A stretch of DNA of 64,000 nucleotides from Chitinophagaceae bacterium IBVUCB2 (GTDB lineage Bacteria; Bacteroidota; Bacteroidia; Chitinophagales; Chitinophagaceae), in assembly GCA_002127295.1 (NCBI GenBank), contig NFUV01000002.1, positions 124,001 to 188,000 of the forward strand, written 5' to 3'. The translations under genes and the position numbers were made by a program. This document shows positions 1 through 64,000 of this stretch, in pieces; position 1 is the stretch's first letter; every line of letters begins with the position of its first letter. The notes beneath the pieces are model-generated. The model was not told where the DNA came from and made no database searches. It was given only the letters and a program-made list of their open reading frames with translations.

Positions 1-239
1 AATTTTTCTACCTGTTCATCATATGGCCGCCCTGTTTTTTTAATTTGCGAATCAGGAATACCTGCAGTTGCTTTTATAATATGTTGAGCTACTTGTCCCG
101 CTGTCCAGCTTCCTGCAAATGGCACTTCATTTATTTGTGAGGTTGTAAACAAGGAAACAAGATTTACAAAGTCAGTAAAACTCTGCTCCAGTTTTTCTGT
201 GAGTTTTGTTGTGTCAGGTATTGCTGCTGAAACTTTCAT
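1..239 (-). CDS. DinB-like family protein, 3' part outside window
   Basis: Open frame from an ATG at 239 running off the left edge, about 79 residues visible, beginning MKVSAAIPDTTKLTEKLEQS. The stretch with SWTAGQVAQHI resembles the first helix and metal-site histidine of the DinB/YfiT four-helix fold (in that family the motif is W-s-x-x-x-x-x-x-H). Such proteins are often thiol-dependent transferases or hydrolases of unknown substrate. Divergent from the GlxA-type regulator, with 126 bases between them, so the two may share control. Family call is from one motif and length is unknown, so moderate confidence only. Confidence 0.6.
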   Translation of the reverse strand, partial: MKVSAAIPDTTKLTEKLEQSFTDFVNLVSLFTTSQINEVPFAGSWTAGQVAQHIIKATAGIPDSQIKKTGRPYDEQVEK

Positions 240-330
240 TTCTAAAAAATTAGGTGCTTTTTTTGTTTACAGCACAAAGATGTTTTGAATAATTGATTGG
301 GAAGGGTGGCGTATATGACATATTAACGGG

Positions 331-361
331 TTGATTGCGACAAAGAGGTTTCCTATATTTG
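331..361 (+). promoter_or_regulatory. Bacteroidota-type promoter of the GlxA-like regulator
   Basis: TTG at 331-333, a 20-base spacer, then TATATTTG at 354-361, matching the Bacteroidota sigma-ABfr -33/-7 pattern (TTG, TAnnTTTG). The -7 box ends only 4 bases before the ATG at 366, so the transcript would be leaderless or nearly so. The same 20-base spacing recurs at two other genes in the window (atpD and the GbsR-type regulator), which supports the call. Confidence 0.5.
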
Positions 362-365
362 TTTT

Positions 366-1349
366 ATGAAAAAAGTATCTATACTGGTTCCTGAATCATC
401 AGTAATGCAAGCCATTGCTGATCCTCAGTATCTTTTTAGTGCAGTCAATAAATTTTTGTTGTCTGCCGGTAAGCCGCCATTGTTTGAAGTGGAACTTGTT
501 GGAGCAAAGAAAGAAGTACATATAAACAATGGCTCGTACTCAGTACATCCTGACAAGCAATTAAAAGAAGTAAAGGAAACAGACCTGATTATTATCCCTG
601 CTTTGTTGGGAGATATGCCGGCGGCAATAGAAAAGAACAAAGCATTGGTACCGTGGATTCAGGACAAATATTATAATGGGGCAGAAGTGGCATCTCTTTG
701 TGTAGGGGCATTTTTATTAGCATCAACAGGATTGCTGAACGGGAAAAAATGTTCGACACATTGGGGCTTTCAAAACGAATTCAGGGAAATGTTTCCAGAA
801 GTGGAAGTGGTAGAAGGCAGCATAGTAACTGAAGAAAAAAGAATTTATTCCAGCGGGGGTGCCAACTCTTACTGGAATTTACTTTTGCACCTGGTAGAAA
901 AATATACCAACCGCCAAACGGCTATTCTTGCCTCTAAGTATTTTGCAATTGATATTGACCGTAACAGCCAGGCTGCTTTTGCCATGTTTAAAGGGCAGAA
1001 AGATCACACGGATAAGGAGATAAAAAAAGCACAGGACTATATTGAAAAAAATATTCATGAAAAAATTACGATCGATGAACTGGCAGGCCATGCGGCCATC
1101 AGTCGCAGAACATTTGAACGACGGTTCAGGTTAGCTACCAATAACTCCGTACTGGAATATGTTCAGCGGATAAAAATAGAAGCGGCTAAACGACAGTTTG
1201 AAAACAGCCGGAAGAATATTAATGAAGTGATGTATGATGTGGGCTACACCGATACCAAAGCTTTTCGGGACCTGTTTAAAAAAATAACCGGGCTTACACC
1301 TATAGAATATAGAAATAAGTATAATAAGCAGGCTGTGGCCGTAATCTAG
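366..1349 (+). CDS. GlxA family transcriptional regulator (DJ-1/PfpI domain + AraC HTH)
   Basis: 327 residues. Residues 1-190 are a DJ-1/PfpI (class I amidotransferase-like) domain with the nucleophile-elbow sequence SLCVGAF (Cys112). Residues about 220-322 are an AraC/XylS double helix-turn-helix (KITIDELAGHAAISRRTFER, then a second helix ending in GLTPIEYRNKY). This is the GlxA/FtrA architecture: a cytosolic DNA-binding regulator whose N-terminal domain probably senses a small molecule. Its target is unknown; the divergent DinB-like gene is the obvious candidate. The gene ends 88 bases before the outermost attC-like site and converges with the cassette array. Confidence 0.88.
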   Translation: MKKVSILVPESSVMQAIADPQYLFSAVNKFLLSAGKPPLFEVELVGAKKEVHINNGSYSVHPDKQLKEVKETDLIIIPALLGDMPAAIEKNKALVPWIQDKYYNGAEVASLCVGAFLLASTGLLNGKKCSTHWGFQNEFREMFPEVEVVEGSIVTEEKRIYSSGGANSYWNLLLHLVEKYTNRQTAILASKYFAIDIDRNSQAAFAMFKGQKDHTDKEIKKAQDYIEKNIHEKITIDELAGHAAISRRTFERRFRLATNNSVLEYVQRIKIEAAKRQFENSRKNINEVMYDVGYTDTKAFRDLFKKITGLTPIEYRNKYNKQAVAVI

Positions 1350-1359
1350 TAACTGTTAC

Positions 1360-1397
1360 ATGCCGAAGGAGGCCGTCTTCTTATGGCCGAAGGAGGA
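1360..1397. repeat. Two short direct repeats at the outer edge of the cassette array
   Basis: TGCCGAAGGAGG at 1361-1372 and TGGCCGAAGGAGG at 1384-1396, just after the stop of the GlxA-like gene and before the last attC-like core at 1437. They look like two ribosome-binding-like GGAGG motifs, but no convincing gene follows. Function unknown; they may be a remnant of an earlier cassette junction. Confidence 0.4.
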
Positions 1398-1436
1398 TGT
1401 AAGCCACAAAATGTGGGAAGGATGTATTATTGAGAT

Positions 1437-1633
1437 TGTCAACGGCCAGGTATTGCTGCAGGCGGGATATTTTATAACGTCCAGCCCCGAACAAAAGCTG
1501 ATTGAAAATATTTTGTTGAAGTTAAAAATTAAAGTCAAATTACTAATGTCCAGCCCGGACTAGAGTACAGCGCTGCAAACTGCTGAAGATTCAATGTCCA
1601 GCCCCGCTTGCCAGCAATACCCATGTTGTAGGC
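1437..1633 (-). repeat. attC-like recombination site 4 (end of cassette 4)
   Basis: On the minus strand the site starts with R''-like GCCTACAAC (1633-1625), then an inner arm with GGTATTGCTGGCAAGCGGG. About 150 bases later comes the matching arm CCCGCCTGCAGCAATACC, and it ends at R'-like GTTGACA (1443-1437). The inner stem is about 17 bp with one or two mismatches. The middle carries three copies of a GTCCAGCCC motif (plus strand, about 1480, 1549 and 1594). The R'' half (GCCTAC) is complementary to the GTAGGC at the other end of cassette 4. This is the last site seen; no further cassette follows before the GlxA-like gene. Confidence 0.72.
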
Positions 1634-1640
1634 ATGTGCT

Positions 1641-2330
1641 TCACTTCAGCCGTCTAAGCAAACGTTTTCTATACCCGTTGCTTACACCTTGCTTACGCCA
1701 TGAAACAATGACGGCATCGTAATTGTTTCTTTTTTGCTTTTCTTCGCTTGTTAAAATGATAAGATTATTTACAACATCTTTTCCGCCCCAATTTTTGAAG
1801 TATTGCTGTTTGTCAATGAAAGAACCACTCAAAACAAAAGCAATTTTTTTTCCTTGAAAGTCAAAATCTTTACGTTGCTTCAACAATTCAGCGTTGAAAT
1901 ATTCTGCTTCATTATTGGTCAAAACAGGATTGATTGCTTTTCCTATGTTACCGGAAAAGGTAGTGTCAAACAAATATTTCAGTTTACTAAGGTCAGCGTT
2001 ATTGTTTGCAAGAGCATTTCTGCGACACCAAGTTGTTTGCTTGTTGTGTGAATAAACAAGATAGGTTTTCCCAACTTCAAACACCATCCCGCAGTCCGGG
2101 CCGCCAAAACCTGTTTTAATAGTTAAATTGGCGTCGCTGTCACCTTTGAACGTTTTTGAGACTTTGAACAAGTAGTACGCTTTGTCCGCTGCGGTTTTCT
2201 TGAGAACAGTTCCTACAAAGATTTGGTCTGCTTGAACAATTTCTTCGGAGAATGTCAGAGAGTTACACCTGCAAGCATAAGAAGTGACTGTTAATGTTAT
2301 CGCTAAAAGTATGAGGAGTGTTTGTTTCAT
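1641..2330 (-). CDS. Cassette 4: secreted TIMP/NTR-like domain protein
   Basis: 229 residues with an N-terminal signal peptide (MKQTLLILLAITLTVTSYA) and a mature end starting CRC. A Cys-X-Cys right after the signal peptide, followed by a stretch like ADQIFVGTVLK and further cysteines (GGPDCGM, TTWCRRN), is what tissue-inhibitor-of-metalloproteinase/netrin-like (NTR) domains show. The fold call covers about residues 20-110. The C-terminal 110 residues, ending in a basic tail (RKRLLRRLK), I do not recognise. It would be exported, possibly to the periplasm. The ATG is 6 bases from the cassette's 5' core and the stop 7 bases before its 3' core, so it fills cassette 4 apart from the attC. NTR fold: moderate confidence. 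Confidence 0.72.
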   Translation of the reverse strand: MKQTLLILLAITLTVTSYACRCNSLTFSEEIVQADQIFVGTVLKKTAADKAYYLFKVSKTFKGDSDANLTIKTGFGGPDCGMVFEVGKTYLVYSHNKQTTWCRRNALANNNADLSKLKYLFDTTFSGNIGKAINPVLTNNEAEYFNAELLKQRKDFDFQGKKIAFVLSGSFIDKQQYFKNWGGKDVVNNLIILTSEEKQKRNNYDAVIVSWRKQGVSNGYRKRLLRRLK

Positions 2331-2336
2331 AGCATT

Positions 2337-2530
2337 GCCTACGTTAGGGCTTGGCGTTGTGGCGATATTCCGTGTTACGTCAGCCCGGATATGTTGCTGA
2401 TCAAAGATATGAAGATGAAAATATATTCTAAAGCTGGGATTTATTCGTCAGTTGGATATGTCGCTGAGTAATGTTATATCGATCAGGATATATTCGTAAA
2501 GCCGCCATAACGCCAAACCCCATGTTGGGC
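2337..2530 (-). repeat. attC-like recombination site 3 (end of cassette 3)
   Basis: Minus strand: R'' GCCCAAC (2530-2524), inner arm GGGGTTTGGCGTTATGGCG, about 125 bases of lower-symmetry sequence, inner arm CGCCACAACGCCAAGCCC, a TAAC spacer and R' core CGTAGGC (2343-2337), one T short of the GTTRRRY consensus. The inner arms pair over 16 of 18 positions. It is about 90 percent alike by eye to attC1 although the neighbouring genes are unrelated, as expected of sites within one integron. Confidence 0.8.
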
Positions 2531-2549
2531 GTTCGTGTTTTTATATTTG

Positions 2550-2996
2550 CTAATTTCTGACATCTTTCTGCTTGTAGTGCTGTGTCAGGCGAGCAACGAG
2601 TATTTCAAGTTCGATTGTCTTGTCAACAGAACTGTTCCTTTCAAAGTCGAACATTTGGAGCAACGCAGTAAGAGCTTCCATTTCCCAGGCATCTTTTTCA
2701 GGATTAAGGTTTTTCAAATAGCCTTCTAAATTGTCAAAGTTTAGGTTCCCTTTGATTTTCGAGTGCAATTCGAGGATAAGTTCTTTTGGTTCTCGTAAAT
2801 TGGAAGTCGGCCAGTCAGTCAATGCGCTCATTAAAAGATTGGCCGATGCCTTGAAGTTGCTATTTGTTAAATCATTCTCGATTGCATCAAATAACTCCTC
2901 ATGAGTTAGTAAATCATATTTGTCTATCGTCGACATTCTTAGTTCGCTAATGTTTTGGGCTATTTTAAAACCGTTATAGTCAGTTGTCAATAACAT
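2550..2996 (-). CDS. Cassette 3: acidic cytosolic protein of unknown function
   Basis: 148 residues from the ATG at 2996, which lies 3 bases after the cassette's 5' core GTTGGGC; a TTG inside that core (3005) is in the same frame and could give three extra residues. No signal peptide or membrane segment. The sequence is rich in Glu, Asp and Leu, with mostly helical character (for example HEELFDAIENDL and WEMEALTALLQMF). It has the look of small immunity- or colicin-D-like helical proteins, but I recognise no family. It fills cassette 3, with the stop 19 bases from the next site. Confidence 0.65.
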   Translation of the reverse strand: MLLTTDYNGFKIAQNISELRMSTIDKYDLLTHEELFDAIENDLTNSNFKASANLLMSALTDWPTSNLREPKELILELHSKIKGNLNFDNLEGYLKNLNPEKDAWEMEALTALLQMFDFERNSSVDKTIELEILVARLTQHYKQKDVRN

Positions 2997-2999
2997 GAC

Positions 3000-3198
3000 G
3001 CCCAACGGACAGGGCTTGCCGAAGTACGGGAATTAGTATTCCGTCAGCCCGGAACCGATGATGATTGAAAAACTGATGATGAAGATAACAACAAAAAGCT
3101 AAATAGATAATGTCAAGCTGGATATGAAGCACAATAGAATTACAAAAAGCCGAAGATAACTTCCGTCAGCCCGTATTTTGGCAAACCCCCTGTTGTAC
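3000..3198 (-). repeat. attC-like recombination site 2 (end of cassette 2)
   Basis: Minus strand: R'' GTACAAC (3198-3192), inner arm GGGGGTTTGCCAAAATACGGG with an adjoining GCTGACGGAAG, a long middle, inner arm ending CGTACTTCGGCAAGCCC, a TGTCC spacer and R' GTTGGGC (3006-3000). The middle differs from attC1 and attC3, but the inner arm keeps the GGGTTTG/CAAGCCC motif and the overall length (199 bases). CAGCCCG occurs twice, in inverted context with TTCCGT. R'' matches the GTTGTAC at the other end of cassette 2, 7.7 kb away. Confidence 0.78.
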
Positions 3199-3266
3199 GT
3201 TCGCCCTTCTTCTCGGTCTGCTACAATGTGGGTCTGTGTCCAACCGTAGAGTGTTGCCTGTGCGTT

Positions 3267-3345
3267 GGCACAAGGCAGGCTCTTTTGCAAGGTTGGCTTA
3301 TGTGTGTTGGCTTTGTGTGCCTTGCAAATGTGCCTGACTTGGTGC
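3267..3345. repeat. Hairpin element, left copy, at the 3' end of the restriction operon
   Basis: Outer arms GGCACAAGGCAGGC (3267-3280) and GCCTGACTTGGTGC (3332-3345) pair with a few mismatches. Inside are inner arms TTTGCAAGG (3284-3292) and CCTTGCAAA (3320-3328), with a GTTGGCTT and TTTGTGTG loop. The inner part is the same as in the copy at 10736-10801, but the outer arms differ in sequence while still pairing. The gap 3199-3370 between the operon stop and attC2 holds only this element. It could act as a transcription stop, an RNA structure or a small mobile element. Confidence 0.6.
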
Positions 3346-3370
3346 GTCGGCTAATTGTTGTTACTATATT

Positions 3371-5878
3371 CTACTTCAAATGTTTTATAAAGGGTTGAAA
3401 TGAGTTTTCAAACTTTGGAAGATAAAGGATAAAAAAGCTATTCATATTTTCCCAATCTGATTCATTGAATAAATTGACATCTTGCAATTCAAATTTTATC
3501 CTACTCATTTTGTTTTCTGGTAACTCTTCCCAAACCAAAGTACTGCCAAAAGTTTGTTCTATGGCATCCTTATTTTTAAGCAGTTTCTTGAAGTAAACTT
3601 TGTTTTTCTCTTTGCTTGAAGTAGATATTCCTAATTCAATTCTAATGTGAGACTTTGTAATAATTAAAGTATATGCTAACCCTCCAATGCCTGCACCAGT
3701 GCTTAACCAATGGTCTTTTGAAGGACTTACATTGGCAAACAGATTTGTATGATTTAAAAGTGGCAATAATTGTTGCCAATATTTTTTTCTAACACTAAAG
3801 CGATTGGGCTCTGATACGTTTTCTCCATTTGATGAGTATTTTATTAATAGTTCATCTTCCATTTCGAACAAGGAAAGCAATCTCTTTAAAATGGTAAATT
3901 TCGAATTACTGTCTATGTTTGATTCAATATACCAGCCATTAACAACTTCCTGTGCTGCTCTGAAGTCTGATGCGTTTCTTGTTATTTTGAAAACATCCTG
4001 ATTACTTAATAATAATTGAGAATTCTTTTCGTAAAGATTTCTAATCACATAGAAATACATTTGAGCAACCGTGTCTTCCTCAACTTTTGTATTTTCAAAA
4101 ATGAAGTATTCAAGCTTTTTATGTGTTGGGCTTTCAGCATCATAAATATTCTGTTCTTCCGATTCGTCACCTTCTGTAATTTCCACATCAGGAAACTCCC
4201 ATATTTTCAAGAAACGTTCATAAATAATATTCAGTCTTTCTTCATATTTTGATACATTCCAAGTGTCAATAGATTTCAAAAATGAATTTAACCACAATCT
4301 GCTGTATTGGTAGCCTTGCTCATTTCCGTCAACATTCATTTCTTTTTTTGCCAAAAATGATTTGTTGCCCAATGCTCCGTTATTGCCTGAAAGTGTGAGA
4401 TTACCAATGGTGTTTAAATATTTTTCTTTAAAAACAAAATACTCTTCTGGCGATAAATCTGTGTTCCAATTTTCATTCGGGTTTCGTGGGAAAATATGTT
4501 CTATGGTAATTTGCTCGTTATTGGTATTCACATATTCCCTGTTGTTGTAATTTTCCAACATTTCAAACAGATAATTTCTGTTTTTCGGTTGTGTGTTATA
4601 CAAATCTTTATCCTTCAAAGCAGTTTTTAAATCTTCATTGCTTGGAAATTTCGCACTGCCCTTCTTTTTAAGTAAAGCTTTTGCAATAGAATCATAATAT
4701 TCTTCTGTATCAACTTCTGAATAAAGTGTCATAAATATCTTATTCAAAGAACTGGTTGGCAAGCCTACTATAAAACGTCTCCAGGCATAGCTTTGAATCA
4801 GTTTTAAAACTTTAATTAATTCATCTTTTGTAAGCAAACCGTTTTCAGTGTCTTCAAAAACTTGCAACAAAAAAGGATAAGTAACATTAATTTCTAAACG
4901 ATTAATGTATTCCAATTCTTTTTTGATGTCCGCATCTGTGACTGTTGAAGGATTAACAAACTTTTTATAATGAATAGATAAAGACTTTATGTTTTCCAGT
5001 TCTTGTTGATAGGCTTCATCCTTTTTGTTAGCGTAAAGACTTTTAAACTCTGCGTAAACTTTGTTTTTATTGGGTATTTTTTTGTTGCGAAGTGTCAGGT
5101 AATCTCTTATGTAATCCGATACCAAAGAGCTTTGCTTCACTAAATCTTTTGCATTTTCTTCAATGGGATTCCAGATGGTTTCAAATATTCTGTTTTGGTC
5201 TTTTGGTGGCAAGTCCATCAAAATAAAATTCCGTATCAAATCAGATTGCGATAAATCTAAACCTGTTGAATTTAAACTTTCGAAAATGCGTTGTGGGTCG
5301 TCTTTATCTCTTTCAAGTGAAATTTCTACAAAAATCAAACGATTCAAGCCTCTTAAAATCAATTCAAAATTGTCTTCATTGATGATGTTTCTAAAGTAGT
5401 TGTAGTTTTCTGTAACATTCGAAAATGCATTCGTTTCATTATCGGTGCCAAGCATAATGGCTTTAAAAGCTAATGAATTGGTATCGGTTTGTTTTAGCTT
5501 TAATTTGCTTGATTCGTTCTTAACATACTGATTGGTTAAAAACATATTGTAAAGACGTTCTGCATCCTGTGTGTTGCCGTTTTCTTTGGCAAAGCGATAA
5601 AGAGCCACATATAAAATATTGATAGTTGTTAAACGCTGCTGACCATCTATGATTACCAATTCTTTTACTTCGCTGGTGCTGTAAGTGCCTTCGTGAACAA
5701 ACACAATGCTACCAATAAAATGGGTTCCTCTATCTTCTGTTTCTACCGAAATAATATCATAGAGCAGTTCTTTACATTCGGTATTTGTCCAATCATAATT
5801 GCGTTGGTAAACAGGTATTACAAACTGCACATTGGGTGCTTGTAAAAAGTTATTTATCTGTAATTCGTTTGCTTTCAT
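3371..5878 (-). CDS. GmrSD-like DUF262/DUF1524 (HNH) protein with DUF4268-like C-terminus
   Basis: 835 residues, last gene of the restriction operon in cassette 2. Residues 1-230 form the DUF262 (GmrS-like) ParB/Srx-type domain: IPVYQRNYDW at 21-30, HFIGSIV, then IDGQQRLTT with DGQQR at 78-82, the motif linked to nucleotide hydrolysis. Residues about 440-560 are a DUF1524 (GmrD-like) HNH nuclease, with IEHIFPR (His461) and GNLTL near 492. Residues about 695-835 resemble DUF4268, a domain found at the end of restriction-associated proteins. In the GmrSD family such proteins cut modified phage DNA. Start ATG at 5878, 3 bases after the helicase stop, so translation is probably coupled. Whether it is part of the restriction complex or an independent type IV nuclease is inference. 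Confidence 0.85.
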   Translation of the reverse strand: MKANELQINNFLQAPNVQFVIPVYQRNYDWTNTECKELLYDIISVETEDRGTHFIGSIVFVHEGTYSTSEVKELVIIDGQQRLTTINILYVALYRFAKENGNTQDAERLYNMFLTNQYVKNESSKLKLKQTDTNSLAFKAIMLGTDNETNAFSNVTENYNYFRNIINEDNFELILRGLNRLIFVEISLERDKDDPQRIFESLNSTGLDLSQSDLIRNFILMDLPPKDQNRIFETIWNPIEENAKDLVKQSSLVSDYIRDYLTLRNKKIPNKNKVYAEFKSLYANKKDEAYQQELENIKSLSIHYKKFVNPSTVTDADIKKELEYINRLEINVTYPFLLQVFEDTENGLLTKDELIKVLKLIQSYAWRRFIVGLPTSSLNKIFMTLYSEVDTEEYYDSIAKALLKKKGSAKFPSNEDLKTALKDKDLYNTQPKNRNYLFEMLENYNNREYVNTNNEQITIEHIFPRNPNENWNTDLSPEEYFVFKEKYLNTIGNLTLSGNNGALGNKSFLAKKEMNVDGNEQGYQYSRLWLNSFLKSIDTWNVSKYEERLNIIYERFLKIWEFPDVEITEGDESEEQNIYDAESPTHKKLEYFIFENTKVEEDTVAQMYFYVIRNLYEKNSQLLLSNQDVFKITRNASDFRAAQEVVNGWYIESNIDSNSKFTILKRLLSLFEMEDELLIKYSSNGENVSEPNRFSVRKKYWQQLLPLLNHTNLFANVSPSKDHWLSTGAGIGGLAYTLIITKSHIRIELGISTSSKEKNKVYFKKLLKNKDAIEQTFGSTLVWEELPENKMSRIKFELQDVNLFNESDWENMNSFFILYLPKFENSFQPFIKHLK

Positions 5879-5881
5879 ATT

Positions 5882-8389
5882 TTAATCTTCATTTACAAAA
5901 CTTTCCTGATAATCCTTTGCACTCAATACTGTGTCGTAAAGCCCTATATCCTCATCTTTATGTTTACTGACACCAATGTATTGTAAACTGGCATCTTCAT
6001 AGCGTTTGAATTTGTAAACAGCATCATTCATTAATGCAGAATTGAAAACGCCAAGACTTACTAATAATTCAAAATCCTTAACTGTTAAACCTGTAACCTT
6101 TTTGAAAAGTCCGGGTTCTAATTTTGTTATTACGTCCTTCAAACTTCTTTCTCTATAGTCGGTCAGGTACATGAATACGGGAATACGAGTAGCGAACTTG
6201 ATAAGCTTTTCCTGAATTTGTTTTCGTTTGCTTTGGTATTCTTTCTCAGCATCAGATAACTCTTTCTTTTTCTTGTCCGATAACTCCTTGTCATTAGCTT
6301 CCTTCTTTGCTTTCTTTACGGCTTCTGATTTGTTGATAATGGTTTCAATGTCTTGATTCAAATTTCTGAAACCTTCAATGTTCATTAGAGCCTTCATGGC
6401 TTCTTCGTTTGCCATCAAACGGGCAAGTGTGTTATTGTCCACATTTACAAGTAATGCACTTTCCCAACGTCTTGCTAAAAGTGTTGCAGTAGTACCACTC
6501 ATTGCCATGTCTAAAATACCTGCGGCATCAACTTGCTTCATTGTACTTCCGTCATAAGCCAATACAGGCAAAAAGTTTATAAACTCTGCGACTTTTGCTT
6601 CTGGATTTGTTTCATTAACATTCAACCGACAACTGTAATCAGCTATTTGTCGCAATGCTCTGTCTGGGGCAAAATCAAAAACGTAACATTCTTCTTTTAG
6701 TATTTCTTCTTTGTTTGGTGATTTGCTATCTGGGTTTTTTATTACCCAAGGTGTTTGCACACGGAAAGCTGCTTGAAAGTAAGTTTCAGGACTGGAAGAA
6801 TTTCGCAACATAAAAATTCCTGTCCACGGTTTTATAGAAATTCCTGTTGTTAATTTTCCGCATGAAAGTGTGATTGTTTTTGATTCCAGTGGATTATCGG
6901 TCATGGCATCTAATACTGGCGGCATAGCTTCTACACCAATTCCTGCCTGAATTCCTGCTGCTACAACAATTGTATAGTCGTGATAGAATTTGTTTTGTCG
7001 TTGCTTTATTATGTTTGCCATTGCATGGCATGATGCTACAGTTGGCAAAAACCAAAACGTATGATTCAAAACTTTGAGTAATGGTGCATGAGAAAATGGT
7101 AAAGGTGGTTTCTTTGCACCCATCTTTAAATTGTCAACCGTAGTTTCTCTGAAATCACCACGAATTAGGTCAAGCCATTTTTGTACTTCGTCTTCATATT
7201 TGAATCGGGCATTTCGTCCTTCACCTTCTGCAGTAAAGAAAATATTCAAATCAAATCCGTCAAACTCACCTTGCATAGCTATTTGCCTTATGGTGTCAGG
7301 TAGTTGATAAGTAAGCATAACCATTCGTGGTAATGCAGCATAAGGATTGTTTGTGGCTTTCCAGTTTTCTTTTGCTTTTTGCTCGTCTGAATATGTCCAG
7401 TTGAAAATTTGTTCTTCAATAAATTCGCCAGATGCTATGGCTCTAAAAGGTGTGCCGGATAAATATAAATAATGATTGGTAGTAATTGGCATTGTTTCTT
7501 CATCAAAATATTCAATGCCTTCACCTTCGCCAAATTCTAACTCTTTTTTGCCTTCTGCTTCAAACAATTCTTTCGCATTTTCACGCCATGCACCATAATG
7601 ATATTCGTCAAATATTACGCAATCCCAATTGGTAGCATGTACCCATTCATTTTTGGTTTTAATACCTCCGGTACTTGTATTCTTTCCCAAATAATCCTGA
7701 AAAGAACCAAAACACACAATAGGTTTTTTAGGGTCGGCATCTTCAAACTTCAATCCGTTTCTTGCAATAAATTGCCATCCTTTAAAATCAACATGGGTTT
7801 TTAAATCTTCATCCCATGCACTTTGAACAGCAGGCTTAAAAGTCAGAATCAGAATTTTTTTCCAGCCCAATTTCTTTGCCAATTGATAACTGGCAAAGGT
7901 TTTTCCGAAACGCATTTTTGCATTCCATAGAAAGTGAGGCGTTTGTTTTGGATTTTCTTTTTTATAGCTTTTGAAATATTGGATGCTTTTATTAACAGCT
8001 TCTTCCTGCTCTGGTCGCATGATGAAATTTAGCACCCGATTTTCTTCGGTTTGTTCACCTGTTTTTATTTGATGAATGGCTCTACGCAAATCATTTAAGT
8101 TGCATTTATACCATTCGCCACTTGCATTAACTACTTTCCATTCTCTTAAAAGCCGATGCACATCATGGTCGGTAAACGAACTGCCATCTTTCTTCATAGC
8201 CGATTCTTCAAACATAATTTTATGTTCAATCTTGGCTGTTCCCAGTTGTTCTTTAATACGAGTTTTTGCATCTCGGTCGGTAAAACCAATTTTGAGCAAA
8301 CCTTTATGCGTTGCCACACCAACCAACTCATAAGCGTAGATAGTCGGATTAGTTAGTGGTCGTGGCGGAAAGAATTTCATTTTACTCAT
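5882..8389 (-). CDS. GIY-YIG nuclease fused to SF2 DEAD-like helicase (restriction subunit)
   Basis: About 835 residues. An N-terminal GIY-YIG-type nuclease fold covers residues about 15-100 (YAYELVG, then KIGFTDRDAKTRIKEQL). A superfamily 2 helicase/translocase core follows: motif I AKMRFGKT (GKT near 164), motif II DEYH near 263, motif III LSGTPFR near 313, motif VI-like QAAFRVQ. The C-terminus has a charged coiled-coil-like stretch (EAVKKAKKEANDKELSDKK). This is the likely DNA-translocating and cleaving subunit. ATG 8389 overlaps the methyltransferase stop as ATGAGTAA; an ATG two codons upstream (8395) is also possible. Both point to translational coupling. The helicase core assignment is secure; the GIY-YIG call rests on the spacing of the two motifs. 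Confidence 0.85.
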   Translation of the reverse strand: MSKMKFFPPRPLTNPTIYAYELVGVATHKGLLKIGFTDRDAKTRIKEQLGTAKIEHKIMFEESAMKKDGSSFTDHDVHRLLREWKVVNASGEWYKCNLNDLRRAIHQIKTGEQTEENRVLNFIMRPEQEEAVNKSIQYFKSYKKENPKQTPHFLWNAKMRFGKTFASYQLAKKLGWKKILILTFKPAVQSAWDEDLKTHVDFKGWQFIARNGLKFEDADPKKPIVCFGSFQDYLGKNTSTGGIKTKNEWVHATNWDCVIFDEYHYGAWRENAKELFEAEGKKELEFGEGEGIEYFDEETMPITTNHYLYLSGTPFRAIASGEFIEEQIFNWTYSDEQKAKENWKATNNPYAALPRMVMLTYQLPDTIRQIAMQGEFDGFDLNIFFTAEGEGRNARFKYEDEVQKWLDLIRGDFRETTVDNLKMGAKKPPLPFSHAPLLKVLNHTFWFLPTVASCHAMANIIKQRQNKFYHDYTIVVAAGIQAGIGVEAMPPVLDAMTDNPLESKTITLSCGKLTTGISIKPWTGIFMLRNSSSPETYFQAAFRVQTPWVIKNPDSKSPNKEEILKEECYVFDFAPDRALRQIADYSCRLNVNETNPEAKVAEFINFLPVLAYDGSTMKQVDAAGILDMAMSGTTATLLARRWESALLVNVDNNTLARLMANEEAMKALMNIEGFRNLNQDIETIINKSEAVKKAKKEANDKELSDKKKKELSDAEKEYQSKRKQIQEKLIKFATRIPVFMYLTDYRERSLKDVITKLEPGLFKKVTGLTVKDFELLVSLGVFNSALMNDAVYKFKRYEDASLQYIGVSKHKDEDIGLYDTVLSAKDYQESFVNED

Positions 8390-9917
8390 CGGCATCAGTA
8401 TTTGCAGTTTCGCCTACCGCTTTTATTTTTGAATCAATGAATTTCCATTCTTCTTTAGTGATGCCCCATCTTTTGCATAATAGCTCATCTGTATAAACTC
8501 CTTCATATTTCCCCAAGTCAGGAACAAATTGAAAATTTCCTCTGGTTACATCTTGTGAAACGACAGTTTGCAGCAAAAGAAATCTGAAAGTCTTTGTAAA
8601 TAAAAATGACTTAAATGATATTACTTCTTTTTGCGTCTTTGCTGCGAATGCTACAATCCAAGATTCAGTGCAGGCTTCCCCGGGTTTGGCAATTCTTGTA
8701 TTACCATCATAATAAAATCCAACAGGTTTGGAGAAGTCTGTTTGACCTGCAATTGGTGCTCTCGGTATGAGAAGTTTATATTTATCAAGCAAATTATAGC
8801 TGTCTGATAATTCCTCTTTCTTTATATAAAGTAATCCTTGTCTTTGAGTGAAATAACAAGGAATTCCAGATTTAGATGGAGTATGATGACCTCTTACTCC
8901 AAATGGTTTTGAAGGCGAAACTACTTCACTCAGATTTTTACCGCCATTTTCTTTTTTTGCTAAAACCTTTCTAATAATTGGAATTGCTTTGCTATGGCGA
9001 ATGAAAATTGGAAATTCATTTAGTGTTCTTTCGGATTTTTCTTGATTTCCATTTATAAAATTAGTTACCTCACAAAGTCCGGGATTATCTCTGTCCCACA
9101 AAAAGTAACAAATACCTCCTGCAACATCTACACCGGGAAACACTTCATTGGAATTTTCAAAATCAACAAGCCTTCTAATTCTTTTGTCGTTCAGCATGTC
9201 AGAACGAAAATCATCCAAACCTTTACCTCCAGCAAACCAACGAGCAGGAACAATCATAGTCAAGTATCTTGGATTTAATTTTTTGGCTTGTTCTATGAAT
9301 TTGTGATAAATAGGACTTGCACTTCTGCCATGCCCTGCATCACTCAATTGATATGGCGGATTTCCAACGATTACATCAAATTTCATATTGAATATTTTTT
9401 CCGGTTTGTCCGTGTGAATAAAATTGTATGCGTAAGTTTCCAAAGCATCTTCACGGTCATACACTTCCTGGCTTGCTCCGCAATAGGTACATTTTGCATC
9501 GCTAAAAGTATGTTTCAGTTTTTTGTAATGAATATTGCTTTGCTCATTTTCAAATGCGTCCACAACAGAATACTTGCCATTGGCTGTTTTGCTGCAATAC
9601 ACACTTCTTTTGCTAAGCAGAGAAGTGAGTTCAGTTATGGCTATCCCAAAAATTTGCTTTGTAAATATGTGGTTGATTCTATTTTGCTTATCTGGTATTT
9701 GTGTTTCAAGTCCTTTGTCTAACCGTTTTGCAATTTCCCTTAAAAACACACCGCTTTTTGAAACAGGGTCTAAAAAAGTAGCGTTTGGGTTTCGCCAAAT
9801 ACTTGCCGGTAGCAAGTCTAAAATGTCATTGGCTAATCCCGGTGGTGTAAACACTTCATCATTACTCAAATTAGCAAGGCAGGAAAGTACATCAGGATTA
9901 TAATTTGTTTGTATCAT
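8382..9917 (-). CDS. Eco57I-like N6-adenine DNA methyltransferase
   Basis: 511 residues. It has the two hallmarks of an amino-group DNA methyltransferase: motif I FLDPVSKSGVF (residues 48-58, a variant of FxDPxxGSG) and motif IV VGNPPYQ (NPPY 186-189), with a target-recognition-type C-terminal half. A possible metal-binding set, Cys108 and CTYCG (Cys143, Cys146), sits in the insert before NPPY. In Eco57I-type and type I/III-like systems this protein methylates adenine in the host's own sites. The start ATG 9917 is one base after the stop of the upstream subunit. Not a frameshifted half of that gene: each has its own motif I. Confidence 0.88.
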   Translation of the reverse strand: MIQTNYNPDVLSCLANLSNDEVFTPPGLANDILDLLPASIWRNPNATFLDPVSKSGVFLREIAKRLDKGLETQIPDKQNRINHIFTKQIFGIAITELTSLLSKRSVYCSKTANGKYSVVDAFENEQSNIHYKKLKHTFSDAKCTYCGASQEVYDREDALETYAYNFIHTDKPEKIFNMKFDVIVGNPPYQLSDAGHGRSASPIYHKFIEQAKKLNPRYLTMIVPARWFAGGKGLDDFRSDMLNDKRIRRLVDFENSNEVFPGVDVAGGICYFLWDRDNPGLCEVTNFINGNQEKSERTLNEFPIFIRHSKAIPIIRKVLAKKENGGKNLSEVVSPSKPFGVRGHHTPSKSGIPCYFTQRQGLLYIKKEELSDSYNLLDKYKLLIPRAPIAGQTDFSKPVGFYYDGNTRIAKPGEACTESWIVAFAAKTQKEVISFKSFLFTKTFRFLLLQTVVSQDVTRGNFQFVPDLGKYEGVYTDELLCKRWGITKEEWKFIDSKIKAVGETANTDADE

Positions 9918-9918
9918 C

Positions 9919-10557
9919 TTAGCCGAGCTTTAAGAAATGAATTAGTGGAAAATCTTTTACTGGTTCATCAATTGCCGCTGCGTTTCCTTCGTCATTAAAC
10001 ATGGAGAATTGATGGGTTTGTTCTACCAAAAATTTAAAAACATAATCTCTTCTTTTTAGCATGTTCTCATTTATCATACTCCATTCAGAAAAAACGATTG
10101 GTTTTTTTGTAACAGGATTGGTAAAGTCTAAAGCATCACCCCACAAAATATTTCTCTTTAAAATAAATTTTATGCTTTTTAATAATTCTATTTTGGCATT
10201 AATGCCAAAACTGTCAACATAAATTTTGGAAAATATTGCAAATAATCTTTCCTGACATTCCAAAGTATTATCTTCTAAAATATCCACACCATAAATGCTT
10301 GAAATTGCGATTAAAGAATTTCGCTCCCATTCAAGTTGACTTGAACGGTATCTATTTTCAACTACTGATAATTTTCTTTTCAATACTTCCGCTAAAAAGT
10401 TGCCATTGCCGCAGGCAGGTTCCAGAAAACGAGAATCAATACGTTCAGTCTCTTGCTTAACCAAATCAAGCATTGCGTTTACTTCTCTCTCACTTGTAAA
10501 CACTTCTCCGTGGTCTGTTACCCGTTTTTTTGTTTTTACTTGTTTGGTATCATTCAT
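9919..10557 (-). CDS. Small methyltransferase-like restriction-modification subunit lacking NPPY
   Basis: 212 residues from ATG 10557; a TTG seven codons upstream is possible. First gene of the operon. It has HGEVFTS, then motif I FLEPACGNGNFL (residues 44-55), YGVDILEDN and ILWGDALDF, all typical of the SAM-binding half of N6-adenine methyltransferases. Where NPPY should follow it has FTNPVTKKPIVFSEW, without the catalytic motif, and the protein stops soon after. It is therefore probably a non-catalytic or partner subunit of the 511-residue methyltransferase. Whether it is a relic or a working specificity/regulatory subunit cannot be told from sequence. Confidence 0.8.
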   Translation of the reverse strand: MNDTKQVKTKKRVTDHGEVFTSEREVNAMLDLVKQETERIDSRFLEPACGNGNFLAEVLKRKLSVVENRYRSSQLEWERNSLIAISSIYGVDILEDNTLECQERLFAIFSKIYVDSFGINAKIELLKSIKFILKRNILWGDALDFTNPVTKKPIVFSEWSMINENMLKRRDYVFKFLVEQTHQFSMFNDEGNAAAIDEPVKDFPLIHFLKLG

Positions 10558-10735
10558 ATCACTAAATACTGTGTCCAATTATGAGTTTTATTGCTAAGTT
10601 AAGTCTAAAGAACTAAAATGCTTTGGTCAGTTGGGTGGTGGGTGGGCTTTGGTGCTCAGTAAAGTTATATTGCTGATGTGTCGAACAAATGTTGATAGAA
10701 ATTCGTCCGCCGGGGTGGGTGGGCTGTGCGTTGGC

Positions 10736-10801
10736 ATTTTTAGCTCTTTGCAAGGTTGGCTTTGTGTCGGGGTTTTGTGTGCCTTGCAATGTGCTAAAAA
10801 T
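10736..10801. repeat. Hairpin element, right copy, upstream of the restriction operon
   Basis: Perfect outer arms ATTTTTAGC (10736-10744) and GCTAAAAAT (10793-10801) enclose inner arms TTTGCAAGG (10747-10755) and CCTTGCAA (10782-10789), with GTTGGCTTTGTG and TTTTGTGTG between. The preceding CTGTGCGTTGGCA is also shared with the left copy at 3267-3345. The 10558-10864 gap holds this element and probably the operon promoter, but no gene I can support; it is G/T-rich on the plus strand. Confidence 0.6.
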
Positions 10802-10864
10802 AGCGTGGGGTCGGGTGGCGAAGTCTTGGTACATGAATTTGAGTAGGATGCTGTTTAGGGTGAC

Positions 10865-11059
10865 GTACAACGTCCGGGCTTGGCGATGTGGCGATATTCC
10901 GTGTTACGTAAGCCGGGACTGGTGCTGATCAAAGATATGAAGATGAGAATATATTCTTAAGCTGGGCTTTATTCGTAAAGTTGGATATGCAGCTGAGTAG
11001 CGTTATATCGATCAGGATATGTTCGTAAAGCCGCCATGACGCCAAACCCCTTGTTGGGC
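10865..11059 (-). repeat. attC-like recombination site 1 (end of cassette 1)
   Basis: Minus strand: R'' GCCCAAC (11059-11053), inner arm GGGGTTTGGCGTCATGGCGG, a middle nearly identical to attC3 (shared ATCCTGATCGATATAAC and TTCATATCTTTGATCAGCA), inner arm CGCCACATCGCCAAGCCC, a GGAC spacer and R' GTTGTAC (10871-10865). The inner arms pair over about 14 of 18 positions. R'' and R' of this site do not match each other (GTTGGGC against GTTGTAC), but each matches the far end of its own cassette. Confidence 0.82.
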
Positions 11060-11070
11060 GAAGTGCAATT

Positions 11071-11574
11071 TTACATTAGTTTCCTCTTGTTTAAATCGGC
11101 AGTCTTAATAATGAGGGTACAAACTCTCATAAATTCTGTAAGATTTCTTTTTTTTGTCGCATAGTCAGGTGACCAAACAGAATAGTATAACAAATTTTCT
11201 GCTATGCCGAATCCAATTGTGCATGTGTATCCGTCAAAACCATCAACCTTAGATTTTTCAATATCATTCTGCGATATTTTTTGAACTAGATTCGCAATTT
11301 GTGAGAAACGAGATATTTCCATTGAATAGCTTGTGTCCATCGCTGTATGGTTCCATTCCTTTGAATTATCCATGGGTTTGGAAATTACACGAATTGAAGC
11401 TGTGTCTCCCCTCTTAGTCATTTCAATAGTTACAATATGGTCTGGAATTCTTAATGACTGTATTAGTTCAAATTTGATCCTTTCAATATTCGTTTGTGCA
11501 ATGACCTCAAGTGGTGACATCCACCATAAAATGATAAAAAGAGAAGAAAAATAGTATTTAGAGACTATACTCAT
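11071..11574 (-). CDS. Cassette 1: secreted protein of unknown function
   Basis: 167 residues with a clear signal peptide (hydrophobic FSSLFIILWWMSPLEVIA, cleavage before QTN). The mature part is soluble, with two cysteines (YTCTIGFG and FMRVCTLII) that could pair. No family recognised. It is the first cassette after the attI-like site, the position that in known integrons is inserted last and expressed best. ATG lies 21 bases from the 5' core and the stop 11 bases from the 3' core. Confidence 0.72.
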   Translation of the reverse strand: MSIVSKYYFSSLFIILWWMSPLEVIAQTNIERIKFELIQSLRIPDHIVTIEMTKRGDTASIRVISKPMDNSKEWNHTAMDTSYSMEISRFSQIANLVQKISQNDIEKSKVDGFDGYTCTIGFGIAENLLYYSVWSPDYATKKRNLTEFMRVCTLIIKTADLNKRKLM

Positions 11575-11595
11575 TTAAGTAATGTTCTGCATTTC

Positions 11596-11703
11596 GCCCA
11601 ACAAGTAAATTTATGTTATAAGACGTACTCATCCAAGAAAAATAAGCATTGAAAATCAATACTTTGATGTTATATATTTTGTATTGTCGTTAGGACAATC
11701 CAC
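11596..11703 (-). other. attI-like insertion site between recombinase and first cassette
   Basis: A single core GTTGGGC (minus strand, 11602-11596) is followed directly by cassette 1. No second arm of the 195-base repeat is present: the 100 bases back to the recombinase stop share nothing with attC1 or attC3, which is how an attI differs from an attC. The core and the next bases (CGAAATGCA) match the far end of cassette 1 (CGAAGTGCA), so this junction was probably made by inserting that cassette. Its place after the 3' end of the recombinase gene, not before the 5' end, is the inverse of class 1 integrons. Confidence 0.65.
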
Positions 11704-12921
11704 CTACCAGTCTATTGATTGCTTTTTCCACAAATCATCAAACGGACTTACAATATTTACTAATTGCTTTTTACTTACATGTAAATATCTTTCTGTTGTT
11801 TTAATATCAAAATGGCCTAGTAAGTCTTTTATATATTTAATATCTGTTCCTTTTTCCAGTAAGTGTGTGGCAAAACTATGTCGCAGGCTATGTACACCTA
11901 CTTCCTTTCTAATTCCTGCTTTTTGCTTAGCTGTTGTAAATATTTGCTGTACTGTGCGAATTGGATAGGCCGTATGAGTTTGTTCAGATTCAAATAAATA
12001 TTCTAAAGGCCTTGGGGTACAGGTTTTAATGTAGCTACGCAAAATATCCAAAACAATGGGGCTTAATCCTACATAACGATCTTTTTTACCTTTAGACTGG
12101 CTTACAAATATTTGCATCCGGCTGCTGTCTATATCAGCAACTTTTAGTTTTACAATTTCACTCACTCTTAAACCAGCACTATATGCTGTAAATAGTATTG
12201 CTTTATGTTTCTTATTAGTTAATGCATTAAATAGCCGTGTTAATTCATCTTCGCTTAATAGCTTAGGTAACAGTTGAGGTTTCTTTGGCCTGGGAATAGT
12301 CCAAAAAAATTTTTCTCTTCCCAATACCTGCTCATAATAAAACTTCATTGCATTAATACGGCTATGCAATGTGTTTTCCTTCAGTTGCAATTTTTCATAG
12401 CAAAAAACAAGGTATCTTTTTAAATGCTCAGGAGTTAACTGGTCAGCAGGTATGTCTTTTAATAAATGAAGTAGTTGAGACATTTCATTTAAATAGGTTT
12501 TGATGGTGGATTGGCTGTAAGCTTTTAATTTAAGGTGCTGGTGCATGGCTGGAATTACATGTGCATTTGCACTACCCATATTCTTTTTCTTGTATACAAT
12601 TTCCCGGCTATTCACCCATGCTGGCTTTGCCTCGCTGCTAATAGCTGGAATAATTTTGCCGGCATTTGTTTTTTTAGTTTTCTTTTCTGCCAGGTATTGA
12701 TGCAGCGCCGACTGTTCAATTACAGCCAACCCTTTTAATGCAGCAAAGATTTTATTATAGTTCTCTTTACTTAGTGCAGCATACCAACATTTATGCGTAC
12801 CACTAAATTTTACAATACCGGTTTTTTGTAATGCTCCTTGAATTCTCGGGTGTATAGGAAAATAAATTCCGATAGACTCCTGCCCACGATGTTGCAGTGG
12901 CTTTAGTATTACATCTATCAT
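11704..12921 (-). CDS. Tyrosine recombinase of the integron-like element
   Basis: 405 residues from ATG 12921; a TTG five codons upstream is also in frame. Residues 15-70 are an arm-like N-terminal domain (KFSGTHKCWYAAL), 115-200 a SAM-like core-binding domain, and 215-390 the catalytic domain. Catalytic residues visible: Arg252 in AGLRVSE, Lys near 276 in SKGKKD, His344-x-x-Arg347 in HSLRHSF, His370 in LGHFD and the nucleophile Tyr379 in TERYLHV. The 60 or so residues between the Lys region and HxxR hold no extra segment like the one that marks IntI and lets it bind folded attC. It reads toward the cassettes and is followed by the attI-like core. It is Xer/phage-integrase-like by sequence; its role in cassette exchange is inferred from position. 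Confidence 0.9.
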   Translation of the reverse strand: MIDVILKPLQHRGQESIGIYFPIHPRIQGALQKTGIVKFSGTHKCWYAALSKENYNKIFAALKGLAVIEQSALHQYLAEKKTKKTNAGKIIPAISSEAKPAWVNSREIVYKKKNMGSANAHVIPAMHQHLKLKAYSQSTIKTYLNEMSQLLHLLKDIPADQLTPEHLKRYLVFCYEKLQLKENTLHSRINAMKFYYEQVLGREKFFWTIPRPKKPQLLPKLLSEDELTRLFNALTNKKHKAILFTAYSAGLRVSEIVKLKVADIDSSRMQIFVSQSKGKKDRYVGLSPIVLDILRSYIKTCTPRPLEYLFESEQTHTAYPIRTVQQIFTTAKQKAGIRKEVGVHSLRHSFATHLLEKGTDIKYIKDLLGHFDIKTTERYLHVSKKQLVNIVSPFDDLWKKQSIDW

Positions 12922-12939
12922 TTGATAAATTGTCAAATG
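12919..12939. promoter_or_regulatory. Palindrome over the recombinase start codon
   Basis: CATTTGA, 7 bases, TCAAATG: perfect 7-bp arms at 12919-12925 and 12933-12939. The ATG of the recombinase lies in the outermost bases of one arm. Only 43 bases separate this ATG from the stop of porT, so control sequences must lie here or within porT. A repressor site or a start-occluding RNA hairpin are both possible. Confidence 0.4.
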
Positions 12940-12964
12940 AATTTACAACATCTAAAGAGAAAAA

Positions 12965-13714
12965 CTATCCTTCCAAATGAATCGAAAACACAATCATCCT
13001 TGATTGTATCTTATCAAATACATTGGAAAATTTCAGGTTCTCATCCCGGCCATGAATATTACGCAGGCCATTGCTGATCTTTATTTCTGGAGAAAATATA
13101 AAACTGGGGAAGAAAAAATTAAAACCTATTCCAAACTCAGGACCAAAATCATACTTGCCGATCTTTACCAGATCATCACCTCTTTTTGACCGGGCATTAC
13201 TCGCCATATCAATATCGGCTTTAAAACCAGCCAGTGTGTACACTCTAAAATTTCCAATCCTATCACTCTGAAATTTTAACTGTATCGGGAATGACATGAT
13301 AACCGATTCTACTTTTTTGGTAGCTTCTGTGGCACCATCCAGGTCGGGGTATTTTAATTTGTAATAAATACTGCGTTCAATAAACATTAACTGTGGATTG
13401 AAGCGAAGTGCAAAACGATTGGATAAACGAGCCGTTGCATGCAGGCCCAATGTAAGTCCACCGGAGTTTACCGGTTCTGCTACCATCACACTATCATATT
13501 GTAAAAAGCGGGGATGTAATTCGGTTTGAAAACGAGCCAGGTTTACACCGATGGTAATGCCAAAATAATAGGGCTTTACATCATGGTCGGTTTTATTTAA
13601 CTCAATACCTTCAAACTGTGCCTGCACTAATGATGAAAGCAACAATGCACCTGCTACTAATAAAGAGGTTGTCCTGTTCTTTATATAGGCTTTCTTCCGG
13701 AGTAAATGCAACAT
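12965..13714 (-). CDS. porT: PorT-like outer-membrane beta-barrel protein
   Basis: 249 residues: signal peptide (SLLVAGALLLSSLVQAQ), then an eight-strand-type barrel of the porin-family/PorT kind (YYFGITIGVNLARF near the start, LALRFNPQLMF-like strands, DFGPEFGIGFNFFFPSF later). PorT is an outer-membrane component of the type IX secretion system. In Bacteroidota it commonly follows the menaquinone methyltransferase gene, as here. It overlaps the end of ubiE by 34 bases on the same strand, so the two are co-transcribed. A T9SS substrate is encoded at 16441-18045. The porT name rests on family likeness plus this neighbour. Confidence 0.8.
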   Translation of the reverse strand: MLHLLRKKAYIKNRTTSLLVAGALLLSSLVQAQFEGIELNKTDHDVKPYYFGITIGVNLARFQTELHPRFLQYDSVMVAEPVNSGGLTLGLHATARLSNRFALRFNPQLMFIERSIYYKLKYPDLDGATEATKKVESVIMSFPIQLKFQSDRIGNFRVYTLAGFKADIDMASNARSKRGDDLVKIGKYDFGPEFGIGFNFFFPSFIFSPEIKISNGLRNIHGRDENLKFSNVFDKIQSRMIVFSIHLEG

Positions 13715-14433
13715 ATTCCTAAGCTTAATGAACTGTACTCAGCTTGAGTATAGCCCACTTTTTTTAAAATGTCAGTAAATAATTGGCGATCCGGAAACGC
13801 ATTAGCCGACTCATTCAAATATTGGTATGCTTCTTTATTTTGCCTGAATAGCCGGGCCACCTGCGGTGCCACTATTCCCATATACAAATTGTACAAACCC
13901 TTTATTGCTTTACGTCGTGGTTTTGAAAATTCAAGTATCACTACCTGGCCACCGGGTTTTAATACCCTTTTCATCTCGGCCAGGCCATTTTCCAGGTTTT
14001 CAAAGTTCCGTACTCCAAATGCCACCATCACGGCATCAAACGTATTATCCGCAAAATTTATTGTTTCGGAATCTCCCAGCTGTAAGTGGATTTTATCCAC
14101 AAGTTGCTCTTTTTCAATCTTTTTTCTACCTAATTCCAGCATTCCTTCGGAAATATCAATACCGGTTATCCGCTCAGGATACAGCATTTTCCAGGCCAGC
14201 AAAGCCATATCAGCCGTGCCGGTTGCCACATCCAGTATATGTGCAGGCTTATCTTTTTTAAAGCGGCGAATGGCTTTTTTGCGCCATCCAATATCAGTTC
14301 CGGCGGAGAGGAACCGGTTTAGTTTATCATACTTTCCGGCAATTTTATCGAACATATCAGCTACCTGTTCCTTCTTCGTTTTCTGCGAATCTTTAAAGGG
14401 TATGATATGGTCATGTGGTAATATCTCAGACAT
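13681..14433 (-). CDS. ubiE: Demethylmenaquinone methyltransferase (UbiE/MenG)
   Basis: 250 residues from ATG 14433; an in-frame TTG three codons earlier is less likely. SAM-binding motif ILDVATGTADMAL, GIDISEGML, and the family signatures FDKIAGKYDKLNRFLS and VMVAFGVRNFENL, plus RVLKPGGQVVILEFS. It methylates demethylmenaquinone to menaquinone, the respiratory quinone of Bacteroidota. First gene of a two-gene unit with porT. Confidence 0.95.
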   Translation of the reverse strand: MSEILPHDHIIPFKDSQKTKKEQVADMFDKIAGKYDKLNRFLSAGTDIGWRKKAIRRFKKDKPAHILDVATGTADMALLAWKMLYPERITGIDISEGMLELGRKKIEKEQLVDKIHLQLGDSETINFADNTFDAVMVAFGVRNFENLENGLAEMKRVLKPGGQVVILEFSKPRRKAIKGLYNLYMGIVAPQVARLFRQNKEAYQYLNESANAFPDRQLFTDILKKVGYTQAEYSSLSLGICCIYSGRKPI

Positions 14434-14439
14434 GGGGTG

Positions 14440-14447
14440 CAAAGGTA
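14440..14447 (-). promoter_or_regulatory. Possible -7 box of ubiE-porT
   Basis: TACCTTTG on the minus strand, the same octamer as in the atpD promoter, ends 6 bases before the ATG at 14433. No good TTG is found 20 bases upstream, so this is a half-supported promoter. Confidence 0.3.
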
Positions 14448-14519
14448 AAGCAAGTTTATAGTTTTGAGTTTGCTGTTTATAGTTTTATAGCAAGTTGTTT
14501 ACTTTATCTTGCACACATC

Positions 14520-15137
14520 ATGGAAATTGTTTCGGCGAAATATATTATCAGCAGCGCAACCTATAAGCAATGTCCGCCTCCCGCCAGTACGGAGTATGCT
14601 TTTATTGGCAGAAGTAATGTGGGCAAGTCCTCCCTGATCAATATGCTTACGGGTAAAACACATCTTGCCAAAACATCCGGCACACCCGGCAAAACACAAT
14701 TGATCAACCATTTTGAAATTGTATCATCCGATAAACGTACCTGGCATATTGTTGATCTTCCAGGTTATGGTTATGCCACCGTATCCCAAAAAGCCCGGAA
14801 TAACTGGAGCAATATGATCGAATCATACATCCGCAAAAGAGAAAACCTCGTTTGTGTATTTGTATTGATTGATAGCCGGCATGAGCCACAAGCTTTGGAT
14901 CTTGAATTTATTAATAAACTGGGGGAGTGGCAGGTGCCTTTTGTATTGGTATTTACCAAAAACGATAAAAATAAACCTGGTGCTACTACCAGAAATGTGG
15001 AAGCCTTTTTAGCGGCTATGGCAGACAGTTGGGAAGAGCCGCCGCCTTATTTTATTACTTCGGCCACCAAAAGAGACGGCAGGAAACAACTGCTCGACTA
15101 TATTGGAGGCCTAAATAGTAGTTTTACAAGGCTTTGA
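14520..15137 (+). CDS. engB: Ribosome biogenesis GTP-binding protein EngB/YsxC
   Basis: 205 residues from ATG 14520. GTPase motifs in order: G1 GRSNVGKSS, G2-type SGTPGKTQ, G3 DLPGYGYA, G4 TKND, G5-like TSATKRDG. Essential small GTPase that helps assemble the large ribosomal subunit. An upstream frame extends the reading frame to 14415, but the family starts at MEIVSAKYI, so the internal ATG is preferred. Divergent from ubiE with 86 bases between. Confidence 0.95.
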   Translation: MEIVSAKYIISSATYKQCPPPASTEYAFIGRSNVGKSSLINMLTGKTHLAKTSGTPGKTQLINHFEIVSSDKRTWHIVDLPGYGYATVSQKARNNWSNMIESYIRKRENLVCVFVLIDSRHEPQALDLEFINKLGEWQVPFVLVFTKNDKNKPGATTRNVEAFLAAMADSWEEPPPYFITSATKRDGRKQLLDYIGGLNSSFTRL

Positions 15138-15210
15138 AAAGAAATCCCTATTTATAGTAGGGGTTTTCTGACAATTATGAACTATTTTGCAGCCTATTAT
15201 ACCTTGTGTT

Positions 15211-15417
15211 ATGAGAAGATTCCTATCCGAAAAAAATATTGTCGTACTTCTTTTTGTGCTGGTCCTCATCACTTTCTCTCTTGCCCAGGAAGATAGTAAG
15301 AAGATGGAGCGAATGTACACAGGTGCCAGTACCAGTACTGCCAGCAGCCTGTTAGTACAGTTCCCGGTTATTGAAAAATCCACTACTACCGACGGCCCCA
15401 CTATAGTAGCAGAATAA
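15211..15417 (+). CDS. Small membrane-anchored or exported protein
   Basis: 68 residues from ATG 15211: basic start, hydrophobic IVVLLFVLVLITFSLAQ, then a Ser/Thr-rich tail ending GPTIVAE. The LAQ could be a signal-peptidase site. No family recognised. Lies between engB and another small membrane protein on the same strand. Confidence 0.5.
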   Translation: MRRFLSEKNIVVLLFVLVLITFSLAQEDSKKMERMYTGASTSTASSLLVQFPVIEKSTTTDGPTIVAE

Positions 15418-15474
15418 AATACCGTATAACGGGTATTTAAATTTTTCACTCCTTTATTAGCTTCGAAAAAAAAC

Positions 15475-15819
15475 ATGAAGGCTATACTATTAGGCATACT
15501 CCTCTGCGCAGGAACTGTTCTTTTTGCTCAACCTGTTGATACTGTTAAAACAGAAATCAACAATTTCGATAGTGATTCAATAGTTGCGGCGCTTAAAAAG
15601 AAAAACGATAGTATGGCAGCGGCAATCTACCAGGCAGATAGCAACCGGCGCAAGCAACAATTCCAGAATAACACGAATTATATTTTAGAACTGCAACAGG
15701 AAAACAGGGACAAGCAACGCAAAGCTGCCATAGTAAGAATTGCTATCGGCGTTGGCTTCTTAGTTATTCTTATTATTGGCTTATTACGCAGAAAAAAGAT
15801 TCAAAGCAAAACAAAATAG
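15475..15819 (+). CDS. Small exported protein with coiled coil and C-terminal membrane helix
   Basis: 114 residues: signal peptide ending VLFAQ, a charged coiled-coil-like middle rich in Gln, Asn and Lys (residues 35-85), then a membrane helix (IAIGVGFLVILIIGLL) and a basic tail RRKKIQSKTK. Probably sits in the inner membrane with the coiled coil in the periplasm. Function unknown. Confidence 0.6.
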   Translation: MKAILLGILLCAGTVLFAQPVDTVKTEINNFDSDSIVAALKKKNDSMAAAIYQADSNRRKQQFQNNTNYILELQQENRDKQRKAAIVRIAIGVGFLVILIIGLLRRKKIQSKTK

Positions 15820-15878
15820 GGGAGAAGAGGTTACCTGCAGGATAAAATCCCACATCAACAAGAAGGGGTCGACAACTT

Positions 15879-16352
15879 TTAATTCACCACTTTATTGGCA
15901 CAGCTGCTGCTTGCAAAAGCTTCAGGTTTGGCTTTAAAGGCAAAGCCCATTCCAAGAATGTAACCCATTGCTTCTTTCAACGCATCGTTACTTTTAAAGT
16001 GTGGATTGGTGTTGATGTCTGCATGTACTTCCATATCCACATCGTAAACAGTAAACAGGTTGCAGAGTTCATACGCAATTTCAATACTTTTTGCTACTTC
16101 CGTCAGCATACGTTCTTTAATAGAAAATTGCTGCCGGGTTTTTTCGTTGTGAATGAACATAAAGCCGCCATGTCCTTCTCTCAGAAAAACAATAACGGTC
16201 GCAAATTCTGTTTCCTGTCCTTTTACTTGTGAATCGGTGCCGATGCAAACTTTCAACCGAAAGCCATTGGCGATTTCCCTTTTGATAGCTGTTTCAACAG
16301 CTTCCATTATCGGACTTTCAATCAGGTCGCCATTAAATTTTCTCCAACGCAT
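15879..16352 (-). CDS. YkuK-like (DUF458) RNase H-fold protein
   Basis: 157 residues. CIGTDSQVKG near residue 36 and ATVIVFLREGHGG are the conserved first strands of the YkuK/DUF458 family, which has an RNase H-like fold; VHADINTNP holds a further acidic residue. The family's enzymatic role is not established. The start codon sits directly after the T-run of the terminator hairpin at 16358-16390. Confidence 0.8.
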   Translation of the reverse strand: MRWRKFNGDLIESPIMEAVETAIKREIANGFRLKVCIGTDSQVKGQETEFATVIVFLREGHGGFMFIHNEKTRQQFSIKERMLTEVAKSIEIAYELCNLFTVYDVDMEVHADINTNPHFKSNDALKEAMGYILGMGFAFKAKPEAFASSSCANKVVN

Positions 16353-16357
16353 ATAAA

Positions 16358-16390
16358 AAAAGGTTTTCCTAAGTTACAGGAAAACCTTTT
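16358..16390 (-). terminator. Strong terminator after the metzincin gene, abutting the next start codon
   Basis: AGGTTTTCCT and AGGAAAACCT form a 10-bp or longer GC-interrupted stem with a 7-base loop (AAGTTAC), extended by A/T pairs. On the minus strand it is followed by TTTTTTT and then ATATG, where ATG is the start of the YkuK-like gene. Confidence 0.8.
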
Positions 16391-16440
16391 ACAAACAATA
16401 GGGGTACGGATTAATGTTCTGTTACCAGAACAAGAAAGAG

Positions 16441-18045
16441 TTATTGGCGAACAAATTTTTCGACCCACTGTTCAGCATCATTGCTAAAACGAATGAAGTA
16501 CATACCACCAGCATGCATACCCGGTGCACTAATAGTATTATAGCCGTTTTGTATCTGGCCTTTGGTTATTGTTTTGCCATTTAAGTCATAGATAAAGTAA
16601 TTATAAACACCCTGGCTTGTTACTCCAACGCTGTTAGTATTAACCATTGTACTAACCAGTTTTGGACGTGGGTCTGAACCCGCAGGACGAATCGTTACTA
16701 CTTTAGAATAATAATGTTCTGCATTATCAAATGTTACATGCAAACGGTATTGCGCAGTTGAAGAAAAATTAGGCCGGTAGATATATGAACGGTCTGCATT
16801 TGCAGGCTGCGTTACCTGCACAAAGTTTCTGCCATCAGTAGAAACTTCAAGTATCTGCTCAACTACCTGCTCATCTGCATCGATCAGCCATGTTAACTTA
16901 TGACGATCACTTACTAATTCACCATTTAATTCAAGCTTTCTTAACGGAAGCGTAGTATTATTAGTAAAGTTGCCTTGCAATGCATAAGAACCCAGGCTTG
17001 CATAGTTTGGTGCATACACATTACCTTTTCCTTCAACCCTCAGGTAATAAGTGCCGGGATTTAGCATGGTATCTACAACAGAGTTCAATAATGTGCCGGG
17101 ATTATAGATACTTAATTGTGTTTGGGAACTATTGAATAAGGTGATCTGCAAATCAAGATTTGACCCTGCATTTCCTGTTCCTACATTATAAGGTATGGCA
17201 GTTAGCTGGAAGCGACCAAAAGCAGGTTGGGTAAATTTGATGAGATCCTGATCAGTATTACGTTCTACCACACCATTTACTGTAAACTGGTTTGACACAA
17301 ATGGAATATTATTCGCCTGGTTAAAAGTGGCCGAGTAATCATCTGTGCGATAGGAAAAGCCGTTGGTGGTTGTTAATACATCCAAATCGCTTTGATAGTT
17401 GGTACAACCAAACGAGTTGGGTCCATTATTCCAGAGTGTAAGGTTTTGATAATATCCAACTCCCATTATGGGGGCCCAGCCTATTTCGCCAGAACCTGTT
17501 CCATAATTATAGTCAGAAATTTTATTACAACTTGCATCGTAGGTTGATTGGTGATACAAGCCTAATGTATGTCCTGCTTCATGGGCTGCTGCTTCTGAAA
17601 TATTCTTTACATTATTATTTAGAAGGTTAGTAAATACAAAACAAGGTGTATCATCACCCCAGATGTATGAGCCTACAAAAGCTACACCACCGGCACCATT
17701 TCCATACCAACTATTGGAGGTGGTTAACAAAACTCTCATTCTCCTGTTAGCGGGAGCTGCCAGGTATTTGGTAGAGTCGGTAGTTACATTAATATTGAAT
17801 GGCCGGTAATCTTCGGCTACTCTGTTAAATACAGTGGTGATTTGAGTATTGTCAAGCCCGGTTGGAGCGCAAACAATAGGACCTGCATAATTCCAACTGG
17901 TGCCAGTTACAGTATGGCCATCAAAGTCTAAGAATAATACAGCTGATGCACTTGGGTGGCTGCTATATATAGGCACCTGTGCGGTTGTGGTCAGGGTACT
18001 GATCAATGCCAGTATCATAAGACCGGATTTTAAAAATAGTTTCAT
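16441..18045 (-). CDS. T9SS-exported metzincin-type metalloprotease
   Basis: 534 residues. Signal peptide (to about residue 22, ending TTAQ). Zinc motif HEAGHTLGLYH at 155-165 (HExxHxxGxxH, metzincin type), with a candidate Met-turn PIMGVGYY downstream. Residues about 245-350 look like a bacterial pre-peptidase C-terminal (PPC) beta domain. Residues about 460-534 are a T9SS type A sorting domain (YNYFIYDLNGKTITKGQI and the end FIRFSNDAEQWVEKFV). It would be secreted or attached to the cell surface through the type IX system, matching porT nearby. Substrate unknown. Confidence 0.85.
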   Translation of the reverse strand: MKLFLKSGLMILALISTLTTTAQVPIYSSHPSASAVLFLDFDGHTVTGTSWNYAGPIVCAPTGLDNTQITTVFNRVAEDYRPFNINVTTDSTKYLAAPANRRMRVLLTTSNSWYGNGAGGVAFVGSYIWGDDTPCFVFTNLLNNNVKNISEAAAHEAGHTLGLYHQSTYDASCNKISDYNYGTGSGEIGWAPIMGVGYYQNLTLWNNGPNSFGCTNYQSDLDVLTTTNGFSYRTDDYSATFNQANNIPFVSNQFTVNGVVERNTDQDLIKFTQPAFGRFQLTAIPYNVGTGNAGSNLDLQITLFNSSQTQLSIYNPGTLLNSVVDTMLNPGTYYLRVEGKGNVYAPNYASLGSYALQGNFTNNTTLPLRKLELNGELVSDRHKLTWLIDADEQVVEQILEVSTDGRNFVQVTQPANADRSYIYRPNFSSTAQYRLHVTFDNAEHYYSKVVTIRPAGSDPRPKLVSTMVNTNSVGVTSQGVYNYFIYDLNGKTITKGQIQNGYNTISAPGMHAGGMYFIRFSNDAEQWVEKFVRQ

Positions 18046-18137
18046 AACAAGGAGGATTTTAGGATTTTCAATAGGTACAAAAACGGGACACGGATGTAAA
18101 AACGGGTCAGTTTAAAAACTTAGCCATAGAAAAAGGT

Positions 18138-18614
18138 TTATTCATTAATAAGTTCGTGGTAGTTCTTCTTAACGAGAACAAACTGACCATTTTGATTTTG
18201 CAACTCATACAAGTCGCCATGCTGAAAGCTGATAATTCTGCCAACATAGGAAACAACTCCTTCCGGGCTGGTAGTACGGGAAATAGTAAGTTGTGCGCCA
18301 TTAAAATTGCTGGAACGAACAACTACACTCTTAATAGAGTTTCCGTATTTACTTGCAGAAGAAACCACATCACCATCAAACTTAATATTGGCAGCAGCAG
18401 ACAGCCCTATACTGGCTTTGCTTCCAACTTCCGAAGAAAGTAATGTGTTAAGCTCAACAATGTTTACTGGAATCGTTTTCGGCAGGTTGTCGAAAAGTCT
18501 GGGTTTGTTGTAGTCTGGTTCTGTTACAGGCGGCTTGTCATTTTTTTGCGCTGATGAACTCAGGTACAAGAACATGGTACTAATGCATAGTACGGCGGTA
18601 CGAAGGTTTTTCAT
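18138..18614 (-). CDS. Exported protein of unknown function
   Basis: 158 residues from the ATG at 18614; an in-frame ATG seven codons upstream exists. Signal peptide MKNLRTAVLCISTMFLYLSSSAQ, then KNDKPPVTEP and a mixed beta-type body ending YHELINE. No family recognised. A gap of 92 bases separates it from the protease, so co-transcription is possible. The 199 bases upstream hold a small hairpin (CAACA/TGTTG near 18726-18741) and no gene. Confidence 0.6.
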   Translation of the reverse strand: MKNLRTAVLCISTMFLYLSSSAQKNDKPPVTEPDYNKPRLFDNLPKTIPVNIVELNTLLSSEVGSKASIGLSAAANIKFDGDVVSSASKYGNSIKSVVVRSSNFNGAQLTISRTTSPEGVVSYVGRIISFQHGDLYELQNQNGQFVLVKKNYHELINE

Positions 18615-18813
18615 TTTAACTTGTTTTAAAGTCAATAGGATATTGTTCAGCAGTTAGGATTTTGCAACTGCAGTAGTCAGTGGGGTACGGTAATGCAAGA
18701 TTTGTGAAAATTTTTTAATGGTGCAACAAAACGGTTGTTGAATCAATAAAGATTGAGTGCTAGTACCCGGAGGCAATCGTAAAACTTCGAACAAGTGTTT
18801 GGTTATCTACGAC

Positions 18814-19179
18814 CTAATACTGGTTTGTACTTAGCATTACAAGTGTACAAGCTTCTAAGGGTTTTATACCTTTTGCTATAGCGAGTTGTGCTAATTCTTC
18901 ATTCTCTGCACCTGGGTTAAAGATGATGCGCTTAGGATTTAAGGAGAGAATGTAATCATAGTATTCCTGCTGGTGGGTGGGATTCAAATAAAGAGTGATG
19001 GTATCAATATTATCGAACGGTTGTTTTTCTTTTTCAATAACTACGTCATCTACCTGCGCATATTTTCTCCCCACTGCTACTACGGGATGGCCGTATTTTC
19101 GCAGTCGTTGTATAGCAAGGTTGCTATAACGGGAAGGATTGTCGGATGCGCCAAGTACCAGGGTTTTTTTTGTAGTCAT
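18814..19179 (-). CDS. CoA-binding protein (YccU-like, CoA_binding_2)
   Basis: 121 residues, a single Rossmann-like domain: TLVLGASDNPSRYSNLAIQRL at the start, YGHPVVAVGRK, and FNPGAENEELAQLA in the second half. These are typical of the short CoA_binding_2 proteins related to succinyl-CoA synthetase alpha. They bind CoA; their role is not settled. Length is usual for the family. Confidence 0.88.
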   Translation of the reverse strand: MTTKKTLVLGASDNPSRYSNLAIQRLRKYGHPVVAVGRKYAQVDDVVIEKEKQPFDNIDTITLYLNPTHQQEYYDYILSLNPKRIIFNPGAENEELAQLAIAKGIKPLEACTLVMLSTNQY

Positions 19180-19199
19180 ACTGTAAAGCTAAGATGTTT

Positions 19200-19568
19200 T
19201 TATTTTAATGATAGTTGTTCTCTTTCTTTTAGTTCTTGCAGTTCCATATAACAGATATGCGTATAGATAATAGCCAGTAATGGTGAACCCACTAGCAAAA
19301 CAAATAAAATTAAAAGAAAGGGAGTAAATACCTGGCCCAACAATACAAAGGACAATATGATTGCTACCGTATAAATATATACCTTCCTTGCGCCTCGGTT
19401 TTTCATAAACCAGCCTGTAATGCCATGCACCATCATGCTGATTATTTGCCAACCACCTATAATAAAGTAAGCGTAAAACAGAAACTCAATATTTGCCAGG
19501 CATATAATAGCACAACAGGATACCAGTATAATATTTATCCATACATCAACCAGTTTAAACGTTTTCAT
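19200..19568 (-). CDS. Small four-helix membrane protein
   Basis: 122 residues with four hydrophobic segments (about 8-28, 30-52, 65-85, 85-105) and a charged tail LQELKEREQLSLK. It resembles the protein at 19642-20031 in starting MK-F-K-x-V/I-D-V, so the two are probably distant paralogs. Downstream of the GbsR-type regulator and likely in its operon. Confidence 0.6.
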   Translation of the reverse strand: MKTFKLVDVWINIILVSCCAIICLANIEFLFYAYFIIGGWQIISMMVHGITGWFMKNRGARKVYIYTVAIILSFVLLGQVFTPFLLILFVLLVGSPLLAIIYTHICYMELQELKEREQLSLK

Positions 19569-19641
19569 ATATTATGTTTTGTAGTTTCAGAAAAAAATGA
19601 AAGTACATTGTCAAATAAAAGCCGGGGTTACCGGCCATAGC

Positions 19642-20031
19642 TTATGAAGCTTTTTTCAATCTTCGCCACTCCACCCAACTGATGATAAAATAAAATATAA
19701 CAAAGGCAAGAGCTACCGCACTCGTATAAACGATAGCTCCTAATCCATAATATTGATTGTTGCTATTAGCCGGCTTTTCTAAATTAAAGATGATTATAAG
19801 TGCAACAATAACCAGCAGAGTGCCAATATGGTGTACTTTTCTCCACGATAATTTTTTCCATTCTACCTGTATGAATAAATGAATCAGTATACTAACGGTT
19901 TGAACAATGCCCAGTGCAACCAAATAGTTTGGACTACTTAAAGTTTCTTCATTATTGATAAACAAACCGCTGAGAACGATAAGAATTAAACCGGTCTGTA
20001 AAAAAACGTCTATGCCTTTGAAAACTTTCAT
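19642..20031 (-). CDS. Small four-helix membrane protein
   Basis: 129 residues with four membrane helices and a basic end (WVEWRRLKKAS). Starts 5 bases after the stop of the regulator at 20037, so translation is probably coupled. A regulator followed by small membrane proteins suggests a stress- or membrane-linked unit, but no function can be assigned. Confidence 0.62.
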   Translation of the reverse strand: MKVFKGIDVFLQTGLILIVLSGLFINNEETLSSPNYLVALGIVQTVSILIHLFIQVEWKKLSWRKVHHIGTLLVIVALIIIFNLEKPANSNNQYYGLGAIVYTSAVALAFVIFYFIISWVEWRRLKKAS

Positions 20032-20036
20032 GTCTG

Positions 20037-20543
20037 TTATTTAAACATTTTCATCAACGAACTTACAAACCAACTTTCTTCCGCTTTAATCATGGTGTCT
20101 AATGTTTTATCCGCTTGCTTGCCCAACTTTTTTATACTGCTTACTGTATCTACAAATGTCTTTACATGTTTATCTCTTTTATCACCTTCCACGGCCTCCA
20201 GTTTGTCAAGCAATTGAAGCATGGGCTCTAGCTCTCGTTTCTTTCTTTCTTTTACGATCTGCTTTACCACTTTCCAGATATCTTTTTCGGCGGTAAAGTA
20301 TTCTTTACGTTCGCCGGAAAGTAATACTCTTTCTACCAGGCCCCAGTTGATCAACTCCCGGATGTTCATATTGGTATTGCCACGGCTGATGTTGAGTTCT
20401 TCCATCATATCATCCTGCGTTAAAGGGTCAGGACTTATTAAAAGAAGAGCATGGATTTGTGCCATCGTACGGTTAATCCCCCAATGGGTTCCAAATGCAC
20501 CCCAACTACTGATAAAATGCTGTTTTGCTTCGGTAAGTTTCAT
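20037..20543 (-). CDS. GbsR/MarR family transcriptional regulator
   Basis: 168 residues. Winged-helix DNA-binding domain: AQIHALLLISPDPLTQDDMM, LNISRGNTNMNIREL (recognition helix) and the wing GLVERVLLSGERKEYFTAEKD. The remainder is a helical dimerisation part. The N-terminal SWGAFGTHWGINRTMA is characteristic of the GbsR branch. Its promoter carries a perfect 22-base palindrome, so it probably represses itself and the two membrane proteins that follow. Confidence 0.88.
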   Translation of the reverse strand: MKLTEAKQHFISSWGAFGTHWGINRTMAQIHALLLISPDPLTQDDMMEELNISRGNTNMNIRELINWGLVERVLLSGERKEYFTAEKDIWKVVKQIVKERKKRELEPMLQLLDKLEAVEGDKRDKHVKTFVDTVSSIKKLGKQADKTLDTMIKAEESWFVSSLMKMFK

Positions 20544-20547
20544 AGAG

Positions 20548-20578
20548 CAAAGCTACATTCCTGTTTCCGAATTTTCAA
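20548..20578 (-). promoter_or_regulatory. Promoter of the GbsR-type regulator operon
   Basis: On the minus strand TTG at 20578-20576, a 20-base spacer, then TAGCTTTG at 20555-20548, a full TAnnTTTG match, 4 bases before the start codon. The TTG lies inside the palindrome at 20571-20592. Confidence 0.55.
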
Positions 20579-20592
20579 TAATTATTGAAAAT
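20571..20592. promoter_or_regulatory. Perfect 22-base palindromic operator
   Basis: Half site ATTTTCAATAA followed by its exact reverse complement. It covers the -33 element of the regulator promoter, so binding there would block transcription. The natural ligand is the adjacent GbsR/MarR protein, as such regulators usually bind palindromes in their own promoters. Confidence 0.65.
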
Positions 20593-20701
20593 ATATTTTA
20601 CTGTAGATTTTAACAGTTGCAGGTTTGTGCCGCCATAATATTATGGAGGAAAATATATATTAATTTAAAAAGGTAAATGCTATCAATAAGTAACTTGCTG
20701 T

Positions 20702-22546
20702 ATGAAGAATTTCCTCCTGCTGGTATTGTTTGCTTTCAGCAGCACTGCCTATGCGCAGATAAAGCCATTTCGCTTTGCTTTTATTTCTGATACACATATC
20801 GGTTCACCAAATGGTGCAGCCGAAGAAGACCTTCGCCGTACCGTTAAAGATATCAATGCAATGGATGATATTGCCTTTGTTGTTCTAACCGGCGATATAA
20901 CCGAGTTAGGAACCAATGAAGAAATAAAACTGGCGAAACAGATCCTTGATAGTCTCGATGTGCCCTGGCATATTATTCCGGGTAACCATGATACGGGTTG
21001 GAGTGAAAGCGGCGGTGTAATGTTTAGTACTGTTTTTGGTTATGATAAATTCAGCTTTGAGCATAATGGTATTCGTTTTTTAGGTTGTGCATCCGGGCCT
21101 TATGTAAGAATGAGTGATGGACATGTACCCAGAGATGCCGTAAACTGGCTGGATGCTGAATTAAAAAAAGTAAAACCTGGGCAACCGGTTATTTTTTTGA
21201 ATCATTACCCAATGGATAATGGATTAGATAATTGGTATGAAATAACAGACCGGCTGAAAAATCATAATACATGGGCTGTTCTGTGCGGTCATGGCCATGC
21301 AAACAAAGCAATGAATTTTGAAGATATACCCGGCGTAATGGGTCGATCAAATTTGCGGGCTAAAGCAGTAATAGGTGGCTATAATCTGGTTGATGTTCGG
21401 GAAGACTCAATTGTTTTTTCCGAAAGAAGACCCGGAACTGAGACACTGAAATCATGGACAGCCTTAAAAATCGAAACAAAAAATTATGATGTAAATAAAA
21501 AGTTCGCAAGACCCGATTATTCCATCAATCAACAATACAATAAAACAGTTGCGGCATGGACGTATTCTTCAGAAGCTAATATTATTTCTACACCTGCAGT
21601 GGCTGCTGATAAAGTATTTGTTGGAAACCAGAATGGAGTAATGACTTGTTTTGCTTTGAAGGATGGAAAAGTAATTTGGAAATATAAAACCGGCGGTGCT
21701 ATTTTTTCTTCGCCTGCCCTTTCAAAAGGATTAGTTGTATTTGGTTCTGGCGATGGTTTTGTAAATGCACTCGATATAAAAAATGGCAAACTAAAATGGC
21801 AATACAAAGCTGGTGCAGCAGTACTAGGTTCGCCACTTATTCAGGGCGATACTGTTTTTATTGGCGGCAGTGATGATTCGTTTGTTGCCTTAAATGGTAA
21901 TAATGGAAAACTTATCTGGAAGTTTAGTGGGTTGGACGGTCCTGTTGTAAGCACTCCGCTACTATACGATAACAAAATAATTTTCGGTGCCTGGGATCGA
22001 AATCTTTATTCACTAAATAGTGGAACAGGAGAGTTGTTGTGGAAATGGAATAATGGTTCCTCTATCCGAAATTTTTCCCCTGCATCTTGTATACCTGTAG
22101 CAGTTGACGGAGTTGTATACGTAGCGGCCCCTGACCGTTATATTTCAGCTATAGATGCAGCAACAGGTAAGACATTATGGAGAAATAATGATGCAACGAT
22201 TCGGGAGTCAATTGGTATTTCAGCCAATGGCAAATGGATATATGGTAAAACAATGCAGGATACGATTGTTGCCTATAACAGTAGCCGTGAAAAGCAATCA
22301 ACTGCGTGGAGAATGCATTGCGGCTTTGGTTACGAACATGTGCCTTCTATGCTGATAGAAAAAGAGGGATTAGTTTTCTTTGGAACCAAAAGCGGTGTGG
22401 TTTATTGTATCGATCCGGCAATTCAAAAAATAGTATGGGCACATAAAATCGATAACTCTATGGTAAATACCGTACGGGTTGTAGACAAGAATTCATTATT
22501 GGTAACAGCGATGGACGGAAAACTTGTACTACTACAAGGTCTCTAG
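20702..22546 (+). CDS. Exported metallophosphoesterase fused to PQQ-like beta-propeller
   Basis: 614 residues. Signal peptide (ending AYAQ). Residues about 24-260 are a calcineurin-like phosphoesterase with all metal motifs: DTH at 30-32, GDIT, GNHD, NHYPM and CGHGHANK. Residues about 290-614 are a run of PQQ/WD-like propeller blades, each with a version of LKDGKVIWKYKTGG (for example NGKLKWQYKAGAA and TGELLWKWNN). The nuclease-like or phosphatase activity would act in the periplasm or at the surface; the propeller may bind substrate or partners. Stand-alone gene. Confidence 0.88.
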   Translation: MKNFLLLVLFAFSSTAYAQIKPFRFAFISDTHIGSPNGAAEEDLRRTVKDINAMDDIAFVVLTGDITELGTNEEIKLAKQILDSLDVPWHIIPGNHDTGWSESGGVMFSTVFGYDKFSFEHNGIRFLGCASGPYVRMSDGHVPRDAVNWLDAELKKVKPGQPVIFLNHYPMDNGLDNWYEITDRLKNHNTWAVLCGHGHANKAMNFEDIPGVMGRSNLRAKAVIGGYNLVDVREDSIVFSERRPGTETLKSWTALKIETKNYDVNKKFARPDYSINQQYNKTVAAWTYSSEANIISTPAVAADKVFVGNQNGVMTCFALKDGKVIWKYKTGGAIFSSPALSKGLVVFGSGDGFVNALDIKNGKLKWQYKAGAAVLGSPLIQGDTVFIGGSDDSFVALNGNNGKLIWKFSGLDGPVVSTPLLYDNKIIFGAWDRNLYSLNSGTGELLWKWNNGSSIRNFSPASCIPVAVDGVVYVAAPDRYISAIDAATGKTLWRNNDATIRESIGISANGKWIYGKTMQDTIVAYNSSREKQSTAWRMHCGFGYEHVPSMLIEKEGLVFFGTKSGVVYCIDPAIQKIVWAHKIDNSMVNTVRVVDKNSLLVTAMDGKLVLLQGL

Positions 22547-22547
22547 C

Positions 22548-22787
22548 CTAAAATAAATCTTGTTGTTCTTTACCACCGCTATGTTTTGAAGAAGGTGATT
22601 TTTTCCCCGTATATGTATTTAGAATTGAGAGGATGCTCAATACTCCAATGATAAGGCCGACCCGCATGAATAAGCCACTATTGGAAGCGTCTAAAAATTT
22701 AAGGATAATACCAAACATAAGAAAACTGATAGCAGTAACTCCAAAAAAAATGCTCCATGAAAATTTCAGCATCTCTTTTTCTTCCAT
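22548..22787 (-). CDS. Small two-helix membrane protein
   Basis: 79 residues: acidic start MEEKEML, two membrane helices (about 8-28 and 40-58), then a soluble Ser/Lys/Gly-rich tail. Converges on the phosphoesterase gene with one base between stop codons. No family recognised. Confidence 0.55.
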   Translation of the reverse strand: MEEKEMLKFSWSIFFGVTAISFLMFGIILKFLDASNSGLFMRVGLIIGVLSILSILNTYTGKKSPSSKHSGGKEQQDLF

Positions 22788-22903
22788 AATAGTGGTTTTG
22801 TTTTTATAGTACCGGGAAAAGAGCCAGCTGTTATCTGTAACAATTAATTCCGGGTTGCTAGACAGCGCAATAATATTGCCATAGTAATTTTTTGGAGATA
22901 AAA

Positions 22904-22925
22904 AAAGCTACCCACAGGTAGCTTT
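22904..22925 (-). terminator. Terminator after pyruvate dehydrogenase E2
   Basis: AAAGCTACC and GGTAGCTTT, a 9-bp stem with a CACA loop, followed on the minus strand by a T-run. It stands 28 bases after the E2 stop. Confidence 0.75.
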
Positions 22926-22952
22926 ACTATATATTATTATGTAAAAATACTT

Positions 22953-24635
22953 TTACAATAACATGGTAATAGGATTCTCCAAATATTTCTTGAAAGTTTG
23001 TAAGAATGCTGCACCTACTGCACCATCCACACTTCGGTGGTCGCAGCTCAACGTTATTTTCATTACATTACTTACAGCAAAACCTTCTCCTTTCTTCACT
23101 ACTATTTCTTTTATTCTGCCCACTGCCATAATGCAACTGTCTGGCGGATTAATGATCGCTGTAAATTCATCTATATCCATCATGCCCAAATTGGATATGG
23201 TGAAAGTATTACCTGAAAATTCGTTGGGTTGTAATTTTTTGTTCTTTGCTTTTCCTGCTAACTCTTTACTTTCTGCTGCAATCTGTGGTAAGGTTTTTTG
23301 ATCAGCAAAACGAATAACCGGAACAATCAATCCATCCTCAATAGCAACCGCAATTCCAATATGAATATGATTGTAACGACGAATTTTGTCGCCCATCCAT
23401 GATGCATTCACAGCGGGATGCTGACGTAGTGCTAATGCAGCCGCTTTAACTACCAGATCATTAAAGCTGATTTTAGCAGGGCTAATTTCATTCAACTGCG
23501 TTCTTGCAGCCATCGCATTATCCATATTGATTTCCATCGTAAGATAGAAATGCGGGGCACTGAATTTACTTTCTCCCAAACGCTTGGCTATAATAGTACG
23601 AATTTGATTATTGGGAATATCAGTAAATCCTTCCTCGCCTGCCGTAAATGCCGGTACAGTTGCAGTTGCTGCTGCAGGTTTTGCAGTTGCAGTTTTTGTA
23701 TCCGATTGTTTGAAATTATCAATGTCTGCTTTTACAATTCTTCCTCCATCACCCGATCCACTCACTGCTTTTATATCAATTCCTTTTTCAGCCGCTAATT
23801 TTTTTGCAAGCGGAGATGCCTTCACTCTTCCATTTTCAGTTGACGATGAAGTTGAAGCAGCAGTTTGGGTTGATTCAGTAGCAACTTTTGAACTTTCAGT
23901 TGCAGTTTGTGAACTCTCTGCTGTCGGCTGTGGACTAACTACTCCACCTTTAGTAGCAGCTACGATTGCATCTACATCTACTTTCCCTTTTTCACCTATA
24001 ATGCAAAGCAATCCGTTTACCGGAATCTTTTCTCCTTTTTGTGCACCAATATGTAATAATGTACCGTTCTTATAGCTTTCCAGTTCCATGGTGGCTTTAT
24101 CTGTTTCAATCTCCGCCAACACTTCGCCTTTCTTCACTGTATCGCCAACGTTTTTATGCCAGGATGCAATCACACCTTCTTCCATTGTATCGCTCAATCG
24201 GGGCATCAATACTACTTCATCCATTTTGGAAACATCGAGGGTTGTAGTAGTGGTTGCTTTTTGGGCGGGTTGGGGAGTTGTAGCAGCAGGGGCTGTTTCT
24301 TGTTTCTTATCAGTTGCCACAGCAGGTTGGGCATTTTTTTCTTGTGCCTTCGGAGCGGCAGCAGTTCCACCTTTCAATAACGACGAAACATCTTCACCAG
24401 CTTTTCCAACAATTGCCAATAATTCATCTACCTGGATCTTTGTGCCTTTATCGCCACCGGTATGTAACAGAACGCCATCTTTATAGCTTTCCAGTTCCAT
24501 GGTAGCTTTATCGGTTTCTATCTCTGCTAAGAGGTCGCCCTTTTTTACGGTATCTCCGACTTTTTTATGCCATGCAGCAATTACACCTTCGGTCATGGTG
24601 TCGCTGAGTCGGGGCATCAATATCACTTCGGCCAT
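22953..24635 (-). CDS. pdhC: Pyruvate dehydrogenase E2, dihydrolipoamide acetyltransferase
   Basis: 560 residues. Two lipoyl domains (residues 1-80 and about 135-215), each with the lipoyl-lysine motif ETDKATMELESY. Ala/Thr/Gln-rich linkers follow, then an E3-binding domain near 275-310 (KASPLAKKLAAEKGIDI), and the catalytic 2-oxo acid transferase domain to the end with SCDHRSVDGAVG. It moves acetyl from lipoamide to CoA in the pyruvate dehydrogenase complex. Two lipoyl domains and KATMELESY favour pyruvate over 2-oxoglutarate. No E1 or E3 gene is adjacent. Confidence 0.93.
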   Translation of the reverse strand: MAEVILMPRLSDTMTEGVIAAWHKKVGDTVKKGDLLAEIETDKATMELESYKDGVLLHTGGDKGTKIQVDELLAIVGKAGEDVSSLLKGGTAAAPKAQEKNAQPAVATDKKQETAPAATTPQPAQKATTTTTLDVSKMDEVVLMPRLSDTMEEGVIASWHKNVGDTVKKGEVLAEIETDKATMELESYKNGTLLHIGAQKGEKIPVNGLLCIIGEKGKVDVDAIVAATKGGVVSPQPTAESSQTATESSKVATESTQTAASTSSSTENGRVKASPLAKKLAAEKGIDIKAVSGSGDGGRIVKADIDNFKQSDTKTATAKPAAATATVPAFTAGEEGFTDIPNNQIRTIIAKRLGESKFSAPHFYLTMEINMDNAMAARTQLNEISPAKISFNDLVVKAAALALRQHPAVNASWMGDKIRRYNHIHIGIAVAIEDGLIVPVIRFADQKTLPQIAAESKELAGKAKNKKLQPNEFSGNTFTISNLGMMDIDEFTAIINPPDSCIMAVGRIKEIVVKKGEGFAVSNVMKITLSCDHRSVDGAVGAAFLQTFKKYLENPITMLL

Positions 24636-24702
24636 TGCCTTTGAATTTTCGCCGAAATTACGGTAAAATGATTGAATGCTGAAAGTGGAATAGAACTGAA
24701 AA

Positions 24703-26502
24703 TCAGTAATCCAACTCCAGCCGGAGGCGGTCTTTCATTTCCTTTATCAACGGGTATTGTTCGGCCATTTTTAAAAACTGCTCTTTAGAGGAGAGTGGTA
24801 CTTCAACCTGGGGGCGGTCATCAGTTTTTTCTTCAATAATTACATTGTATTGAAGTAATTTATTTTTTAGTGCTTCCTGTAAATAGGCAAACAGTTTATT
24901 TCTTTCCTGCTCTATAAATTGCTTTTCTATATTATTACCCGTAACTGCTTCAAAACAGTTATCATCCTTTACTCTTAGTATGGCTAATTGAAAAGAAGGG
25001 ACAGCCGGATTTTTCGAATCCTTTAATTTTTGAATATATCCTTCCCAGGCTTTTTGTAATTCATCAATTTGCAATGACTGGTTAACAGCAATGTTGCCAT
25101 TATTGCCATTGGTTTGATATTGCTTGCGGATTTTATCCAGTGCCGATATTTTACCCGTCTCCGTTTTTGTTTCTGCTTGCCTGGCTGGTTGATAAACCGG
25201 AGAATTATCTTCTTTTACAACAGCAGGGGTAGAAGAAGTTTCAATGATCAACTTTGCTTCTGATTGCCTGGTTGTTTTTACAACAGCTGGTTGCAAAGCA
25301 GGAGTATGTGGTCCTGTATATAATTTAATAGGGGAGGAACGGAAAGCAATCGGCGCATCAACTAGTTTTTTTTTACTGACAACTGAACCCTCAGCTGTTA
25401 ATTGCAAAGCCTGTTGCAAGTAACAAAGTTTAATAAGTGCTAATTCTACATGCAATCTTTTGTTGCGGGCTGCTTTGTAATTTAGTTCTGTTTCGTTCAA
25501 AATATTTAAAGCACTGATCAATACAGCAGGCGAAACTTTTTGTGCTGTGCTGATGTATCTTTCTTTAAAACTCTCTACCACTTCCAACAATACAGCGGCT
25601 TTTTCATCCTTACACACTAACAGGTTACGCATAAATTCTGCAAACCCATTTATTACCAAATCACCTTCAAATCCTTTCCGGTTAATATCATCATATTGCA
25701 ACATAGCACCCGACAGATCTTGCTGCTGCATGCATTCCAATAATTTGAAATAGCAATCTGCATCCAGGATATTCAAATGTTCTAAGGTGGTAGCATAGTT
25801 TAATTCACCATTGGTAAAGCTTACGATCTTATCCAGAATGCTCAATGCATCCCGCATGCAGCCTTCACTTTTTTGTGCAATTACCTGCAGCGATGCCTTA
25901 TCGGTTTTTATTTCTTCTTTGGAACAGATTTCTTCTAAATGATGTACCGTATCATTAGTAGTGATGCGTTTGAAATCGAAGATCTGGCAACGGCTGAGTA
26001 TGGTAGGAAGGATCTTATGTTTCTCCGTAGTAGCTAAAATGAAAATTGCATAAGGTGGTGGTTCTTCCAACGTTTTTAAAAATGCATTGAAGGCAGAGGA
26101 ACTCAGCATATGAACCTCATCTATCACATACACTTTGTATTTACCAGTTTGTGGTACAAAGCGAACCTGGTCTACCAGGTCACGGATATTATCTACTGAA
26201 TTGTTGGAAGCTCCATCCAGTTCAAAATAATTCATCGAAGCTCCATCATTAAAGGAAGTACAGCTCTGGCATTTATCGCAGGCCTCGCCATCTTTCGTCT
26301 GTTTTTCGCAGTTGATGGTTTTAGCTAAAATTCTTGCGCAAGTTGTTTTGCCTACACCTCTTGGTCCGCAAAATAAAAATGCATGCGCCAGTTGCTGGTG
26401 TTTAATAGCATTTTTTAATGTAGTAGTTATATGCGATTGCCCAACGACAGTGTCGAAGGTTTGCGGTCTGTATTTTCTTGCCGAAACGATGAATTTATCC
26501 AT
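24703..26502 (-). CDS. dnaX: DNA polymerase III subunits gamma/tau
   Basis: 599 residues from ATG 26502 (MDKFIVSARKYRP, the usual family start); an upstream frame to 26583 is not needed. Walker A GPRGVGKTT, zinc module C-x8-C-x2-C-x2-C (CEKQTKDGEACDKCQSC), Walker B VIDEVHML, sensor LATTEKHKI, then domain III and a Pro/Thr/Lys-rich tail with a tau-type C-terminus. Clamp-loader ATPase of the replisome. No obvious slippery A-run frameshift site was noticed, so a separate gamma product is not supported here. Confidence 0.95.
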   Translation of the reverse strand: MDKFIVSARKYRPQTFDTVVGQSHITTTLKNAIKHQQLAHAFLFCGPRGVGKTTCARILAKTINCEKQTKDGEACDKCQSCTSFNDGASMNYFELDGASNNSVDNIRDLVDQVRFVPQTGKYKVYVIDEVHMLSSSAFNAFLKTLEEPPPYAIFILATTEKHKILPTILSRCQIFDFKRITTNDTVHHLEEICSKEEIKTDKASLQVIAQKSEGCMRDALSILDKIVSFTNGELNYATTLEHLNILDADCYFKLLECMQQQDLSGAMLQYDDINRKGFEGDLVINGFAEFMRNLLVCKDEKAAVLLEVVESFKERYISTAQKVSPAVLISALNILNETELNYKAARNKRLHVELALIKLCYLQQALQLTAEGSVVSKKKLVDAPIAFRSSPIKLYTGPHTPALQPAVVKTTRQSEAKLIIETSSTPAVVKEDNSPVYQPARQAETKTETGKISALDKIRKQYQTNGNNGNIAVNQSLQIDELQKAWEGYIQKLKDSKNPAVPSFQLAILRVKDDNCFEAVTGNNIEKQFIEQERNKLFAYLQEALKNKLLQYNVIIEEKTDDRPQVEVPLSSKEQFLKMAEQYPLIKEMKDRLRLELDY

Positions 26503-26506
26503 ATTA

Positions 26507-26627
26507 CCCCCAACCCCTAAAGGGGAGTATTGAAACCCTTCAAAGGAAGTTGCAAGATAAGAAACACGACACTCGCAATGCAAAACGACTTTTCGATGTT
26601 GATAAATCTAGGAAAGCCCCTTTAGGG
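26507..26627. repeat. Pair of inverted CCCCTAAAGGGG-type motifs around the dnaX start region
   Basis: CCCCTAAAGGGG at 26514-26525, next to an ACCCCCAACCCC run, and CCCCTTTAGGG at 26617-26627 in the opposite orientation. Similar short motifs are scattered through Bacteroidota genomes between genes. Function unknown; the pair could form a long hairpin in the 5' leader of dnaX. Confidence 0.45.
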
Positions 26628-26636
26628 ATTTGTTGT

Positions 26637-27836
26637 TTAATGAAGTATCGGGTGCGGTTTAAATTCCTTCGTTCTGTCAAATAAATATCGATACGTAGTC
26701 AGAATGCGGCTGCGGTTTCCGGCAATAGCCTCGGCAACATTTATCATTTTTGGATTGAACTCTCCGATCCATTGCATTTCATAGTCATCATAAATTGGTT
26801 TACCCAGTATGTAGTTGCCATTTTCAATTTTTAAATTCTGTATCACCCTGCACCCTTCAATTATAAGGTAACTATCGGCACCCTTACCCTGAAATTCGGG
26901 TACCACACCAAATACTAGCCCGGTAAATTTTTTATTGGGCACAGTAGCTTTTACCCACAGAAATTTAAGCTTATGCCAGAGAGTGAATTTCCCGTTCAGG
27001 TATTTGAACCACCGGTTCAGGTCGGGAAGATTGATCCATACACCAATCGGTTCTCCTTTATAATAGATAAACCAGTTAACCCGTTCGTCCATTACTGGTT
27101 TCATGGAGTGAAACATTTTCCGGACTACTTTTTCTTCCAATTGCTTCAAACCTCCATGGCCGGCCCATGCTTTATTATATACAATGGTAAAATCAGCAGC
27201 AAACTTGTCGAGCTGGCTCTTTTTAATATGGGCGGAACTGTAGTTGGGGTCTTTTGAACATTCAGCATGGCGATCATAGTATTTTTTCTGAATGAGCTGG
27301 TTGGTGCTCATGGCAAAACAGATCTGGTTAAAGAAACCTTTGAAGCCATAGTTTTCCAGCAACTGCTGGTAGTAAGGCGCATTAAAGTTCATGCAATACA
27401 TCGGCGGAATGTTGTGGCCTTTTACGACCAGTCCCCACCAGCGATCCCTTTCTCCAAAATTGATAGGGCCATCCATGGCTTGAAAACCTTTTTGCAATAA
27501 CCAGTGTTTGGCAACATCCAACAGCATATCCGCAGCAGTCTGGTCGTTGATGGAATCAAAGAATCCCATACCGCCTACAGGTACATCATCTCCCTTATTT
27601 TTATATTTTTTATTGGCAAATGCGGCGATGCGTCCAATTAGCTTTCCGCTATTGTCTTTCAGAATCCAACGGGTAGCCTCACCAAAACGAAAGGATTTAT
27701 TTTTCTTAGGATCAAAAACATCGTTCACATCTTTCTCTAACGGAATAATATAATGAGGATTGTTTTTGTTGATCTCCACGTTTACCCGGAGAAACTCTTT
27801 GGCAAGCTGAGGCGTTGTAACTTCTATCAATTGCAT
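26637..27836 (-). CDS. GNAT-like protein, possibly two acetyltransferase domains
   Basis: 399 residues, cytosolic. The N-terminal part (GKLIGRIAAFANKKYKNKGDD, then GGMGFFDSINDQTAADML) and the part near residue 300 (FTGLVFGVVPEFQGKGADSYLI) look like the acetyl-CoA-binding strands and loop of GNAT folds. Conserved tryptophan-rich and NFGERDRWWG stretches suggest a specific substrate, which I cannot name. Single gene, no operon signs. The family occurs widely in Bacteroidota as an uncharacterised protein. Confidence 0.6.
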   Translation of the reverse strand: MQLIEVTTPQLAKEFLRVNVEINKNNPHYIIPLEKDVNDVFDPKKNKSFRFGEATRWILKDNSGKLIGRIAAFANKKYKNKGDDVPVGGMGFFDSINDQTAADMLLDVAKHWLLQKGFQAMDGPINFGERDRWWGLVVKGHNIPPMYCMNFNAPYYQQLLENYGFKGFFNQICFAMSTNQLIQKKYYDRHAECSKDPNYSSAHIKKSQLDKFAADFTIVYNKAWAGHGGLKQLEEKVVRKMFHSMKPVMDERVNWFIYYKGEPIGVWINLPDLNRWFKYLNGKFTLWHKLKFLWVKATVPNKKFTGLVFGVVPEFQGKGADSYLIIEGCRVIQNLKIENGNYILGKPIYDDYEMQWIGEFNPKMINVAEAIAGNRSRILTTYRYLFDRTKEFKPHPILH

Positions 27837-27981
27837 AGGACAAAAGTAGGGAAGATGCTGCTATGGCAAGACTGATTTTCTTCCAAAGTGCCCATGTTGA
27901 CTTTTTGCAAAAGAGTGTTCGGAATTTCAATACATAATTAAATAATACTACCACAGAGAAGGCTTTTTCTTTTCAACAGCA

Positions 27982-29817
27982 TCAGGCAATATGTTGCATC
28001 CGGGTAAGTTTTTTATACACCCCTTCTTCTATTTCAATCAATTCATTATGATGCCCACGTTCAATGATCTTACCATCATGGAGCACAATGATCTCATCAG
28101 CTTCTTTGATAGTACTGAGCCGATGCGCAATTACTAATGTAGTACGGCCTTTCATCAGTTTACTTAAAGCATCCTGTACAATTTTTTCCGATTCTGTGTC
28201 AAGGGAAGAAGTTGCTTCATCCAATATTAATATCGAAGGGTTTTTGAGTACAGCCCTTGCTATGCATAAACGTTGCCGCTGTCCGCCAGAAAGCCGGATG
28301 CCCCTGTCGCCGGTAATGGTTTGATAACCGTCTTCTGTTTGGATAATAAAATCATGCGCATTTGCAATTTTAGCAGCATTTACTACCTCTGCTTCTGTGG
28401 CATCTGGCCGGCCCAATGCAATATTGTTGAGTATGGTATCATTGAACAAAAATGTCTCTTGTGTTACGAAACTCATCAGGCTCCGGAGAGATTCCATTTT
28501 GAAATTCCTGATATCGGTACCATCTATTAATATATTTCCGGCCCTTACGTCATAGAAGCGGGGAATCAAATCGGCAATGGTTGATTTGCCAACACCGGAT
28601 GATCCGATAAGAGCAATTGTTTTGCCTTTGGGAATGGCAAAGTTGATATCTTTTAAAACGGGGGTATCGTTGTAGGAAAAATCAACATGGCGAAATTCAA
28701 TGCTGTGATAAAAACCAGTTATTTCTATCGCATCAGCTTTGTCAGCTACTTCAATAGGCTTATCAATTATTTCTAAAATTCTTTCACCAGCACCCCGTCC
28801 CCGTTGAATATTGGCACCGGCAATTACCATGGCTTTTGCAGGACGTAATACTTGGGAGAATATTGCAATGAAAGCAATAAACTCACTGGCCTGGATACCG
28901 GCAGCACCCTGTCCGTTTTTTAAAATCAAACTTCCTCCATAAACTAATATACCAGCTACTACCAATACCCCTGCCGCTTCAGAAAATGCCGGAGCCATTT
29001 CTCTTCTTTTAAAACCCGCCAAACTGGCCTTTCGGTAAAAATCATTTTCCCGGCTGAATTTTTTTAATGTAAAACCGGTGGCATTAAATGCCCGGATGAT
29101 ACGCATACCGGTTAATGTTTCATCCATTATAGTTAATAGCCTTCCAATTGATGCCTGCGCATCTTTAGCATCTCTTTTTAATTTTTTTTGAACGGTAGCT
29201 ATTCCTAAAGCGGATAAGGGAATGATGATTAATGTAAATAAAGTAAGCTGAGTAGAAATAGAAAATAAGGCCACAAAATAACCAATGATGAGTGAGGGTT
29301 CTTTAAACATTACTTCCAGCGAATTGGCCGCTACACTTTCAATCTCAAAAACGTCCGAGTTCATACGGGAAATCAAATCTCCTTTGTGTTCTTTGGTAAA
29401 AAAACCCATGTGGAGGTGATTAATTTTTTCAAACAAAGCTTCCCGTATTTTTTTTACCAGTAATGTTCTTGCTTTTATCAATGTTCGCTGGGCCAGGTAG
29501 CGGAACAGGTTCGTTAATAGAACAGCACCTACAATAATGCAAGTAATAAAGTAAAGGGCATAAACAGGATTGATATCCTTTAACCGGTATACCTGGTAAT
29601 AAAAAATATCTCTTATAAATCCTGTGGATATGGAAAACGAGGGGGGAGTTAAAATTTCGTTCCCGCTTTTATGCTCGAACAATACATTTAATAAAGGAAT
29701 TATTAAGGCAAATTGAAATACACTGAAGATCACCGCCAGTATAGTGAAAATAAAAAAAGGTATCACAAACCACCGGTAAGGTCGGACATAGGCGAGAAGG
29801 CGTCTGTAAATTTTCAT
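27982..29817 (-). CDS. ABC exporter, fused permease and ATPase (MsbA-like)
   Basis: 611 residues. Six-helix transmembrane domain to about residue 330, then the ATPase domain: Walker A GSSGVGKST, Q-loop VTQETFLF, signature LSGGQRQRL, Walker B ILILDEATSSLD, H-loop AHRLSTI. This is the type IV exporter half-transporter of the MsbA/lipid-A or multidrug kind, working as a homodimer. Next to glycosyltransferase genes, so a role in lipid-linked glycan or lipid A export is plausible but not shown. Confidence 0.9.
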   Translation of the reverse strand: MKIYRRLLAYVRPYRWFVIPFFIFTILAVIFSVFQFALIIPLLNVLFEHKSGNEILTPPSFSISTGFIRDIFYYQVYRLKDINPVYALYFITCIIVGAVLLTNLFRYLAQRTLIKARTLLVKKIREALFEKINHLHMGFFTKEHKGDLISRMNSDVFEIESVAANSLEVMFKEPSLIIGYFVALFSISTQLTLFTLIIIPLSALGIATVQKKLKRDAKDAQASIGRLLTIMDETLTGMRIIRAFNATGFTLKKFSRENDFYRKASLAGFKRREMAPAFSEAAGVLVVAGILVYGGSLILKNGQGAAGIQASEFIAFIAIFSQVLRPAKAMVIAGANIQRGRGAGERILEIIDKPIEVADKADAIEITGFYHSIEFRHVDFSYNDTPVLKDINFAIPKGKTIALIGSSGVGKSTIADLIPRFYDVRAGNILIDGTDIRNFKMESLRSLMSFVTQETFLFNDTILNNIALGRPDATEAEVVNAAKIANAHDFIIQTEDGYQTITGDRGIRLSGGQRQRLCIARAVLKNPSILILDEATSSLDTESEKIVQDALSKLMKGRTTLVIAHRLSTIKEADEIIVLHDGKIIERGHHNELIEIEEGVYKKLTRMQHIA

Positions 29818-29833
29818 GAATGCTTAAAATAAT

Positions 29834-30892
29834 TCAATATAGTGAACGGTACACTTCCAGGTATTGTTTAGCAGAGGTATGCCAGTTAAAACTCCTACCT
29901 CTTTCTTTTATTTTATCCTGGTAGCCATTGGCGTCATATTTATACATACCATTATAAAATACTTTTTCCATATTGTCGGAATTGAAATCATTAAAATAGA
30001 ATGAAACATCGCCCCCTATTTCCGGTAAAGCTGTTTTATCCGATAAGAATAATGGCTTACCACAGCTCATCGCTTCCACTACGGGAAGGCCAAAACCTTC
30101 TGAAATAGAAGGAAAGGCAAAAGCCTTGCAATTATTATAATACCAGGATTTTTCATGTTCTGAAACAGACCCTAACAAATGTAAATTATCTTCTACCCCA
30201 AGGTCTCTTGATTCTTTTTGTATAAAGGAAAGGTAGTTTGGATCGTCATATTTTCCGGCAATAAGTAATTCCATTGTGTTTTTCTTTAAGAGTGGCAGTA
30301 GCACATGAAAATTTTTTTTCCGGTTGATAACTCCAATAGAAAAAAGAAACGGCTTGCGTGGCTTATATGATTTGGAAGTTAATTCAGGTGTTTCCAGCAA
30401 ATTGGTCCCATTATGAATAACATAGAGGGGCTTGTTTTTTGTATCACAATTTTTCAGTACATCTTTTTTACTGAACTCCGAAATGCAGATAATGGCATCA
30501 GCCCGGTTTATCAGTCCTTGCAGGTATCGCAGGTATTTTTGTTTTTTAGCGGCTGTTTTTCTTTCATCATACATAAAGTTCAGGTCGTGTATAGAAAGAA
30601 CAACCTTGATTTTTTTATTTAACACAGGCATGTAATGAGTGTTTTGGTAAGTGGAATGCCAGATGTCAAATGATTGTAAAGAAGGTAAGATAAATTTATG
30701 AAGCGGATTTTGAGTTATGTGGTTTGCAGTAGTTAGTGACCAATCCTGTTCACCGGGAGGTGTATAAAAGAATAATTGTTCCTGTCGCAGATGGATATTT
30801 TTCTCCAGGTATTTACCAAGATTGCGACAATAATGATATAAGCCGGTGTCGCGGTATTTCATTCTTTCACAATCCAAAACAATTTTATTCAT
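29834..30892 (-). CDS. Glycosyltransferase family 1/4
   Basis: 352 residues, GT-B fold. Start MNKIVLDCERMKYRDTGLYH; C-terminal donor-binding part FPSISEGFGLPVVEAMSCG with the E-x7-E motif (SEGFGLPVVEA). It transfers a sugar from a nucleotide sugar in surface glycan synthesis; the sugar is unknown. Clearly a paralog of the divergent gene at 31113 (shared DC-MKY-G-LYHYC-NLG start, IHDLNF/IHDLNP, NKPLYVIHNGT/DKPIYVIYNGT). 16 bases upstream of the exporter on the same strand, probably one operon. Confidence 0.88.
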   Translation of the reverse strand: MNKIVLDCERMKYRDTGLYHYCRNLGKYLEKNIHLRQEQLFFYTPPGEQDWSLTTANHITQNPLHKFILPSLQSFDIWHSTYQNTHYMPVLNKKIKVVLSIHDLNFMYDERKTAAKKQKYLRYLQGLINRADAIICISEFSKKDVLKNCDTKNKPLYVIHNGTNLLETPELTSKSYKPRKPFLFSIGVINRKKNFHVLLPLLKKNTMELLIAGKYDDPNYLSFIQKESRDLGVEDNLHLLGSVSEHEKSWYYNNCKAFAFPSISEGFGLPVVEAMSCGKPLFLSDKTALPEIGGDVSFYFNDFNSDNMEKVFYNGMYKYDANGYQDKIKERGRSFNWHTSAKQYLEVYRSLY

Positions 30893-30957
30893 TAAAGCTG
30901 TTTTAAACCTGGTGAGTTGTTATTGAAATCAAATATCATGCAAGTGTATGTTGTATC

Positions 30958-31051
30958 TATCATAAAAACGATGATTTCAATCAGGAAATTGGTAAACATT
31001 GCTCAATGAATAGTGACCCGAAATATGGTTAACTATGTATCATAAAACGAT
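30958..31051. promoter_or_regulatory. Repeats between divergent glycosyltransferase genes
   Basis: TATCATAAAAACGAT at 30958-30972 and TATCATAAAACGAT at 31038-31051 are direct repeats 80 bases apart. TGAAATCA (about 30924) and TGATTTCA (about 30972) are inverted. They lie in the 220-base A/T-rich region between the two glycosyltransferase starts and may be binding sites for a shared regulator. No gene in this gap. Confidence 0.35.
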
Positions 31052-31112
31052 TATTTTTTTTATACTAGATATGCTTATTAGTCGTTTTGTTAATGGAAGT
31101 TAATGCTGCCTG

Positions 31113-32192
31113 ATGGCGAAAGAAAAAAAGAAAATCTTTCTCGACTGTGACCTGATGAAGTATCCCAATTCAGGATTGTATCATTATTGCCTGAATTTAG
31201 GGATGGAAATTCAAAGCCTGCTCAAAGCGCAAAACGCTGGTGAAATCTTTTTTTATTTGCCACCTGAAAAAGTAAATTTATTTGGTCCTGAAGCCCGATA
31301 TGTTGCGGAGAGAAAAAGTTTTTGGAATTTTTTTAGATCTCCTTTGCAGGCCTGTGATATATGGCATGCCCCCTTTCAATCCGGTAGAATAGTTCCTGAT
31401 AAGAAAAAATATCCCGGTATTAAAGTAGTGCTTACTATTCATGATTTGAACCCCCTGCATGAAGGAAAATCCTTAGATGAGCAACAGCAAAGCCTGGCTC
31501 ATACTCAATCACTGATAGATAAAACAGATGCTATCGTTTGCATCTCCCAATTCTGCAAGGATGATGTGTTGAAAAACTGCGATGTTGGCGATAAGCCAAT
31601 TTATGTTATTTATAATGGCACACATAAAGTACATGCTCCCCAACTCAATGATACTTCTTACAAGCCCAAACGGCCTTTTCTTTTTGGAATGGGATATGTG
31701 AATACCAAGAAAAATTACCATGTGCTTTTAGCATTACTAAAGAATGAAAATATAGAACTGGTAATTGCAGGAAGGCTGGATGAGCCGGATTATATTGAAA
31801 AAATGAAACAGCAGGCGATTAAAATGGGAGTGTTTGACAGGGTCCACATTTTAGGACCTGTTTCAGAGGGGGAAAAAGGGTGGTATTTTCAGCATTGTCT
31901 GGCTTTTGTTCACCCTTCACTAGCAGAAGGCTTTGGAGCACCAGTAGTAGAAGCAATGCAGTTTGGAAAACCTATATTTCTTTCCTCTCTTACATCATTA
32001 CCTGAAATAGGTGGTGATGCTGCTTTTTATTTTCCCTCATTTGATCCCGATAAAATGCAAGAAGTTTTTTTTAGAGGCATGATAAAATATGAAAAGGAGA
32101 TGATGATAGAGCAGATAAAAAAAAGAGGAATGGAGTTTGATTGGAAGGAGAAAGCAAAACAATATCTCATCGTTTATCAATCACTATACTAA
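31113..32192 (+). CDS. Glycosyltransferase family 1/4, paralog of the divergent gene
   Basis: 359 residues with the same GT-B layout as its neighbour: KKIFLDCDLMKYPNSGLYHY start, VVLTIHDLNPLHEGK, VCISQFCKDDVLKNCDVG, and donor motif HPSLAEGFGAPVVEAMQFG. Followed within 3 bases by a methyltransferase gene, so an operon of at least three genes reads to the right. Surface glycan assembly is the likely role. Confidence 0.88.
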   Translation: MAKEKKKIFLDCDLMKYPNSGLYHYCLNLGMEIQSLLKAQNAGEIFFYLPPEKVNLFGPEARYVAERKSFWNFFRSPLQACDIWHAPFQSGRIVPDKKKYPGIKVVLTIHDLNPLHEGKSLDEQQQSLAHTQSLIDKTDAIVCISQFCKDDVLKNCDVGDKPIYVIYNGTHKVHAPQLNDTSYKPKRPFLFGMGYVNTKKNYHVLLALLKNENIELVIAGRLDEPDYIEKMKQQAIKMGVFDRVHILGPVSEGEKGWYFQHCLAFVHPSLAEGFGAPVVEAMQFGKPIFLSSLTSLPEIGGDAAFYFPSFDPDKMQEVFFRGMIKYEKEMMIEQIKKRGMEFDWKEKAKQYLIVYQSLY

Positions 32193-32194
32193 TC

Positions 32195-33031
32195 ATGGAA
32201 AAGCGAAAATCTGAACTATGCAAAGCAATAGACATGCAGGCTGATTGGTATAAACGATGGTGTCATGAGTTGAAGGAAGAGCCTAAGTTTCACCGAAAGC
32301 AATGGGAGTTTGTGTATGTAATGCAGGCCTTGTGGGAGAGAGGTTGTATTGAACAGGGAAAAAAAGGACTCGTCTTTGCCGTAGGAACAGAGCCGGGGCC
32401 GTCGGTATTCGCTAACTACGGTTGCGATATTTTGGCTACAGATATTTTACCTGCTAAAGGAATGGAAATGGGTTGGACAAATGCGAATCAGCTTTGCTTT
32501 GGTATAGAGTCATTGAATACAAGGGGACTGTGTGATGAAAAAACATTAAAGGAACATGTTACCTATCGTCCCGTTGATATGAATTCGATTCCAGCCGATC
32601 TTACCGGTTTTGATTTTAACTGGTCCAGTTGTTCGTTCGAACACTTGGGTAGTATCGAAAAAGGACTTGCTTTTTTGACCAATCAATTATCAACATTAAA
32701 GCCCGGTAGCTGGGCGGTACATACAACCGAGTTTAATATTTCTTCCAACGATAAAACGATTGAGCAAGGTGATACAGTGGTATTTCGGAAAAAAGATATT
32801 GATAGAGTGGTGGAAGAATTGCGAAGAATGGGGCATTTTGTAGGGGAGCTTGATTATTCACTAGGTGGGGAACCGGAAGATTTCCAGGTTGATTTTTTAC
32901 CACACCAGCAAAAAGTGCATCTTAAATTACAACTGGATCAATTTGTTGTTACGTCAATTGGATTGATAATCCAAAAAAGAAAAAAATCAGGGGTATTTTC
33001 GAGATGGTTTAATAAAAAGAATTCCAGGTAA
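32195..33031 (+). CDS. SAM-dependent methyltransferase-like protein of the glycan cluster
   Basis: 278 residues from ATG 32195, two bases after the glycosyltransferase stop. A longer frame reaching back to 32141 would overlap that gene and is rejected. GLVFAVGTEPGPSVFANYGCDILATDI is a modified Rossmann SAM-binding motif and FDFNWSSCSFEHLGSIEKGL a motif-IV/post-I-like region. C-terminal basic tail. Probably methylates a sugar or an acceptor in surface glycan synthesis (inference from the neighbours). Confidence 0.72.
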   Translation: MEKRKSELCKAIDMQADWYKRWCHELKEEPKFHRKQWEFVYVMQALWERGCIEQGKKGLVFAVGTEPGPSVFANYGCDILATDILPAKGMEMGWTNANQLCFGIESLNTRGLCDEKTLKEHVTYRPVDMNSIPADLTGFDFNWSSCSFEHLGSIEKGLAFLTNQLSTLKPGSWAVHTTEFNISSNDKTIEQGDTVVFRKKDIDRVVEELRRMGHFVGELDYSLGGEPEDFQVDFLPHQQKVHLKLQLDQFVVTSIGLIIQKRKKSGVFSRWFNKKNSR

Positions 33032-33048
33032 TTTAAATATATATCCCA

Positions 33049-33684
33049 ATGGGTTTTATAAACCAATTTGATCTGGGCCGGATTATCCGGGAGTTTGGGA
33101 TCAGTAATTTCTTTGAAACAGGCACCTGGAAAGGGGATGCTGTTGAGTTTGCCTTGCAATTTCCTTTTGAAAGAATTATTTCGGCAGAAATTGTTCCCAT
33201 TATAGCCGAGGCAGCAACCCTCCGGTTTCAACAGGAAAAGAGAGTAAAAATTTACCAGGCTAGTAGTGCAGTAGCCTTGAGTACTGAACTACCGTCTTTG
33301 CAGGGCAATTGCCTTTTTTGGCTCGATGCCCATTTTCCCGGAGCCGATGCAGGGATGGCTGAATATGATGCTATGAAAGATGAAAATATTCGTTTGCCCT
33401 TGGAACAGGAGTTAACAATTATTCATCAGCACAGGAAGCATTTCCGGGATATTCTTATTATTGATGATTTGCGGGTTTATGAGGATGGGCCATACGAAAA
33501 TGGTAATGCGCCTTCCGACACCATTCCAAAAAATGACAGGAATATTGATTTTGCTCACCGTTTGTTTGGAGAAACACATGCAGCATTAAAATCTTATAGA
33601 GATGAAGGTTATTTATTGTTAGTGCCGGGAAACGACAATAAGGTCAAAGCCTCTTTTTCCAAAGATTTATTCCTGTCCCGGTAG
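33049..33684 (+). CDS. Possible class I methyltransferase-like protein
   Basis: 211 residues. ISNFFETGTWKGDAVEFA resembles the glycine-rich SAM loop, GNCLFWLDAHFPGADAG the post-motif strand, and ILIIDDLRVYEDGPY a later acidic strand. It looks like the FkbM/cephalosporin-hydroxylase-type methyltransferases found in glycan loci. Last gene of the glycan operon, 17 bases after its neighbour. Confidence 0.6.
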   Translation: MGFINQFDLGRIIREFGISNFFETGTWKGDAVEFALQFPFERIISAEIVPIIAEAATLRFQQEKRVKIYQASSAVALSTELPSLQGNCLFWLDAHFPGADAGMAEYDAMKDENIRLPLEQELTIIHQHRKHFRDILIIDDLRVYEDGPYENGNAPSDTIPKNDRNIDFAHRLFGETHAALKSYRDEGYLLLVPGNDNKVKASFSKDLFLSR

Positions 33685-33763
33685 TGAAGACCCCACTATT
33701 ATAATCCCGAAAATCAAGCTTAAGCAGAGCTTTTCCACAACCTAAAAATCTTTTCTTTTCAAA

Positions 33764-33794
33764 TTGGCGGATTAACCCCGCACCCTTACCTTTG
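33764..33794 (+). promoter_or_regulatory. Promoter of atpD-atpC
   Basis: TTG at 33764-33766, a 20-base spacer, TACCTTTG at 33787-33794, a full match to the Bacteroidota consensus, giving a leader of about 45 bases before the ATG at 33844. Confidence 0.6.
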
Positions 33795-33834
33795 CGGCCT
33801 GAAAATACCGGTAGTTTCCGGGACTTTTTATTAA

Positions 33835-35340
<1,506 letters not shown>

Positions 35341-35353
35341 TTAAATTATTAAA

Positions 35354-35611
35354 ATGAATCTTGAGATATTAACACCCGAAAAAAAGCTCTACAGCGGCGA
35401 AGTGTATGGTGTGCAAATGCCGGGCATTAGTGGTTCGTTTGAAGTGTTGGAAAAACATGCTCCACTGATAAGTGCATTAAAAGCAGGTCGTGTAAAAGTG
35501 TTGAAGGATAAACAAAACAATGTGGTGAACTTCGATATCCAGAGTGGATTTGTGGAAGTACTCAACAATAAAGTAACTGTGTTAGTAGAAGGAGCAGTGC
35601 CGGTAGAATAA
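35354..35611 (+). CDS. atpC: F1 ATP synthase subunit epsilon
   Basis: 85 residues, the beta-sandwich domain only: MNLEILTPEKKLYSGEVYGV, PGISGSFEVLEKHAPLISAL, and SGFVEVLNNKVTVLVEGA. It lacks the C-terminal helical hairpin of longer epsilon subunits, which is normal for this phylum. Part of the central stalk. Confidence 0.95.
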   Translation: MNLEILTPEKKLYSGEVYGVQMPGISGSFEVLEKHAPLISALKAGRVKVLKDKQNNVVNFDIQSGFVEVLNNKVTVLVEGAVPVE

Positions 35612-35678
35612 AGAAACCTATCTGACATATAGCAGACTGGAAAAACCAGACCTGTCCGGGATTGTGAAAACAAATTGT

Positions 35679-35710
35679 AACCCTCCTTATTTAGGAGGGT
35701 TATTTATTTT
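35679..35710 (+). terminator. Terminator after atpC
   Basis: AACCCTCC, TTATTTA, GGAGGGTT (8-bp stem, 7-base loop, 35679-35701) followed by ATTTATTTT. It lies between two convergent genes and may serve both. Confidence 0.78.
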
Positions 35711-36429
35711 GGAGAAGATGTTCTTCGCTTTAATTCATTTTCAGCATAAGTAAACACTTTCTTCATTAAATCTGTTTTTCTTAATTCATATTTGGTGCGG
35801 ATCTGTTCTTCCTCATTGGCAACCATTACAAACATCAGATCAATTACCCGTGCAGATATGAAATCAGTAAGATTACTTTCCAATGGTTTATTGATGAATG
35901 GGATTTTGTTATAGACATTCGTAATTGAACTCCATTCTCTATCGGCCCCTTCGGTTTTAATAGTGCTATCAACAATAGGACGAAAAGCAGTCATTAACCC
36001 CGGCTTCATTTCCTGTTTAAAATAATCAGTGGCTGCATGGGTATTATCAGTTACTAAAATTTTAGCAGCATCTTTTATGCTCATGTTTTTTATCGCATCA
36101 AAAAATAAGGGTTTAGAAACTGCAACGGCTGACGACATAGCTTTGGTAAATTTCCCGGTAACCTGGTTGATCACTTTGTCAAAACCAATATCCCGTAATG
36201 TTTTTTCAATTTTTTCTGCTTCACCTGGAAATACAAATCGAACGAGTGGATTACCATTCGGATCAGCAAACGCATTGAACCCTTTAAACAGTCCTTGTGA
36301 TAAAGCATCTTTTAATCCCATGGCCATTTCGAGTTCAGAAGGAATAATGCCAAGTTTTTTTAATGTACTACATTGATACGATGAGAAGATTGAAAATGCC
36401 AAAAAGAAAATTAGTAGCGTACGTTTCAT
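35704..36429 (-). CDS. DUF4197 lipoprotein
   Basis: 241 residues. Lipoprotein-type start ending FSSYQCS (Cys20 as lipidation site). The body is typical of DUF4197: LGIIPSELEMAMGLKDALSQGL, NGNPLVRFVFPGEAEKIEKTLRDIG, and a conserved C-terminal helix. Function unknown. It stops at the end of the atpC terminator. 10 bases downstream of YqgE in the same direction. Confidence 0.85.
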   Translation of the reverse strand: MKRTLLIFFLAFSIFSSYQCSTLKKLGIIPSELEMAMGLKDALSQGLFKGFNAFADPNGNPLVRFVFPGEAEKIEKTLRDIGFDKVINQVTGKFTKAMSSAVAVSKPLFFDAIKNMSIKDAAKILVTDNTHAATDYFKQEMKPGLMTAFRPIVDSTIKTEGADREWSSITNVYNKIPFINKPLESNLTDFISARVIDLMFVMVANEEEQIRTKYELRKTDLMKKVFTYAENELKRRTSSPK

Positions 36430-36439
36430 GGAAGAAGTT

Positions 36440-36991
36440 TTAGTTTAACTGAGGATCGGTTGGAAAATTGGCCATCATTTCATAGTCGCCCCCTAAAAGC
36501 TTGAGGGAGTCCTTCCAAATAGTGTCATAATTTTTCTGGAATATAATTTTGTTGTTGGCCTTCACCGTTAACCAGGTTTTTTCTGTGATCTCTTCTTCTA
36601 ATTGTCCTGCTTCCCAACCGGAATAACCAATAAATAAACGAACCTTATCCGGATTGAATGAAGGGCTTTTAATAACATCAACTAACGCATCAAAGTCTCC
36701 ACCCCAATATGTTCCTTTCATTACTTCCTGTCCGCCCGGAATTTCATTGGGATACTGGTGTAAAAAATGAATAGAATCTTGCTGTACTGGACCTCCATAA
36801 TACACGGGTAGTTTATGTTCATCCAGCCCGGGTAAAAATTGATCCAGTGTATTTTGATATTGGCGGTTCAAGACATAACCGAAACTTCCTTCTGCATTAT
36901 GCTCGCAAAGAAAAACAACAGTGCGCAGAAAGTTGGGGTCTTTCAGAAACGGGTCTGCAATAAGTAATATACCGGATGCTGGTTCAATCAT
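36440..36991 (-). CDS. YqgE/AlgH family protein
   Basis: 183 residues: GILLIADPFLKDPNFLRTVVFLCEH, GSFGYVLNR, YYGGPVQQDSIHFLH and RLFIGYSGWEAGQLEEEI are the signature stretches of the family. Conserved cytosolic protein, role not settled. Forms a likely two-gene unit with the DUF4197 lipoprotein. Confidence 0.92.
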   Translation of the reverse strand: MIEPASGILLIADPFLKDPNFLRTVVFLCEHNAEGSFGYVLNRQYQNTLDQFLPGLDEHKLPVYYGGPVQQDSIHFLHQYPNEIPGGQEVMKGTYWGGDFDALVDVIKSPSFNPDKVRLFIGYSGWEAGQLEEEITEKTWLTVKANNKIIFQKNYDTIWKDSLKLLGGDYEMMANFPTDPQLN

Positions 36992-37245
36992 ACTTCAATT
37001 TAAGATGAAAAATTTATTTAACAAGAACAGTAGCGAGGCAGATTGAGGTGAAAAATCTAAATGAATCAGTGAATGTTGCTACATAAGTGATTTTTATTCT
37101 AAAAGGCAGTTAAAATAAAGGATTATACCCACTTGAGGGGATAGGAGCCGGGCAGGGAACTGTATTTTTGCAGGGTAATTTATTTTCGCCCCGGTTGGGG
37201 ATGTTCGAAAACCTTTTATCTTACGGCACAATTATTTTATAGTTA

Positions 37246-38589
37246 GTGAAGAGAACCTTTACCATTATTACTGTACTGATAAGCCTTTCTCTTATCAGTA
37301 TTATTGTTATCCAGGTTTCATGGATCAAGAGTATGATCTCGCTGCGGGAAGAACAGATCAAGCAACGGATAATGAAAGCTGCAGAAAGTGCTGGCGAGGA
37401 CTTAGTACAGCAAATTGGCATTTATGCACCAAGTACCGGGGCCAATAAATTGAACTTAGCACCCGAAGGATTTAGCCTCGATATATTTAAACCCGTAACG
37501 GTTGGCCGCAAGTATGACCAGGAACAAATCCGGTTAAAAGTTCAAAAAGCCTTTTTGAATAATGATTTGAAAGATGTTCCCTTCGAATTTGGTGTAGCCA
37601 CCATCGGCCGTTATGGCGAAAACTATTTTGAAAAGCAATCAAATGGCTTTGCTAATTTTTACCAGGATACCACTAATTATCTTTCATTAGTAGTCCGGCT
37701 CGATCCTCCAAGCGGATCACCCGGAGAAAATTTATCTGTAAATGAAGTGTTGGTAGTGGTAGTTCCGGTTATTAAAAATTTGGTATATCAATCTTTACAA
37801 GGTAGAATTATTCTCTCCGTATTATTTACATTGATCATTTTGGCGGCATTCTATCTTACTGTTCGCACTATGCTACGACAAAAGAAAATGGGTGAAATTA
37901 AAAATGATTTCATCAATAATATGACGCATGAGTTTAAAACACCTATTGCCACCATTTCGCTGGCGGTGGATGCGATGCGAAATGAAAAAGTGATACAGGA
38001 CAGGCAGAAGATGGGCTATTTCAGCGATATTATTAAAGAAGAGAACCAACGGATGAACCGGCAGGTAGAAACAATTTTGCGGGCATCTCAATTAGATAAA
38101 CAAGAGGTTGATTTAAACTTGAAGCCATTGCATGTGCATGAGGTGATACAAGATGTAGTAGATAATTTTGTATTACAGTTAGAAGATAAAAAAGGTAAAG
38201 TAGAATTAGAACTAAATGCGCAAAACGACCTGATCAATGCAGATGAAGTTCATTTCTCTAACCTGGTAAACAACCTCGTGGATAATGCAGTGAAGTATGC
38301 AAAAGAGAATACGCCTCCGGTAATAAAATTGGCTACACAGTCAAACGGCAAACATTTTACGATACGAATTGAAGACAATGGTATTGGTATGAATAAGGAT
38401 ACCGTAAAAAGAATTTTCGAAAAATTTTACCGGGCTCACACCGGCAATGTACATAATGTAAAGGGTTTTGGTCTTGGCTTAAGTTATGTAAAAACAATGG
38501 TTGAAGCACATGACGGCGACATTAAAGCTGAGAGTACATTGGGAAAAGGGAGCACTTTTACTGTTGATCTGCCTTTAAGGAAGAATTAG
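37246..38589 (+). CDS. Membrane sensor histidine kinase
   Basis: 447 residues, GTG start (MKRTFTIITVLISL). Membrane helix at about 7-27, a periplasmic sensor domain of about 150 residues, a second helix at about 186-206, no clear HAMP. HisKA with NNMTHEFKTPIATI (His228), then HATPase: N-box NLVDNAVKYA, G1 EDNGIGM, FEKFYR, G2 GFGLGLSYVKTM. No response regulator gene is beside it. A TATTTTTG -7-like box at 37163-37170 lies 75 bases upstream, without a well-spaced TTG. The last 32 bases overlap the 3' end of convergent queA. Confidence 0.9.
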   Translation: MKRTFTIITVLISLSLISIIVIQVSWIKSMISLREEQIKQRIMKAAESAGEDLVQQIGIYAPSTGANKLNLAPEGFSLDIFKPVTVGRKYDQEQIRLKVQKAFLNNDLKDVPFEFGVATIGRYGENYFEKQSNGFANFYQDTTNYLSLVVRLDPPSGSPGENLSVNEVLVVVVPVIKNLVYQSLQGRIILSVLFTLIILAAFYLTVRTMLRQKKMGEIKNDFINNMTHEFKTPIATISLAVDAMRNEKVIQDRQKMGYFSDIIKEENQRMNRQVETILRASQLDKQEVDLNLKPLHVHEVIQDVVDNFVLQLEDKKGKVELELNAQNDLINADEVHFSNLVNNLVDNAVKYAKENTPPVIKLATQSNGKHFTIRIEDNGIGMNKDTVKRIFEKFYRAHTGNVHNVKGFGLGLSYVKTMVEAHDGDIKAESTLGKGSTFTVDLPLRKN

Positions 38590-39838
38590 TTTCTTTCTTC
38601 CATAATAAACTGCCATCTCCATAGCTAAGAAAGCGAAAATCGTTGAGTAGGGCAAAGTCGTACACTTTTCTCCAGTCATCACCAATCAGGGCAGCTACTA
38701 ATAATAACAAGGTAGATTGTGGCTGATGAAAATTGGTAATAAGTCCATTTATAATTTTGAACTCATAGCCCGGTGCAATTAGTATTTGCGTTTTAGCAAC
38801 CAATCGTTCCAGCTTATTTTCATTCATCCAATTCAACAGGGATTTTAGCGAATCTTTTACGGCGATATTTTTTTCATTCAAATCATAAGCTTCCCATTGT
38901 GTAAGATTCAATGAACTCACGGAGTCCGCTCCCGACTCCTGACTCCTGACTCCCGACTGTTTTACTCCCAACCAATACAAACTTTCTAACGTACGCAGCG
39001 AAGTAGTGCCGACTGCAATGATATTACTGTCAAGATTCTTTAGAATGTTTTCAATCGTTTTTTTTGAAACATCGATCCACTCAGCATGCATTTCATGTTC
39101 TAGCATTGTTTCACTCTTCACCGGTTTAAAAGTACCTGCCCCCACATGAAGTGTGACAAAATCAGTTTGAATATTTTTTTCCTTGAATTGATTAAAAATG
39201 TTGTCTGTAAAATGTAAACCGGCGGTTGGGGCAGCGACTGAACCGTCAAAATATGCATATACGGTTTGGTATCGTTCATGATCCGATTCCTCAACAGCTC
39301 TTTTAATGTATGGTGGCAAAGGAATTGCACCAACATAGTGTAATACTTCTGCAAAACTTAAAACTTCAGGTGTCCATGAAAGTTCTATAATGAATGAATC
39401 GTTTCTTTTCTCAACATACTTAGCGGACAAAATTATTTCTTGTCCGCCCTGTTCAATTTTCTTTTCCAGTATTTGCCCTGCCTTCCATTTAGAAGCACCT
39501 CCAACCAAACATTGCCACAGCACTTTTTCTTTTTGTAACATGGCAGTGGTAATATCAGCATATCGTTGATGTGGCTCCAGGCAAAATATTTCAATAACAC
39601 CACCCGTTGCTTTTTGAAATAATAATCTCGCCTCTACTACTTTTGTATTATTGAAAATAAGTAGTGAGTTAGCGGGAATTTGTTGTGGAATATTTTTGTA
39701 AATACCTTCTTCTATTCCACCTTCTTTATAAATAAGCAATTTCGAAGCATCTCTTTCTGCTAATGGGTATTTGGCAATTCTTTCTTCGGGAAGTGAATAG
39801 GTATAGTCGTTAATGGATATATTTCTTGGGTCTGTCAT
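38558..39838 (-). CDS. queA: tRNA preQ1(34) S-adenosylmethionine ribosyltransferase-isomerase
   Basis: 426 residues: ISINDYTYSLPEERIAKYPLAERDASKLL, LIFNNTKVVEARLLF, GAIPLPPYIKR, SVAAPTAGLHFT, VTLHVGAGTFKPV, TTSLRTLESLYWLG and LITNFHQPQSTLLLLVAAL are all QueA signatures. It adds the epoxycyclopentanediol group in queuosine synthesis. A short stretch near residues 295-310 (SGVRSQESGADS) is encoded by a heptanucleotide repeat and lies in a variable loop. Confidence 0.95.
   Translation of the reverse strand: MTDPRNISINDYTYSLPEERIAKYPLAERDASKLLIYKEGGIEEGIYKNIPQQIPANSLLIFNNTKVVEARLLFQKATGGVIEIFCLEPHQRYADITTAMLQKEKVLWQCLVGGASKWKAGQILEKKIEQGGQEIILSAKYVEKRNDSFIIELSWTPEVLSFAEVLHYVGAIPLPPYIKRAVEESDHERYQTVYAYFDGSVAAPTAGLHFTDNIFNQFKEKNIQTDFVTLHVGAGTFKPVKSETMLEHEMHAEWIDVSKKTIENILKNLDSNIIAVGTTSLRTLESLYWLGVKQSGVRSQESGADSVSSLNLTQWEAYDLNEKNIAVKDSLKSLLNWMNENKLERLVAKTQILIAPGYEFKIINGLITNFHQPQSTLLLLVAALIGDDWRKVYDFALLNDFRFLSYGDGSLLWKKETNSSLKADQQ
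38929..38956. repeat. Heptanucleotide tandem repeat inside queA
   Basis: Four copies of CTCCYGA (CTCCCGA, CTCCTGA, CTCCTGA, CTCCCGA on the plus strand). The unit is not a multiple of three, so copy-number change of one would shift the queA frame. A sister repeat lies in murE at 44929-44956. Confidence 0.8.
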
Positions 39839-39877
39839 GATACAACTAACTGTTGTATTTGATGAGTAACAAAAATA

Positions 39878-40288
39878 CTATCGTTTACTAAGCGGAACAA
39901 CTAATTTCAAGCCACTCCACACATCACTCACAGCACAAACTTTTACATCTACCAATTCATTCTGCAAAGCATAGTTACGAATTACATCTTCCGTAATATC
40001 CGTTGCAATCTTTGAAGCCTTCTTATACCAGGATACCCAAATGATAATTGAACTATTGTTTTTATAAAAGGCTTTTAATTTTTTCATTGCTGTTTCAAAC
40101 TCTTTTGTATTCTTAACAAAGAGATGAACAAAGTCCGGCGTTTCATTTTTTTTGCACAATTGGTCTTCTACATCTGTCTGCAATAATGTATAATAATCAT
40201 CGGGCTGGTTTATCAACAACAGTTTCATTGTCGGTTTGATACCAAGTTTATTAATCAATGGAGTTCCCGAATAACCTGCAACTGGCAT
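39878..40288 (-). CDS. DUF3052 family protein
   Basis: 136 residues from ATG 40288 (MPVAGYSGTPLINKLGIK, the usual family start; an ATG seven codons upstream is less likely). LLLINQPDDYYTLL and IIIWVSWYKKASK fit the DUF3052 family, whose function is not known. Small cytosolic protein, divergent from mraZ. Confidence 0.8.
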   Translation of the reverse strand: MPVAGYSGTPLINKLGIKPTMKLLLINQPDDYYTLLQTDVEDQLCKKNETPDFVHLFVKNTKEFETAMKKLKAFYKNNSSIIIWVSWYKKASKIATDITEDVIRNYALQNELVDVKVCAVSDVWSGLKLVVPLSKR

Positions 40289-40510
40289 TGTGAAAAGTAT
40301 GAAATACAAATTACGATAAAGCCTTATTGTATAAAATGACTTCCTGATTCATATTTCATACATCCTTCTTGCTCTATTCACAGCTTATTAACTGCAATCC
40401 ACAGTCTATTCACCGGCAAATGACTCAAAAATCACTAACATTTTCTGAAATCCTTTGCCGTAATGCTTTTCAGGGCAAAAATGAATGGGGATAAAAGAAA
40501 ATGCGAAAAA

Positions 40511-40550
40511 TTTGGTAGTTAAGTGGGAAAAAGTGTTATTTTGTGTCAAT
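40511..40550 (+). promoter_or_regulatory. Promoter and MraZ-box-like repeats of the dcw cluster
   Basis: Three repeats with exact 10-base period begin AAGTGGG (40521), AAGTGTT (40531) and TTGTGTC (40541). Known MraZ targets are direct repeats with GTG/TGGG cores at about one helical turn, so this fits autoregulation by MraZ. A TTTG at 40511-40514 and TATTTTG at 40537-40543 give a near-consensus promoter overlapped by the repeats. The rest of the 290-base gap (40289-40579) holds nothing else I can support. Confidence 0.55.
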
Positions 40551-40579
40551 TAATTTAAAATTGACTCAATTAACTGATA

Positions 40580-41035
40580 ATGACAGGCTTTCTCGGAGAA
40601 TTCGAGGCTACTTTGGACGCCAAGGGGCGGTTCCTCCTCCCGGCAGGGTTCAAAAAGCAATTGCCGGAAGAGGAAACGGTACGCTTTGTTATTAACAGGG
40701 GTTTTGAAAAATGTTTAGCTCTCTACCCGATGAGGACCTGGGAGCCGCTCTTTGCAAAAATTAATGGCCTGAACGAATTCGATCCTAAACAACGGGAGTT
40801 CAGAAGGGCTTTTTTGAACGGTGCTACTTATGTAGAGCCGGACACGGCAGGCCGGATCTTGTTGCCACCGAGCCTGAAAATGTATGCGGACCTGACAAAA
40901 GATATTGTGTTGATGGCAACTGGAGACAAATTAGAAATCTGGGATAGTAATAAGTACAAACAGTTCTTTGATTCAATTTCTTCGGATGCATTAAGTGATT
41001 TGGGACGAGATGTATTGGGAGGCGGCACTAATTAA
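40580..41035 (+). CDS. mraZ: MraZ, regulator of the division/cell-wall cluster
   Basis: 151 residues with two AbrB-like swapped-hairpin halves: GEFEATLDAKGRFLLPAGFKK at the start, then YVEPDTAGRILLPPSLKMYA. It binds repeats upstream of itself and represses the cluster in other bacteria. First gene of a thirteen-gene operon. Confidence 0.95.
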   Translation: MTGFLGEFEATLDAKGRFLLPAGFKKQLPEEETVRFVINRGFEKCLALYPMRTWEPLFAKINGLNEFDPKQREFRRAFLNGATYVEPDTAGRILLPPSLKMYADLTKDIVLMATGDKLEIWDSNKYKQFFDSISSDALSDLGRDVLGGGTN

Positions 41036-41040
41036 TAAGT

Positions 41041-41955
41041 GTGGAAGAGCAATATCACATACCAGTATTGCTTGCAGAAACCATTGAGGCCCTCAGTATT
41101 AAGCCCGACGGCATTTACGTTGATTGCACTTTTGGAGGAGGCGGACATTCTAAAGCCATTCTTTCAAAACTAAGTGCGACGGGTAAGCTGATTGCCTTTG
41201 ACCAGGATGACGATGCCAGGAAAAACCTGCCTGACGATAAACGGATCATTTTTGTTCCGCAAAATTTTCGTCATCTGCAACGGTTTCTTCGCCTGCATCA
41301 TATTTCAGCGGTTGATGGTATCATGGCCGACCTCGGCGTAAGCAGCCACCAGTTTAATGAAGCGGACAGAGGATTTTCTATTCGCTATAATGCTGAACTG
41401 GATATGCGGATGGACCAACGGCAGTCGCTAACGGCTTTTGATGTAGTAAGCACTTACACTGAACAAAGATTGCACAAATTGTTTGAACAGTATGGTGAAG
41501 TGACCAACTCCAAAACGCTGGCTAAAAAAATTGTTGATGTTCGCAGTACAGCCTCACTCAAAACCATCGATGGTTTTAAAAATGCACTCCGGGAAATAGT
41601 GAAAGGAAATCCCAATAAGTACTTCGCCCAGGTTTTCCAGGCATTACGAATAGAAGTGAACGATGAATTAGGTGCGTTGAAAGAAATGCTGGAGCAGATT
41701 CCATCCTTGTTAAAGCCCGGAGGCAGAGTGGCCATCATTACATTTCATTCCCTCGAGGACAGACTAGTGAAGAATTTTTTCCGCCGTGGTTCATTTGATG
41801 AGCCGGATGAGAATCCTTTTATCAATACAGAATCAGTAAACGAATTAAGGATCATAACTAAAAAGCCAATCGTACCAACGGATAAAGAGATGAAACAAAA
41901 TTCAAGATCGAGAAGTTCGAAATTGAGAGTGGCAGAAAAGGTGATGATGGTGTAA
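41041..41955 (+). CDS. rsmH: 16S rRNA (cytosine1402-N4)-methyltransferase
   Basis: 304 residues, GTG start 5 bases after mraZ. HIPVLLAETIEALSIKPDGIYVDCTFGGGGHSKAIL, GIMADLGVSSHQFNEADRGFS, RMDQRQ, AQVFQALRIEVNDELGAL and ITFHSLEDRLVKNFF are the family's motifs. Methylates C1402 in the decoding centre. Confidence 0.96.
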   Translation: MEEQYHIPVLLAETIEALSIKPDGIYVDCTFGGGGHSKAILSKLSATGKLIAFDQDDDARKNLPDDKRIIFVPQNFRHLQRFLRLHHISAVDGIMADLGVSSHQFNEADRGFSIRYNAELDMRMDQRQSLTAFDVVSTYTEQRLHKLFEQYGEVTNSKTLAKKIVDVRSTASLKTIDGFKNALREIVKGNPNKYFAQVFQALRIEVNDELGALKEMLEQIPSLLKPGGRVAIITFHSLEDRLVKNFFRRGSFDEPDENPFINTESVNELRIITKKPIVPTDKEMKQNSRSRSSKLRVAEKVMMV

Positions 41956-42086
41956 AAAGAAAACAGTAACAGTTACATATATGAAGGTGTAAAGATTTTT
42001 AGAAAATCTATATCCTTTGAAATCAACCCTCCTGTCAATATGGGAGAAATGGAAAACCAAAACCTAACGAGCTAACAACTCATTTT

Positions 42087-42446
42087 ATGCAGGAACAAGA
42101 AACACAAAGAGAACAGGACCTTAAACCAGAGCCACTTGCTTCGCAGGTCAACTGGAAGCGATGGCTGAATTATCAGTCGATCGTAAAACAGGTGCCGTTC
42201 TTTTTGTTCCTCGCATTACTGGCAGTGGTGTACATATTTAACGGGCATTATGCAGATAATACGATCCGTAAAATTAATCGCACTGCCAAAGAAGTAAAAG
42301 AATTGAAGTATGAGTACATCGCTGTAAAAAGCAAAGTAATGTACCAGAGCAAGCAAAGTGAATTGGTTAAAGCGGTAGAACCACTGGGCTTAAAAGAATT
42401 GGTGCAATCACCGGTGGTGTTGAAAGATTCGACTGGAACTAATTAA
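42087..42446 (+). CDS. ftsL: FtsL-like divisome protein
   Basis: 119 residues: cytosolic acidic start, one membrane helix (FFLFLALLAVVYIFNG), then a periplasmic coiled coil (IRKINRTAKEVKELKYEYIAVKS). FtsL is short and poorly conserved, so the call rests on topology plus its place between rsmH and ftsI. The 131 bases before it contain no gene. Confidence 0.82.
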   Translation: MQEQETQREQDLKPEPLASQVNWKRWLNYQSIVKQVPFFLFLALLAVVYIFNGHYADNTIRKINRTAKEVKELKYEYIAVKSKVMYQSKQSELVKAVEPLGLKELVQSPVVLKDSTGTN

Positions 42447-42551
42447 GATAATTGAATAAACCTTTTCCTTGGACGGTGAAAAGGTCGACGAATACAACTA
42501 ACAACAACTAAATCAAACCAACGGACTAAATCCGGAGGTTAACAGCGGACA

Positions 42552-44693
42552 GTGGACGTTAAACGTGACATATTATGGAGGGTATACCTCAGTTTTGTAG
42601 GCATCGTGGTGCTTAGCTTCCTTGTCCTCGGCAGAGCTTTCTACATTCAAAAATTCCAGGGCAATCATTGGCGCAACATGAGCGACAGCCTGCATCAGCG
42701 TTTTGTTTCGCTGGATGCTGAAAGAGGAACGATCTATAGCGAAGATGGACAAATGCTCAGTACTTCAATCCCCACCTTCGATATTTACATTGATTTTAAT
42801 GCAGATGGTTTAACGGAGAAAAAAGGAAAACGTTTTCATGAGAATGTTGACTCCTTCGCTTTTGCAATGGCTGATTTCTTTAAGGACAAAACGGCTGCCC
42901 AGTATAAAAAGGATCTCAAAACTGCTTTCAATAAAAATCAACGCTATTATCCGCTAAAGAAAAAATTGAATTTCGAAACATATAAGGTGTTCCGTGAATT
43001 TCCATTAGTAAGACAGGGAAGAAACAAAAGCGGCGTTATTGTGGAAGTGAATAGTAAAAGAGAAACACCGTTTGGTTTGCTGGCCAACAGAACAATTGGT
43101 TTGTCAAGAGAATTTAAAGATGCAAACAACGCAGCTAAAAAACAAAACGTTGGTTTAGAGAGAAGCTATGATACGGTTTTAAGCGGTCATGATGGACAAA
43201 GATTGGTGCGATATATAGCAGGAGGAACGGCTATTCCGGTTGAAGGTTCGCAAACAGATCCGGTAAATGGGAAAGATATATACACAACTATTGATGTAAA
43301 TATCCAGGACATCACTGAAACAGCGTTGTTGAGAATGATGCAGCAATGCGAAGGTCCATATGGTACTGCTATTGTAATGGAAACAAGCACGGGTAAGATT
43401 AAAGCGATGGCAAATCTGGGTCGCCGCACAGATGGCACTTATTGGGAAGATGATAACTATGCATTGCGGGTTACAGAACCAGGTTCTACTATAAAGTTAG
43501 CAACGTTATTAGCCGTATTAGATAAAGGCAGCAGCACTATTAATGAAAAAGTATATGTGGGAGGTGCAGGTAGATTAGAAGTGGCGCCAGGTAAAGTGGT
43601 TGTTGATGCAGAAAGACATAGTGCAGTTGAATTATCAGTAAAAGATTGTTTTGCGCATAGTTCCAATGTTGGTATGAGTAAGCTTGCCTTTAAAGCATTT
43701 GGAAACAATCCATCAGAGATCAAAAATTATTTCAAAAAATTCCATTTAGATACCAAATCACCAGTTGATCTGATGAATGTGCCAAAACCAACTATGGCTC
43801 CATTATCAACAGCCAAAGGTGAAGCTGGTTTAGGAAATATGTTATGGATGAGTTTTGGTTATGCTATTCAGGTTAGTCCTTTACATACCCTTACCTTATA
43901 TAATGCAGTTGCTAATAATGGCAAAATGATGAAGCCGTATTTAGTCAATGGTATCCAAAGTAATGGAGTTGTAACAAAACAATTTTCTCCAACAATTTTA
44001 GACGAAAATATTTGTAAACCGGAAGCAATTCAGAATGCGCAAGATGCTATGCGGGCCGTTGTTACGGAAGGTACAGCCAGAAAAGCATTAGCAGGATTGC
44101 CATTTGCAGTAGCGGGTAAAACAGGAACTGCACATGTATCTGACGGAGCAATTAAATATGCACATGGTGTTTACCAGGCAACATTCGTTGGATATTTTCC
44201 AGCAGATAAACCTCAATATACCTGTATAGTTGTTATTCGTACAAAGCCACATGCTGCATCTCACTATGGCGGCACATTGGCTGCTCCCGTCTTCAAAGAA
44301 ATTGCTACCAAGCTATATGCAATGTATGTAGAGAATAAGAATGCATCATTGTATGCCGCAGCAAAAGACAGTGCCAACTTTTTCTATTCAGGATATGCAG
44401 CGGATATAAAGAACGTATTTAAGACAATGAATATGTCTTATAGAGATTCAGTAGCTAATAATAACTGGACAAGTGTTTATGCAGCCAATTATCAACCAGT
44501 AATGAAACCTGCAACTGTTCGCAAGCAGGTAATGCCGAATGTGAGAGGGATGGGGTTGAAAGATGCCGTTTACTTATTAGAGAATATGGGATTGAAAGTA
44601 TCAATAAAGGGAAGAGGAAAAGTGGCAATGCAATCTGTTGCTCCGGGAACAGCATTGGCAAAAGGTATTACAGTGATACTTGAATTGAGTTGA
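42552..44693 (+). CDS. ftsI: Penicillin-binding protein FtsI (PBP3-type) with PASTA domain
   Basis: 713 residues, GTG start. One membrane helix (about 12-32), a dimerisation/pedestal domain, and a transpeptidase domain: active-site STIK (Ser312-Lys315) in EPGSTIKLA, SSN near 371, KTGT in AGKTGTAHVS. One C-terminal PASTA domain (MPNVRGMGLKDAVYLLENMG). It crosslinks septal peptidoglycan with FtsW. The PASTA repeat is common in Bacteroidota FtsI. Confidence 0.95.
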   Translation: MDVKRDILWRVYLSFVGIVVLSFLVLGRAFYIQKFQGNHWRNMSDSLHQRFVSLDAERGTIYSEDGQMLSTSIPTFDIYIDFNADGLTEKKGKRFHENVDSFAFAMADFFKDKTAAQYKKDLKTAFNKNQRYYPLKKKLNFETYKVFREFPLVRQGRNKSGVIVEVNSKRETPFGLLANRTIGLSREFKDANNAAKKQNVGLERSYDTVLSGHDGQRLVRYIAGGTAIPVEGSQTDPVNGKDIYTTIDVNIQDITETALLRMMQQCEGPYGTAIVMETSTGKIKAMANLGRRTDGTYWEDDNYALRVTEPGSTIKLATLLAVLDKGSSTINEKVYVGGAGRLEVAPGKVVVDAERHSAVELSVKDCFAHSSNVGMSKLAFKAFGNNPSEIKNYFKKFHLDTKSPVDLMNVPKPTMAPLSTAKGEAGLGNMLWMSFGYAIQVSPLHTLTLYNAVANNGKMMKPYLVNGIQSNGVVTKQFSPTILDENICKPEAIQNAQDAMRAVVTEGTARKALAGLPFAVAGKTGTAHVSDGAIKYAHGVYQATFVGYFPADKPQYTCIVVIRTKPHAASHYGGTLAAPVFKEIATKLYAMYVENKNASLYAAAKDSANFFYSGYAADIKNVFKTMNMSYRDSVANNNWTSVYAANYQPVMKPATVRKQVMPNVRGMGLKDAVYLLENMGLKVSIKGRGKVAMQSVAPGTALAKGITVILELS

Positions 44694-44722
44694 GTGTTTA
44701 GAATTTAAAGTTAATAGTTGTT

Positions 44723-46192
44723 GTGTTATTACAAGATGTACTATATAAGGTAGCGATCCGGTCAGTGATGGGAAGTACATCTGTTGAAGTGAACGACATA
44801 CAAATTGATTCGAGAAAGATAAAACCGGGAAGTGCATTTGTAGCAGTAAGAGGAGCAGCGACAGACGGTCACCAGTTCATTGAGAAAGCAATTGAGAATG
44901 GAGCAAAGGTGATTGTGTGTGAGGATGGCTCACGACTCACGACTCACGACTCCCGGCTCACCTATGTGGAAGTAGAGAATAGTGCAAGTGCTGCTGCATA
45001 CATGGCGAACAATTTTTATGGCAGACCATCAGAGAAAGTGAAACTGATGGGAGTAACGGGAACGAATGGAAAGACAACGATAGCGACATTATTATATAAG
45101 CTCTTTACAAGATTGGGATATAAATGTGGATTGTTAAGCACTGTTGAAAACCAGGTTGGCGATAAAGTAGTGCCTGCAACGCATACCACACCGGATGCCA
45201 TTAGTCTTAACCAGTTGTTAAGCGAGATGGTAAATGAAGGATGCACCCATGTGTTCATGGAAACAAGCTCACATGCCATTCATCAGCACCGGGTAACGGG
45301 TTTGCAATATGCAGGCGGGATTTTCAGCAACATCACGCATGATCACCTGGATTATCATCAAACATTTGATGAATATATCCGGGTAAAGAAAGCCTTCTTT
45401 GATTCATTATCAACAGCAGCATTTGCTATCAGCAATGCAGATGATAAAAGAGGGACGGTGATGCTGCAGAATACGAATGCGAAAAAGTATTACTACAGTT
45501 TGAAAACAGTAGCGGAGTTCAAAGGAAAGATCTTAGATAATAGCCTGGGTGGTTTGGTGATGACGGTGAATGATATTGAAGTTCATTTCAGGTTGATCGG
45601 TGAGTTCAATGCGTATAATCTGTTGGCGGTGTATGGTGCAGCGGTTTGTTTGGGAGAAGATAAACAAGAAGTGCTGACAGCGTTGAGTGTGTTAACAGGT
45701 GCGGAAGGAAGATTTGATTACATCGTTTCGCCAAAAGAAAAAGTAATTGCGATTGTTGATTATGCACATACACCGGATGCTTTATTAAATGTGCTGGCAA
45801 CAATTAAGAAATTGAAAAAAGGGTTTGAACAGGTAATAACAGTGGTTGGTTGCGGTGGTGATAGAGACAGGACAAAAAGACCGGTGATGGCAGAAGCGGC
45901 TTGTGAGCATAGCGACAAAGTGATCTTTACCAGCGACAATCCGAGAAGCGAAGACCCGGCACAGATCATAAAAGATATGGAAGAGGGTCTGGCTGTAACA
46001 CATCGAAAAAAATATATCTCAATAGTTGATAGAAAAGAAGCGATAAAGACGGCGATAAGTTTAGCGAAGCCGGAAGACATCGTACTGATAGCAGGAAAGG
46101 GACATGAGAAATACCAGGAAATAAAAGGAGTGAGGAATCACTTTGATGATAAGGAAGAAGTGAAGGAGATGTTTGAGTTGTTAGATAAATAA
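44723..46192 (+). CDS. murE: UDP-MurNAc-L-Ala-D-Glu ligase (diamino acid adding)
   Basis: 489 residues, GTG start 29 bases after ftsI. Motifs: VTGTNGKTTIATL (ATP), ETSSHAIHQHRV, ITHDHLDYHQTFDEY, and the meso-diaminopimelate-type motif SDNPRSEDP (DNPR). The last points to meso-DAP as the added residue. Residues 70-80 (SRLTTHDSRLT) come from a heptanucleotide repeat in a variable loop. Confidence 0.96.
   Translation: MLLQDVLYKVAIRSVMGSTSVEVNDIQIDSRKIKPGSAFVAVRGAATDGHQFIEKAIENGAKVIVCEDGSRLTTHDSRLTYVEVENSASAAAYMANNFYGRPSEKVKLMGVTGTNGKTTIATLLYKLFTRLGYKCGLLSTVENQVGDKVVPATHTTPDAISLNQLLSEMVNEGCTHVFMETSSHAIHQHRVTGLQYAGGIFSNITHDHLDYHQTFDEYIRVKKAFFDSLSTAAFAISNADDKRGTVMLQNTNAKKYYYSLKTVAEFKGKILDNSLGGLVMTVNDIEVHFRLIGEFNAYNLLAVYGAAVCLGEDKQEVLTALSVLTGAEGRFDYIVSPKEKVIAIVDYAHTPDALLNVLATIKKLKKGFEQVITVVGCGGDRDRTKRPVMAEAACEHSDKVIFTSDNPRSEDPAQIIKDMEEGLAVTHRKKYISIVDRKEAIKTAISLAKPEDIVLIAGKGHEKYQEIKGVRNHFDDKEEVKEMFELLDK
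44929..44956. repeat. Heptanucleotide tandem repeat inside murE
   Basis: CTCACGA three times, then CTCCCGG and a partial CTCAC. Same unit length and similar sequence as the repeat in queA. Encodes SRLTTHDSRLT. Confidence 0.8.
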
Positions 46193-46257
46193 GAAAAAGG
46201 TACAAGGAGCAAGAGACAAGGAACAAGAAATAACAAACCAGAAACAACAAACGAGGA

Positions 46258-47535
46258 ATGCTATATCACTTATTTGATTGGCTTAATAGTGAAGGAATAA
46301 AGTTCCCGGGACATCGTCTCTTTGAATTTATCACTTTCCGGATATTGATCGCCATGTTGTTGTCGCTTTTTATCACCACGTTTTACGGTAAAAAGTTAAT
46401 TAAGTTCTTACAAAAAAAGCAGATAGGTGAAAGTATAAGAGAAGAGGGATTGGCAGGGCAGGAAAGTAAAAAAGGTACACCAACGATGGGCGGTATTATT
46501 ATTATTCTCGCCATTATCATTCCAACCTTGTTATTGGCAGATCTGACAAAAGTGTATGTGCAGTTGATGTTAGTGAGCACTGTGTGGTTAGGCATTATCG
46601 GTTTTATAGATGATTATTTAAAACTCAGAGGTAAAAGATTAGCAGAACAAAAAGGCGAAAAATACACCAAGAGTGGAAAGGATGGATTAGCAGGCTGGTT
46701 TAAAATTCTAGGACAGGTTGGATTAGGAATTACAGTTGGTGCTACCCTTTATTTCCATAGCGAAGTAAAGATATGGAGAGAGTATTTAGGGCCGACGCCA
46801 ACAAATGATTCGACAGTTTTTGAAAAGAAAGTAAACGGAGAAGCAAAATATTTTACAGAAACAAAAACACCGGTAACAACAATTCCTTTTTTGAAAACAC
46901 ATGAGTTTAATTACTCAAAATTATTGCCGGCTTCGTGGAGAGATTATACATGGGTTCTTTACATATTGGTTGTGATTTTTATTATCACTGCGGTTTCGAA
47001 TGGTTCCAATCTTACAGATGGATTGGATGGATTAGCGACGGGTACATCAGCCATAATAGGAGTGTTGCTCGGCATATTCGCTTATGCAAGTGGTAACCTG
47101 GTGTTTGCTGATTATCTCAACATCATGTATATACCTGATTTGGGAGAGCTGTCCATTTTCATTGCAGCTATGATCGGTGCTTGTATAGGGTTCTTATGGT
47201 ACAATTCTTACCCGGCGCAGATTTTTATGGGTGATACGGGGAGTTTGACATTAGGCGGGATCATTGCGGCATTGGCCATCATCGTTCATAAAGAATTATT
47301 GATACCAATTTTTTGCGGAGTATTCTTTGTGGAGACAGCAAGTGTGATGATACAGGTAGGATATTTTAAATACACGAAAAGAAAATTTGGTGTTGGCAAG
47401 AGAGTTTTTTTAAAAGCTCCATTGCACCACCACTACCAGGTAAAAGGATACCATGAGGTAAAGATCGTAAACAGGTTTTGGATCGTGACGGTGTTGTTGG
47501 TGGTGTTAAGTATTGTGACGTTGAAGTTGAGATAA
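46258..47535 (+). CDS. mraY: Phospho-MurNAc-pentapeptide translocase (lipid I synthase)
   Basis: 425 residues, about ten membrane helices. GTPTMGGIIII, IGFIDDYLK, SNGSNLTDGLDGLATG-type motif and ETASVMIQVGYFK, plus APLHHHYQ. It moves phospho-MurNAc-pentapeptide to undecaprenyl phosphate. A roughly 60-residue periplasmic insert (WREYLGPTPTNDSTVFEKKV and on) is usual for Bacteroidota. Confidence 0.97.
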   Translation: MLYHLFDWLNSEGIKFPGHRLFEFITFRILIAMLLSLFITTFYGKKLIKFLQKKQIGESIREEGLAGQESKKGTPTMGGIIIILAIIIPTLLLADLTKVYVQLMLVSTVWLGIIGFIDDYLKLRGKRLAEQKGEKYTKSGKDGLAGWFKILGQVGLGITVGATLYFHSEVKIWREYLGPTPTNDSTVFEKKVNGEAKYFTETKTPVTTIPFLKTHEFNYSKLLPASWRDYTWVLYILVVIFIITAVSNGSNLTDGLDGLATGTSAIIGVLLGIFAYASGNLVFADYLNIMYIPDLGELSIFIAAMIGACIGFLWYNSYPAQIFMGDTGSLTLGGIIAALAIIVHKELLIPIFCGVFFVETASVMIQVGYFKYTKRKFGVGKRVFLKAPLHHHYQVKGYHEVKIVNRFWIVTVLLVVLSIVTLKLR

Positions 47536-47684
47536 GACTAATTGCTTTTGAGAAATATATTACTTGAAAAACCCATCCATCATCCCCTTAGAAGACTAAT
47601 GTTCTGATCAATCGAATTGTGGTGCAGTTGTATTGAAAGTCCAATGCTTATGAAGAACCGTGTTCCGTACACGGATTATTGACC

Positions 47685-49025
47685 ATGGGAAAAAGGTTTG
47701 TCATATTGGGAGGAGGTGAAAGTGGTGTGGGTTCCGCACTACTGGCAAAGCAGCAAGGGTATGATGTATTCCTTTCCGATGGAGGTTCTTTGAAAAACGA
47801 GTATCGTAACGAATTGCTGAATGCCGGAATTGATTTTGAAGAAGGCCTGCATACAGAGTCAAAAATCATGAATGCCGATGAAGTAATGAAAAGCCCCGGC
47901 ATACCTGATAAGAGTGAGATAGTTAAAAAGATAAGAGCAAAGGGAATTGATGTGATCAGTGAAATAGAATTGGCTTATCGTTTTAAAGGCGCCAGCAAAA
48001 TAATTGCCATCACCGGGAGTAACGGGAAGACAACAACAACGGCGCTGACCTATCATATCTGTAAAGAAGGTGGATTGGATTGTGCTTTGGTTGGAAACAT
48101 TGGTGATTCATTTGCCAAAAGAGTAGCCGAAGATCCGAAGCCATTGTATGTAGTAGAGATAAGCAGTTTTCAATTGGATGATATAAAAACATTCAGACCT
48201 GATATAGCTATACTAACCAATATTACTGAAGATCACCTTGACCGTTACGATTACAAGTTTGAGAATTATATAAAAAGCAAATTTCGGATAGCAATGAATC
48301 AGCTGCCAGGAGATCATTTCATTTACTGCGCTGATGATGAGATAACAATTAAATATTTAAACCAGTTCAATATTCAATCTAACCAACTGCCAATAAGTAT
48401 GAAAAGAGAACTACCAAACGGAGCATTCATAAAAGACGGGGACATGTACGTAAGAACGGGACAAGATTTCACTACTATGAGTGTATTTGATTTTGCCCTT
48501 AAGGGAAAACATAATCAATACAACACTATGGCAGCTTGTGTAGCCGCAACAACATTGGACATTCGAAAGGAAAAGATCCGGGATGCTGTACAGGATTTTC
48601 AAAGTCTTGAACACCGCATGGAGCATGTGGCTACAGTCAGGGGAGTTGAGTTTATTAATGATAGCAAGGCCACCAATGTAAACTCTACCTGGTATGCTTT
48701 GGAAAGCATGACGAAACAAACCGTATTGATATTGGGCGGGGTTGATAAAGGGAATGATTATTCACTGATTGAAGAATTAGTGAAAGAAAAAGTAAGAGCA
48801 ATCATTTGCCTGGGTACTGATAATAGAAAAATTCATGAAGCTTTTGGTAATACTGTAAGCACCATTGTAAATACATCAACAGCAGCGGAAGCTGTACATG
48901 CGGCTTTTCATTTTGCCGAGAAGGGTGATGTGGTATTGCTTAGCCCGGCCTGTGCCAGCTTTGATTTATTTAAAAATTATGAAGACAGGGGTAATCAGTT
49001 TAAACAAGCAGTGAAAGATTTATAA
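47685..49025 (+). CDS. murD: UDP-MurNAc-L-Ala:D-Glu ligase
   Basis: 446 residues from ATG 47685; an in-frame TTG two codons earlier is possible. FVILGGGESGVGSALLAKQQG, ITGSNGKTTTTALT, EISSFQLDD, LTNITEDHLDRY, EFINDSKATNVNST and LSPACASFDLF. Adds D-glutamate. The 149-base gap from mraY includes a small CCGTGT/ACACGG hairpin at 47658-47674. Confidence 0.96.
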   Translation: MGKRFVILGGGESGVGSALLAKQQGYDVFLSDGGSLKNEYRNELLNAGIDFEEGLHTESKIMNADEVMKSPGIPDKSEIVKKIRAKGIDVISEIELAYRFKGASKIIAITGSNGKTTTTALTYHICKEGGLDCALVGNIGDSFAKRVAEDPKPLYVVEISSFQLDDIKTFRPDIAILTNITEDHLDRYDYKFENYIKSKFRIAMNQLPGDHFIYCADDEITIKYLNQFNIQSNQLPISMKRELPNGAFIKDGDMYVRTGQDFTTMSVFDFALKGKHNQYNTMAACVAATTLDIRKEKIRDAVQDFQSLEHRMEHVATVRGVEFINDSKATNVNSTWYALESMTKQTVLILGGVDKGNDYSLIEELVKEKVRAIICLGTDNRKIHEAFGNTVSTIVNTSTAAEAVHAAFHFAEKGDVVLLSPACASFDLFKNYEDRGNQFKQAVKDL

Positions 49026-49030
49026 TATTA

Positions 49031-50296
49031 ATGGAAGCAACCAGGGACATACGATTCAACGAGTTGAGGAACACATTCAACACTAATAACCTGCTCAGTA
49101 AAACGAAAGGCGATAAAGTTATTTGGGCGTTAGTGATATTGTTGACATTGGTTTCTTTGTTGGCGGTTTATAGTGCTACAGGCTCATTGGCCTATAAAAA
49201 CTATAAGGGCAACACGGAGATCTATCTTTTCAAACAAGTTGCATTTATTCTGGCGGGCATCATGGTAATTTATTTTGCTCACCTGGTTAACTATACTTTC
49301 TATTCGAAAGCGGCACAAATCGCATTTTTGATTTCGCTTCCTCTTTTATTCTATACATTGTTTTTTGGAGTAAAAATGAATGAGGGAAGTCGATGGATCC
49401 GATTGCCATTAATTAACATGACCATGCAGACTTCCGATTTTGCACGGCTGGCATTGTTCATGTATCTCGCAAGACTTATCAGTAAAAAGCAGGATGTAAT
49501 AAAGGATTTTAAGAAAGGTTATCTACCAATTATTGCACCGGTGGCTATTACCTGTGCATTAATTGCACCAGCAAATCTCTCCACTGCATTACTTCTAGGT
49601 GCAAGCTGTTTATTACTGATGTTTATTGGCCGGGTCAGCACTAAACATTTATTAATGACGATTGGTGTGGCATTAATACCAATAGTATTCCTGATCTCAG
49701 CGGCTATTATTCGTCATGGGAAAGAAAAAAGTGATGATGTAGTCGTAACAAAAAAATCTTCTTCTACTTTATTTGGTCGTGTAGATACCTGGATAGGAAG
49801 GATGGAAAGTTTTATTTATGGCAGTAAAGACATTGATGAAGGTGCTTACCAGGTAAACCAGGCGAAGATTGCAATAGCAAAAGGGGGGATGTTTGGTGTA
49901 GGTCCGGGAAACAGTACGACAAGAGATTATTTACCGCAAGCTTATAACGATTTTATTTACGCCATCATTATGGAAGAGTACGGATTGATTGGCGGGGCAT
50001 TTATCATGTTCATTTATTTAGTGTTTTTATATCGATGCATCAGAATTTATAAACGATGTCCGTACGCATTTGGAGCATTCCTGGCATTGGGATTAAGTTT
50101 TACACTGGCTATACAAGCAGTAGCAAATATGGCAGTTACAGTTAATCTTTTTCCTGTTACAGGGGTTACGTTACCACTCGTTAGTATGGGAGGAACGAGT
50201 TTCATATTTACCTGTTTGGCTATCGGTATCATACTAAGTGTGGCAAGAAATGTAGAACAGCAGGAAGGAAAAGCTGCTATTGCAGATGTAAAATAA
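49031..50296 (+). CDS. ftsW: FtsW septal peptidoglycan polymerase (SEDS)
   Basis: 421 residues, about ten membrane helices. GVKMNEGSRWIRLP, QTSDFARLALFMYLAR, KGGMFGVGPGNSTTRDYLP, NDFIYAIIMEEYGLIGG and TGVTLPLVSMGGTSF are SEDS signatures. It polymerises glycan strands at the septum together with FtsI. 5 bases after murD. Confidence 0.96.
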   Translation: MEATRDIRFNELRNTFNTNNLLSKTKGDKVIWALVILLTLVSLLAVYSATGSLAYKNYKGNTEIYLFKQVAFILAGIMVIYFAHLVNYTFYSKAAQIAFLISLPLLFYTLFFGVKMNEGSRWIRLPLINMTMQTSDFARLALFMYLARLISKKQDVIKDFKKGYLPIIAPVAITCALIAPANLSTALLLGASCLLLMFIGRVSTKHLLMTIGVALIPIVFLISAAIIRHGKEKSDDVVVTKKSSSTLFGRVDTWIGRMESFIYGSKDIDEGAYQVNQAKIAIAKGGMFGVGPGNSTTRDYLPQAYNDFIYAIIMEEYGLIGGAFIMFIYLVFLYRCIRIYKRCPYAFGAFLALGLSFTLAIQAVANMAVTVNLFPVTGVTLPLVSMGGTSFIFTCLAIGIILSVARNVEQQEGKAAIADVK

Positions 50297-50300
50297 CTGT

Positions 50301-51389
50301 ATGGCTAAGAAAGTGATCATAGCAGGAGGTGGAACAGGAGGGCATATTTTTCCGGCAGTTGCCATTGCAAATGCATTAAAAGAAATGGATGAAAATATCG
50401 AGATACTATTTATCGGTGCAAAGGGAAGGATGGAGATGGAGAAAGTGCCGCAGGCAGGATATAAAATTATAGGATTAGATATAGCAGGATTTAACCGCAG
50501 CTCTTTGATAAAAAATATTGGTTTGCCATTTAAGTTACTAAAAAGTTTTTTGCAGGTACGAACCATTTTTAAAAAGTTCAAACCCGATGCAGCAATAGGA
50601 GTGGGAGGTTATTCAAGTTTCCCGGTATTACGATTTGCACAGGCAAGAGGAATAAAAACTTTTATTCATGAATCAAATTCATTTGCTGGTCGGTCGAATA
50701 TTATGCTGGGAAGAAAGGCCAGGAGAATATTTACAGGAACTGACGGAATGGAAAAATTTTTCCCGGTTCAAAAAATTTTGATAACAGGGAATCCTGTGAG
50801 AACAGCAATAGCCGAATCAAAAATTACCAAAGGCGAAGGATTGAAATTCTTTTCGCTGGAAGAAGGAAGGAAAACTGTACTTGTTGTTGGAGGAAGTCTT
50901 GGCGCAAAATCCATCAACGAGGCGATTTATAAAGAGCTGGATAATTTACTAAAGGCAGGATTGCAAATTATCTGGCAAACAGGAAAACCTTATTTAGCAA
51001 AAGCAAAAGAACGAACTCATGGAAATAGTTCAGTTTGGGTAAATGATTTTATTACTCAAATGGAATATGCTTATGCAGCAGCGGATATTGTAGTGGCCCG
51101 TTCGGGAGCTATGACTGTTGCAGAGTTATGTGTTGTTAAAAAGCCCGTTTTATTCGTACCCTACCCTTTTGCTGCAGAAGATCATCAGACTGTAAATGCA
51201 ATGACCCTGGTTAAAAAAAATGCAGCACTAATGGTAAAAGATAGTGAAGCAATGCAGAAATTGGTTTTTATGACAATCGAATTGTCAATGGATGAAAGTA
51301 AGCAACAAGAGCTAATAGAAAATATTTCCTCATTGTCAATTGCGGACGCTGATCAACAAATTGCAGAAGAAATTTTGAAAGTGATTTAG
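50301..51389 (+). CDS. murG: UDP-GlcNAc transferase to lipid I
   Basis: 362 residues. KVIIAGGGTGGHIFPAVAIA, GVGGYSSFPVLRFA, HESNSFAGRSNIMLG, VVGGSLGAKSINEAI, ARSGAMTVAELCVV and PFAAEDHQTVNA fit MurG. Forms lipid II at the inner face of the membrane. 4 bases after ftsW. Confidence 0.96.
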   Translation: MAKKVIIAGGGTGGHIFPAVAIANALKEMDENIEILFIGAKGRMEMEKVPQAGYKIIGLDIAGFNRSSLIKNIGLPFKLLKSFLQVRTIFKKFKPDAAIGVGGYSSFPVLRFAQARGIKTFIHESNSFAGRSNIMLGRKARRIFTGTDGMEKFFPVQKILITGNPVRTAIAESKITKGEGLKFFSLEEGRKTVLVVGGSLGAKSINEAIYKELDNLLKAGLQIIWQTGKPYLAKAKERTHGNSSVWVNDFITQMEYAYAAADIVVARSGAMTVAELCVVKKPVLFVPYPFAAEDHQTVNAMTLVKKNAALMVKDSEAMQKLVFMTIELSMDESKQQELIENISSLSIADADQQIAEEILKVI

Positions 51390-51394
51390 GAATC

Positions 51395-52819
51395 ATGAAC
51401 GTACAAGCCAATACTGTCCTTATGAATGCCCCTTTCCGGGGGTTTGAAAAGATGAACGAGGTATATTTTATCGGGATCGGGGGAATAGGAATGAGTGCCA
51501 TTGCAAGATTTTTTAATGCAAGTGGAGTGAAAGTAAGCGGATACGATAAAACACCCACTGTTTTAACGAAAGAGTTGGAAGCAAGTGGAATTGCGGTTCA
51601 TTATGAAGAAAATGTTGAGTTAATTCCGAAGAAGGTTGACCTGGTAGTTTATACACCAGCAATACCTGCAGAGCACAAAGAGTTGATTTATTATAGCGAG
51701 AACGGATATAAAGTGGTAAAGAGAAGTGATGTGTTACAAATAATAAGTGAGAGTTCTTTTAATATTTGTATTGCGGGTACACATGGCAAAACAACCATCA
51801 CCACCATGATAGCGCATCTGTTGCGGGATAGTGGATTTGGTTGTAATGCTTTTTTGGGCGGCATTGCAGTGAACTATGGAACCAATTTTTGGAGCAGCGA
51901 AAGAAATGTTTGTGTGATTGAAGCGGATGAGTATGACAGAAGTTTTTTGAAGTTGAGTCCCGATATAGCCATAATAACAGCAATGGATGCTGACCACCTG
52001 GATATATATGGTACAGCGGAAGCGGTGGAGCAGGCTTTTATTGATTTTAGTAAACGAGTGAAACCAGGTGGAGTAGTTATTGGAAAATTTGGATTAGAGA
52101 GAACGAAAGAGTTGAAATCACAGGGATATGTCTCTTATAGTTTGCAGAATGAAAGTGCGGATGTATATGCGACTAATATCCGGATGATGAATGGAAGCTA
52201 TGAGTTTGATGTGATGATGCCTGATAATATGCTGGAGAATGTGAAACTGAATATGGGAGGAATGCATAATGTAGAAAATGTTGTTGCTGCCATTGCAGTA
52301 GCCAGTTCTTTGGGAATAGAAAATGAAAAGATCAAAGCAGCGGTAGAAAATTTTCGGGGCGTCAAAAGAAGATTTGAGTACATCATCAAAAATGAACGAT
52401 TGGTATTTGTTGATGATTATGCTCATCATCCCGAAGAGCTAAGGGCTTTGATAAACGGAACAAAAACTTTGTTCAAGCAGAAAAAATGTACGGTGATTTT
52501 TCAACCGCATTTATATAGCAGAACAAAAGATCTGGCAGATGGATTTGCCGAAGTATTGGATCTGGCGGATGAAGTGATCCTTTTACCGATCTATCCTGCC
52601 AGAGAATTGCCAATAGAGGGAGTAAGCAGCGAAATGATTGTAGGGAAAATGAAGAATGAGCATAAGCAAGTATTGAAAAAAGATGAGTTGCTGAACTGGA
52701 TTAAAGAGAATTACGCAAAGACATTGAATAAAGAGTTTGGGGAAGTATTAATAACAGCAGGGGCAGGGGATATTGATACGCTGGTAGAACCAATTAAGAA
52801 TGAATTAAAAGATTTATAA
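51395..52819 (+). CDS. murC: UDP-MurNAc:L-alanine ligase
   Basis: 474 residues. VYFIGIGGIGMSAIARFF (Rossmann start), AGTHGKTTITTMIA, EADEYDRSF, ITAMDADHLDIYG, FVDDYAHHPEELRA and ITAGAGDIDTL. Adds L-alanine, the first peptide residue. Two internal ATGs (51422, 51452) come nearer to the usual family start, so the first 19 residues may not be translated. Confidence 0.96.
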   Translation: MNVQANTVLMNAPFRGFEKMNEVYFIGIGGIGMSAIARFFNASGVKVSGYDKTPTVLTKELEASGIAVHYEENVELIPKKVDLVVYTPAIPAEHKELIYYSENGYKVVKRSDVLQIISESSFNICIAGTHGKTTITTMIAHLLRDSGFGCNAFLGGIAVNYGTNFWSSERNVCVIEADEYDRSFLKLSPDIAIITAMDADHLDIYGTAEAVEQAFIDFSKRVKPGGVVIGKFGLERTKELKSQGYVSYSLQNESADVYATNIRMMNGSYEFDVMMPDNMLENVKLNMGGMHNVENVVAAIAVASSLGIENEKIKAAVENFRGVKRRFEYIIKNERLVFVDDYAHHPEELRALINGTKTLFKQKKCTVIFQPHLYSRTKDLADGFAEVLDLADEVILLPIYPARELPIEGVSSEMIVGKMKNEHKQVLKKDELLNWIKENYAKTLNKEFGEVLITAGAGDIDTLVEPIKNELKDL

Positions 52820-52822
52820 AGA

Positions 52823-53944
52823 GTGAATGCAAAATCAACCATAAAGAGAATATTGTTCGTTGCCGTTTGGCTTTGTATTGGAGGCGGCATGTTCATCCTA
52901 TTAATGGCAGCCATTAGCACTAAGAAAAAAGGACACTGCAGTGATTATATTATCACACTTAAAGGAGCGGATAAAAATTTATTTATTGATCAGAAGGACG
53001 TTGAACAGTTGCTGAAGAAAGCTACTAAAGGAGTTATTAAAGGTGAGCCTGTTGTTTCTTTCAACCTGCATGAACTGGAGCAAATGCTGGAGCATAATAC
53101 CTGGATTGATGAAGCGGAGCTTTATTTTGATAACAAAGATGTGCTGCATGTAACAGTAACAGAGAAAGAACCAGTAGCAAGAGTGTTTACTACAGCCGGC
53201 AATTCATTTTACATAGATAGTATTGGAAATAAAATACCCCTGTCGGATAAATTAAGTGCAAGAGTTCCTGTTTTTACTGGTTTCCCGGAAAAGAAAAAGT
53301 TAACAGCAAAAGACAGTGTGTTGTTGGAAGAATTAAGAACAATTGCCAATCATGTAAACAATGATCCTTTCTGGCAATCGCAGGTAGCTCAAATTGATAT
53401 TACTCCTGAGCGAAATTTCGAAATGGTTCCGGTAGTGGGCAATCACCTGGTTAAATTAGGTAACGGTGAAAACATTCATCAGAAGTTCCACCGCCTGATG
53501 GTATTTTATAAGCAGGTGTTAAGCAAAACCGGTTTTGATAAGTATAAGATTATTGATGTGCAGTATAAAGGACAAGTTGTTGCATCTAAATATGCCGGCA
53601 ATGCAAAAATTGATTCGATACAATTAAGGAAAAATGTTGAGAAATTATTACGTCAGTCTATTGAAGCAGAGAATGACACTGTTGTAAGAGCTTTGCCACC
53701 CGTGGTGAAACTGGAAAATGATTCAGCCACCGCCCCCGATCCATCCCTGCAGGATAATTTGATGAACAATCCTGCAAAGAACAAAAGTCCCAACCCTTTG
53801 AAATCTACTTTACCGAAACCGGGAACGAAAAAGGATAATAATGTGACGAACAATAAAGACCTAAAACCGAAGCCAACACCTAAGAAACCGAAAGCTGTAA
53901 TGCCAGCTAAAGTTCCTGAGGATACAAATGGAGGATATAATTAA
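52823..53944 (+). CDS. ftsQ: FtsQ-like divisome protein
   Basis: 373 residues, GTG start 3 bases after murC. A membrane helix near residues 9-29, a POTRA/FtsQ-type periplasmic domain (VVSFNLHELEQMLEHNTWIDEAELYFDNKDVLHVTVTEKEP, quoted in part: NTWIDEAELYF and LHVTVTEKEPVAR), the FtsQ domain, and a Pro/Lys-rich tail of about 75 residues (NPLKSTLPKPGTKKDNN). The tail is longer than in E. coli FtsQ and looks disordered. Confidence 0.88.
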   Translation: MNAKSTIKRILFVAVWLCIGGGMFILLMAAISTKKKGHCSDYIITLKGADKNLFIDQKDVEQLLKKATKGVIKGEPVVSFNLHELEQMLEHNTWIDEAELYFDNKDVLHVTVTEKEPVARVFTTAGNSFYIDSIGNKIPLSDKLSARVPVFTGFPEKKKLTAKDSVLLEELRTIANHVNNDPFWQSQVAQIDITPERNFEMVPVVGNHLVKLGNGENIHQKFHRLMVFYKQVLSKTGFDKYKIIDVQYKGQVVASKYAGNAKIDSIQLRKNVEKLLRQSIEAENDTVVRALPPVVKLENDSATAPDPSLQDNLMNNPAKNKSPNPLKSTLPKPGTKKDNNVTNNKDLKPKPTPKKPKAVMPAKVPEDTNGGYN

Positions 53945-54112
53945 TTGAATACATGAAATAGAGAGAAATAGAATAGAGGTAACATGTTGAGTAGAGAACA
54001 GGAAGTACAAGAGTGCGACGCAAGAGGAGATGATAGTAGCAAAGCCGTTGGGTCAAAAAAGAAGAACAACAAACGATTTCGATAAAAACAACAACAACTA
54101 AAAACAACAGTT

Positions 54113-55483
54113 ATGAACAACGAACAACCCATTATTGTCGGTCTGGACATTGGTACCACCAAGATCGCTGTAATTGCCGGACGCAAGAATGAGTTTGGCA
54201 AACTGGAGATACTTGGATTTGGTAAATCCAACTCCAATGGTGTAAAGCACGGACAGGTGCTGAACATTGATGAAACAATTAAAGCGATTAAGAGTGCATT
54301 GGAAAATTGTTTTGCATCCAACCCAAATCTGGATGTGAACGAAGTGTATGTAGGTATTGCAGGACACCATATTAAAAGTTTGCAAACCCGGGGCGATATT
54401 GTTCGTCAGAAAACAGATGAAGAAATTACCCAGCGGGAAATTGATCAGCTGATCGATGATCAGTATAAAACATATATTCCTGCCGGTGACCAGATCATTG
54501 ATGTGATTCCACAGGAATTCACGGTAGATAATTTTCAGAACATACCAAATCCAATTGGATATGGTGGTGTGAAGATCGGCGCCAACTTCCATATCATAAC
54601 TGGTGATAAAAATGCGATCAAGAATATTAATCGCAGTGTAGAAAAAGCTGGATTATTCACTAAAGATTTAGTGTTACAGCCATTGGCTTCTTCTTCTGCC
54701 GTAATGGGACAGGAAGACCTGGAAGCAGGTGTTGCCATCGTGGACATTGGTGGTGGTACAACTGACCTTGCTGTTTTCTACGAAGGTATTTTGAAACACA
54801 CAGCTGTTATTCCTTTTGCGGGTGAAAATATTACCAATGACATTAAAACAGGCTTAGGAGTATTGAAAACGCAAGCCGAACAAATGAAAGTTCAGTTTGG
54901 TAGTGCGTTGGCGAATGAAGCAAAAGCAAATGCCTACATCACCATCCCCGGATTAAGAGGAATGCCTGCAAAAGAAATCAGTGTGAAGAATTTAGCGAAT
55001 ATTATCCAGGCAAGAATGAGTGAGATCATGGATTTTGTTACCTATCATTTAAAACAAGTTGGATTAGAGAACCGCATGTTGAATGGTGGTATCATTCTTA
55101 CCGGTGGTGGTTCTCAATTAAAACATCTGATACAATTAACTGAATATGTAACGGGTTTGCCTGCAAGAATTGGTTTCCCGAACGAACATCTTGCTGCAGG
55201 TCATATCGAAGAATTAGCAAAACCTACCTATTCAACTTGTATTGGTCTTATACTAAAAGGGTATGATGATTATGAACATAACCGTAAGCAGTTTGAAAAA
55301 GAATACAGGAAAGTAGAAGTACCGGACGGTTTAAAGAACAACGGAACAGAAGAAGTAGTTGTGGCGGCAGAAGAAGCAACAGTAGATACTGGCAAGAGAA
55401 GAAAAGGGCTTAACAATTTCTGGGGCAAATTCAAAGATGGAATTATTGATTTGTTTAAAGAAGAAGAGGACAAGCATTTATAA
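54113..55483 (+). CDS. ftsA: FtsA, actin-like membrane anchor of FtsZ
   Basis: 456 residues. IIVGLDIGTTKIAVIAG, VYVGIAGHHIKSL (1C domain), VDIGGGTTDLAVF, IILTGGGSQLKHL, and a C-terminal amphipathic end (LNNFWGKFKDGIIDLFKE) for membrane binding. The 168-base leader is A/C-rich near the start codon and holds no gene. Confidence 0.96.
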   Translation: MNNEQPIIVGLDIGTTKIAVIAGRKNEFGKLEILGFGKSNSNGVKHGQVLNIDETIKAIKSALENCFASNPNLDVNEVYVGIAGHHIKSLQTRGDIVRQKTDEEITQREIDQLIDDQYKTYIPAGDQIIDVIPQEFTVDNFQNIPNPIGYGGVKIGANFHIITGDKNAIKNINRSVEKAGLFTKDLVLQPLASSSAVMGQEDLEAGVAIVDIGGGTTDLAVFYEGILKHTAVIPFAGENITNDIKTGLGVLKTQAEQMKVQFGSALANEAKANAYITIPGLRGMPAKEISVKNLANIIQARMSEIMDFVTYHLKQVGLENRMLNGGIILTGGGSQLKHLIQLTEYVTGLPARIGFPNEHLAAGHIEELAKPTYSTCIGLILKGYDDYEHNRKQFEKEYRKVEVPDGLKNNGTEEVVVAAEEATVDTGKRRKGLNNFWGKFKDGIIDLFKEEEDKHL

Positions 55484-55575
55484 AAAGAAGCTGGTTATTG
55501 TCTGGTGAGAGTTTTCAGAAATCTCCCTGACACCAGGCAACTAAAAATCATTACTAATTACTTAATTCAACAACT

Positions 55576-57579
55576 ATGATTCATTTTGATTTGCCAAAAG
55601 AACAATCGTCCATCCTGAAAGTGATTGGTGTAGGTGGTGGCGGTGGAAATGCGGTGAACCACATGTTCAGTCAACAGATTGACGGTGTTAATTTTATTAT
55701 ATGTAATACCGATGCGCAGGCATTAGCGAATAGTGGTATACCAAATAGGATACAACTCGGCCCACATCTTACACAAGGATTAGGTGCAGGTGCTAATCCT
55801 GATATTGGGCGCCAGGCAACGGAAGAGTCGTTAGAAGAAATAAAACGCATATTGGAAGTAAATACCAAGATGGCATTCATCACTGCGGGAATGGGTGGTG
55901 GAACAGGAACAGGTGGTGCTCCCATCATTGCAAAGATCTGTAAAGACCTGGGTATACTTACCGTGGGTATTGTTACCACACCTTTTGCTTATGAAGGCAA
56001 GAAAAGACAACAACAGGCAGAAGAAGGTATAAAAGTATTGAAAGGATATGTTGATACATTGCTGGTGATCAGCAATGACAAACTGCGTCACCAGTTTGGC
56101 AATTTGAAAATGAGAGAGGCTTTTGAAAAGGCGGATAATGTATTAGCTACAGCAGCAAAATGTATTACGGATGTAATTAACAGTACGGGCCAGATAAACG
56201 TCGACTTTGCAGATGTATGTACTGTAATGCGCAATGGCGGTGTAGCAATACTTGGAAATGCAGAAGCATCGGGTGAACACAGGGCACAACAGGCAATTGA
56301 AGAAGCAATGAATTCTCCGTTGTTGAATGATAGCGATATCAAGGGAGCTAAATGGATACTTATTAATATCAACTCATCTGCTGGTGAACATGAGTTCACG
56401 ATGGATGAAGTAGAAGTAATACAGAACTATTTATTGACACAGGCTGGTGAAGGCACGGATGTTATTTTGGGTATGGGCTATGATAGCACACTGGGAGATA
56501 AAATTGGCATCACCTTAATTGCAACCGGCTTTGAACATAAAGATCCATTTGCAAGACCAGTGGTTAAAAAAGAAGAGCCAAAACCAGAAGAGAAAATTGT
56601 AATGGTATTGAGCAAGGTGGAAGAAGAAAAACCTGTTGCAGTTGTTGCTAAAAATATAATAGCACCGGGTGTAGTGGAGAAAGAAATAGAAGTGATGGAC
56701 TCTTCATCCCAACCGCCTGTTACTGATCTTCCGGTGAAGGAAGCCGACTACCTGATGCCTAAATTGGTTGAAGAGTCTCCGATAATGTTGGCTCCTGTTA
56801 TAGATTTTACTGATCTAAAAGAAGAAGCTGTTGAGGTCATTCACTATGAATTGCAAACAGAGAAATCAATACCAGCTTTACTTACAGAAGAAAAATTACT
56901 TAGTAATACTACGAATGAAATAACAGGTATTTCTACTGTTGAAAAATTGTCAACTATAGGAAAAGATGAAAGTATAATTTCAGTCAATCAATTAAAATCC
57001 GTTCCCGAGCCGATTATAGAAAAAGATGCTGAGTTAGTGCTTAGCATTAAAGATAGTAGCTCTCCTGTGGCTGCAGCATCAGGAGGTTACCTGGCCAGAC
57101 CGTCCAATATCTACGCAGAGCCAAAAGCAGAGGCCAATGCCTCAACTATCTCTGTAGAAGAACCGGTCCCCTCACAGATTTTTGCCAGCAACGAAGAGGA
57201 TGAACTCCTGGACTTGCAAATGCAAATCGTAGAACGGGATGACATTCCAGCGGCGGATATACCTTTGGCCTACCAAGCTCAAGCACCTTTGTCCACCGAG
57301 GTTGAGGATTCTGCTCTGCAGGACGAAACCGAAGAGCAACAACGTAGGGCAGCGGAGAGATTACACAAGTTGAGAAACTTGTCATTTAATGTAAATGCTG
57401 CTGACCCAAATAATGAGTTTGAAACCGTGCCGGCTTATATCCGCCGCAATATGGAGTTGCATAGCAACAACTCAAGGGTTGAGAATTTTTATAGCAATTA
57501 CGAGGTCAAAACTGACCAAAATAATCAAACACAAATAAGTACAATTAATACTTTTTTAGACGGAAAGAAACCCGACTAA
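55576..57579 (+). CDS. ftsZ: FtsZ with long C-terminal extension
   Basis: 667 residues. The GTPase and C-terminal domains (residues about 12-325) are standard: GVGGGGGNAVNHM, tubulin signature GGGTGTG at 107-113, TPFAYEGKKR, NSTGQINVDFADV. Residues about 330-600 form an acidic, Glu/Val/Pro-rich, probably disordered linker. Near the end a conserved-peptide-like VPAYIRRNMEL appears (about 618-630), followed by a 40-residue tail ending FLDGKKPD. FtsZ in many bacteria is 350-450 residues, so the linker is long. Last gene of the cluster. Confidence 0.96.
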   Translation: MIHFDLPKEQSSILKVIGVGGGGGNAVNHMFSQQIDGVNFIICNTDAQALANSGIPNRIQLGPHLTQGLGAGANPDIGRQATEESLEEIKRILEVNTKMAFITAGMGGGTGTGGAPIIAKICKDLGILTVGIVTTPFAYEGKKRQQQAEEGIKVLKGYVDTLLVISNDKLRHQFGNLKMREAFEKADNVLATAAKCITDVINSTGQINVDFADVCTVMRNGGVAILGNAEASGEHRAQQAIEEAMNSPLLNDSDIKGAKWILININSSAGEHEFTMDEVEVIQNYLLTQAGEGTDVILGMGYDSTLGDKIGITLIATGFEHKDPFARPVVKKEEPKPEEKIVMVLSKVEEEKPVAVVAKNIIAPGVVEKEIEVMDSSSQPPVTDLPVKEADYLMPKLVEESPIMLAPVIDFTDLKEEAVEVIHYELQTEKSIPALLTEEKLLSNTTNEITGISTVEKLSTIGKDESIISVNQLKSVPEPIIEKDAELVLSIKDSSSPVAAASGGYLARPSNIYAEPKAEANASTISVEEPVPSQIFASNEEDELLDLQMQIVERDDIPAADIPLAYQAQAPLSTEVEDSALQDETEEQQRRAAERLHKLRNLSFNVNAADPNNEFETVPAYIRRNMELHSNNSRVENFYSNYEVKTDQNNQTQISTINTFLDGKKPD

Positions 57580-57661
57580 TTCCTGAGCATATATATGTGC
57601 TAAACTTCGTTCGTTCCGATGAAACCACTGAGCATTTATCAGCTAGTGTTTTTTAGTTGTT

Positions 57662-57690
57662 CCCTCCGATTTCTATCGGAGGGTTTTTTT
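57662..57690 (+). terminator. Terminator of the dcw cluster
   Basis: CCCTCCGAT, TTCT, ATCGGAGGG, then TTTTTTT: a 9-bp stem with a tetraloop and a perfect T-run, about 80 bases after the ftsZ stop. Confidence 0.92.
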
Positions 57691-57769
57691 ATGTAACAGT
57701 AAGACTGGCTATCCGCTTACCATACCCGATCATTACTATCTTATCAGGTAATATAATTTATAATAAATT

Positions 57770-58396
57770 TTAGTCCGTTCCTGCAGGTTCAGCCATCATT
57801 GTTTTAGAAACAGCAATACTTGTTGATCTTGTTGTTTTGTTTCCCGCTTCATCGGTTGATGTAACAGTTATAGTATAGATTCTTGGCATTCCGTCCGGGA
57901 GACGAGAAGCTTTTAATCGTAACAAGTTATTATTAACTATTTCCCAATCTTTGTTTTCCGTATCTGTAGCATTACTGGAAACAGATAACACAGTATTTAC
58001 TTTTTCACCGTTATCAGTCACAGTGTAATAAACACCTACTTTTTTCATTTTATTGCTGGCAGGCCATAGTTTATCAGTTGATAATTGCAGCGGAGATAAA
58101 ACAGGTGGTTCATTGTCAGTAACTATTAATGTAAAGGAACATTTTTGGCCGCTTGCACTTGTAACAATTATGCTGTGTGAGCCGAGTCGGAAAAATGAAC
58201 CAGAAGCAGGTGAATAAACGATTTCACCGCACTCACCTTGTACCACGGCTCCTGAAAAATTAACTACCGCTCCTTCTTTACCCGCTTCTGCTTTTACTAT
58301 TATATTAGAAGGGCAGGTAAGTACACAATTTTGACTATAAGCTTTTGTATTACCAATTGATAAAGCAAAAAAGATTGATGCAATAATAAGTTTCAT
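57770..58396 (-). CDS. Exported HYR-domain protein
   Basis: 208 residues. Signal peptide ending AYSQ. Residues 24-100 resemble a HYR (hyalin repeat) immunoglobulin-like domain (LTCPSNIIVKAEAGKEGAVVNFSGAV, quoted in part: CPSNIIVKAEAG; LGSHSIIVTSAS; CSFTLIVTDNEPP). A second Ig-like part carries YTVTDNGEKV and ITVTSTDEAGNKT. Four cysteines in the first domain may form disulfides. Adhesion or cell-surface scaffolding is likely, but no partner is visible. Confidence 0.72.
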   Translation of the reverse strand: MKLIIASIFFALSIGNTKAYSQNCVLTCPSNIIVKAEAGKEGAVVNFSGAVVQGECGEIVYSPASGSFFRLGSHSIIVTSASGQKCSFTLIVTDNEPPVLSPLQLSTDKLWPASNKMKKVGVYYTVTDNGEKVNTVLSVSSNATDTENKDWEIVNNNLLRLKASRLPDGMPRIYTITVTSTDEAGNKTTRSTSIAVSKTMMAEPAGTD

Positions 58397-58556
58397 ATTG
58401 ATGGTGTGTTTAGTGGTGAACCGTATCAGAACCTAAATAAAATCTTTAACTTATTATATTAGGCAAACGGAGTACCAAACTAAAATTCGTTGCAGTAATA
58501 AAAATTTTGCCCATACTGGGGAATTAATTCCCTGCTAATTGGATTTTTAAATAGCA

Positions 58557-59363
58557 TTACCAGTTAATATCAAAACCTAATGTTCCAATTAATTCAAAGT
58601 AACCAAATCCATGTGTGGCCCGGTTGCCTTTACTGGTAGGAGTTTCTGCTAACGCATTTATATATCTTACATAGCCGGATTTTCCGGTTAACTCAATAAA
58701 GAATTTTTTACCTGGATATAACCGTAAGCCTCCCTCAATACTTGCATTGTACCCCGATATATGGAATTTGTTATTAAGTCTTTCGCCCCGCCAGGTAAAA
58801 TCTGATCGGGGAATATTAAAACCGGCCCCTGCTTTCCAGATGCTGGTCAACAGTTTTCTGGATTTGTTTTTTGTAGTAACCAGCGTTTTTTGCTGTACAT
58901 AATTAAAATGTAACCAGTTGGCACCATCTGTATGTTCAAAAGCCAGGAAAGTGTTTGCATTCAATATACTATCACCGTCAACAGTAATTCCATCTATCCT
59001 CCCGGTTACATGCACTTTTTGTCCCTGGTTAACAATGTATTTTGTATGATCAAAATTGATTTCTATAGCTCTTGTATTTTTTCTATCCAGATAAAAACCA
59101 AGCCTGTAATTGTATTGGGGAATTGAAATCTGGAGCGGTTTGTCAATAATAGTTTGGAAGCCCGGATTATTGTGAGCTCTTGCTTTATGCAACTTAAAAT
59201 CATCTCCATTACTCATTTTAAAATGAATAGTGCTACGAGTATAGCCCTCTACATTGTAACCCCATTGCAGGTACATACCATCAATCCATCTTGATTTTTT
59301 CTGTGCATTCCCGGACTGTAATAATAACAGGTAGAGTACGGATAGAGTAAGACTTTTAACCAT
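58557..59363 (-). CDS. Exported, probably outer-membrane barrel-like protein
   Basis: 268 residues. Signal peptide ending GNAQ, then a beta-rich protein with alternating aromatic strands (GMYLQWGYNVEGYTRSTIHF, YNYRLGFYLDRKNTRAIEINF quoted in part) and a C-terminal strand ending TLGFDINW, with the terminal aromatic typical of outer-membrane barrels. No family name offered. The 160 bases before it (58397-58556) show nothing. Confidence 0.6.
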   Translation of the reverse strand: MVKSLTLSVLYLLLLQSGNAQKKSRWIDGMYLQWGYNVEGYTRSTIHFKMSNGDDFKLHKARAHNNPGFQTIIDKPLQISIPQYNYRLGFYLDRKNTRAIEINFDHTKYIVNQGQKVHVTGRIDGITVDGDSILNANTFLAFEHTDGANWLHFNYVQQKTLVTTKNKSRKLLTSIWKAGAGFNIPRSDFTWRGERLNNKFHISGYNASIEGGLRLYPGKKFFIELTGKSGYVRYINALAETPTSKGNRATHGFGYFELIGTLGFDINW

Positions 59364-59440
59364 CTGATAAATATAGGCAGTACAATCTGTCTCGCCATAC
59401 AGATTGCAAACTTTCTGAAAAGTATAGCCGAAAATTGATG

Positions 59441-60259
59441 TTACTTAAGATCTCTCTTATTGTTTACCCGGTAGCATATAGCCCAAATGATGGCCGTAAG
59501 AATGATTGTAAGAATGACGAACTGCGGTACTTCTTTTAAAGTCTTATTGTAAGCTTCCATATCGAGCTTGCCAAAAAAAGCGGGTCTGGGAAGTATCCTA
59601 TCGGAAATTTCCAGCGGGAAGTAGCTGGCGATAGCAAACTTTTTATAAGTTAAGTAACCAACAATGATATTTTCCAGTATGATAAAATAAAATAGAAATA
59701 TACCCAGTGCTAAAAATGCTTTTTTAATAAGAAATCCAAGAAGAAATGCAATAGAAAGCTGCGCAAATGTTTGCAGGAAAAATAATCCAATATAGTAAGA
59801 TTGACTCCAGGTGTCTTGTATTAACCTTGTTTGATTGGCATACCCTGTTATTAAAGCAACAGCGGCATATAGTATTGTAATTAATAATGACACTATCGCT
59901 ACATCCAGTAATTTACTGGTGATAAATTGACTCCGGCTCCATCCGTCAATAACATTCTGCCGATGTGTTCTAAAAGTATATTCATTGCATACAAGCATAA
60001 TAATAACTACAGCAGGGATAAATACAAAGCAGGAAGAGAAAAAAGCTGTTGTTCGCCACACTTCCGGAAATGCAAATGGATTTCCCAATGCCATTTTTGC
60101 TATGTCCATGGCATTGGAGGGGGTGGTGGTGATATCTTCATAGATTTTATAAAACATATAGTTAATACCAGGATAGGAAAGAGCCGTAACGCCTATGATC
60201 CACCAAAAGGCATTATACTTTTTCATCTTTAACCATTCTGTTCTTATCAGCGTAGTCAT
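59441..60259 (-). CDS. ABC transporter permease
   Basis: 272 residues with six membrane helices, starting LIRTEWLKMKKYNAFWWI, an ABC-2-type permease start. FIPAVVIIMLVCNEYTFRTHRQNVIDGWSRSQF is quoted in part (NEYTFRTHRQNVIDG): this cytosolic motif is typical of Bacteroidota ABC-2 permeases. Works with the ATPase encoded 23 bases upstream. Substrate unknown. Confidence 0.82.
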   Translation of the reverse strand: MTTLIRTEWLKMKKYNAFWWIIGVTALSYPGINYMFYKIYEDITTTPSNAMDIAKMALGNPFAFPEVWRTTAFFSSCFVFIPAVVIIMLVCNEYTFRTHRQNVIDGWSRSQFITSKLLDVAIVSLLITILYAAVALITGYANQTRLIQDTWSQSYYIGLFFLQTFAQLSIAFLLGFLIKKAFLALGIFLFYFIILENIIVGYLTYKKFAIASYFPLEISDRILPRPAFFGKLDMEAYNKTLKEVPQFVILTIILTAIIWAICYRVNNKRDLK

Positions 60260-60282
60260 TATTGTATAGTTTCTGTAATTAA

Positions 60283-61179
60283 TTAATTAGTTAATTCAAA
60301 GAAGCGGGTCTCTAATCTTTTCTTTCTTAAGATTAGCTGGGTTAATACCACGCCGTTATTAAAACAGTATTGGTTTATTTCATCTAACCGGCTTGATCCT
60401 TTCGGTAAAGCCAATTGAACTGTTTTCGTTTTTTCATCAATGGTAACAGCAGAGCCAATGTTTTGTAATAAGGCTGCAAGCTTATGTAAATCAGCTGCAC
60501 TTACTTCCACAATATCTTCATCCATCATTATATCTTCCACATGGCCGGTAGTGATCAGGTTGCCGGTTTTTAATATGGCAGCATGGGTGCAAACTTTTTC
60601 TACCTCATCCAGCAGGTGGCTCGCCATGATAATAGTATGACCTTGCTCGTTTAATTCAATAATTAAATTTCTTATTTCAGATATCCCAACCGGGTCAAGT
60701 CCATTGGTGGGTTCATCTAACACTAATACTCTTGGGCTACCCAACAAAGCGGCACCGATAGCTAATCGTTGCTTCATACCAAGACTATATGATTTAAAAC
60801 TGCTGAATCTCCTTTGATGGAGATTTACTTTCTTCAGCACTTCGTCAATCTCTTTTTTAGACCCCCGGCCACTGATGGCTTGTGTGATTTTTAAATTATC
60901 CACGCCGGATAAATAACTATAGAAATTGGGAGTTTCTAATAAAGAACCAATCTTCTTTCGTTGATCAGGAGATCCACCGGGTTGGCCAAACCATAAAAAT
61001 TCACCACTATTTGCTTTAAGCACATCCATCACTATTCCAAGCAATGTGGTTTTACCACTACCATTAGGCCCTAAAATACCAAACACACTTCCTTGTGGTA
61101 TATCAAAAGATACACCGTTTAGTGCCTTAACAGCACCATAGGATTTTGCTACATTTTTTATAGAAAGTACAACACTCAT
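60283..61179 (-). CDS. ABC transporter ATP-binding protein
   Basis: 298 residues: Walker A GPNGSGKTTLLG, Q-loop SLLETPNFYSYL, signature YSLGMKQRLAIG, Walker B VLVLDEPTNGLDP, H-loop ASHLLDE, and a C-terminal extension of the CcmA/BcrA type. Drives the permease at 59441. The pair resembles bacitracin-type or gliding-linked exporters, but nothing specific is shown. Confidence 0.92.
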   Translation of the reverse strand: MSVVLSIKNVAKSYGAVKALNGVSFDIPQGSVFGILGPNGSGKTTLLGIVMDVLKANSGEFLWFGQPGGSPDQRKKIGSLLETPNFYSYLSGVDNLKITQAISGRGSKKEIDEVLKKVNLHQRRFSSFKSYSLGMKQRLAIGAALLGSPRVLVLDEPTNGLDPVGISEIRNLIIELNEQGHTIIMASHLLDEVEKVCTHAAILKTGNLITTGHVEDIMMDEDIVEVSAADLHKLAALLQNIGSAVTIDEKTKTVQLALPKGSSRLDEINQYCFNNGVVLTQLILRKKRLETRFFELTN

Positions 61180-61196
61180 TTGGAATTAATTAAGAA

Positions 61197-61304
61197 ATGA
61201 AGATAACAGTTTATTATGCTCAGCCAAAACAAAGGGATGAGCTGCATGAATTTAAGGATGAACTAACATCGACTTCGGATGTTATTAATCAAATATCTTT
61301 ATAA
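61197..61304 (+). CDS. Very short possible ORF
   Basis: 35 codons (MKITVYYAQPKQRDELHEF at the start) between the divergent ABC ATPase and the epimerase-like gene, stop 11 bases before the next ATG. Hydrophilic, no match recognised. It could be a leader peptide or chance; reported because its position and coding look are reasonable. Confidence 0.25.
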   Translation: MKITVYYAQPKQRDELHEFKDELTSTSDVINQISL

Positions 61305-61315
61305 TAATTAAAAAA

Positions 61316-62239
61316 ATGGAAACAGTATTGATCACAGGCGGCACTGGTTTAGTGGGTAACCAATTGAGACAAGCTTTGCTTGCTAAAGGTTACAGGGTAA
61401 TTATTCTTACAAGACAGGGGGAAGCTAAAAAACCTGGCTCAAGCTATTTATTTGCCCAATGGAATGTGGAGAAACAAACAATTGATGAATGGGCAATAGC
61501 GGAAGCGGACTATATTATTCACCTGGCAGGTGCAGGAGTCGCTGATAAACGGTGGACAGAAAAGAGAAAACAGGAAATCGTAAAAAGCCGGGTAAATGGA
61601 AGTAAACTAATTGCTGATAGCCTGAAAATGTTACCTAATAAAGTGAAAGCAATAATAAGTGCTTCGGCTATTGGTTGGTACGGCCCAGACCCTTCTATTC
61701 CTAATCCTGCTCCTTTTACAGAAAATGATCCTGCTGATGATTCATTTTTGGGAGATACTTGTAAGAAATGGGAAGAAATTATAACAACAGCTGAGCAAGT
61801 TGGCAAAAGAGTGGTAAGACTGCGAACCGGAATTGTATTAAGTAATAGCGGAGGTGCTTTACAGGAATTTAAAAAGCCATTGAATTTTGGAGTGGCCGCT
61901 ATTTTAGGAAATGGTAAACAGATTATCAGCTGGATCCATATCGATGATCTTGTACAAATGTATATAGCGGCTATTGAGAACGAAAAAATGAGAGGAGCTT
62001 ATAATGCAGTGGCACCGGATCCAATCTCTAATAAACAGTTCACACTTTATTTAGCAAGAAAGAAGAAGTTCTTCATTCCTGTTCATGTTCCCTCTTTTAT
62101 CCTGAAGCTTGTTCTTGGGGAAATGAGTATTGAAGTATTAAAAAGTGCTACAGTGAGTTGCTACAAAATTCTGGCATCAGGATATGTTTTTCAATATCCA
62201 ACACATCAATCTGCGTTGGATGATCTATGTAAAAAATAA
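61316..62239 (+). CDS. TIGR01777 family epimerase-like oxidoreductase
   Basis: 307 residues. NAD-binding start VLITGGTGLVGNQLRQALL, HLAGAGVADKRWTEKRKQEI, ISASAIGWYGPD, VRLRTGIVLSNSGGAL and ISWIHIDDLVQMY are the family signatures, as is the C-terminal DUF1731-like part. An extended short-chain dehydrogenase fold; substrate unknown. Ends in a shared terminator with the convergent M16 gene. Confidence 0.9.
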   Translation: METVLITGGTGLVGNQLRQALLAKGYRVIILTRQGEAKKPGSSYLFAQWNVEKQTIDEWAIAEADYIIHLAGAGVADKRWTEKRKQEIVKSRVNGSKLIADSLKMLPNKVKAIISASAIGWYGPDPSIPNPAPFTENDPADDSFLGDTCKKWEEIITTAEQVGKRVVRLRTGIVLSNSGGALQEFKKPLNFGVAAILGNGKQIISWIHIDDLVQMYIAAIENEKMRGAYNAVAPDPISNKQFTLYLARKKKFFIPVHVPSFILKLVLGEMSIEVLKSATVSCYKILASGYVFQYPTHQSALDDLCKK

Positions 62240-62267
62240 CCCCCGTTTTATACGAGGGTCTTTTTTT
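62239..62267 (+). terminator. Terminator between convergent genes
   Basis: ACCC-C-CGT and ACG-A-GGGT pair with one mismatch around a TTTAT loop, then TTTTTTT on the plus strand. Follows the epimerase-like stop codon at once and touches the stop of the M16 gene. Confidence 0.7.
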
Positions 62268-63606
62268 AAAATCCTTTTTTCTCCTCAGGAACTTTTGGAG
62301 TTGTCTTCTGAGTAAAAAGAGTCGGGGTTACTTTTTTGGGATCACCCTGGTACACCCAGGTAATATTGTTGATATATTTTTTAAAGGCATTATTGATATC
62401 TGCTACTGTAACTTTTTTCATGTCGTTACTGATAGTGTTACTGCGTCTCCAGTTACCATGTATAACTTCATTGGCTGCGAATGAGGAGGCTTGTGCTTCA
62501 TTTGTTTCCTGGCGATAGAACACACCAGTAATATAACCGGTTTTCTCATTCTTCAATTCATCTTCAGTAAAACCTTCCTGTTTTACCCTTTCTATTAACT
62601 GGCGGGCAACAGCAATGTATTTGTTGGGGTCAGTAGTGGTTACATAAATATTAGAATAGGAAGTAGTACCTGCACTGAACCAAGCACCGGGTGCATAAGA
62701 AAGACCATTCTTTGTCCTTATTTCAATAAAATGTTTGTTACTGAAAATTCGCATGGCTAAAACAAATGCATTAAAGTCTGGTGAGCCGGGTTGTGGTCCG
62801 CTGGTAATTCCCTGCACATAGTTTGTTGCATTCTCTCTTTCCTTTGGTTTAAATGTGCTTGCAGTTGGCGAATAGCTTGCTTTTGCAGATTTGTATGGAT
62901 TGCCTGCAGGAACCCTCGCCAATAATTCCTTTACCTTTTCTTCAATTAGTTTTTTATCAAGATCTGCTACTATTACAATTACCAATCTTGATTTGGTGAA
63001 AATAGACTGCCAGTAAGCTTTTGTAGCCGCAGCCGTAAGTGCCGTTACTGTTTCAACGGTTCCGGCAGGGTCTTTTGCATAATTTTTTCCTGCAAAGGCT
63101 GTTTGTTTTGCCATTTTATCTATAGCAGCATCAGGGTTTGATTCATTAGCACGGATGCCATTAATGGCATCTTGTTTTATACGGTCAAACTCTTTTGCAT
63201 CAAAAGCAGGGGTGGTGAGTGCAGCAGTGTATAATGGCCATACTGTTTCAAAATCACTTTTAATACAGTTCATACTGAAATTTCCGAAATCCATATTCGT
63301 ACTCCCATACATTTGGGCACTTACCTTATCCAACTTGTCTTTGAAACTGTTTTTATTATCACTGGCTGTACCACATTCAGTAAGAGCAGTAAAAGCAAGA
63401 CTTTCTATGCCGGCTTTTGTTACAGGGTAATTCTCAACTCCACCTTTAACAATGGTTTGAACAACTACAATATCATTGCCGCTGGGTTGTACAATTACTT
63501 TTACACCGTTTACAATCATTTCATACGCCTGACCCATCTGTGCGTACAGGCTGGCTGGTAATGTTGCAATGAGTACTATTAATATATATTGAAATATTTT
63601 TTTCAT
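62266..63606 (-). CDS. M16 family peptidase-like protein, zinc motif lost
   Basis: 446 residues. Signal peptide ending SLYAQ, then an M16 fold: VNGVKVIVQPSGND, the inner repeat, SRLVIVIVADLD, RIFSNKHFIEIRTKNGLSYAPGAW. At the place of the HxxEH zinc motif the sequence reads AGIESLAFTALTECGTA, without the histidines, so this is most likely the non-catalytic partner. M16 proteases of this kind form pairs with one active subunit, here the upstream gene cut by the window end. Confidence 0.85.
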   Translation of the reverse strand: MKKIFQYILIVLIATLPASLYAQMGQAYEMIVNGVKVIVQPSGNDIVVVQTIVKGGVENYPVTKAGIESLAFTALTECGTASDNKNSFKDKLDKVSAQMYGSTNMDFGNFSMNCIKSDFETVWPLYTAALTTPAFDAKEFDRIKQDAINGIRANESNPDAAIDKMAKQTAFAGKNYAKDPAGTVETVTALTAAATKAYWQSIFTKSRLVIVIVADLDKKLIEEKVKELLARVPAGNPYKSAKASYSPTASTFKPKERENATNYVQGITSGPQPGSPDFNAFVLAMRIFSNKHFIEIRTKNGLSYAPGAWFSAGTTSYSNIYVTTTDPNKYIAVARQLIERVKQEGFTEDELKNEKTGYITGVFYRQETNEAQASSFAANEVIHGNWRRSNTISNDMKKVTVADINNAFKKYINNITWVYQGDPKKVTPTLFTQKTTPKVPEEKKGF

Positions 63607-63616
63607 AGCAGTAGTA

Positions 63617-64000
63617 TTACTTTTTAAAGTATTCGCCGGGGTTTAATTGTTTATTCATTTCGCTGCTGATTATCATGCCGGCCACATATGGTTTATTGAC
63701 AAGATATTTATTTGCATATTCCTGGAGTTGTTGCTTGGTTACTTTCATGCAAGCATCTGTATAATCTGTATAATACGAAAGAGAAGTGCTGCACCATTGG
63801 TAAGTAACTTGCGAGGCCAGGGAAGAAGGTTTCTCTGTACTTCTGATCTGGTTTCTGCGAATAATATCTTTTGCCGTAGCTAATTGCTCATCCGTAAAAT
63901 AATCTGCATTCCCCAGCATGCTTATTTGTCGTTTGATCTCATCATTACATTCTTTTAATTTAGTAGGATTCGGAACCACAAAAATTGAAACAGGGCCTGC
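63617..64000 (-). CDS. M16 family peptidase, C-terminal part only
   Basis: The frame is open from the window end to the stop at 63617 (about 127 codons; the start and any zinc motif are outside). The visible end (LGNADYFTDEQLATAKDIIRR, VTYQWCSTSLSYYTDYTDA, VTKQQLQEYANKYLVNKPY) matches the C-terminal repeat of M16 peptidases. 10 bases upstream of the partner gene at 62266, so co-transcribed. Probably the catalytic member. Confidence 0.82.
   Translation of the reverse strand, partial: AGPVSIFVVPNPTKLKECNDEIKRQISMLGNADYFTDEQLATAKDIIRRNQIRSTEKPSSLASQVTYQWCSTSLSYYTDYTDACMKVTKQQLQEYANKYLVNKPYVAGMIISSEMNKQLNPGEYFKK

What the first reader, a model, noticed from the sequence alone, without database searches (positions are those of the whole stretch)
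1437..12939. Integron-like gene cassette array in a Bacteroidota chromosome
Minus-strand order: recombinase, lone core site, then four cassettes each ending in a 194-199 base inverted-repeat site with RYYYAAC/GTTRRRY-type outer cores and a conserved inner arm (GGGTTTG near CAAGCCC, or an equivalent). All seven cassette genes share one direction, and stop codons of single-gene cassettes lie 7-19 bases from the site. This is integron architecture, with the recombinase reading toward the array (the arrangement known from Treponema denticola) and sites about three times longer than class 1 attC. Bacteroidota are not a phylum I know as rich in integrons, so this may be an undescribed lineage of the system.
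Basis: partly seen in the sequence, partly recalled or inferred. Interest (0 to 1): 0.95.

Follow-up and report, generated by a model that had tools for sequence, protein, structure and literature searches.

The report
Overlooked integron lineage in Bacteroidota
This stretch looks like a gene-capture platform of the integron type, run by an integrase that lacks the part thought to define integron integrases; the same kind of cassette site sits behind the tetracycline-resistance gene tet(X) on several plasmids.

Summary
On the minus strand a 410-aa tyrosine recombinase is followed by a lone core site and four cassettes, each ending in a ~197-nt hairpin site (S3 has a damaged core). The outer arm of a site complements the core of the PRECEDING site, as expected if cassettes move as circles that recombine at GTT. 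In relatives 86 of 101 consecutive pairs match at 6-7 of 7 positions (shuffled mean 3.29). Downstream of the recombinase, sites lie 143:0 on its strand. In L037, which shares porT-recombinase-attI with the window, similarity ends beside the core. One 471-nt cassette occurs four times in one array. So it works like an integron. The integrase is not IntI: 100 of 100 aligned rows lack the IntI-specific insertion, and IntI forms its own clade. Instead there is an N-terminal domain whose best, but weak, PDB match is the SMARCAL1 HARP domain. Relatives occur in 70 of 195 family genomes; one survey reports a single complete Bacteroidetes integron. tet(X2) is a 1,327-nt cassette of this kind in four plasmid contexts. 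No recombination was tested experimentally.

The parts
11704..12936 (-). Tyrosine recombinase, 410 aa from TTG; the ATG at 12921 fits the start of homologues better. N-terminal domain (residues ~1-92), core-binding SAM-like domain, catalytic domain without the IntI-specific insertion
11595..11614 (-). attI-like site: motif ATAAATTTACTT then lone core GTTGGGCG
   Evidence: Core complementary to the S1 outer arm over 10 nt; similar motif plus core in relatives
10871..11601 (-). Cassette 1 (TT of the attI core to G of the S1 core); ORF 11574-11071, 167 aa, no family match
10864..11062 (-). Site S1 (attC-like)
3006..10870 (-). Cassette 2, 7.9 kb: methylase fragment 10578-9919, Eco57I-type methylase 9917-8382, ResIII/T5orf172 protein 8395-5882, GmrSD + DUF4268 protein 5878-3371 (a restriction/defence set)
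   Evidence: Pfam, PADLOC
2999..3200 (-). Site S2 (attC-like)
2342..3005 (-). Cassette 3; ORF 3005-2550, 151 aa (the listed TTG start lies in the recombination core, so the true start is probably later), no family match
2336..2532 (-). Site S3 (attC-like; 3' core lacks three bases, probably inactive)
   Evidence: 90% identical to S1
1443..2341 (-). Cassette 4; ORF 2330-1641, 229 aa, no family match
1437..1634 (-). Site S4 (attC-like), last of the array
12965..13714 (-). porT/sprT, chromosomal flank shared with relatives L036 and L037
   Evidence: NCBIfam NF052311 over cut-off

Best explanation
It is a chromosomal gene-cassette platform that works like an integron but is driven by an integrase lineage outside IntI. 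The recombinase excises and inserts cassettes as circles. Each cassette ends in a long hairpin site (attC-like). In the circle the outer arm of that site pairs with the cassette's own leading core. Crossover falls within the GTT of the core, most simply at G^TT, against the attI-like core behind the recombinase gene or against another cassette's site. New cassettes enter next to the recombinase, in the recombinase's own direction. Shown by sequence: architecture, circle signature, junction position, change of content at attI, cassette duplication within an array, absence of the IntI insertion, conservation of the catalytic residues. Inferred: that this recombinase is the catalyst, that one strand (the bottom one) of the site is the substrate, that entry is at attI, and that the N-terminal domain helps to bind the folded site in place of the IntI insertion.
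For: Circle signature: 101 consecutive site pairs from relatives, mean 6.23 of 7 matches between the outer arm of site i+1 and the core of site i; 86 of 101 with 6 or 7. Shuffled mean 3.29, highest mean of 10,000 shuffles 3.76; non-adjacent pairs in the same locus 3.30 (43 of 800 with 6 or 7); a site's own two ends 3.45 (5 of 139). Strand and side: 143 sites downstream on the recombinase strand, 0 on the other, 0 in one base shuffle per locus. 30 of 38 loci with at least 3 kb downstream have a site there. Gene boundaries: the longest ORF runs with the recombinase in 90 of 94 cassettes; in 60 of these 90 the stop is 8-30 nt before the site. attI: a core that exactly fits the first site's arm lies between recombinase and first site in 28 of 33 loci; in 19 of them, and in the window, 48-324 nt after the recombinase stop, mostly behind a GTATATTTACGT-like motif. 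Change of content: L037 shares porT to attI with the window at 74% nt identity and L034 recombinase to attI at 71%; both alignments end at window 11606, beside the core. The 110 nt beyond the core are no more alike than shuffles for L037. Mobility: a 471-nt cassette occurs four times in L070 between different neighbours, edges at G|TT. The tet(X2) cassette (1,327 nt, 97-99.8% identical) sits in four plasmid contexts with flank identities of 12-50% (left) and 32-42% (right); the variable bases next to it bracket GTT on both sides. Strand: site arms are predicted more stable on the bottom strand in 111 of 134 sites, top in 20; A.C mismatches on the coding strand (G.T on the other) outnumber G.T 189 to 69. 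Experiment by others: aph(3')-IVb with 27 nt 5' and 140 nt 3' sequence integrates into Riemerella without homology, and the 140 nt fold like attC; no recombinase named (PMC13148043, section 11 read).
Against: No recombination was observed with this protein. The insertion missing here is called essential for integron function (PMC8138268, passages). 15 of 101 pairs have 5 or fewer matches, 11 of them under 5; missed or decayed sites may explain some, but I did not explain each. S3 in the window is damaged, and the S3-S4 link fails. 5 of 33 loci have no exact core before the first site. 8 of 38 loci with enough DNA show no site downstream, L037 among them; 4 of the 8 have one upstream on the other strand. 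L036 is not informative for turnover: its contig ends 12 nt after the aligned stretch, and its attI lies ~480 nt farther from the recombinase. On whole-site folding, bottom beats top by only 91 to 42, and T.G pairs near the outer end of the arm favour the top strand. Of the four L070 cassette copies one pair of left flanks is 63% alike (both are ends of sites). Among 102 cassettes none was shared with another genome over 60% of its length in the loci held. The tet(X3) cassette breaks the circle rule: its outer arm does not fit its leading core in either record seen.
Confidence: 0.88

Rival explanations
1. It is an ordinary IntI integron with a somewhat divergent integrase.
For: The integrase matches TIGR02249 with 175 bits and IntI4 (2a3v) is among its best structural relatives; the sites obey integron rules.
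Against: Score far under the 265-bit cut-off. The ~40-aa insertion is absent in 100 of 100 lineage rows and present in 30 of 30 IntI rows (the IntI rows were chosen by that model). IntI is one clade with 100/100 support that excludes the lineage. It has an extra N-terminal domain.
Confidence: 0.05
2. The cassettes are moved by another recombinase (for example the cell's XerC/XerD), and the neighbouring recombinase is a bystander.
For: Single sites lie elsewhere in the own genome; the tet(X2) plasmid stretches fetched show no recombinase gene among their listed features, a gene table that is known to be incomplete.
Against: Sites lie behind this recombinase in 30 of 38 loci, on one strand, with an attI-like core 48-324 nt from its stop in 19 of 33 loci and in the window. 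tet(X3) on pHH1107 sits behind a truncated member of the same lineage.
Confidence: 0.06
3. The hairpins are terminators or a dispersed repeat (REP- or MITE-like) and the order is fixed by descent.
For: They follow gene ends and fold well; own-genome copies exist outside the array.
Against: The core complementarity between successive sites, the change of content at attI and precise cassette junctions in new contexts have no place in this account.
Confidence: 0.01

Closest known systems
Integrons (IntI / attI / attC), chromosomal kind
   Same: Tyrosine recombinase, adjacent single-core attI, one-directional cassettes, RYYYAAC...GTTRRRY-type sites with an inner stem, crossover at the GTT core, predicted bottom-strand preference, a longer spacer on the 3' side in 138 of 141 sites, mostly unknown genes (15 of 20 sampled cassette proteins without a Pfam match).
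   Different: Integrase outside the IntI clade, without the IntI-specific insertion and with an extra N-terminal domain; sites in size classes of about 121, 154 and 186 nt with 19/37-nt internal periodicity; conserved A.C mismatches inside a ~20-bp stem; integrase usually reads towards the array.
Treponema denticola-type integrons
   Same: Integrase transcribed towards attI and the array (PMC3607928, passages).
   Different: That paper treats their integrases as IntI; these are not IntI.
'Integron-like' subgroup of simple tyrosine recombinases (Smyshlyaev 2021, PMC8138268, passages)
   Different: In the passages read it calls the insertion essential for integron function and links no cassette arrays to insertless members.
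Spread of aph(3')-IVb in Riemerella anatipestifer (PMC13148043, section 11)
   Same: Gene plus 140-nt 3' attC-like hairpin integrating without homology.
   Different: No recombinase, attI or array system named there; the site sequence itself was not compared here.
XerA / XerC / XerD
   Same: Among the nearest curated models (XerA_Arch 206 bits; XerC 170; XerD 164).
   Different: All under their cut-offs; adjoining cassette array. I did not look for a dif-type site.

Membership tests
Integron (IntI system) | IntI-specific insertion near patch III (definition in PMC9668308 and PMC9024848, passages) | tested here: not met
   28-33 aa in the interval in 100 of 100 lineage rows (a few are one gene fetched twice), 70 aa in 30 of 30 IntI rows
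Integron (IntI system) | Over the curated cut-off of TIGR02249 integron integrase | tested here: not met
   175.3 bits against 265, in two stretches, the best ending before the insertion
Integron (IntI system) | Falls inside the IntI clade | tested here: not met
   IntI 100/100 clade excludes it; whether the lineage is sister to IntI or the stock IntI came from is open (AU p 0.35 for one clade)
Integron (IntI system) | Catalytic tyrosine recombinase residues | tested here: met
   R257, K282, H349, R352, H375, Y384 invariant in 15 of 15 (the roles of the residues are recalled)
Integron (IntI system) | attI with lone core beside the integrase | tested here: met
   Window; 28 of 33 loci with an exact core, 19 within 400 nt of the stop
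Integron (IntI system) | Array of attC sites at gene ends, one direction | tested here: met
Integron (IntI system) | Circle signature: outer arm of a site complements the preceding core | tested here: met
   86 of 101 pairs in relatives; 3 of 4 sites in the window
Integron (IntI system) | Folded bottom strand is the substrate | tested here: inconclusive
   Energies and mismatch bias favour the bottom strand, but only by prediction
Integron (IntI system) | Integrase-dependent excision and insertion | not testable with these tools
   Needs an assay
XerC / XerD / XerA | Over curated equivalog cut-offs | tested here: not met
   170 vs 335, 164 vs 330, 206 vs 220 bits
HARP domain (SMARCAL1) | Fold match of the N-terminal domain | tested here: inconclusive
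   4o66 ranks 1 and 2, probability 0.87 and 0.85, E 0.082; no sequence-level match

The most novel reading that the evidence does not exclude
Integron-type recombination of folded cassette sites does not need the IntI insertion: a Bacteroidota-wide integrase lineage, sister to or ancestral stock of IntI, does it with a HARP-like N-terminal domain instead, and this overlooked system is the native home of the tet(X) cassettes that later reached Acinetobacter.
Probability: 0.4. Interest if true: 0.96.

Novelty: new variant of a known kind. Interest (0 to 1): 0.9.

Why it matters
IntegronFinder 2.0 reports a single complete integron in Bacteroidetes proper, in Salinibacter (PMC9024848, passages). 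Here relatives of this integrase stand in 70 of 195 family genomes, in 85 of 296 phylum genomes at a looser limit not filtered for true IntI, and in 84 of 118 genomes of a second family searched with the pHH1107 relative, insertion not checked there. A large gene-capture system would then probably be missed by a tool that recognises integrases by the IntI domain; I did not run that tool. It makes the question of what the IntI insertion is for, and where integrons came from, directly testable. It also offers a mechanism for the homology-free spread of resistance genes reported in Bacteroidota, and a cassette origin for tet(X2) and tet(X3).

Tried and rejected
Terminators, REP/MITE repeats and descent in fixed order were rejected on the circle signature and on junctions. 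Ordinary IntI was rejected on insertion, score and tree. Rfam gave one weak unrelated match in window 1-14,500 and none for the sites. A general arm scan with loose cores gave noise, so the statistics use AACA...CGTT. The N-terminal domain has no Pfam match and no PDB sequence match better than E 0.59. The search for cassettes shared between genomes found none among 102. Nine regions around true IntI genes of six other Bacteroidota genomes gave no linked arrays by this scan, so I could not compare their sites. Of 31 regions around relatives outside the family (24 of them with the missing insertion checked), 15 hold linked pairs, 0 in one shuffle of each; the pair in L173 is too short to trust and L175 was not inspected. 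In the Rufibacter plasmid (L155) I saw ~60-nt attC-like hairpins by eye, but the scan did not link them. I did not build a covariance model or run the IntegronFinder attC model (not on hand). Rows dropped: 29 short or redundant loci were left out of the site statistics, and 17 of 78 rows out of the careful tree (long or near-duplicate rows). The quick tree put IntI inside the lineage with weak support; the careful one left this open.
Full report
What is there. On the minus strand of the window, next to porT, lie a 410-aa tyrosine recombinase (12936-11704), a lone core site (GTT at 11602-11600) and four cassettes with seven ORFs, each cassette closed by a ~197-nt site with paired inner arms. 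S3 is damaged: its 3' core lacks three bases that the next outer arm predicts. Cassette 2 is unusual: 7.9 kb with a split methylase, a ResIII/T5orf172 protein and a GmrSD-DUF4268 protein, a restriction or defence set. The other three cassette genes match no family.

Circle signature. In an integron the cassette moves as a circle, so the outer arm of its site pairs with the core at its own leading end, which in the array is the core of the preceding site. In the window S1 matches the attI core over 10 bases, S2 the S1 core over 9 and S3 the S2 core over 9, while non-preceding cores reach at most 8; S4 fails because of the damage in S3. In relatives, 101 consecutive pairs average 6.23 of 7 matches and 86 have 6 or 7; after shuffling the mean is 3.29, and the highest mean in 10,000 shuffles is 3.76. 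Non-adjacent pairs of the same locus give 3.30 (43 of 800 with 6 or 7), and a site's own two ends 3.45. Fifteen pairs have 5 or fewer matches, eleven of them under 5.

Relatives. The recombinase is found at E <= 1e-50 in 70 of 195 genomes of the family and in 47 of 101 genera. In the loci examined, 143 sites (141 different) lie downstream on the recombinase's strand and none on the other; in four loci (L075, L076, L078, L095) five sites lie upstream on the opposite strand, the classical divergent layout. Of 38 loci with at least 3 kb downstream, 30 have a site there and 25 have two or more. The longest ORF has the array's direction in 90 of 94 cassettes, and the median cassette is 884 nt. Of 20 cassette proteins drawn at random from 55, 5 match a Pfam family at E <= 0.001, one of these under the family's own cut-off. 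Core distances inside sites fall into classes near 121, 154 and 186 nt, and the interior repeats with a 19/37-nt period. Outside the family, 15 of 31 regions around relatives hold linked site pairs, none in one shuffle of each; many show the same site type.

attI and change of content. A core that exactly fits the first site's arm lies between recombinase and first site in 28 of 33 loci; in 19 of them it is within 400 nt of the recombinase stop (48-324), mostly behind a GTATATTTACGT-like motif. L037 shares porT, recombinase and attI with the window at 74% nt identity, and L034 shares recombinase and attI at 71%; both alignments end at window 11606, beside the core. In the direct comparison with L037, 94 of 111 columns agree before the core, and beyond it agreement (65) is within the range of shuffles (mean 61, max 71). 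L036 also shares porT, recombinase and attI, but its contig ends 12 nt later and says nothing about content.

Junctions. A 471-nt cassette occurs four times in the L070 array, each time between different neighbours, with edges at G|TT; flank identities are 0.20-0.42 apart from one left pair at 0.63, where both flanks are ends of sites. Among 102 cassettes none was shared with another genome over 60% of its length in the loci held.

The integrase. It matches curated models of XerA, IntI, XerC and XerD, each under its cut-off. In 100 of 100 aligned rows (a few are one gene fetched twice) the interval that is 70 aa long in 30 of 30 IntI rows is 28-33 aa (the IntI rows were chosen with TIGR02249, so they carry the insertion by selection). 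In the careful tree (61 rows, two Xer proteins of the own genome as outgroup, both on long branches) IntI is one clade (100/100) and the lineage lies outside. Whether the lineage is a clade of its own or the stock from which IntI arose is not resolved (AU p 0.35). Catalytic residues are invariant in 15 of 15. Residues 1-92 form a separate domain in the model (pLDDT 87). Some relatives of other families and classes match the query from residue 7-10 onward, so they have it too; it lies outside the stretch matched by the IntI model. I had noted HARP as a recalled guess before the fold search. That search ranks the SMARCAL1 HARP domain first and second, but with E 0.08, which is not significant.

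Strand. Paired arms are predicted more stable on the bottom strand in 111 of 134 sites, top in 20 (whole sites: 91 to 42). Non-Watson-Crick positions on the coding strand are A.C 189 times against G.T 69 times, which reads as G.T pairs on the bottom strand (131 sites). IntI integrons use the bottom strand (PMC2727003, start of the abstract in the listing). The 3' spacer is longer than the 5' one in 138 of 141 sites.

tet(X). The recombinase search of plasmids gave, at ~50% identity over 58% of the query, a truncated relative (TnpF on pHH1107, also in Acinetobacter plasmids) that stands just before tet(X3). After tet(X3) comes the first part of a 121-class site, cut off: 81.7% identity to an array site over 82 nt, 68 bits against at most 31 for 77 control stretches of the same record. 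The Empedobacter record L210 has the whole site. tet(X2) with its site is a 1,327-nt cassette in Empedobacter, Riemerella, Sphingobacterium and Bacteroides plasmids: 97-99.8% identical inside, 12-50% and 32-42% outside, with junctions at GTT. Its outer arm GGCACATAAC is the exact complement of its leading core in three of the four records; the Bacteroides core has one change. The tet(X3) outer arm (GGCTACTAAC) does not fit its leading core in pHH1107 or in L210, so that cassette looks like a recombinant or a decayed one. Papers on tet(X) describe xerD-tet(X3)-res-ISCR2; PMC7494873 does not mention integrons or cassettes, and PMC8635130 does so only in other senses (passages). A 2026 paper shows aph(3')-IVb entering Riemerella with 27 nt 5' and 140 nt 3' sequence without homology, and calls the 3' part attC-like, mechanism unknown (PMC13148043, section 11). 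I did not compare its site sequence with ours.

What is known. Several papers list Bacteroidota or the Bacteroidetes/Chlorobi group among phyla with integrons or intI (PMC8618304, PMC9668308, PMC2426708; passages). IntegronFinder 2.0 reports only In0 before and now one complete integron in Bacteroidetes (PMC9024848, passages). IntI is defined there and in PMC9668308 by the extra domain. PMC8138268 notes that the insertion is not fully conserved in an integron-like subgroup but essential for function (passages). Ten searches of the held open-access library showed me, in listings and in the passages opened, no paper that describes insertless integrases with cassette arrays or tet(X) as such a cassette. 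Most subscription papers and preprints were not covered.

Verdict. It works like an integron (0.88). It is not an IntI integron by the usual definition, so I file it as a new variant of a known kind rather than a member.

Noticed in passing
L154, L210-L214 (plasmid records): tet(X2) and tet(X3) stand as cassettes with 121-class sites; TnpF/xerD before tet(X3) on pHH1107 is a truncated member of this integrase lineage; the tet(X3) arm does not fit its leading core.
   Followed up: partly
G000 C1:146-298, C1:135963-136149, C1:2052835-2052957, C2:1300904-1300983: Further whole or partial sites elsewhere in the own genome; two are near contig ends, one (C1:135963-136149) is a complete lone 186-class site.
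   Followed up: partly
window 10710-10801 and 3244-3341: A ~95-nt inverted repeat flanks the genes of cassette 2 at both ends; found only there in the own genome, and a copy (87% over 55 nt) lies in the first stretch behind attI of L037 at 9416-9468. Nature unknown.
   Followed up: no
Bacteroidota genomes: True IntI (over the TIGR02249 cut-off) in 84 of 296 Bacteroidota genomes, so the phylum is rich in IntI genes too; nine regions of six genomes gave no linked array with the present scan.
   Followed up: partly
L041:661-1533 and 4267-5139: Two equally similar recombinase stretches, each followed by a site of the same arms (2820 and 6426), in Niastella caeni: a duplicated integrase-cassette unit, or an assembly artefact.
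   Followed up: no
L155 (Rufibacter tibetensis plasmid): Lineage recombinase followed by a row of same-strand small genes with what look by eye like ~60-nt attC-like hairpins; not linked by the scan.
   Followed up: partly
L006, L007, L008, L013, L016, L025, L029: Contigs that end 56-922 nt behind the recombinase, as expected if repetitive arrays break assemblies; array sizes are therefore underestimated.
   Followed up: no
attI regions of L060, L074, L084: The conserved GTATATTTA motif before the attI core resembles a Bacteroidetes -7 promoter box (recalled); it could be the cassette promoter as well as part of attI (sequences).
   Followed up: no
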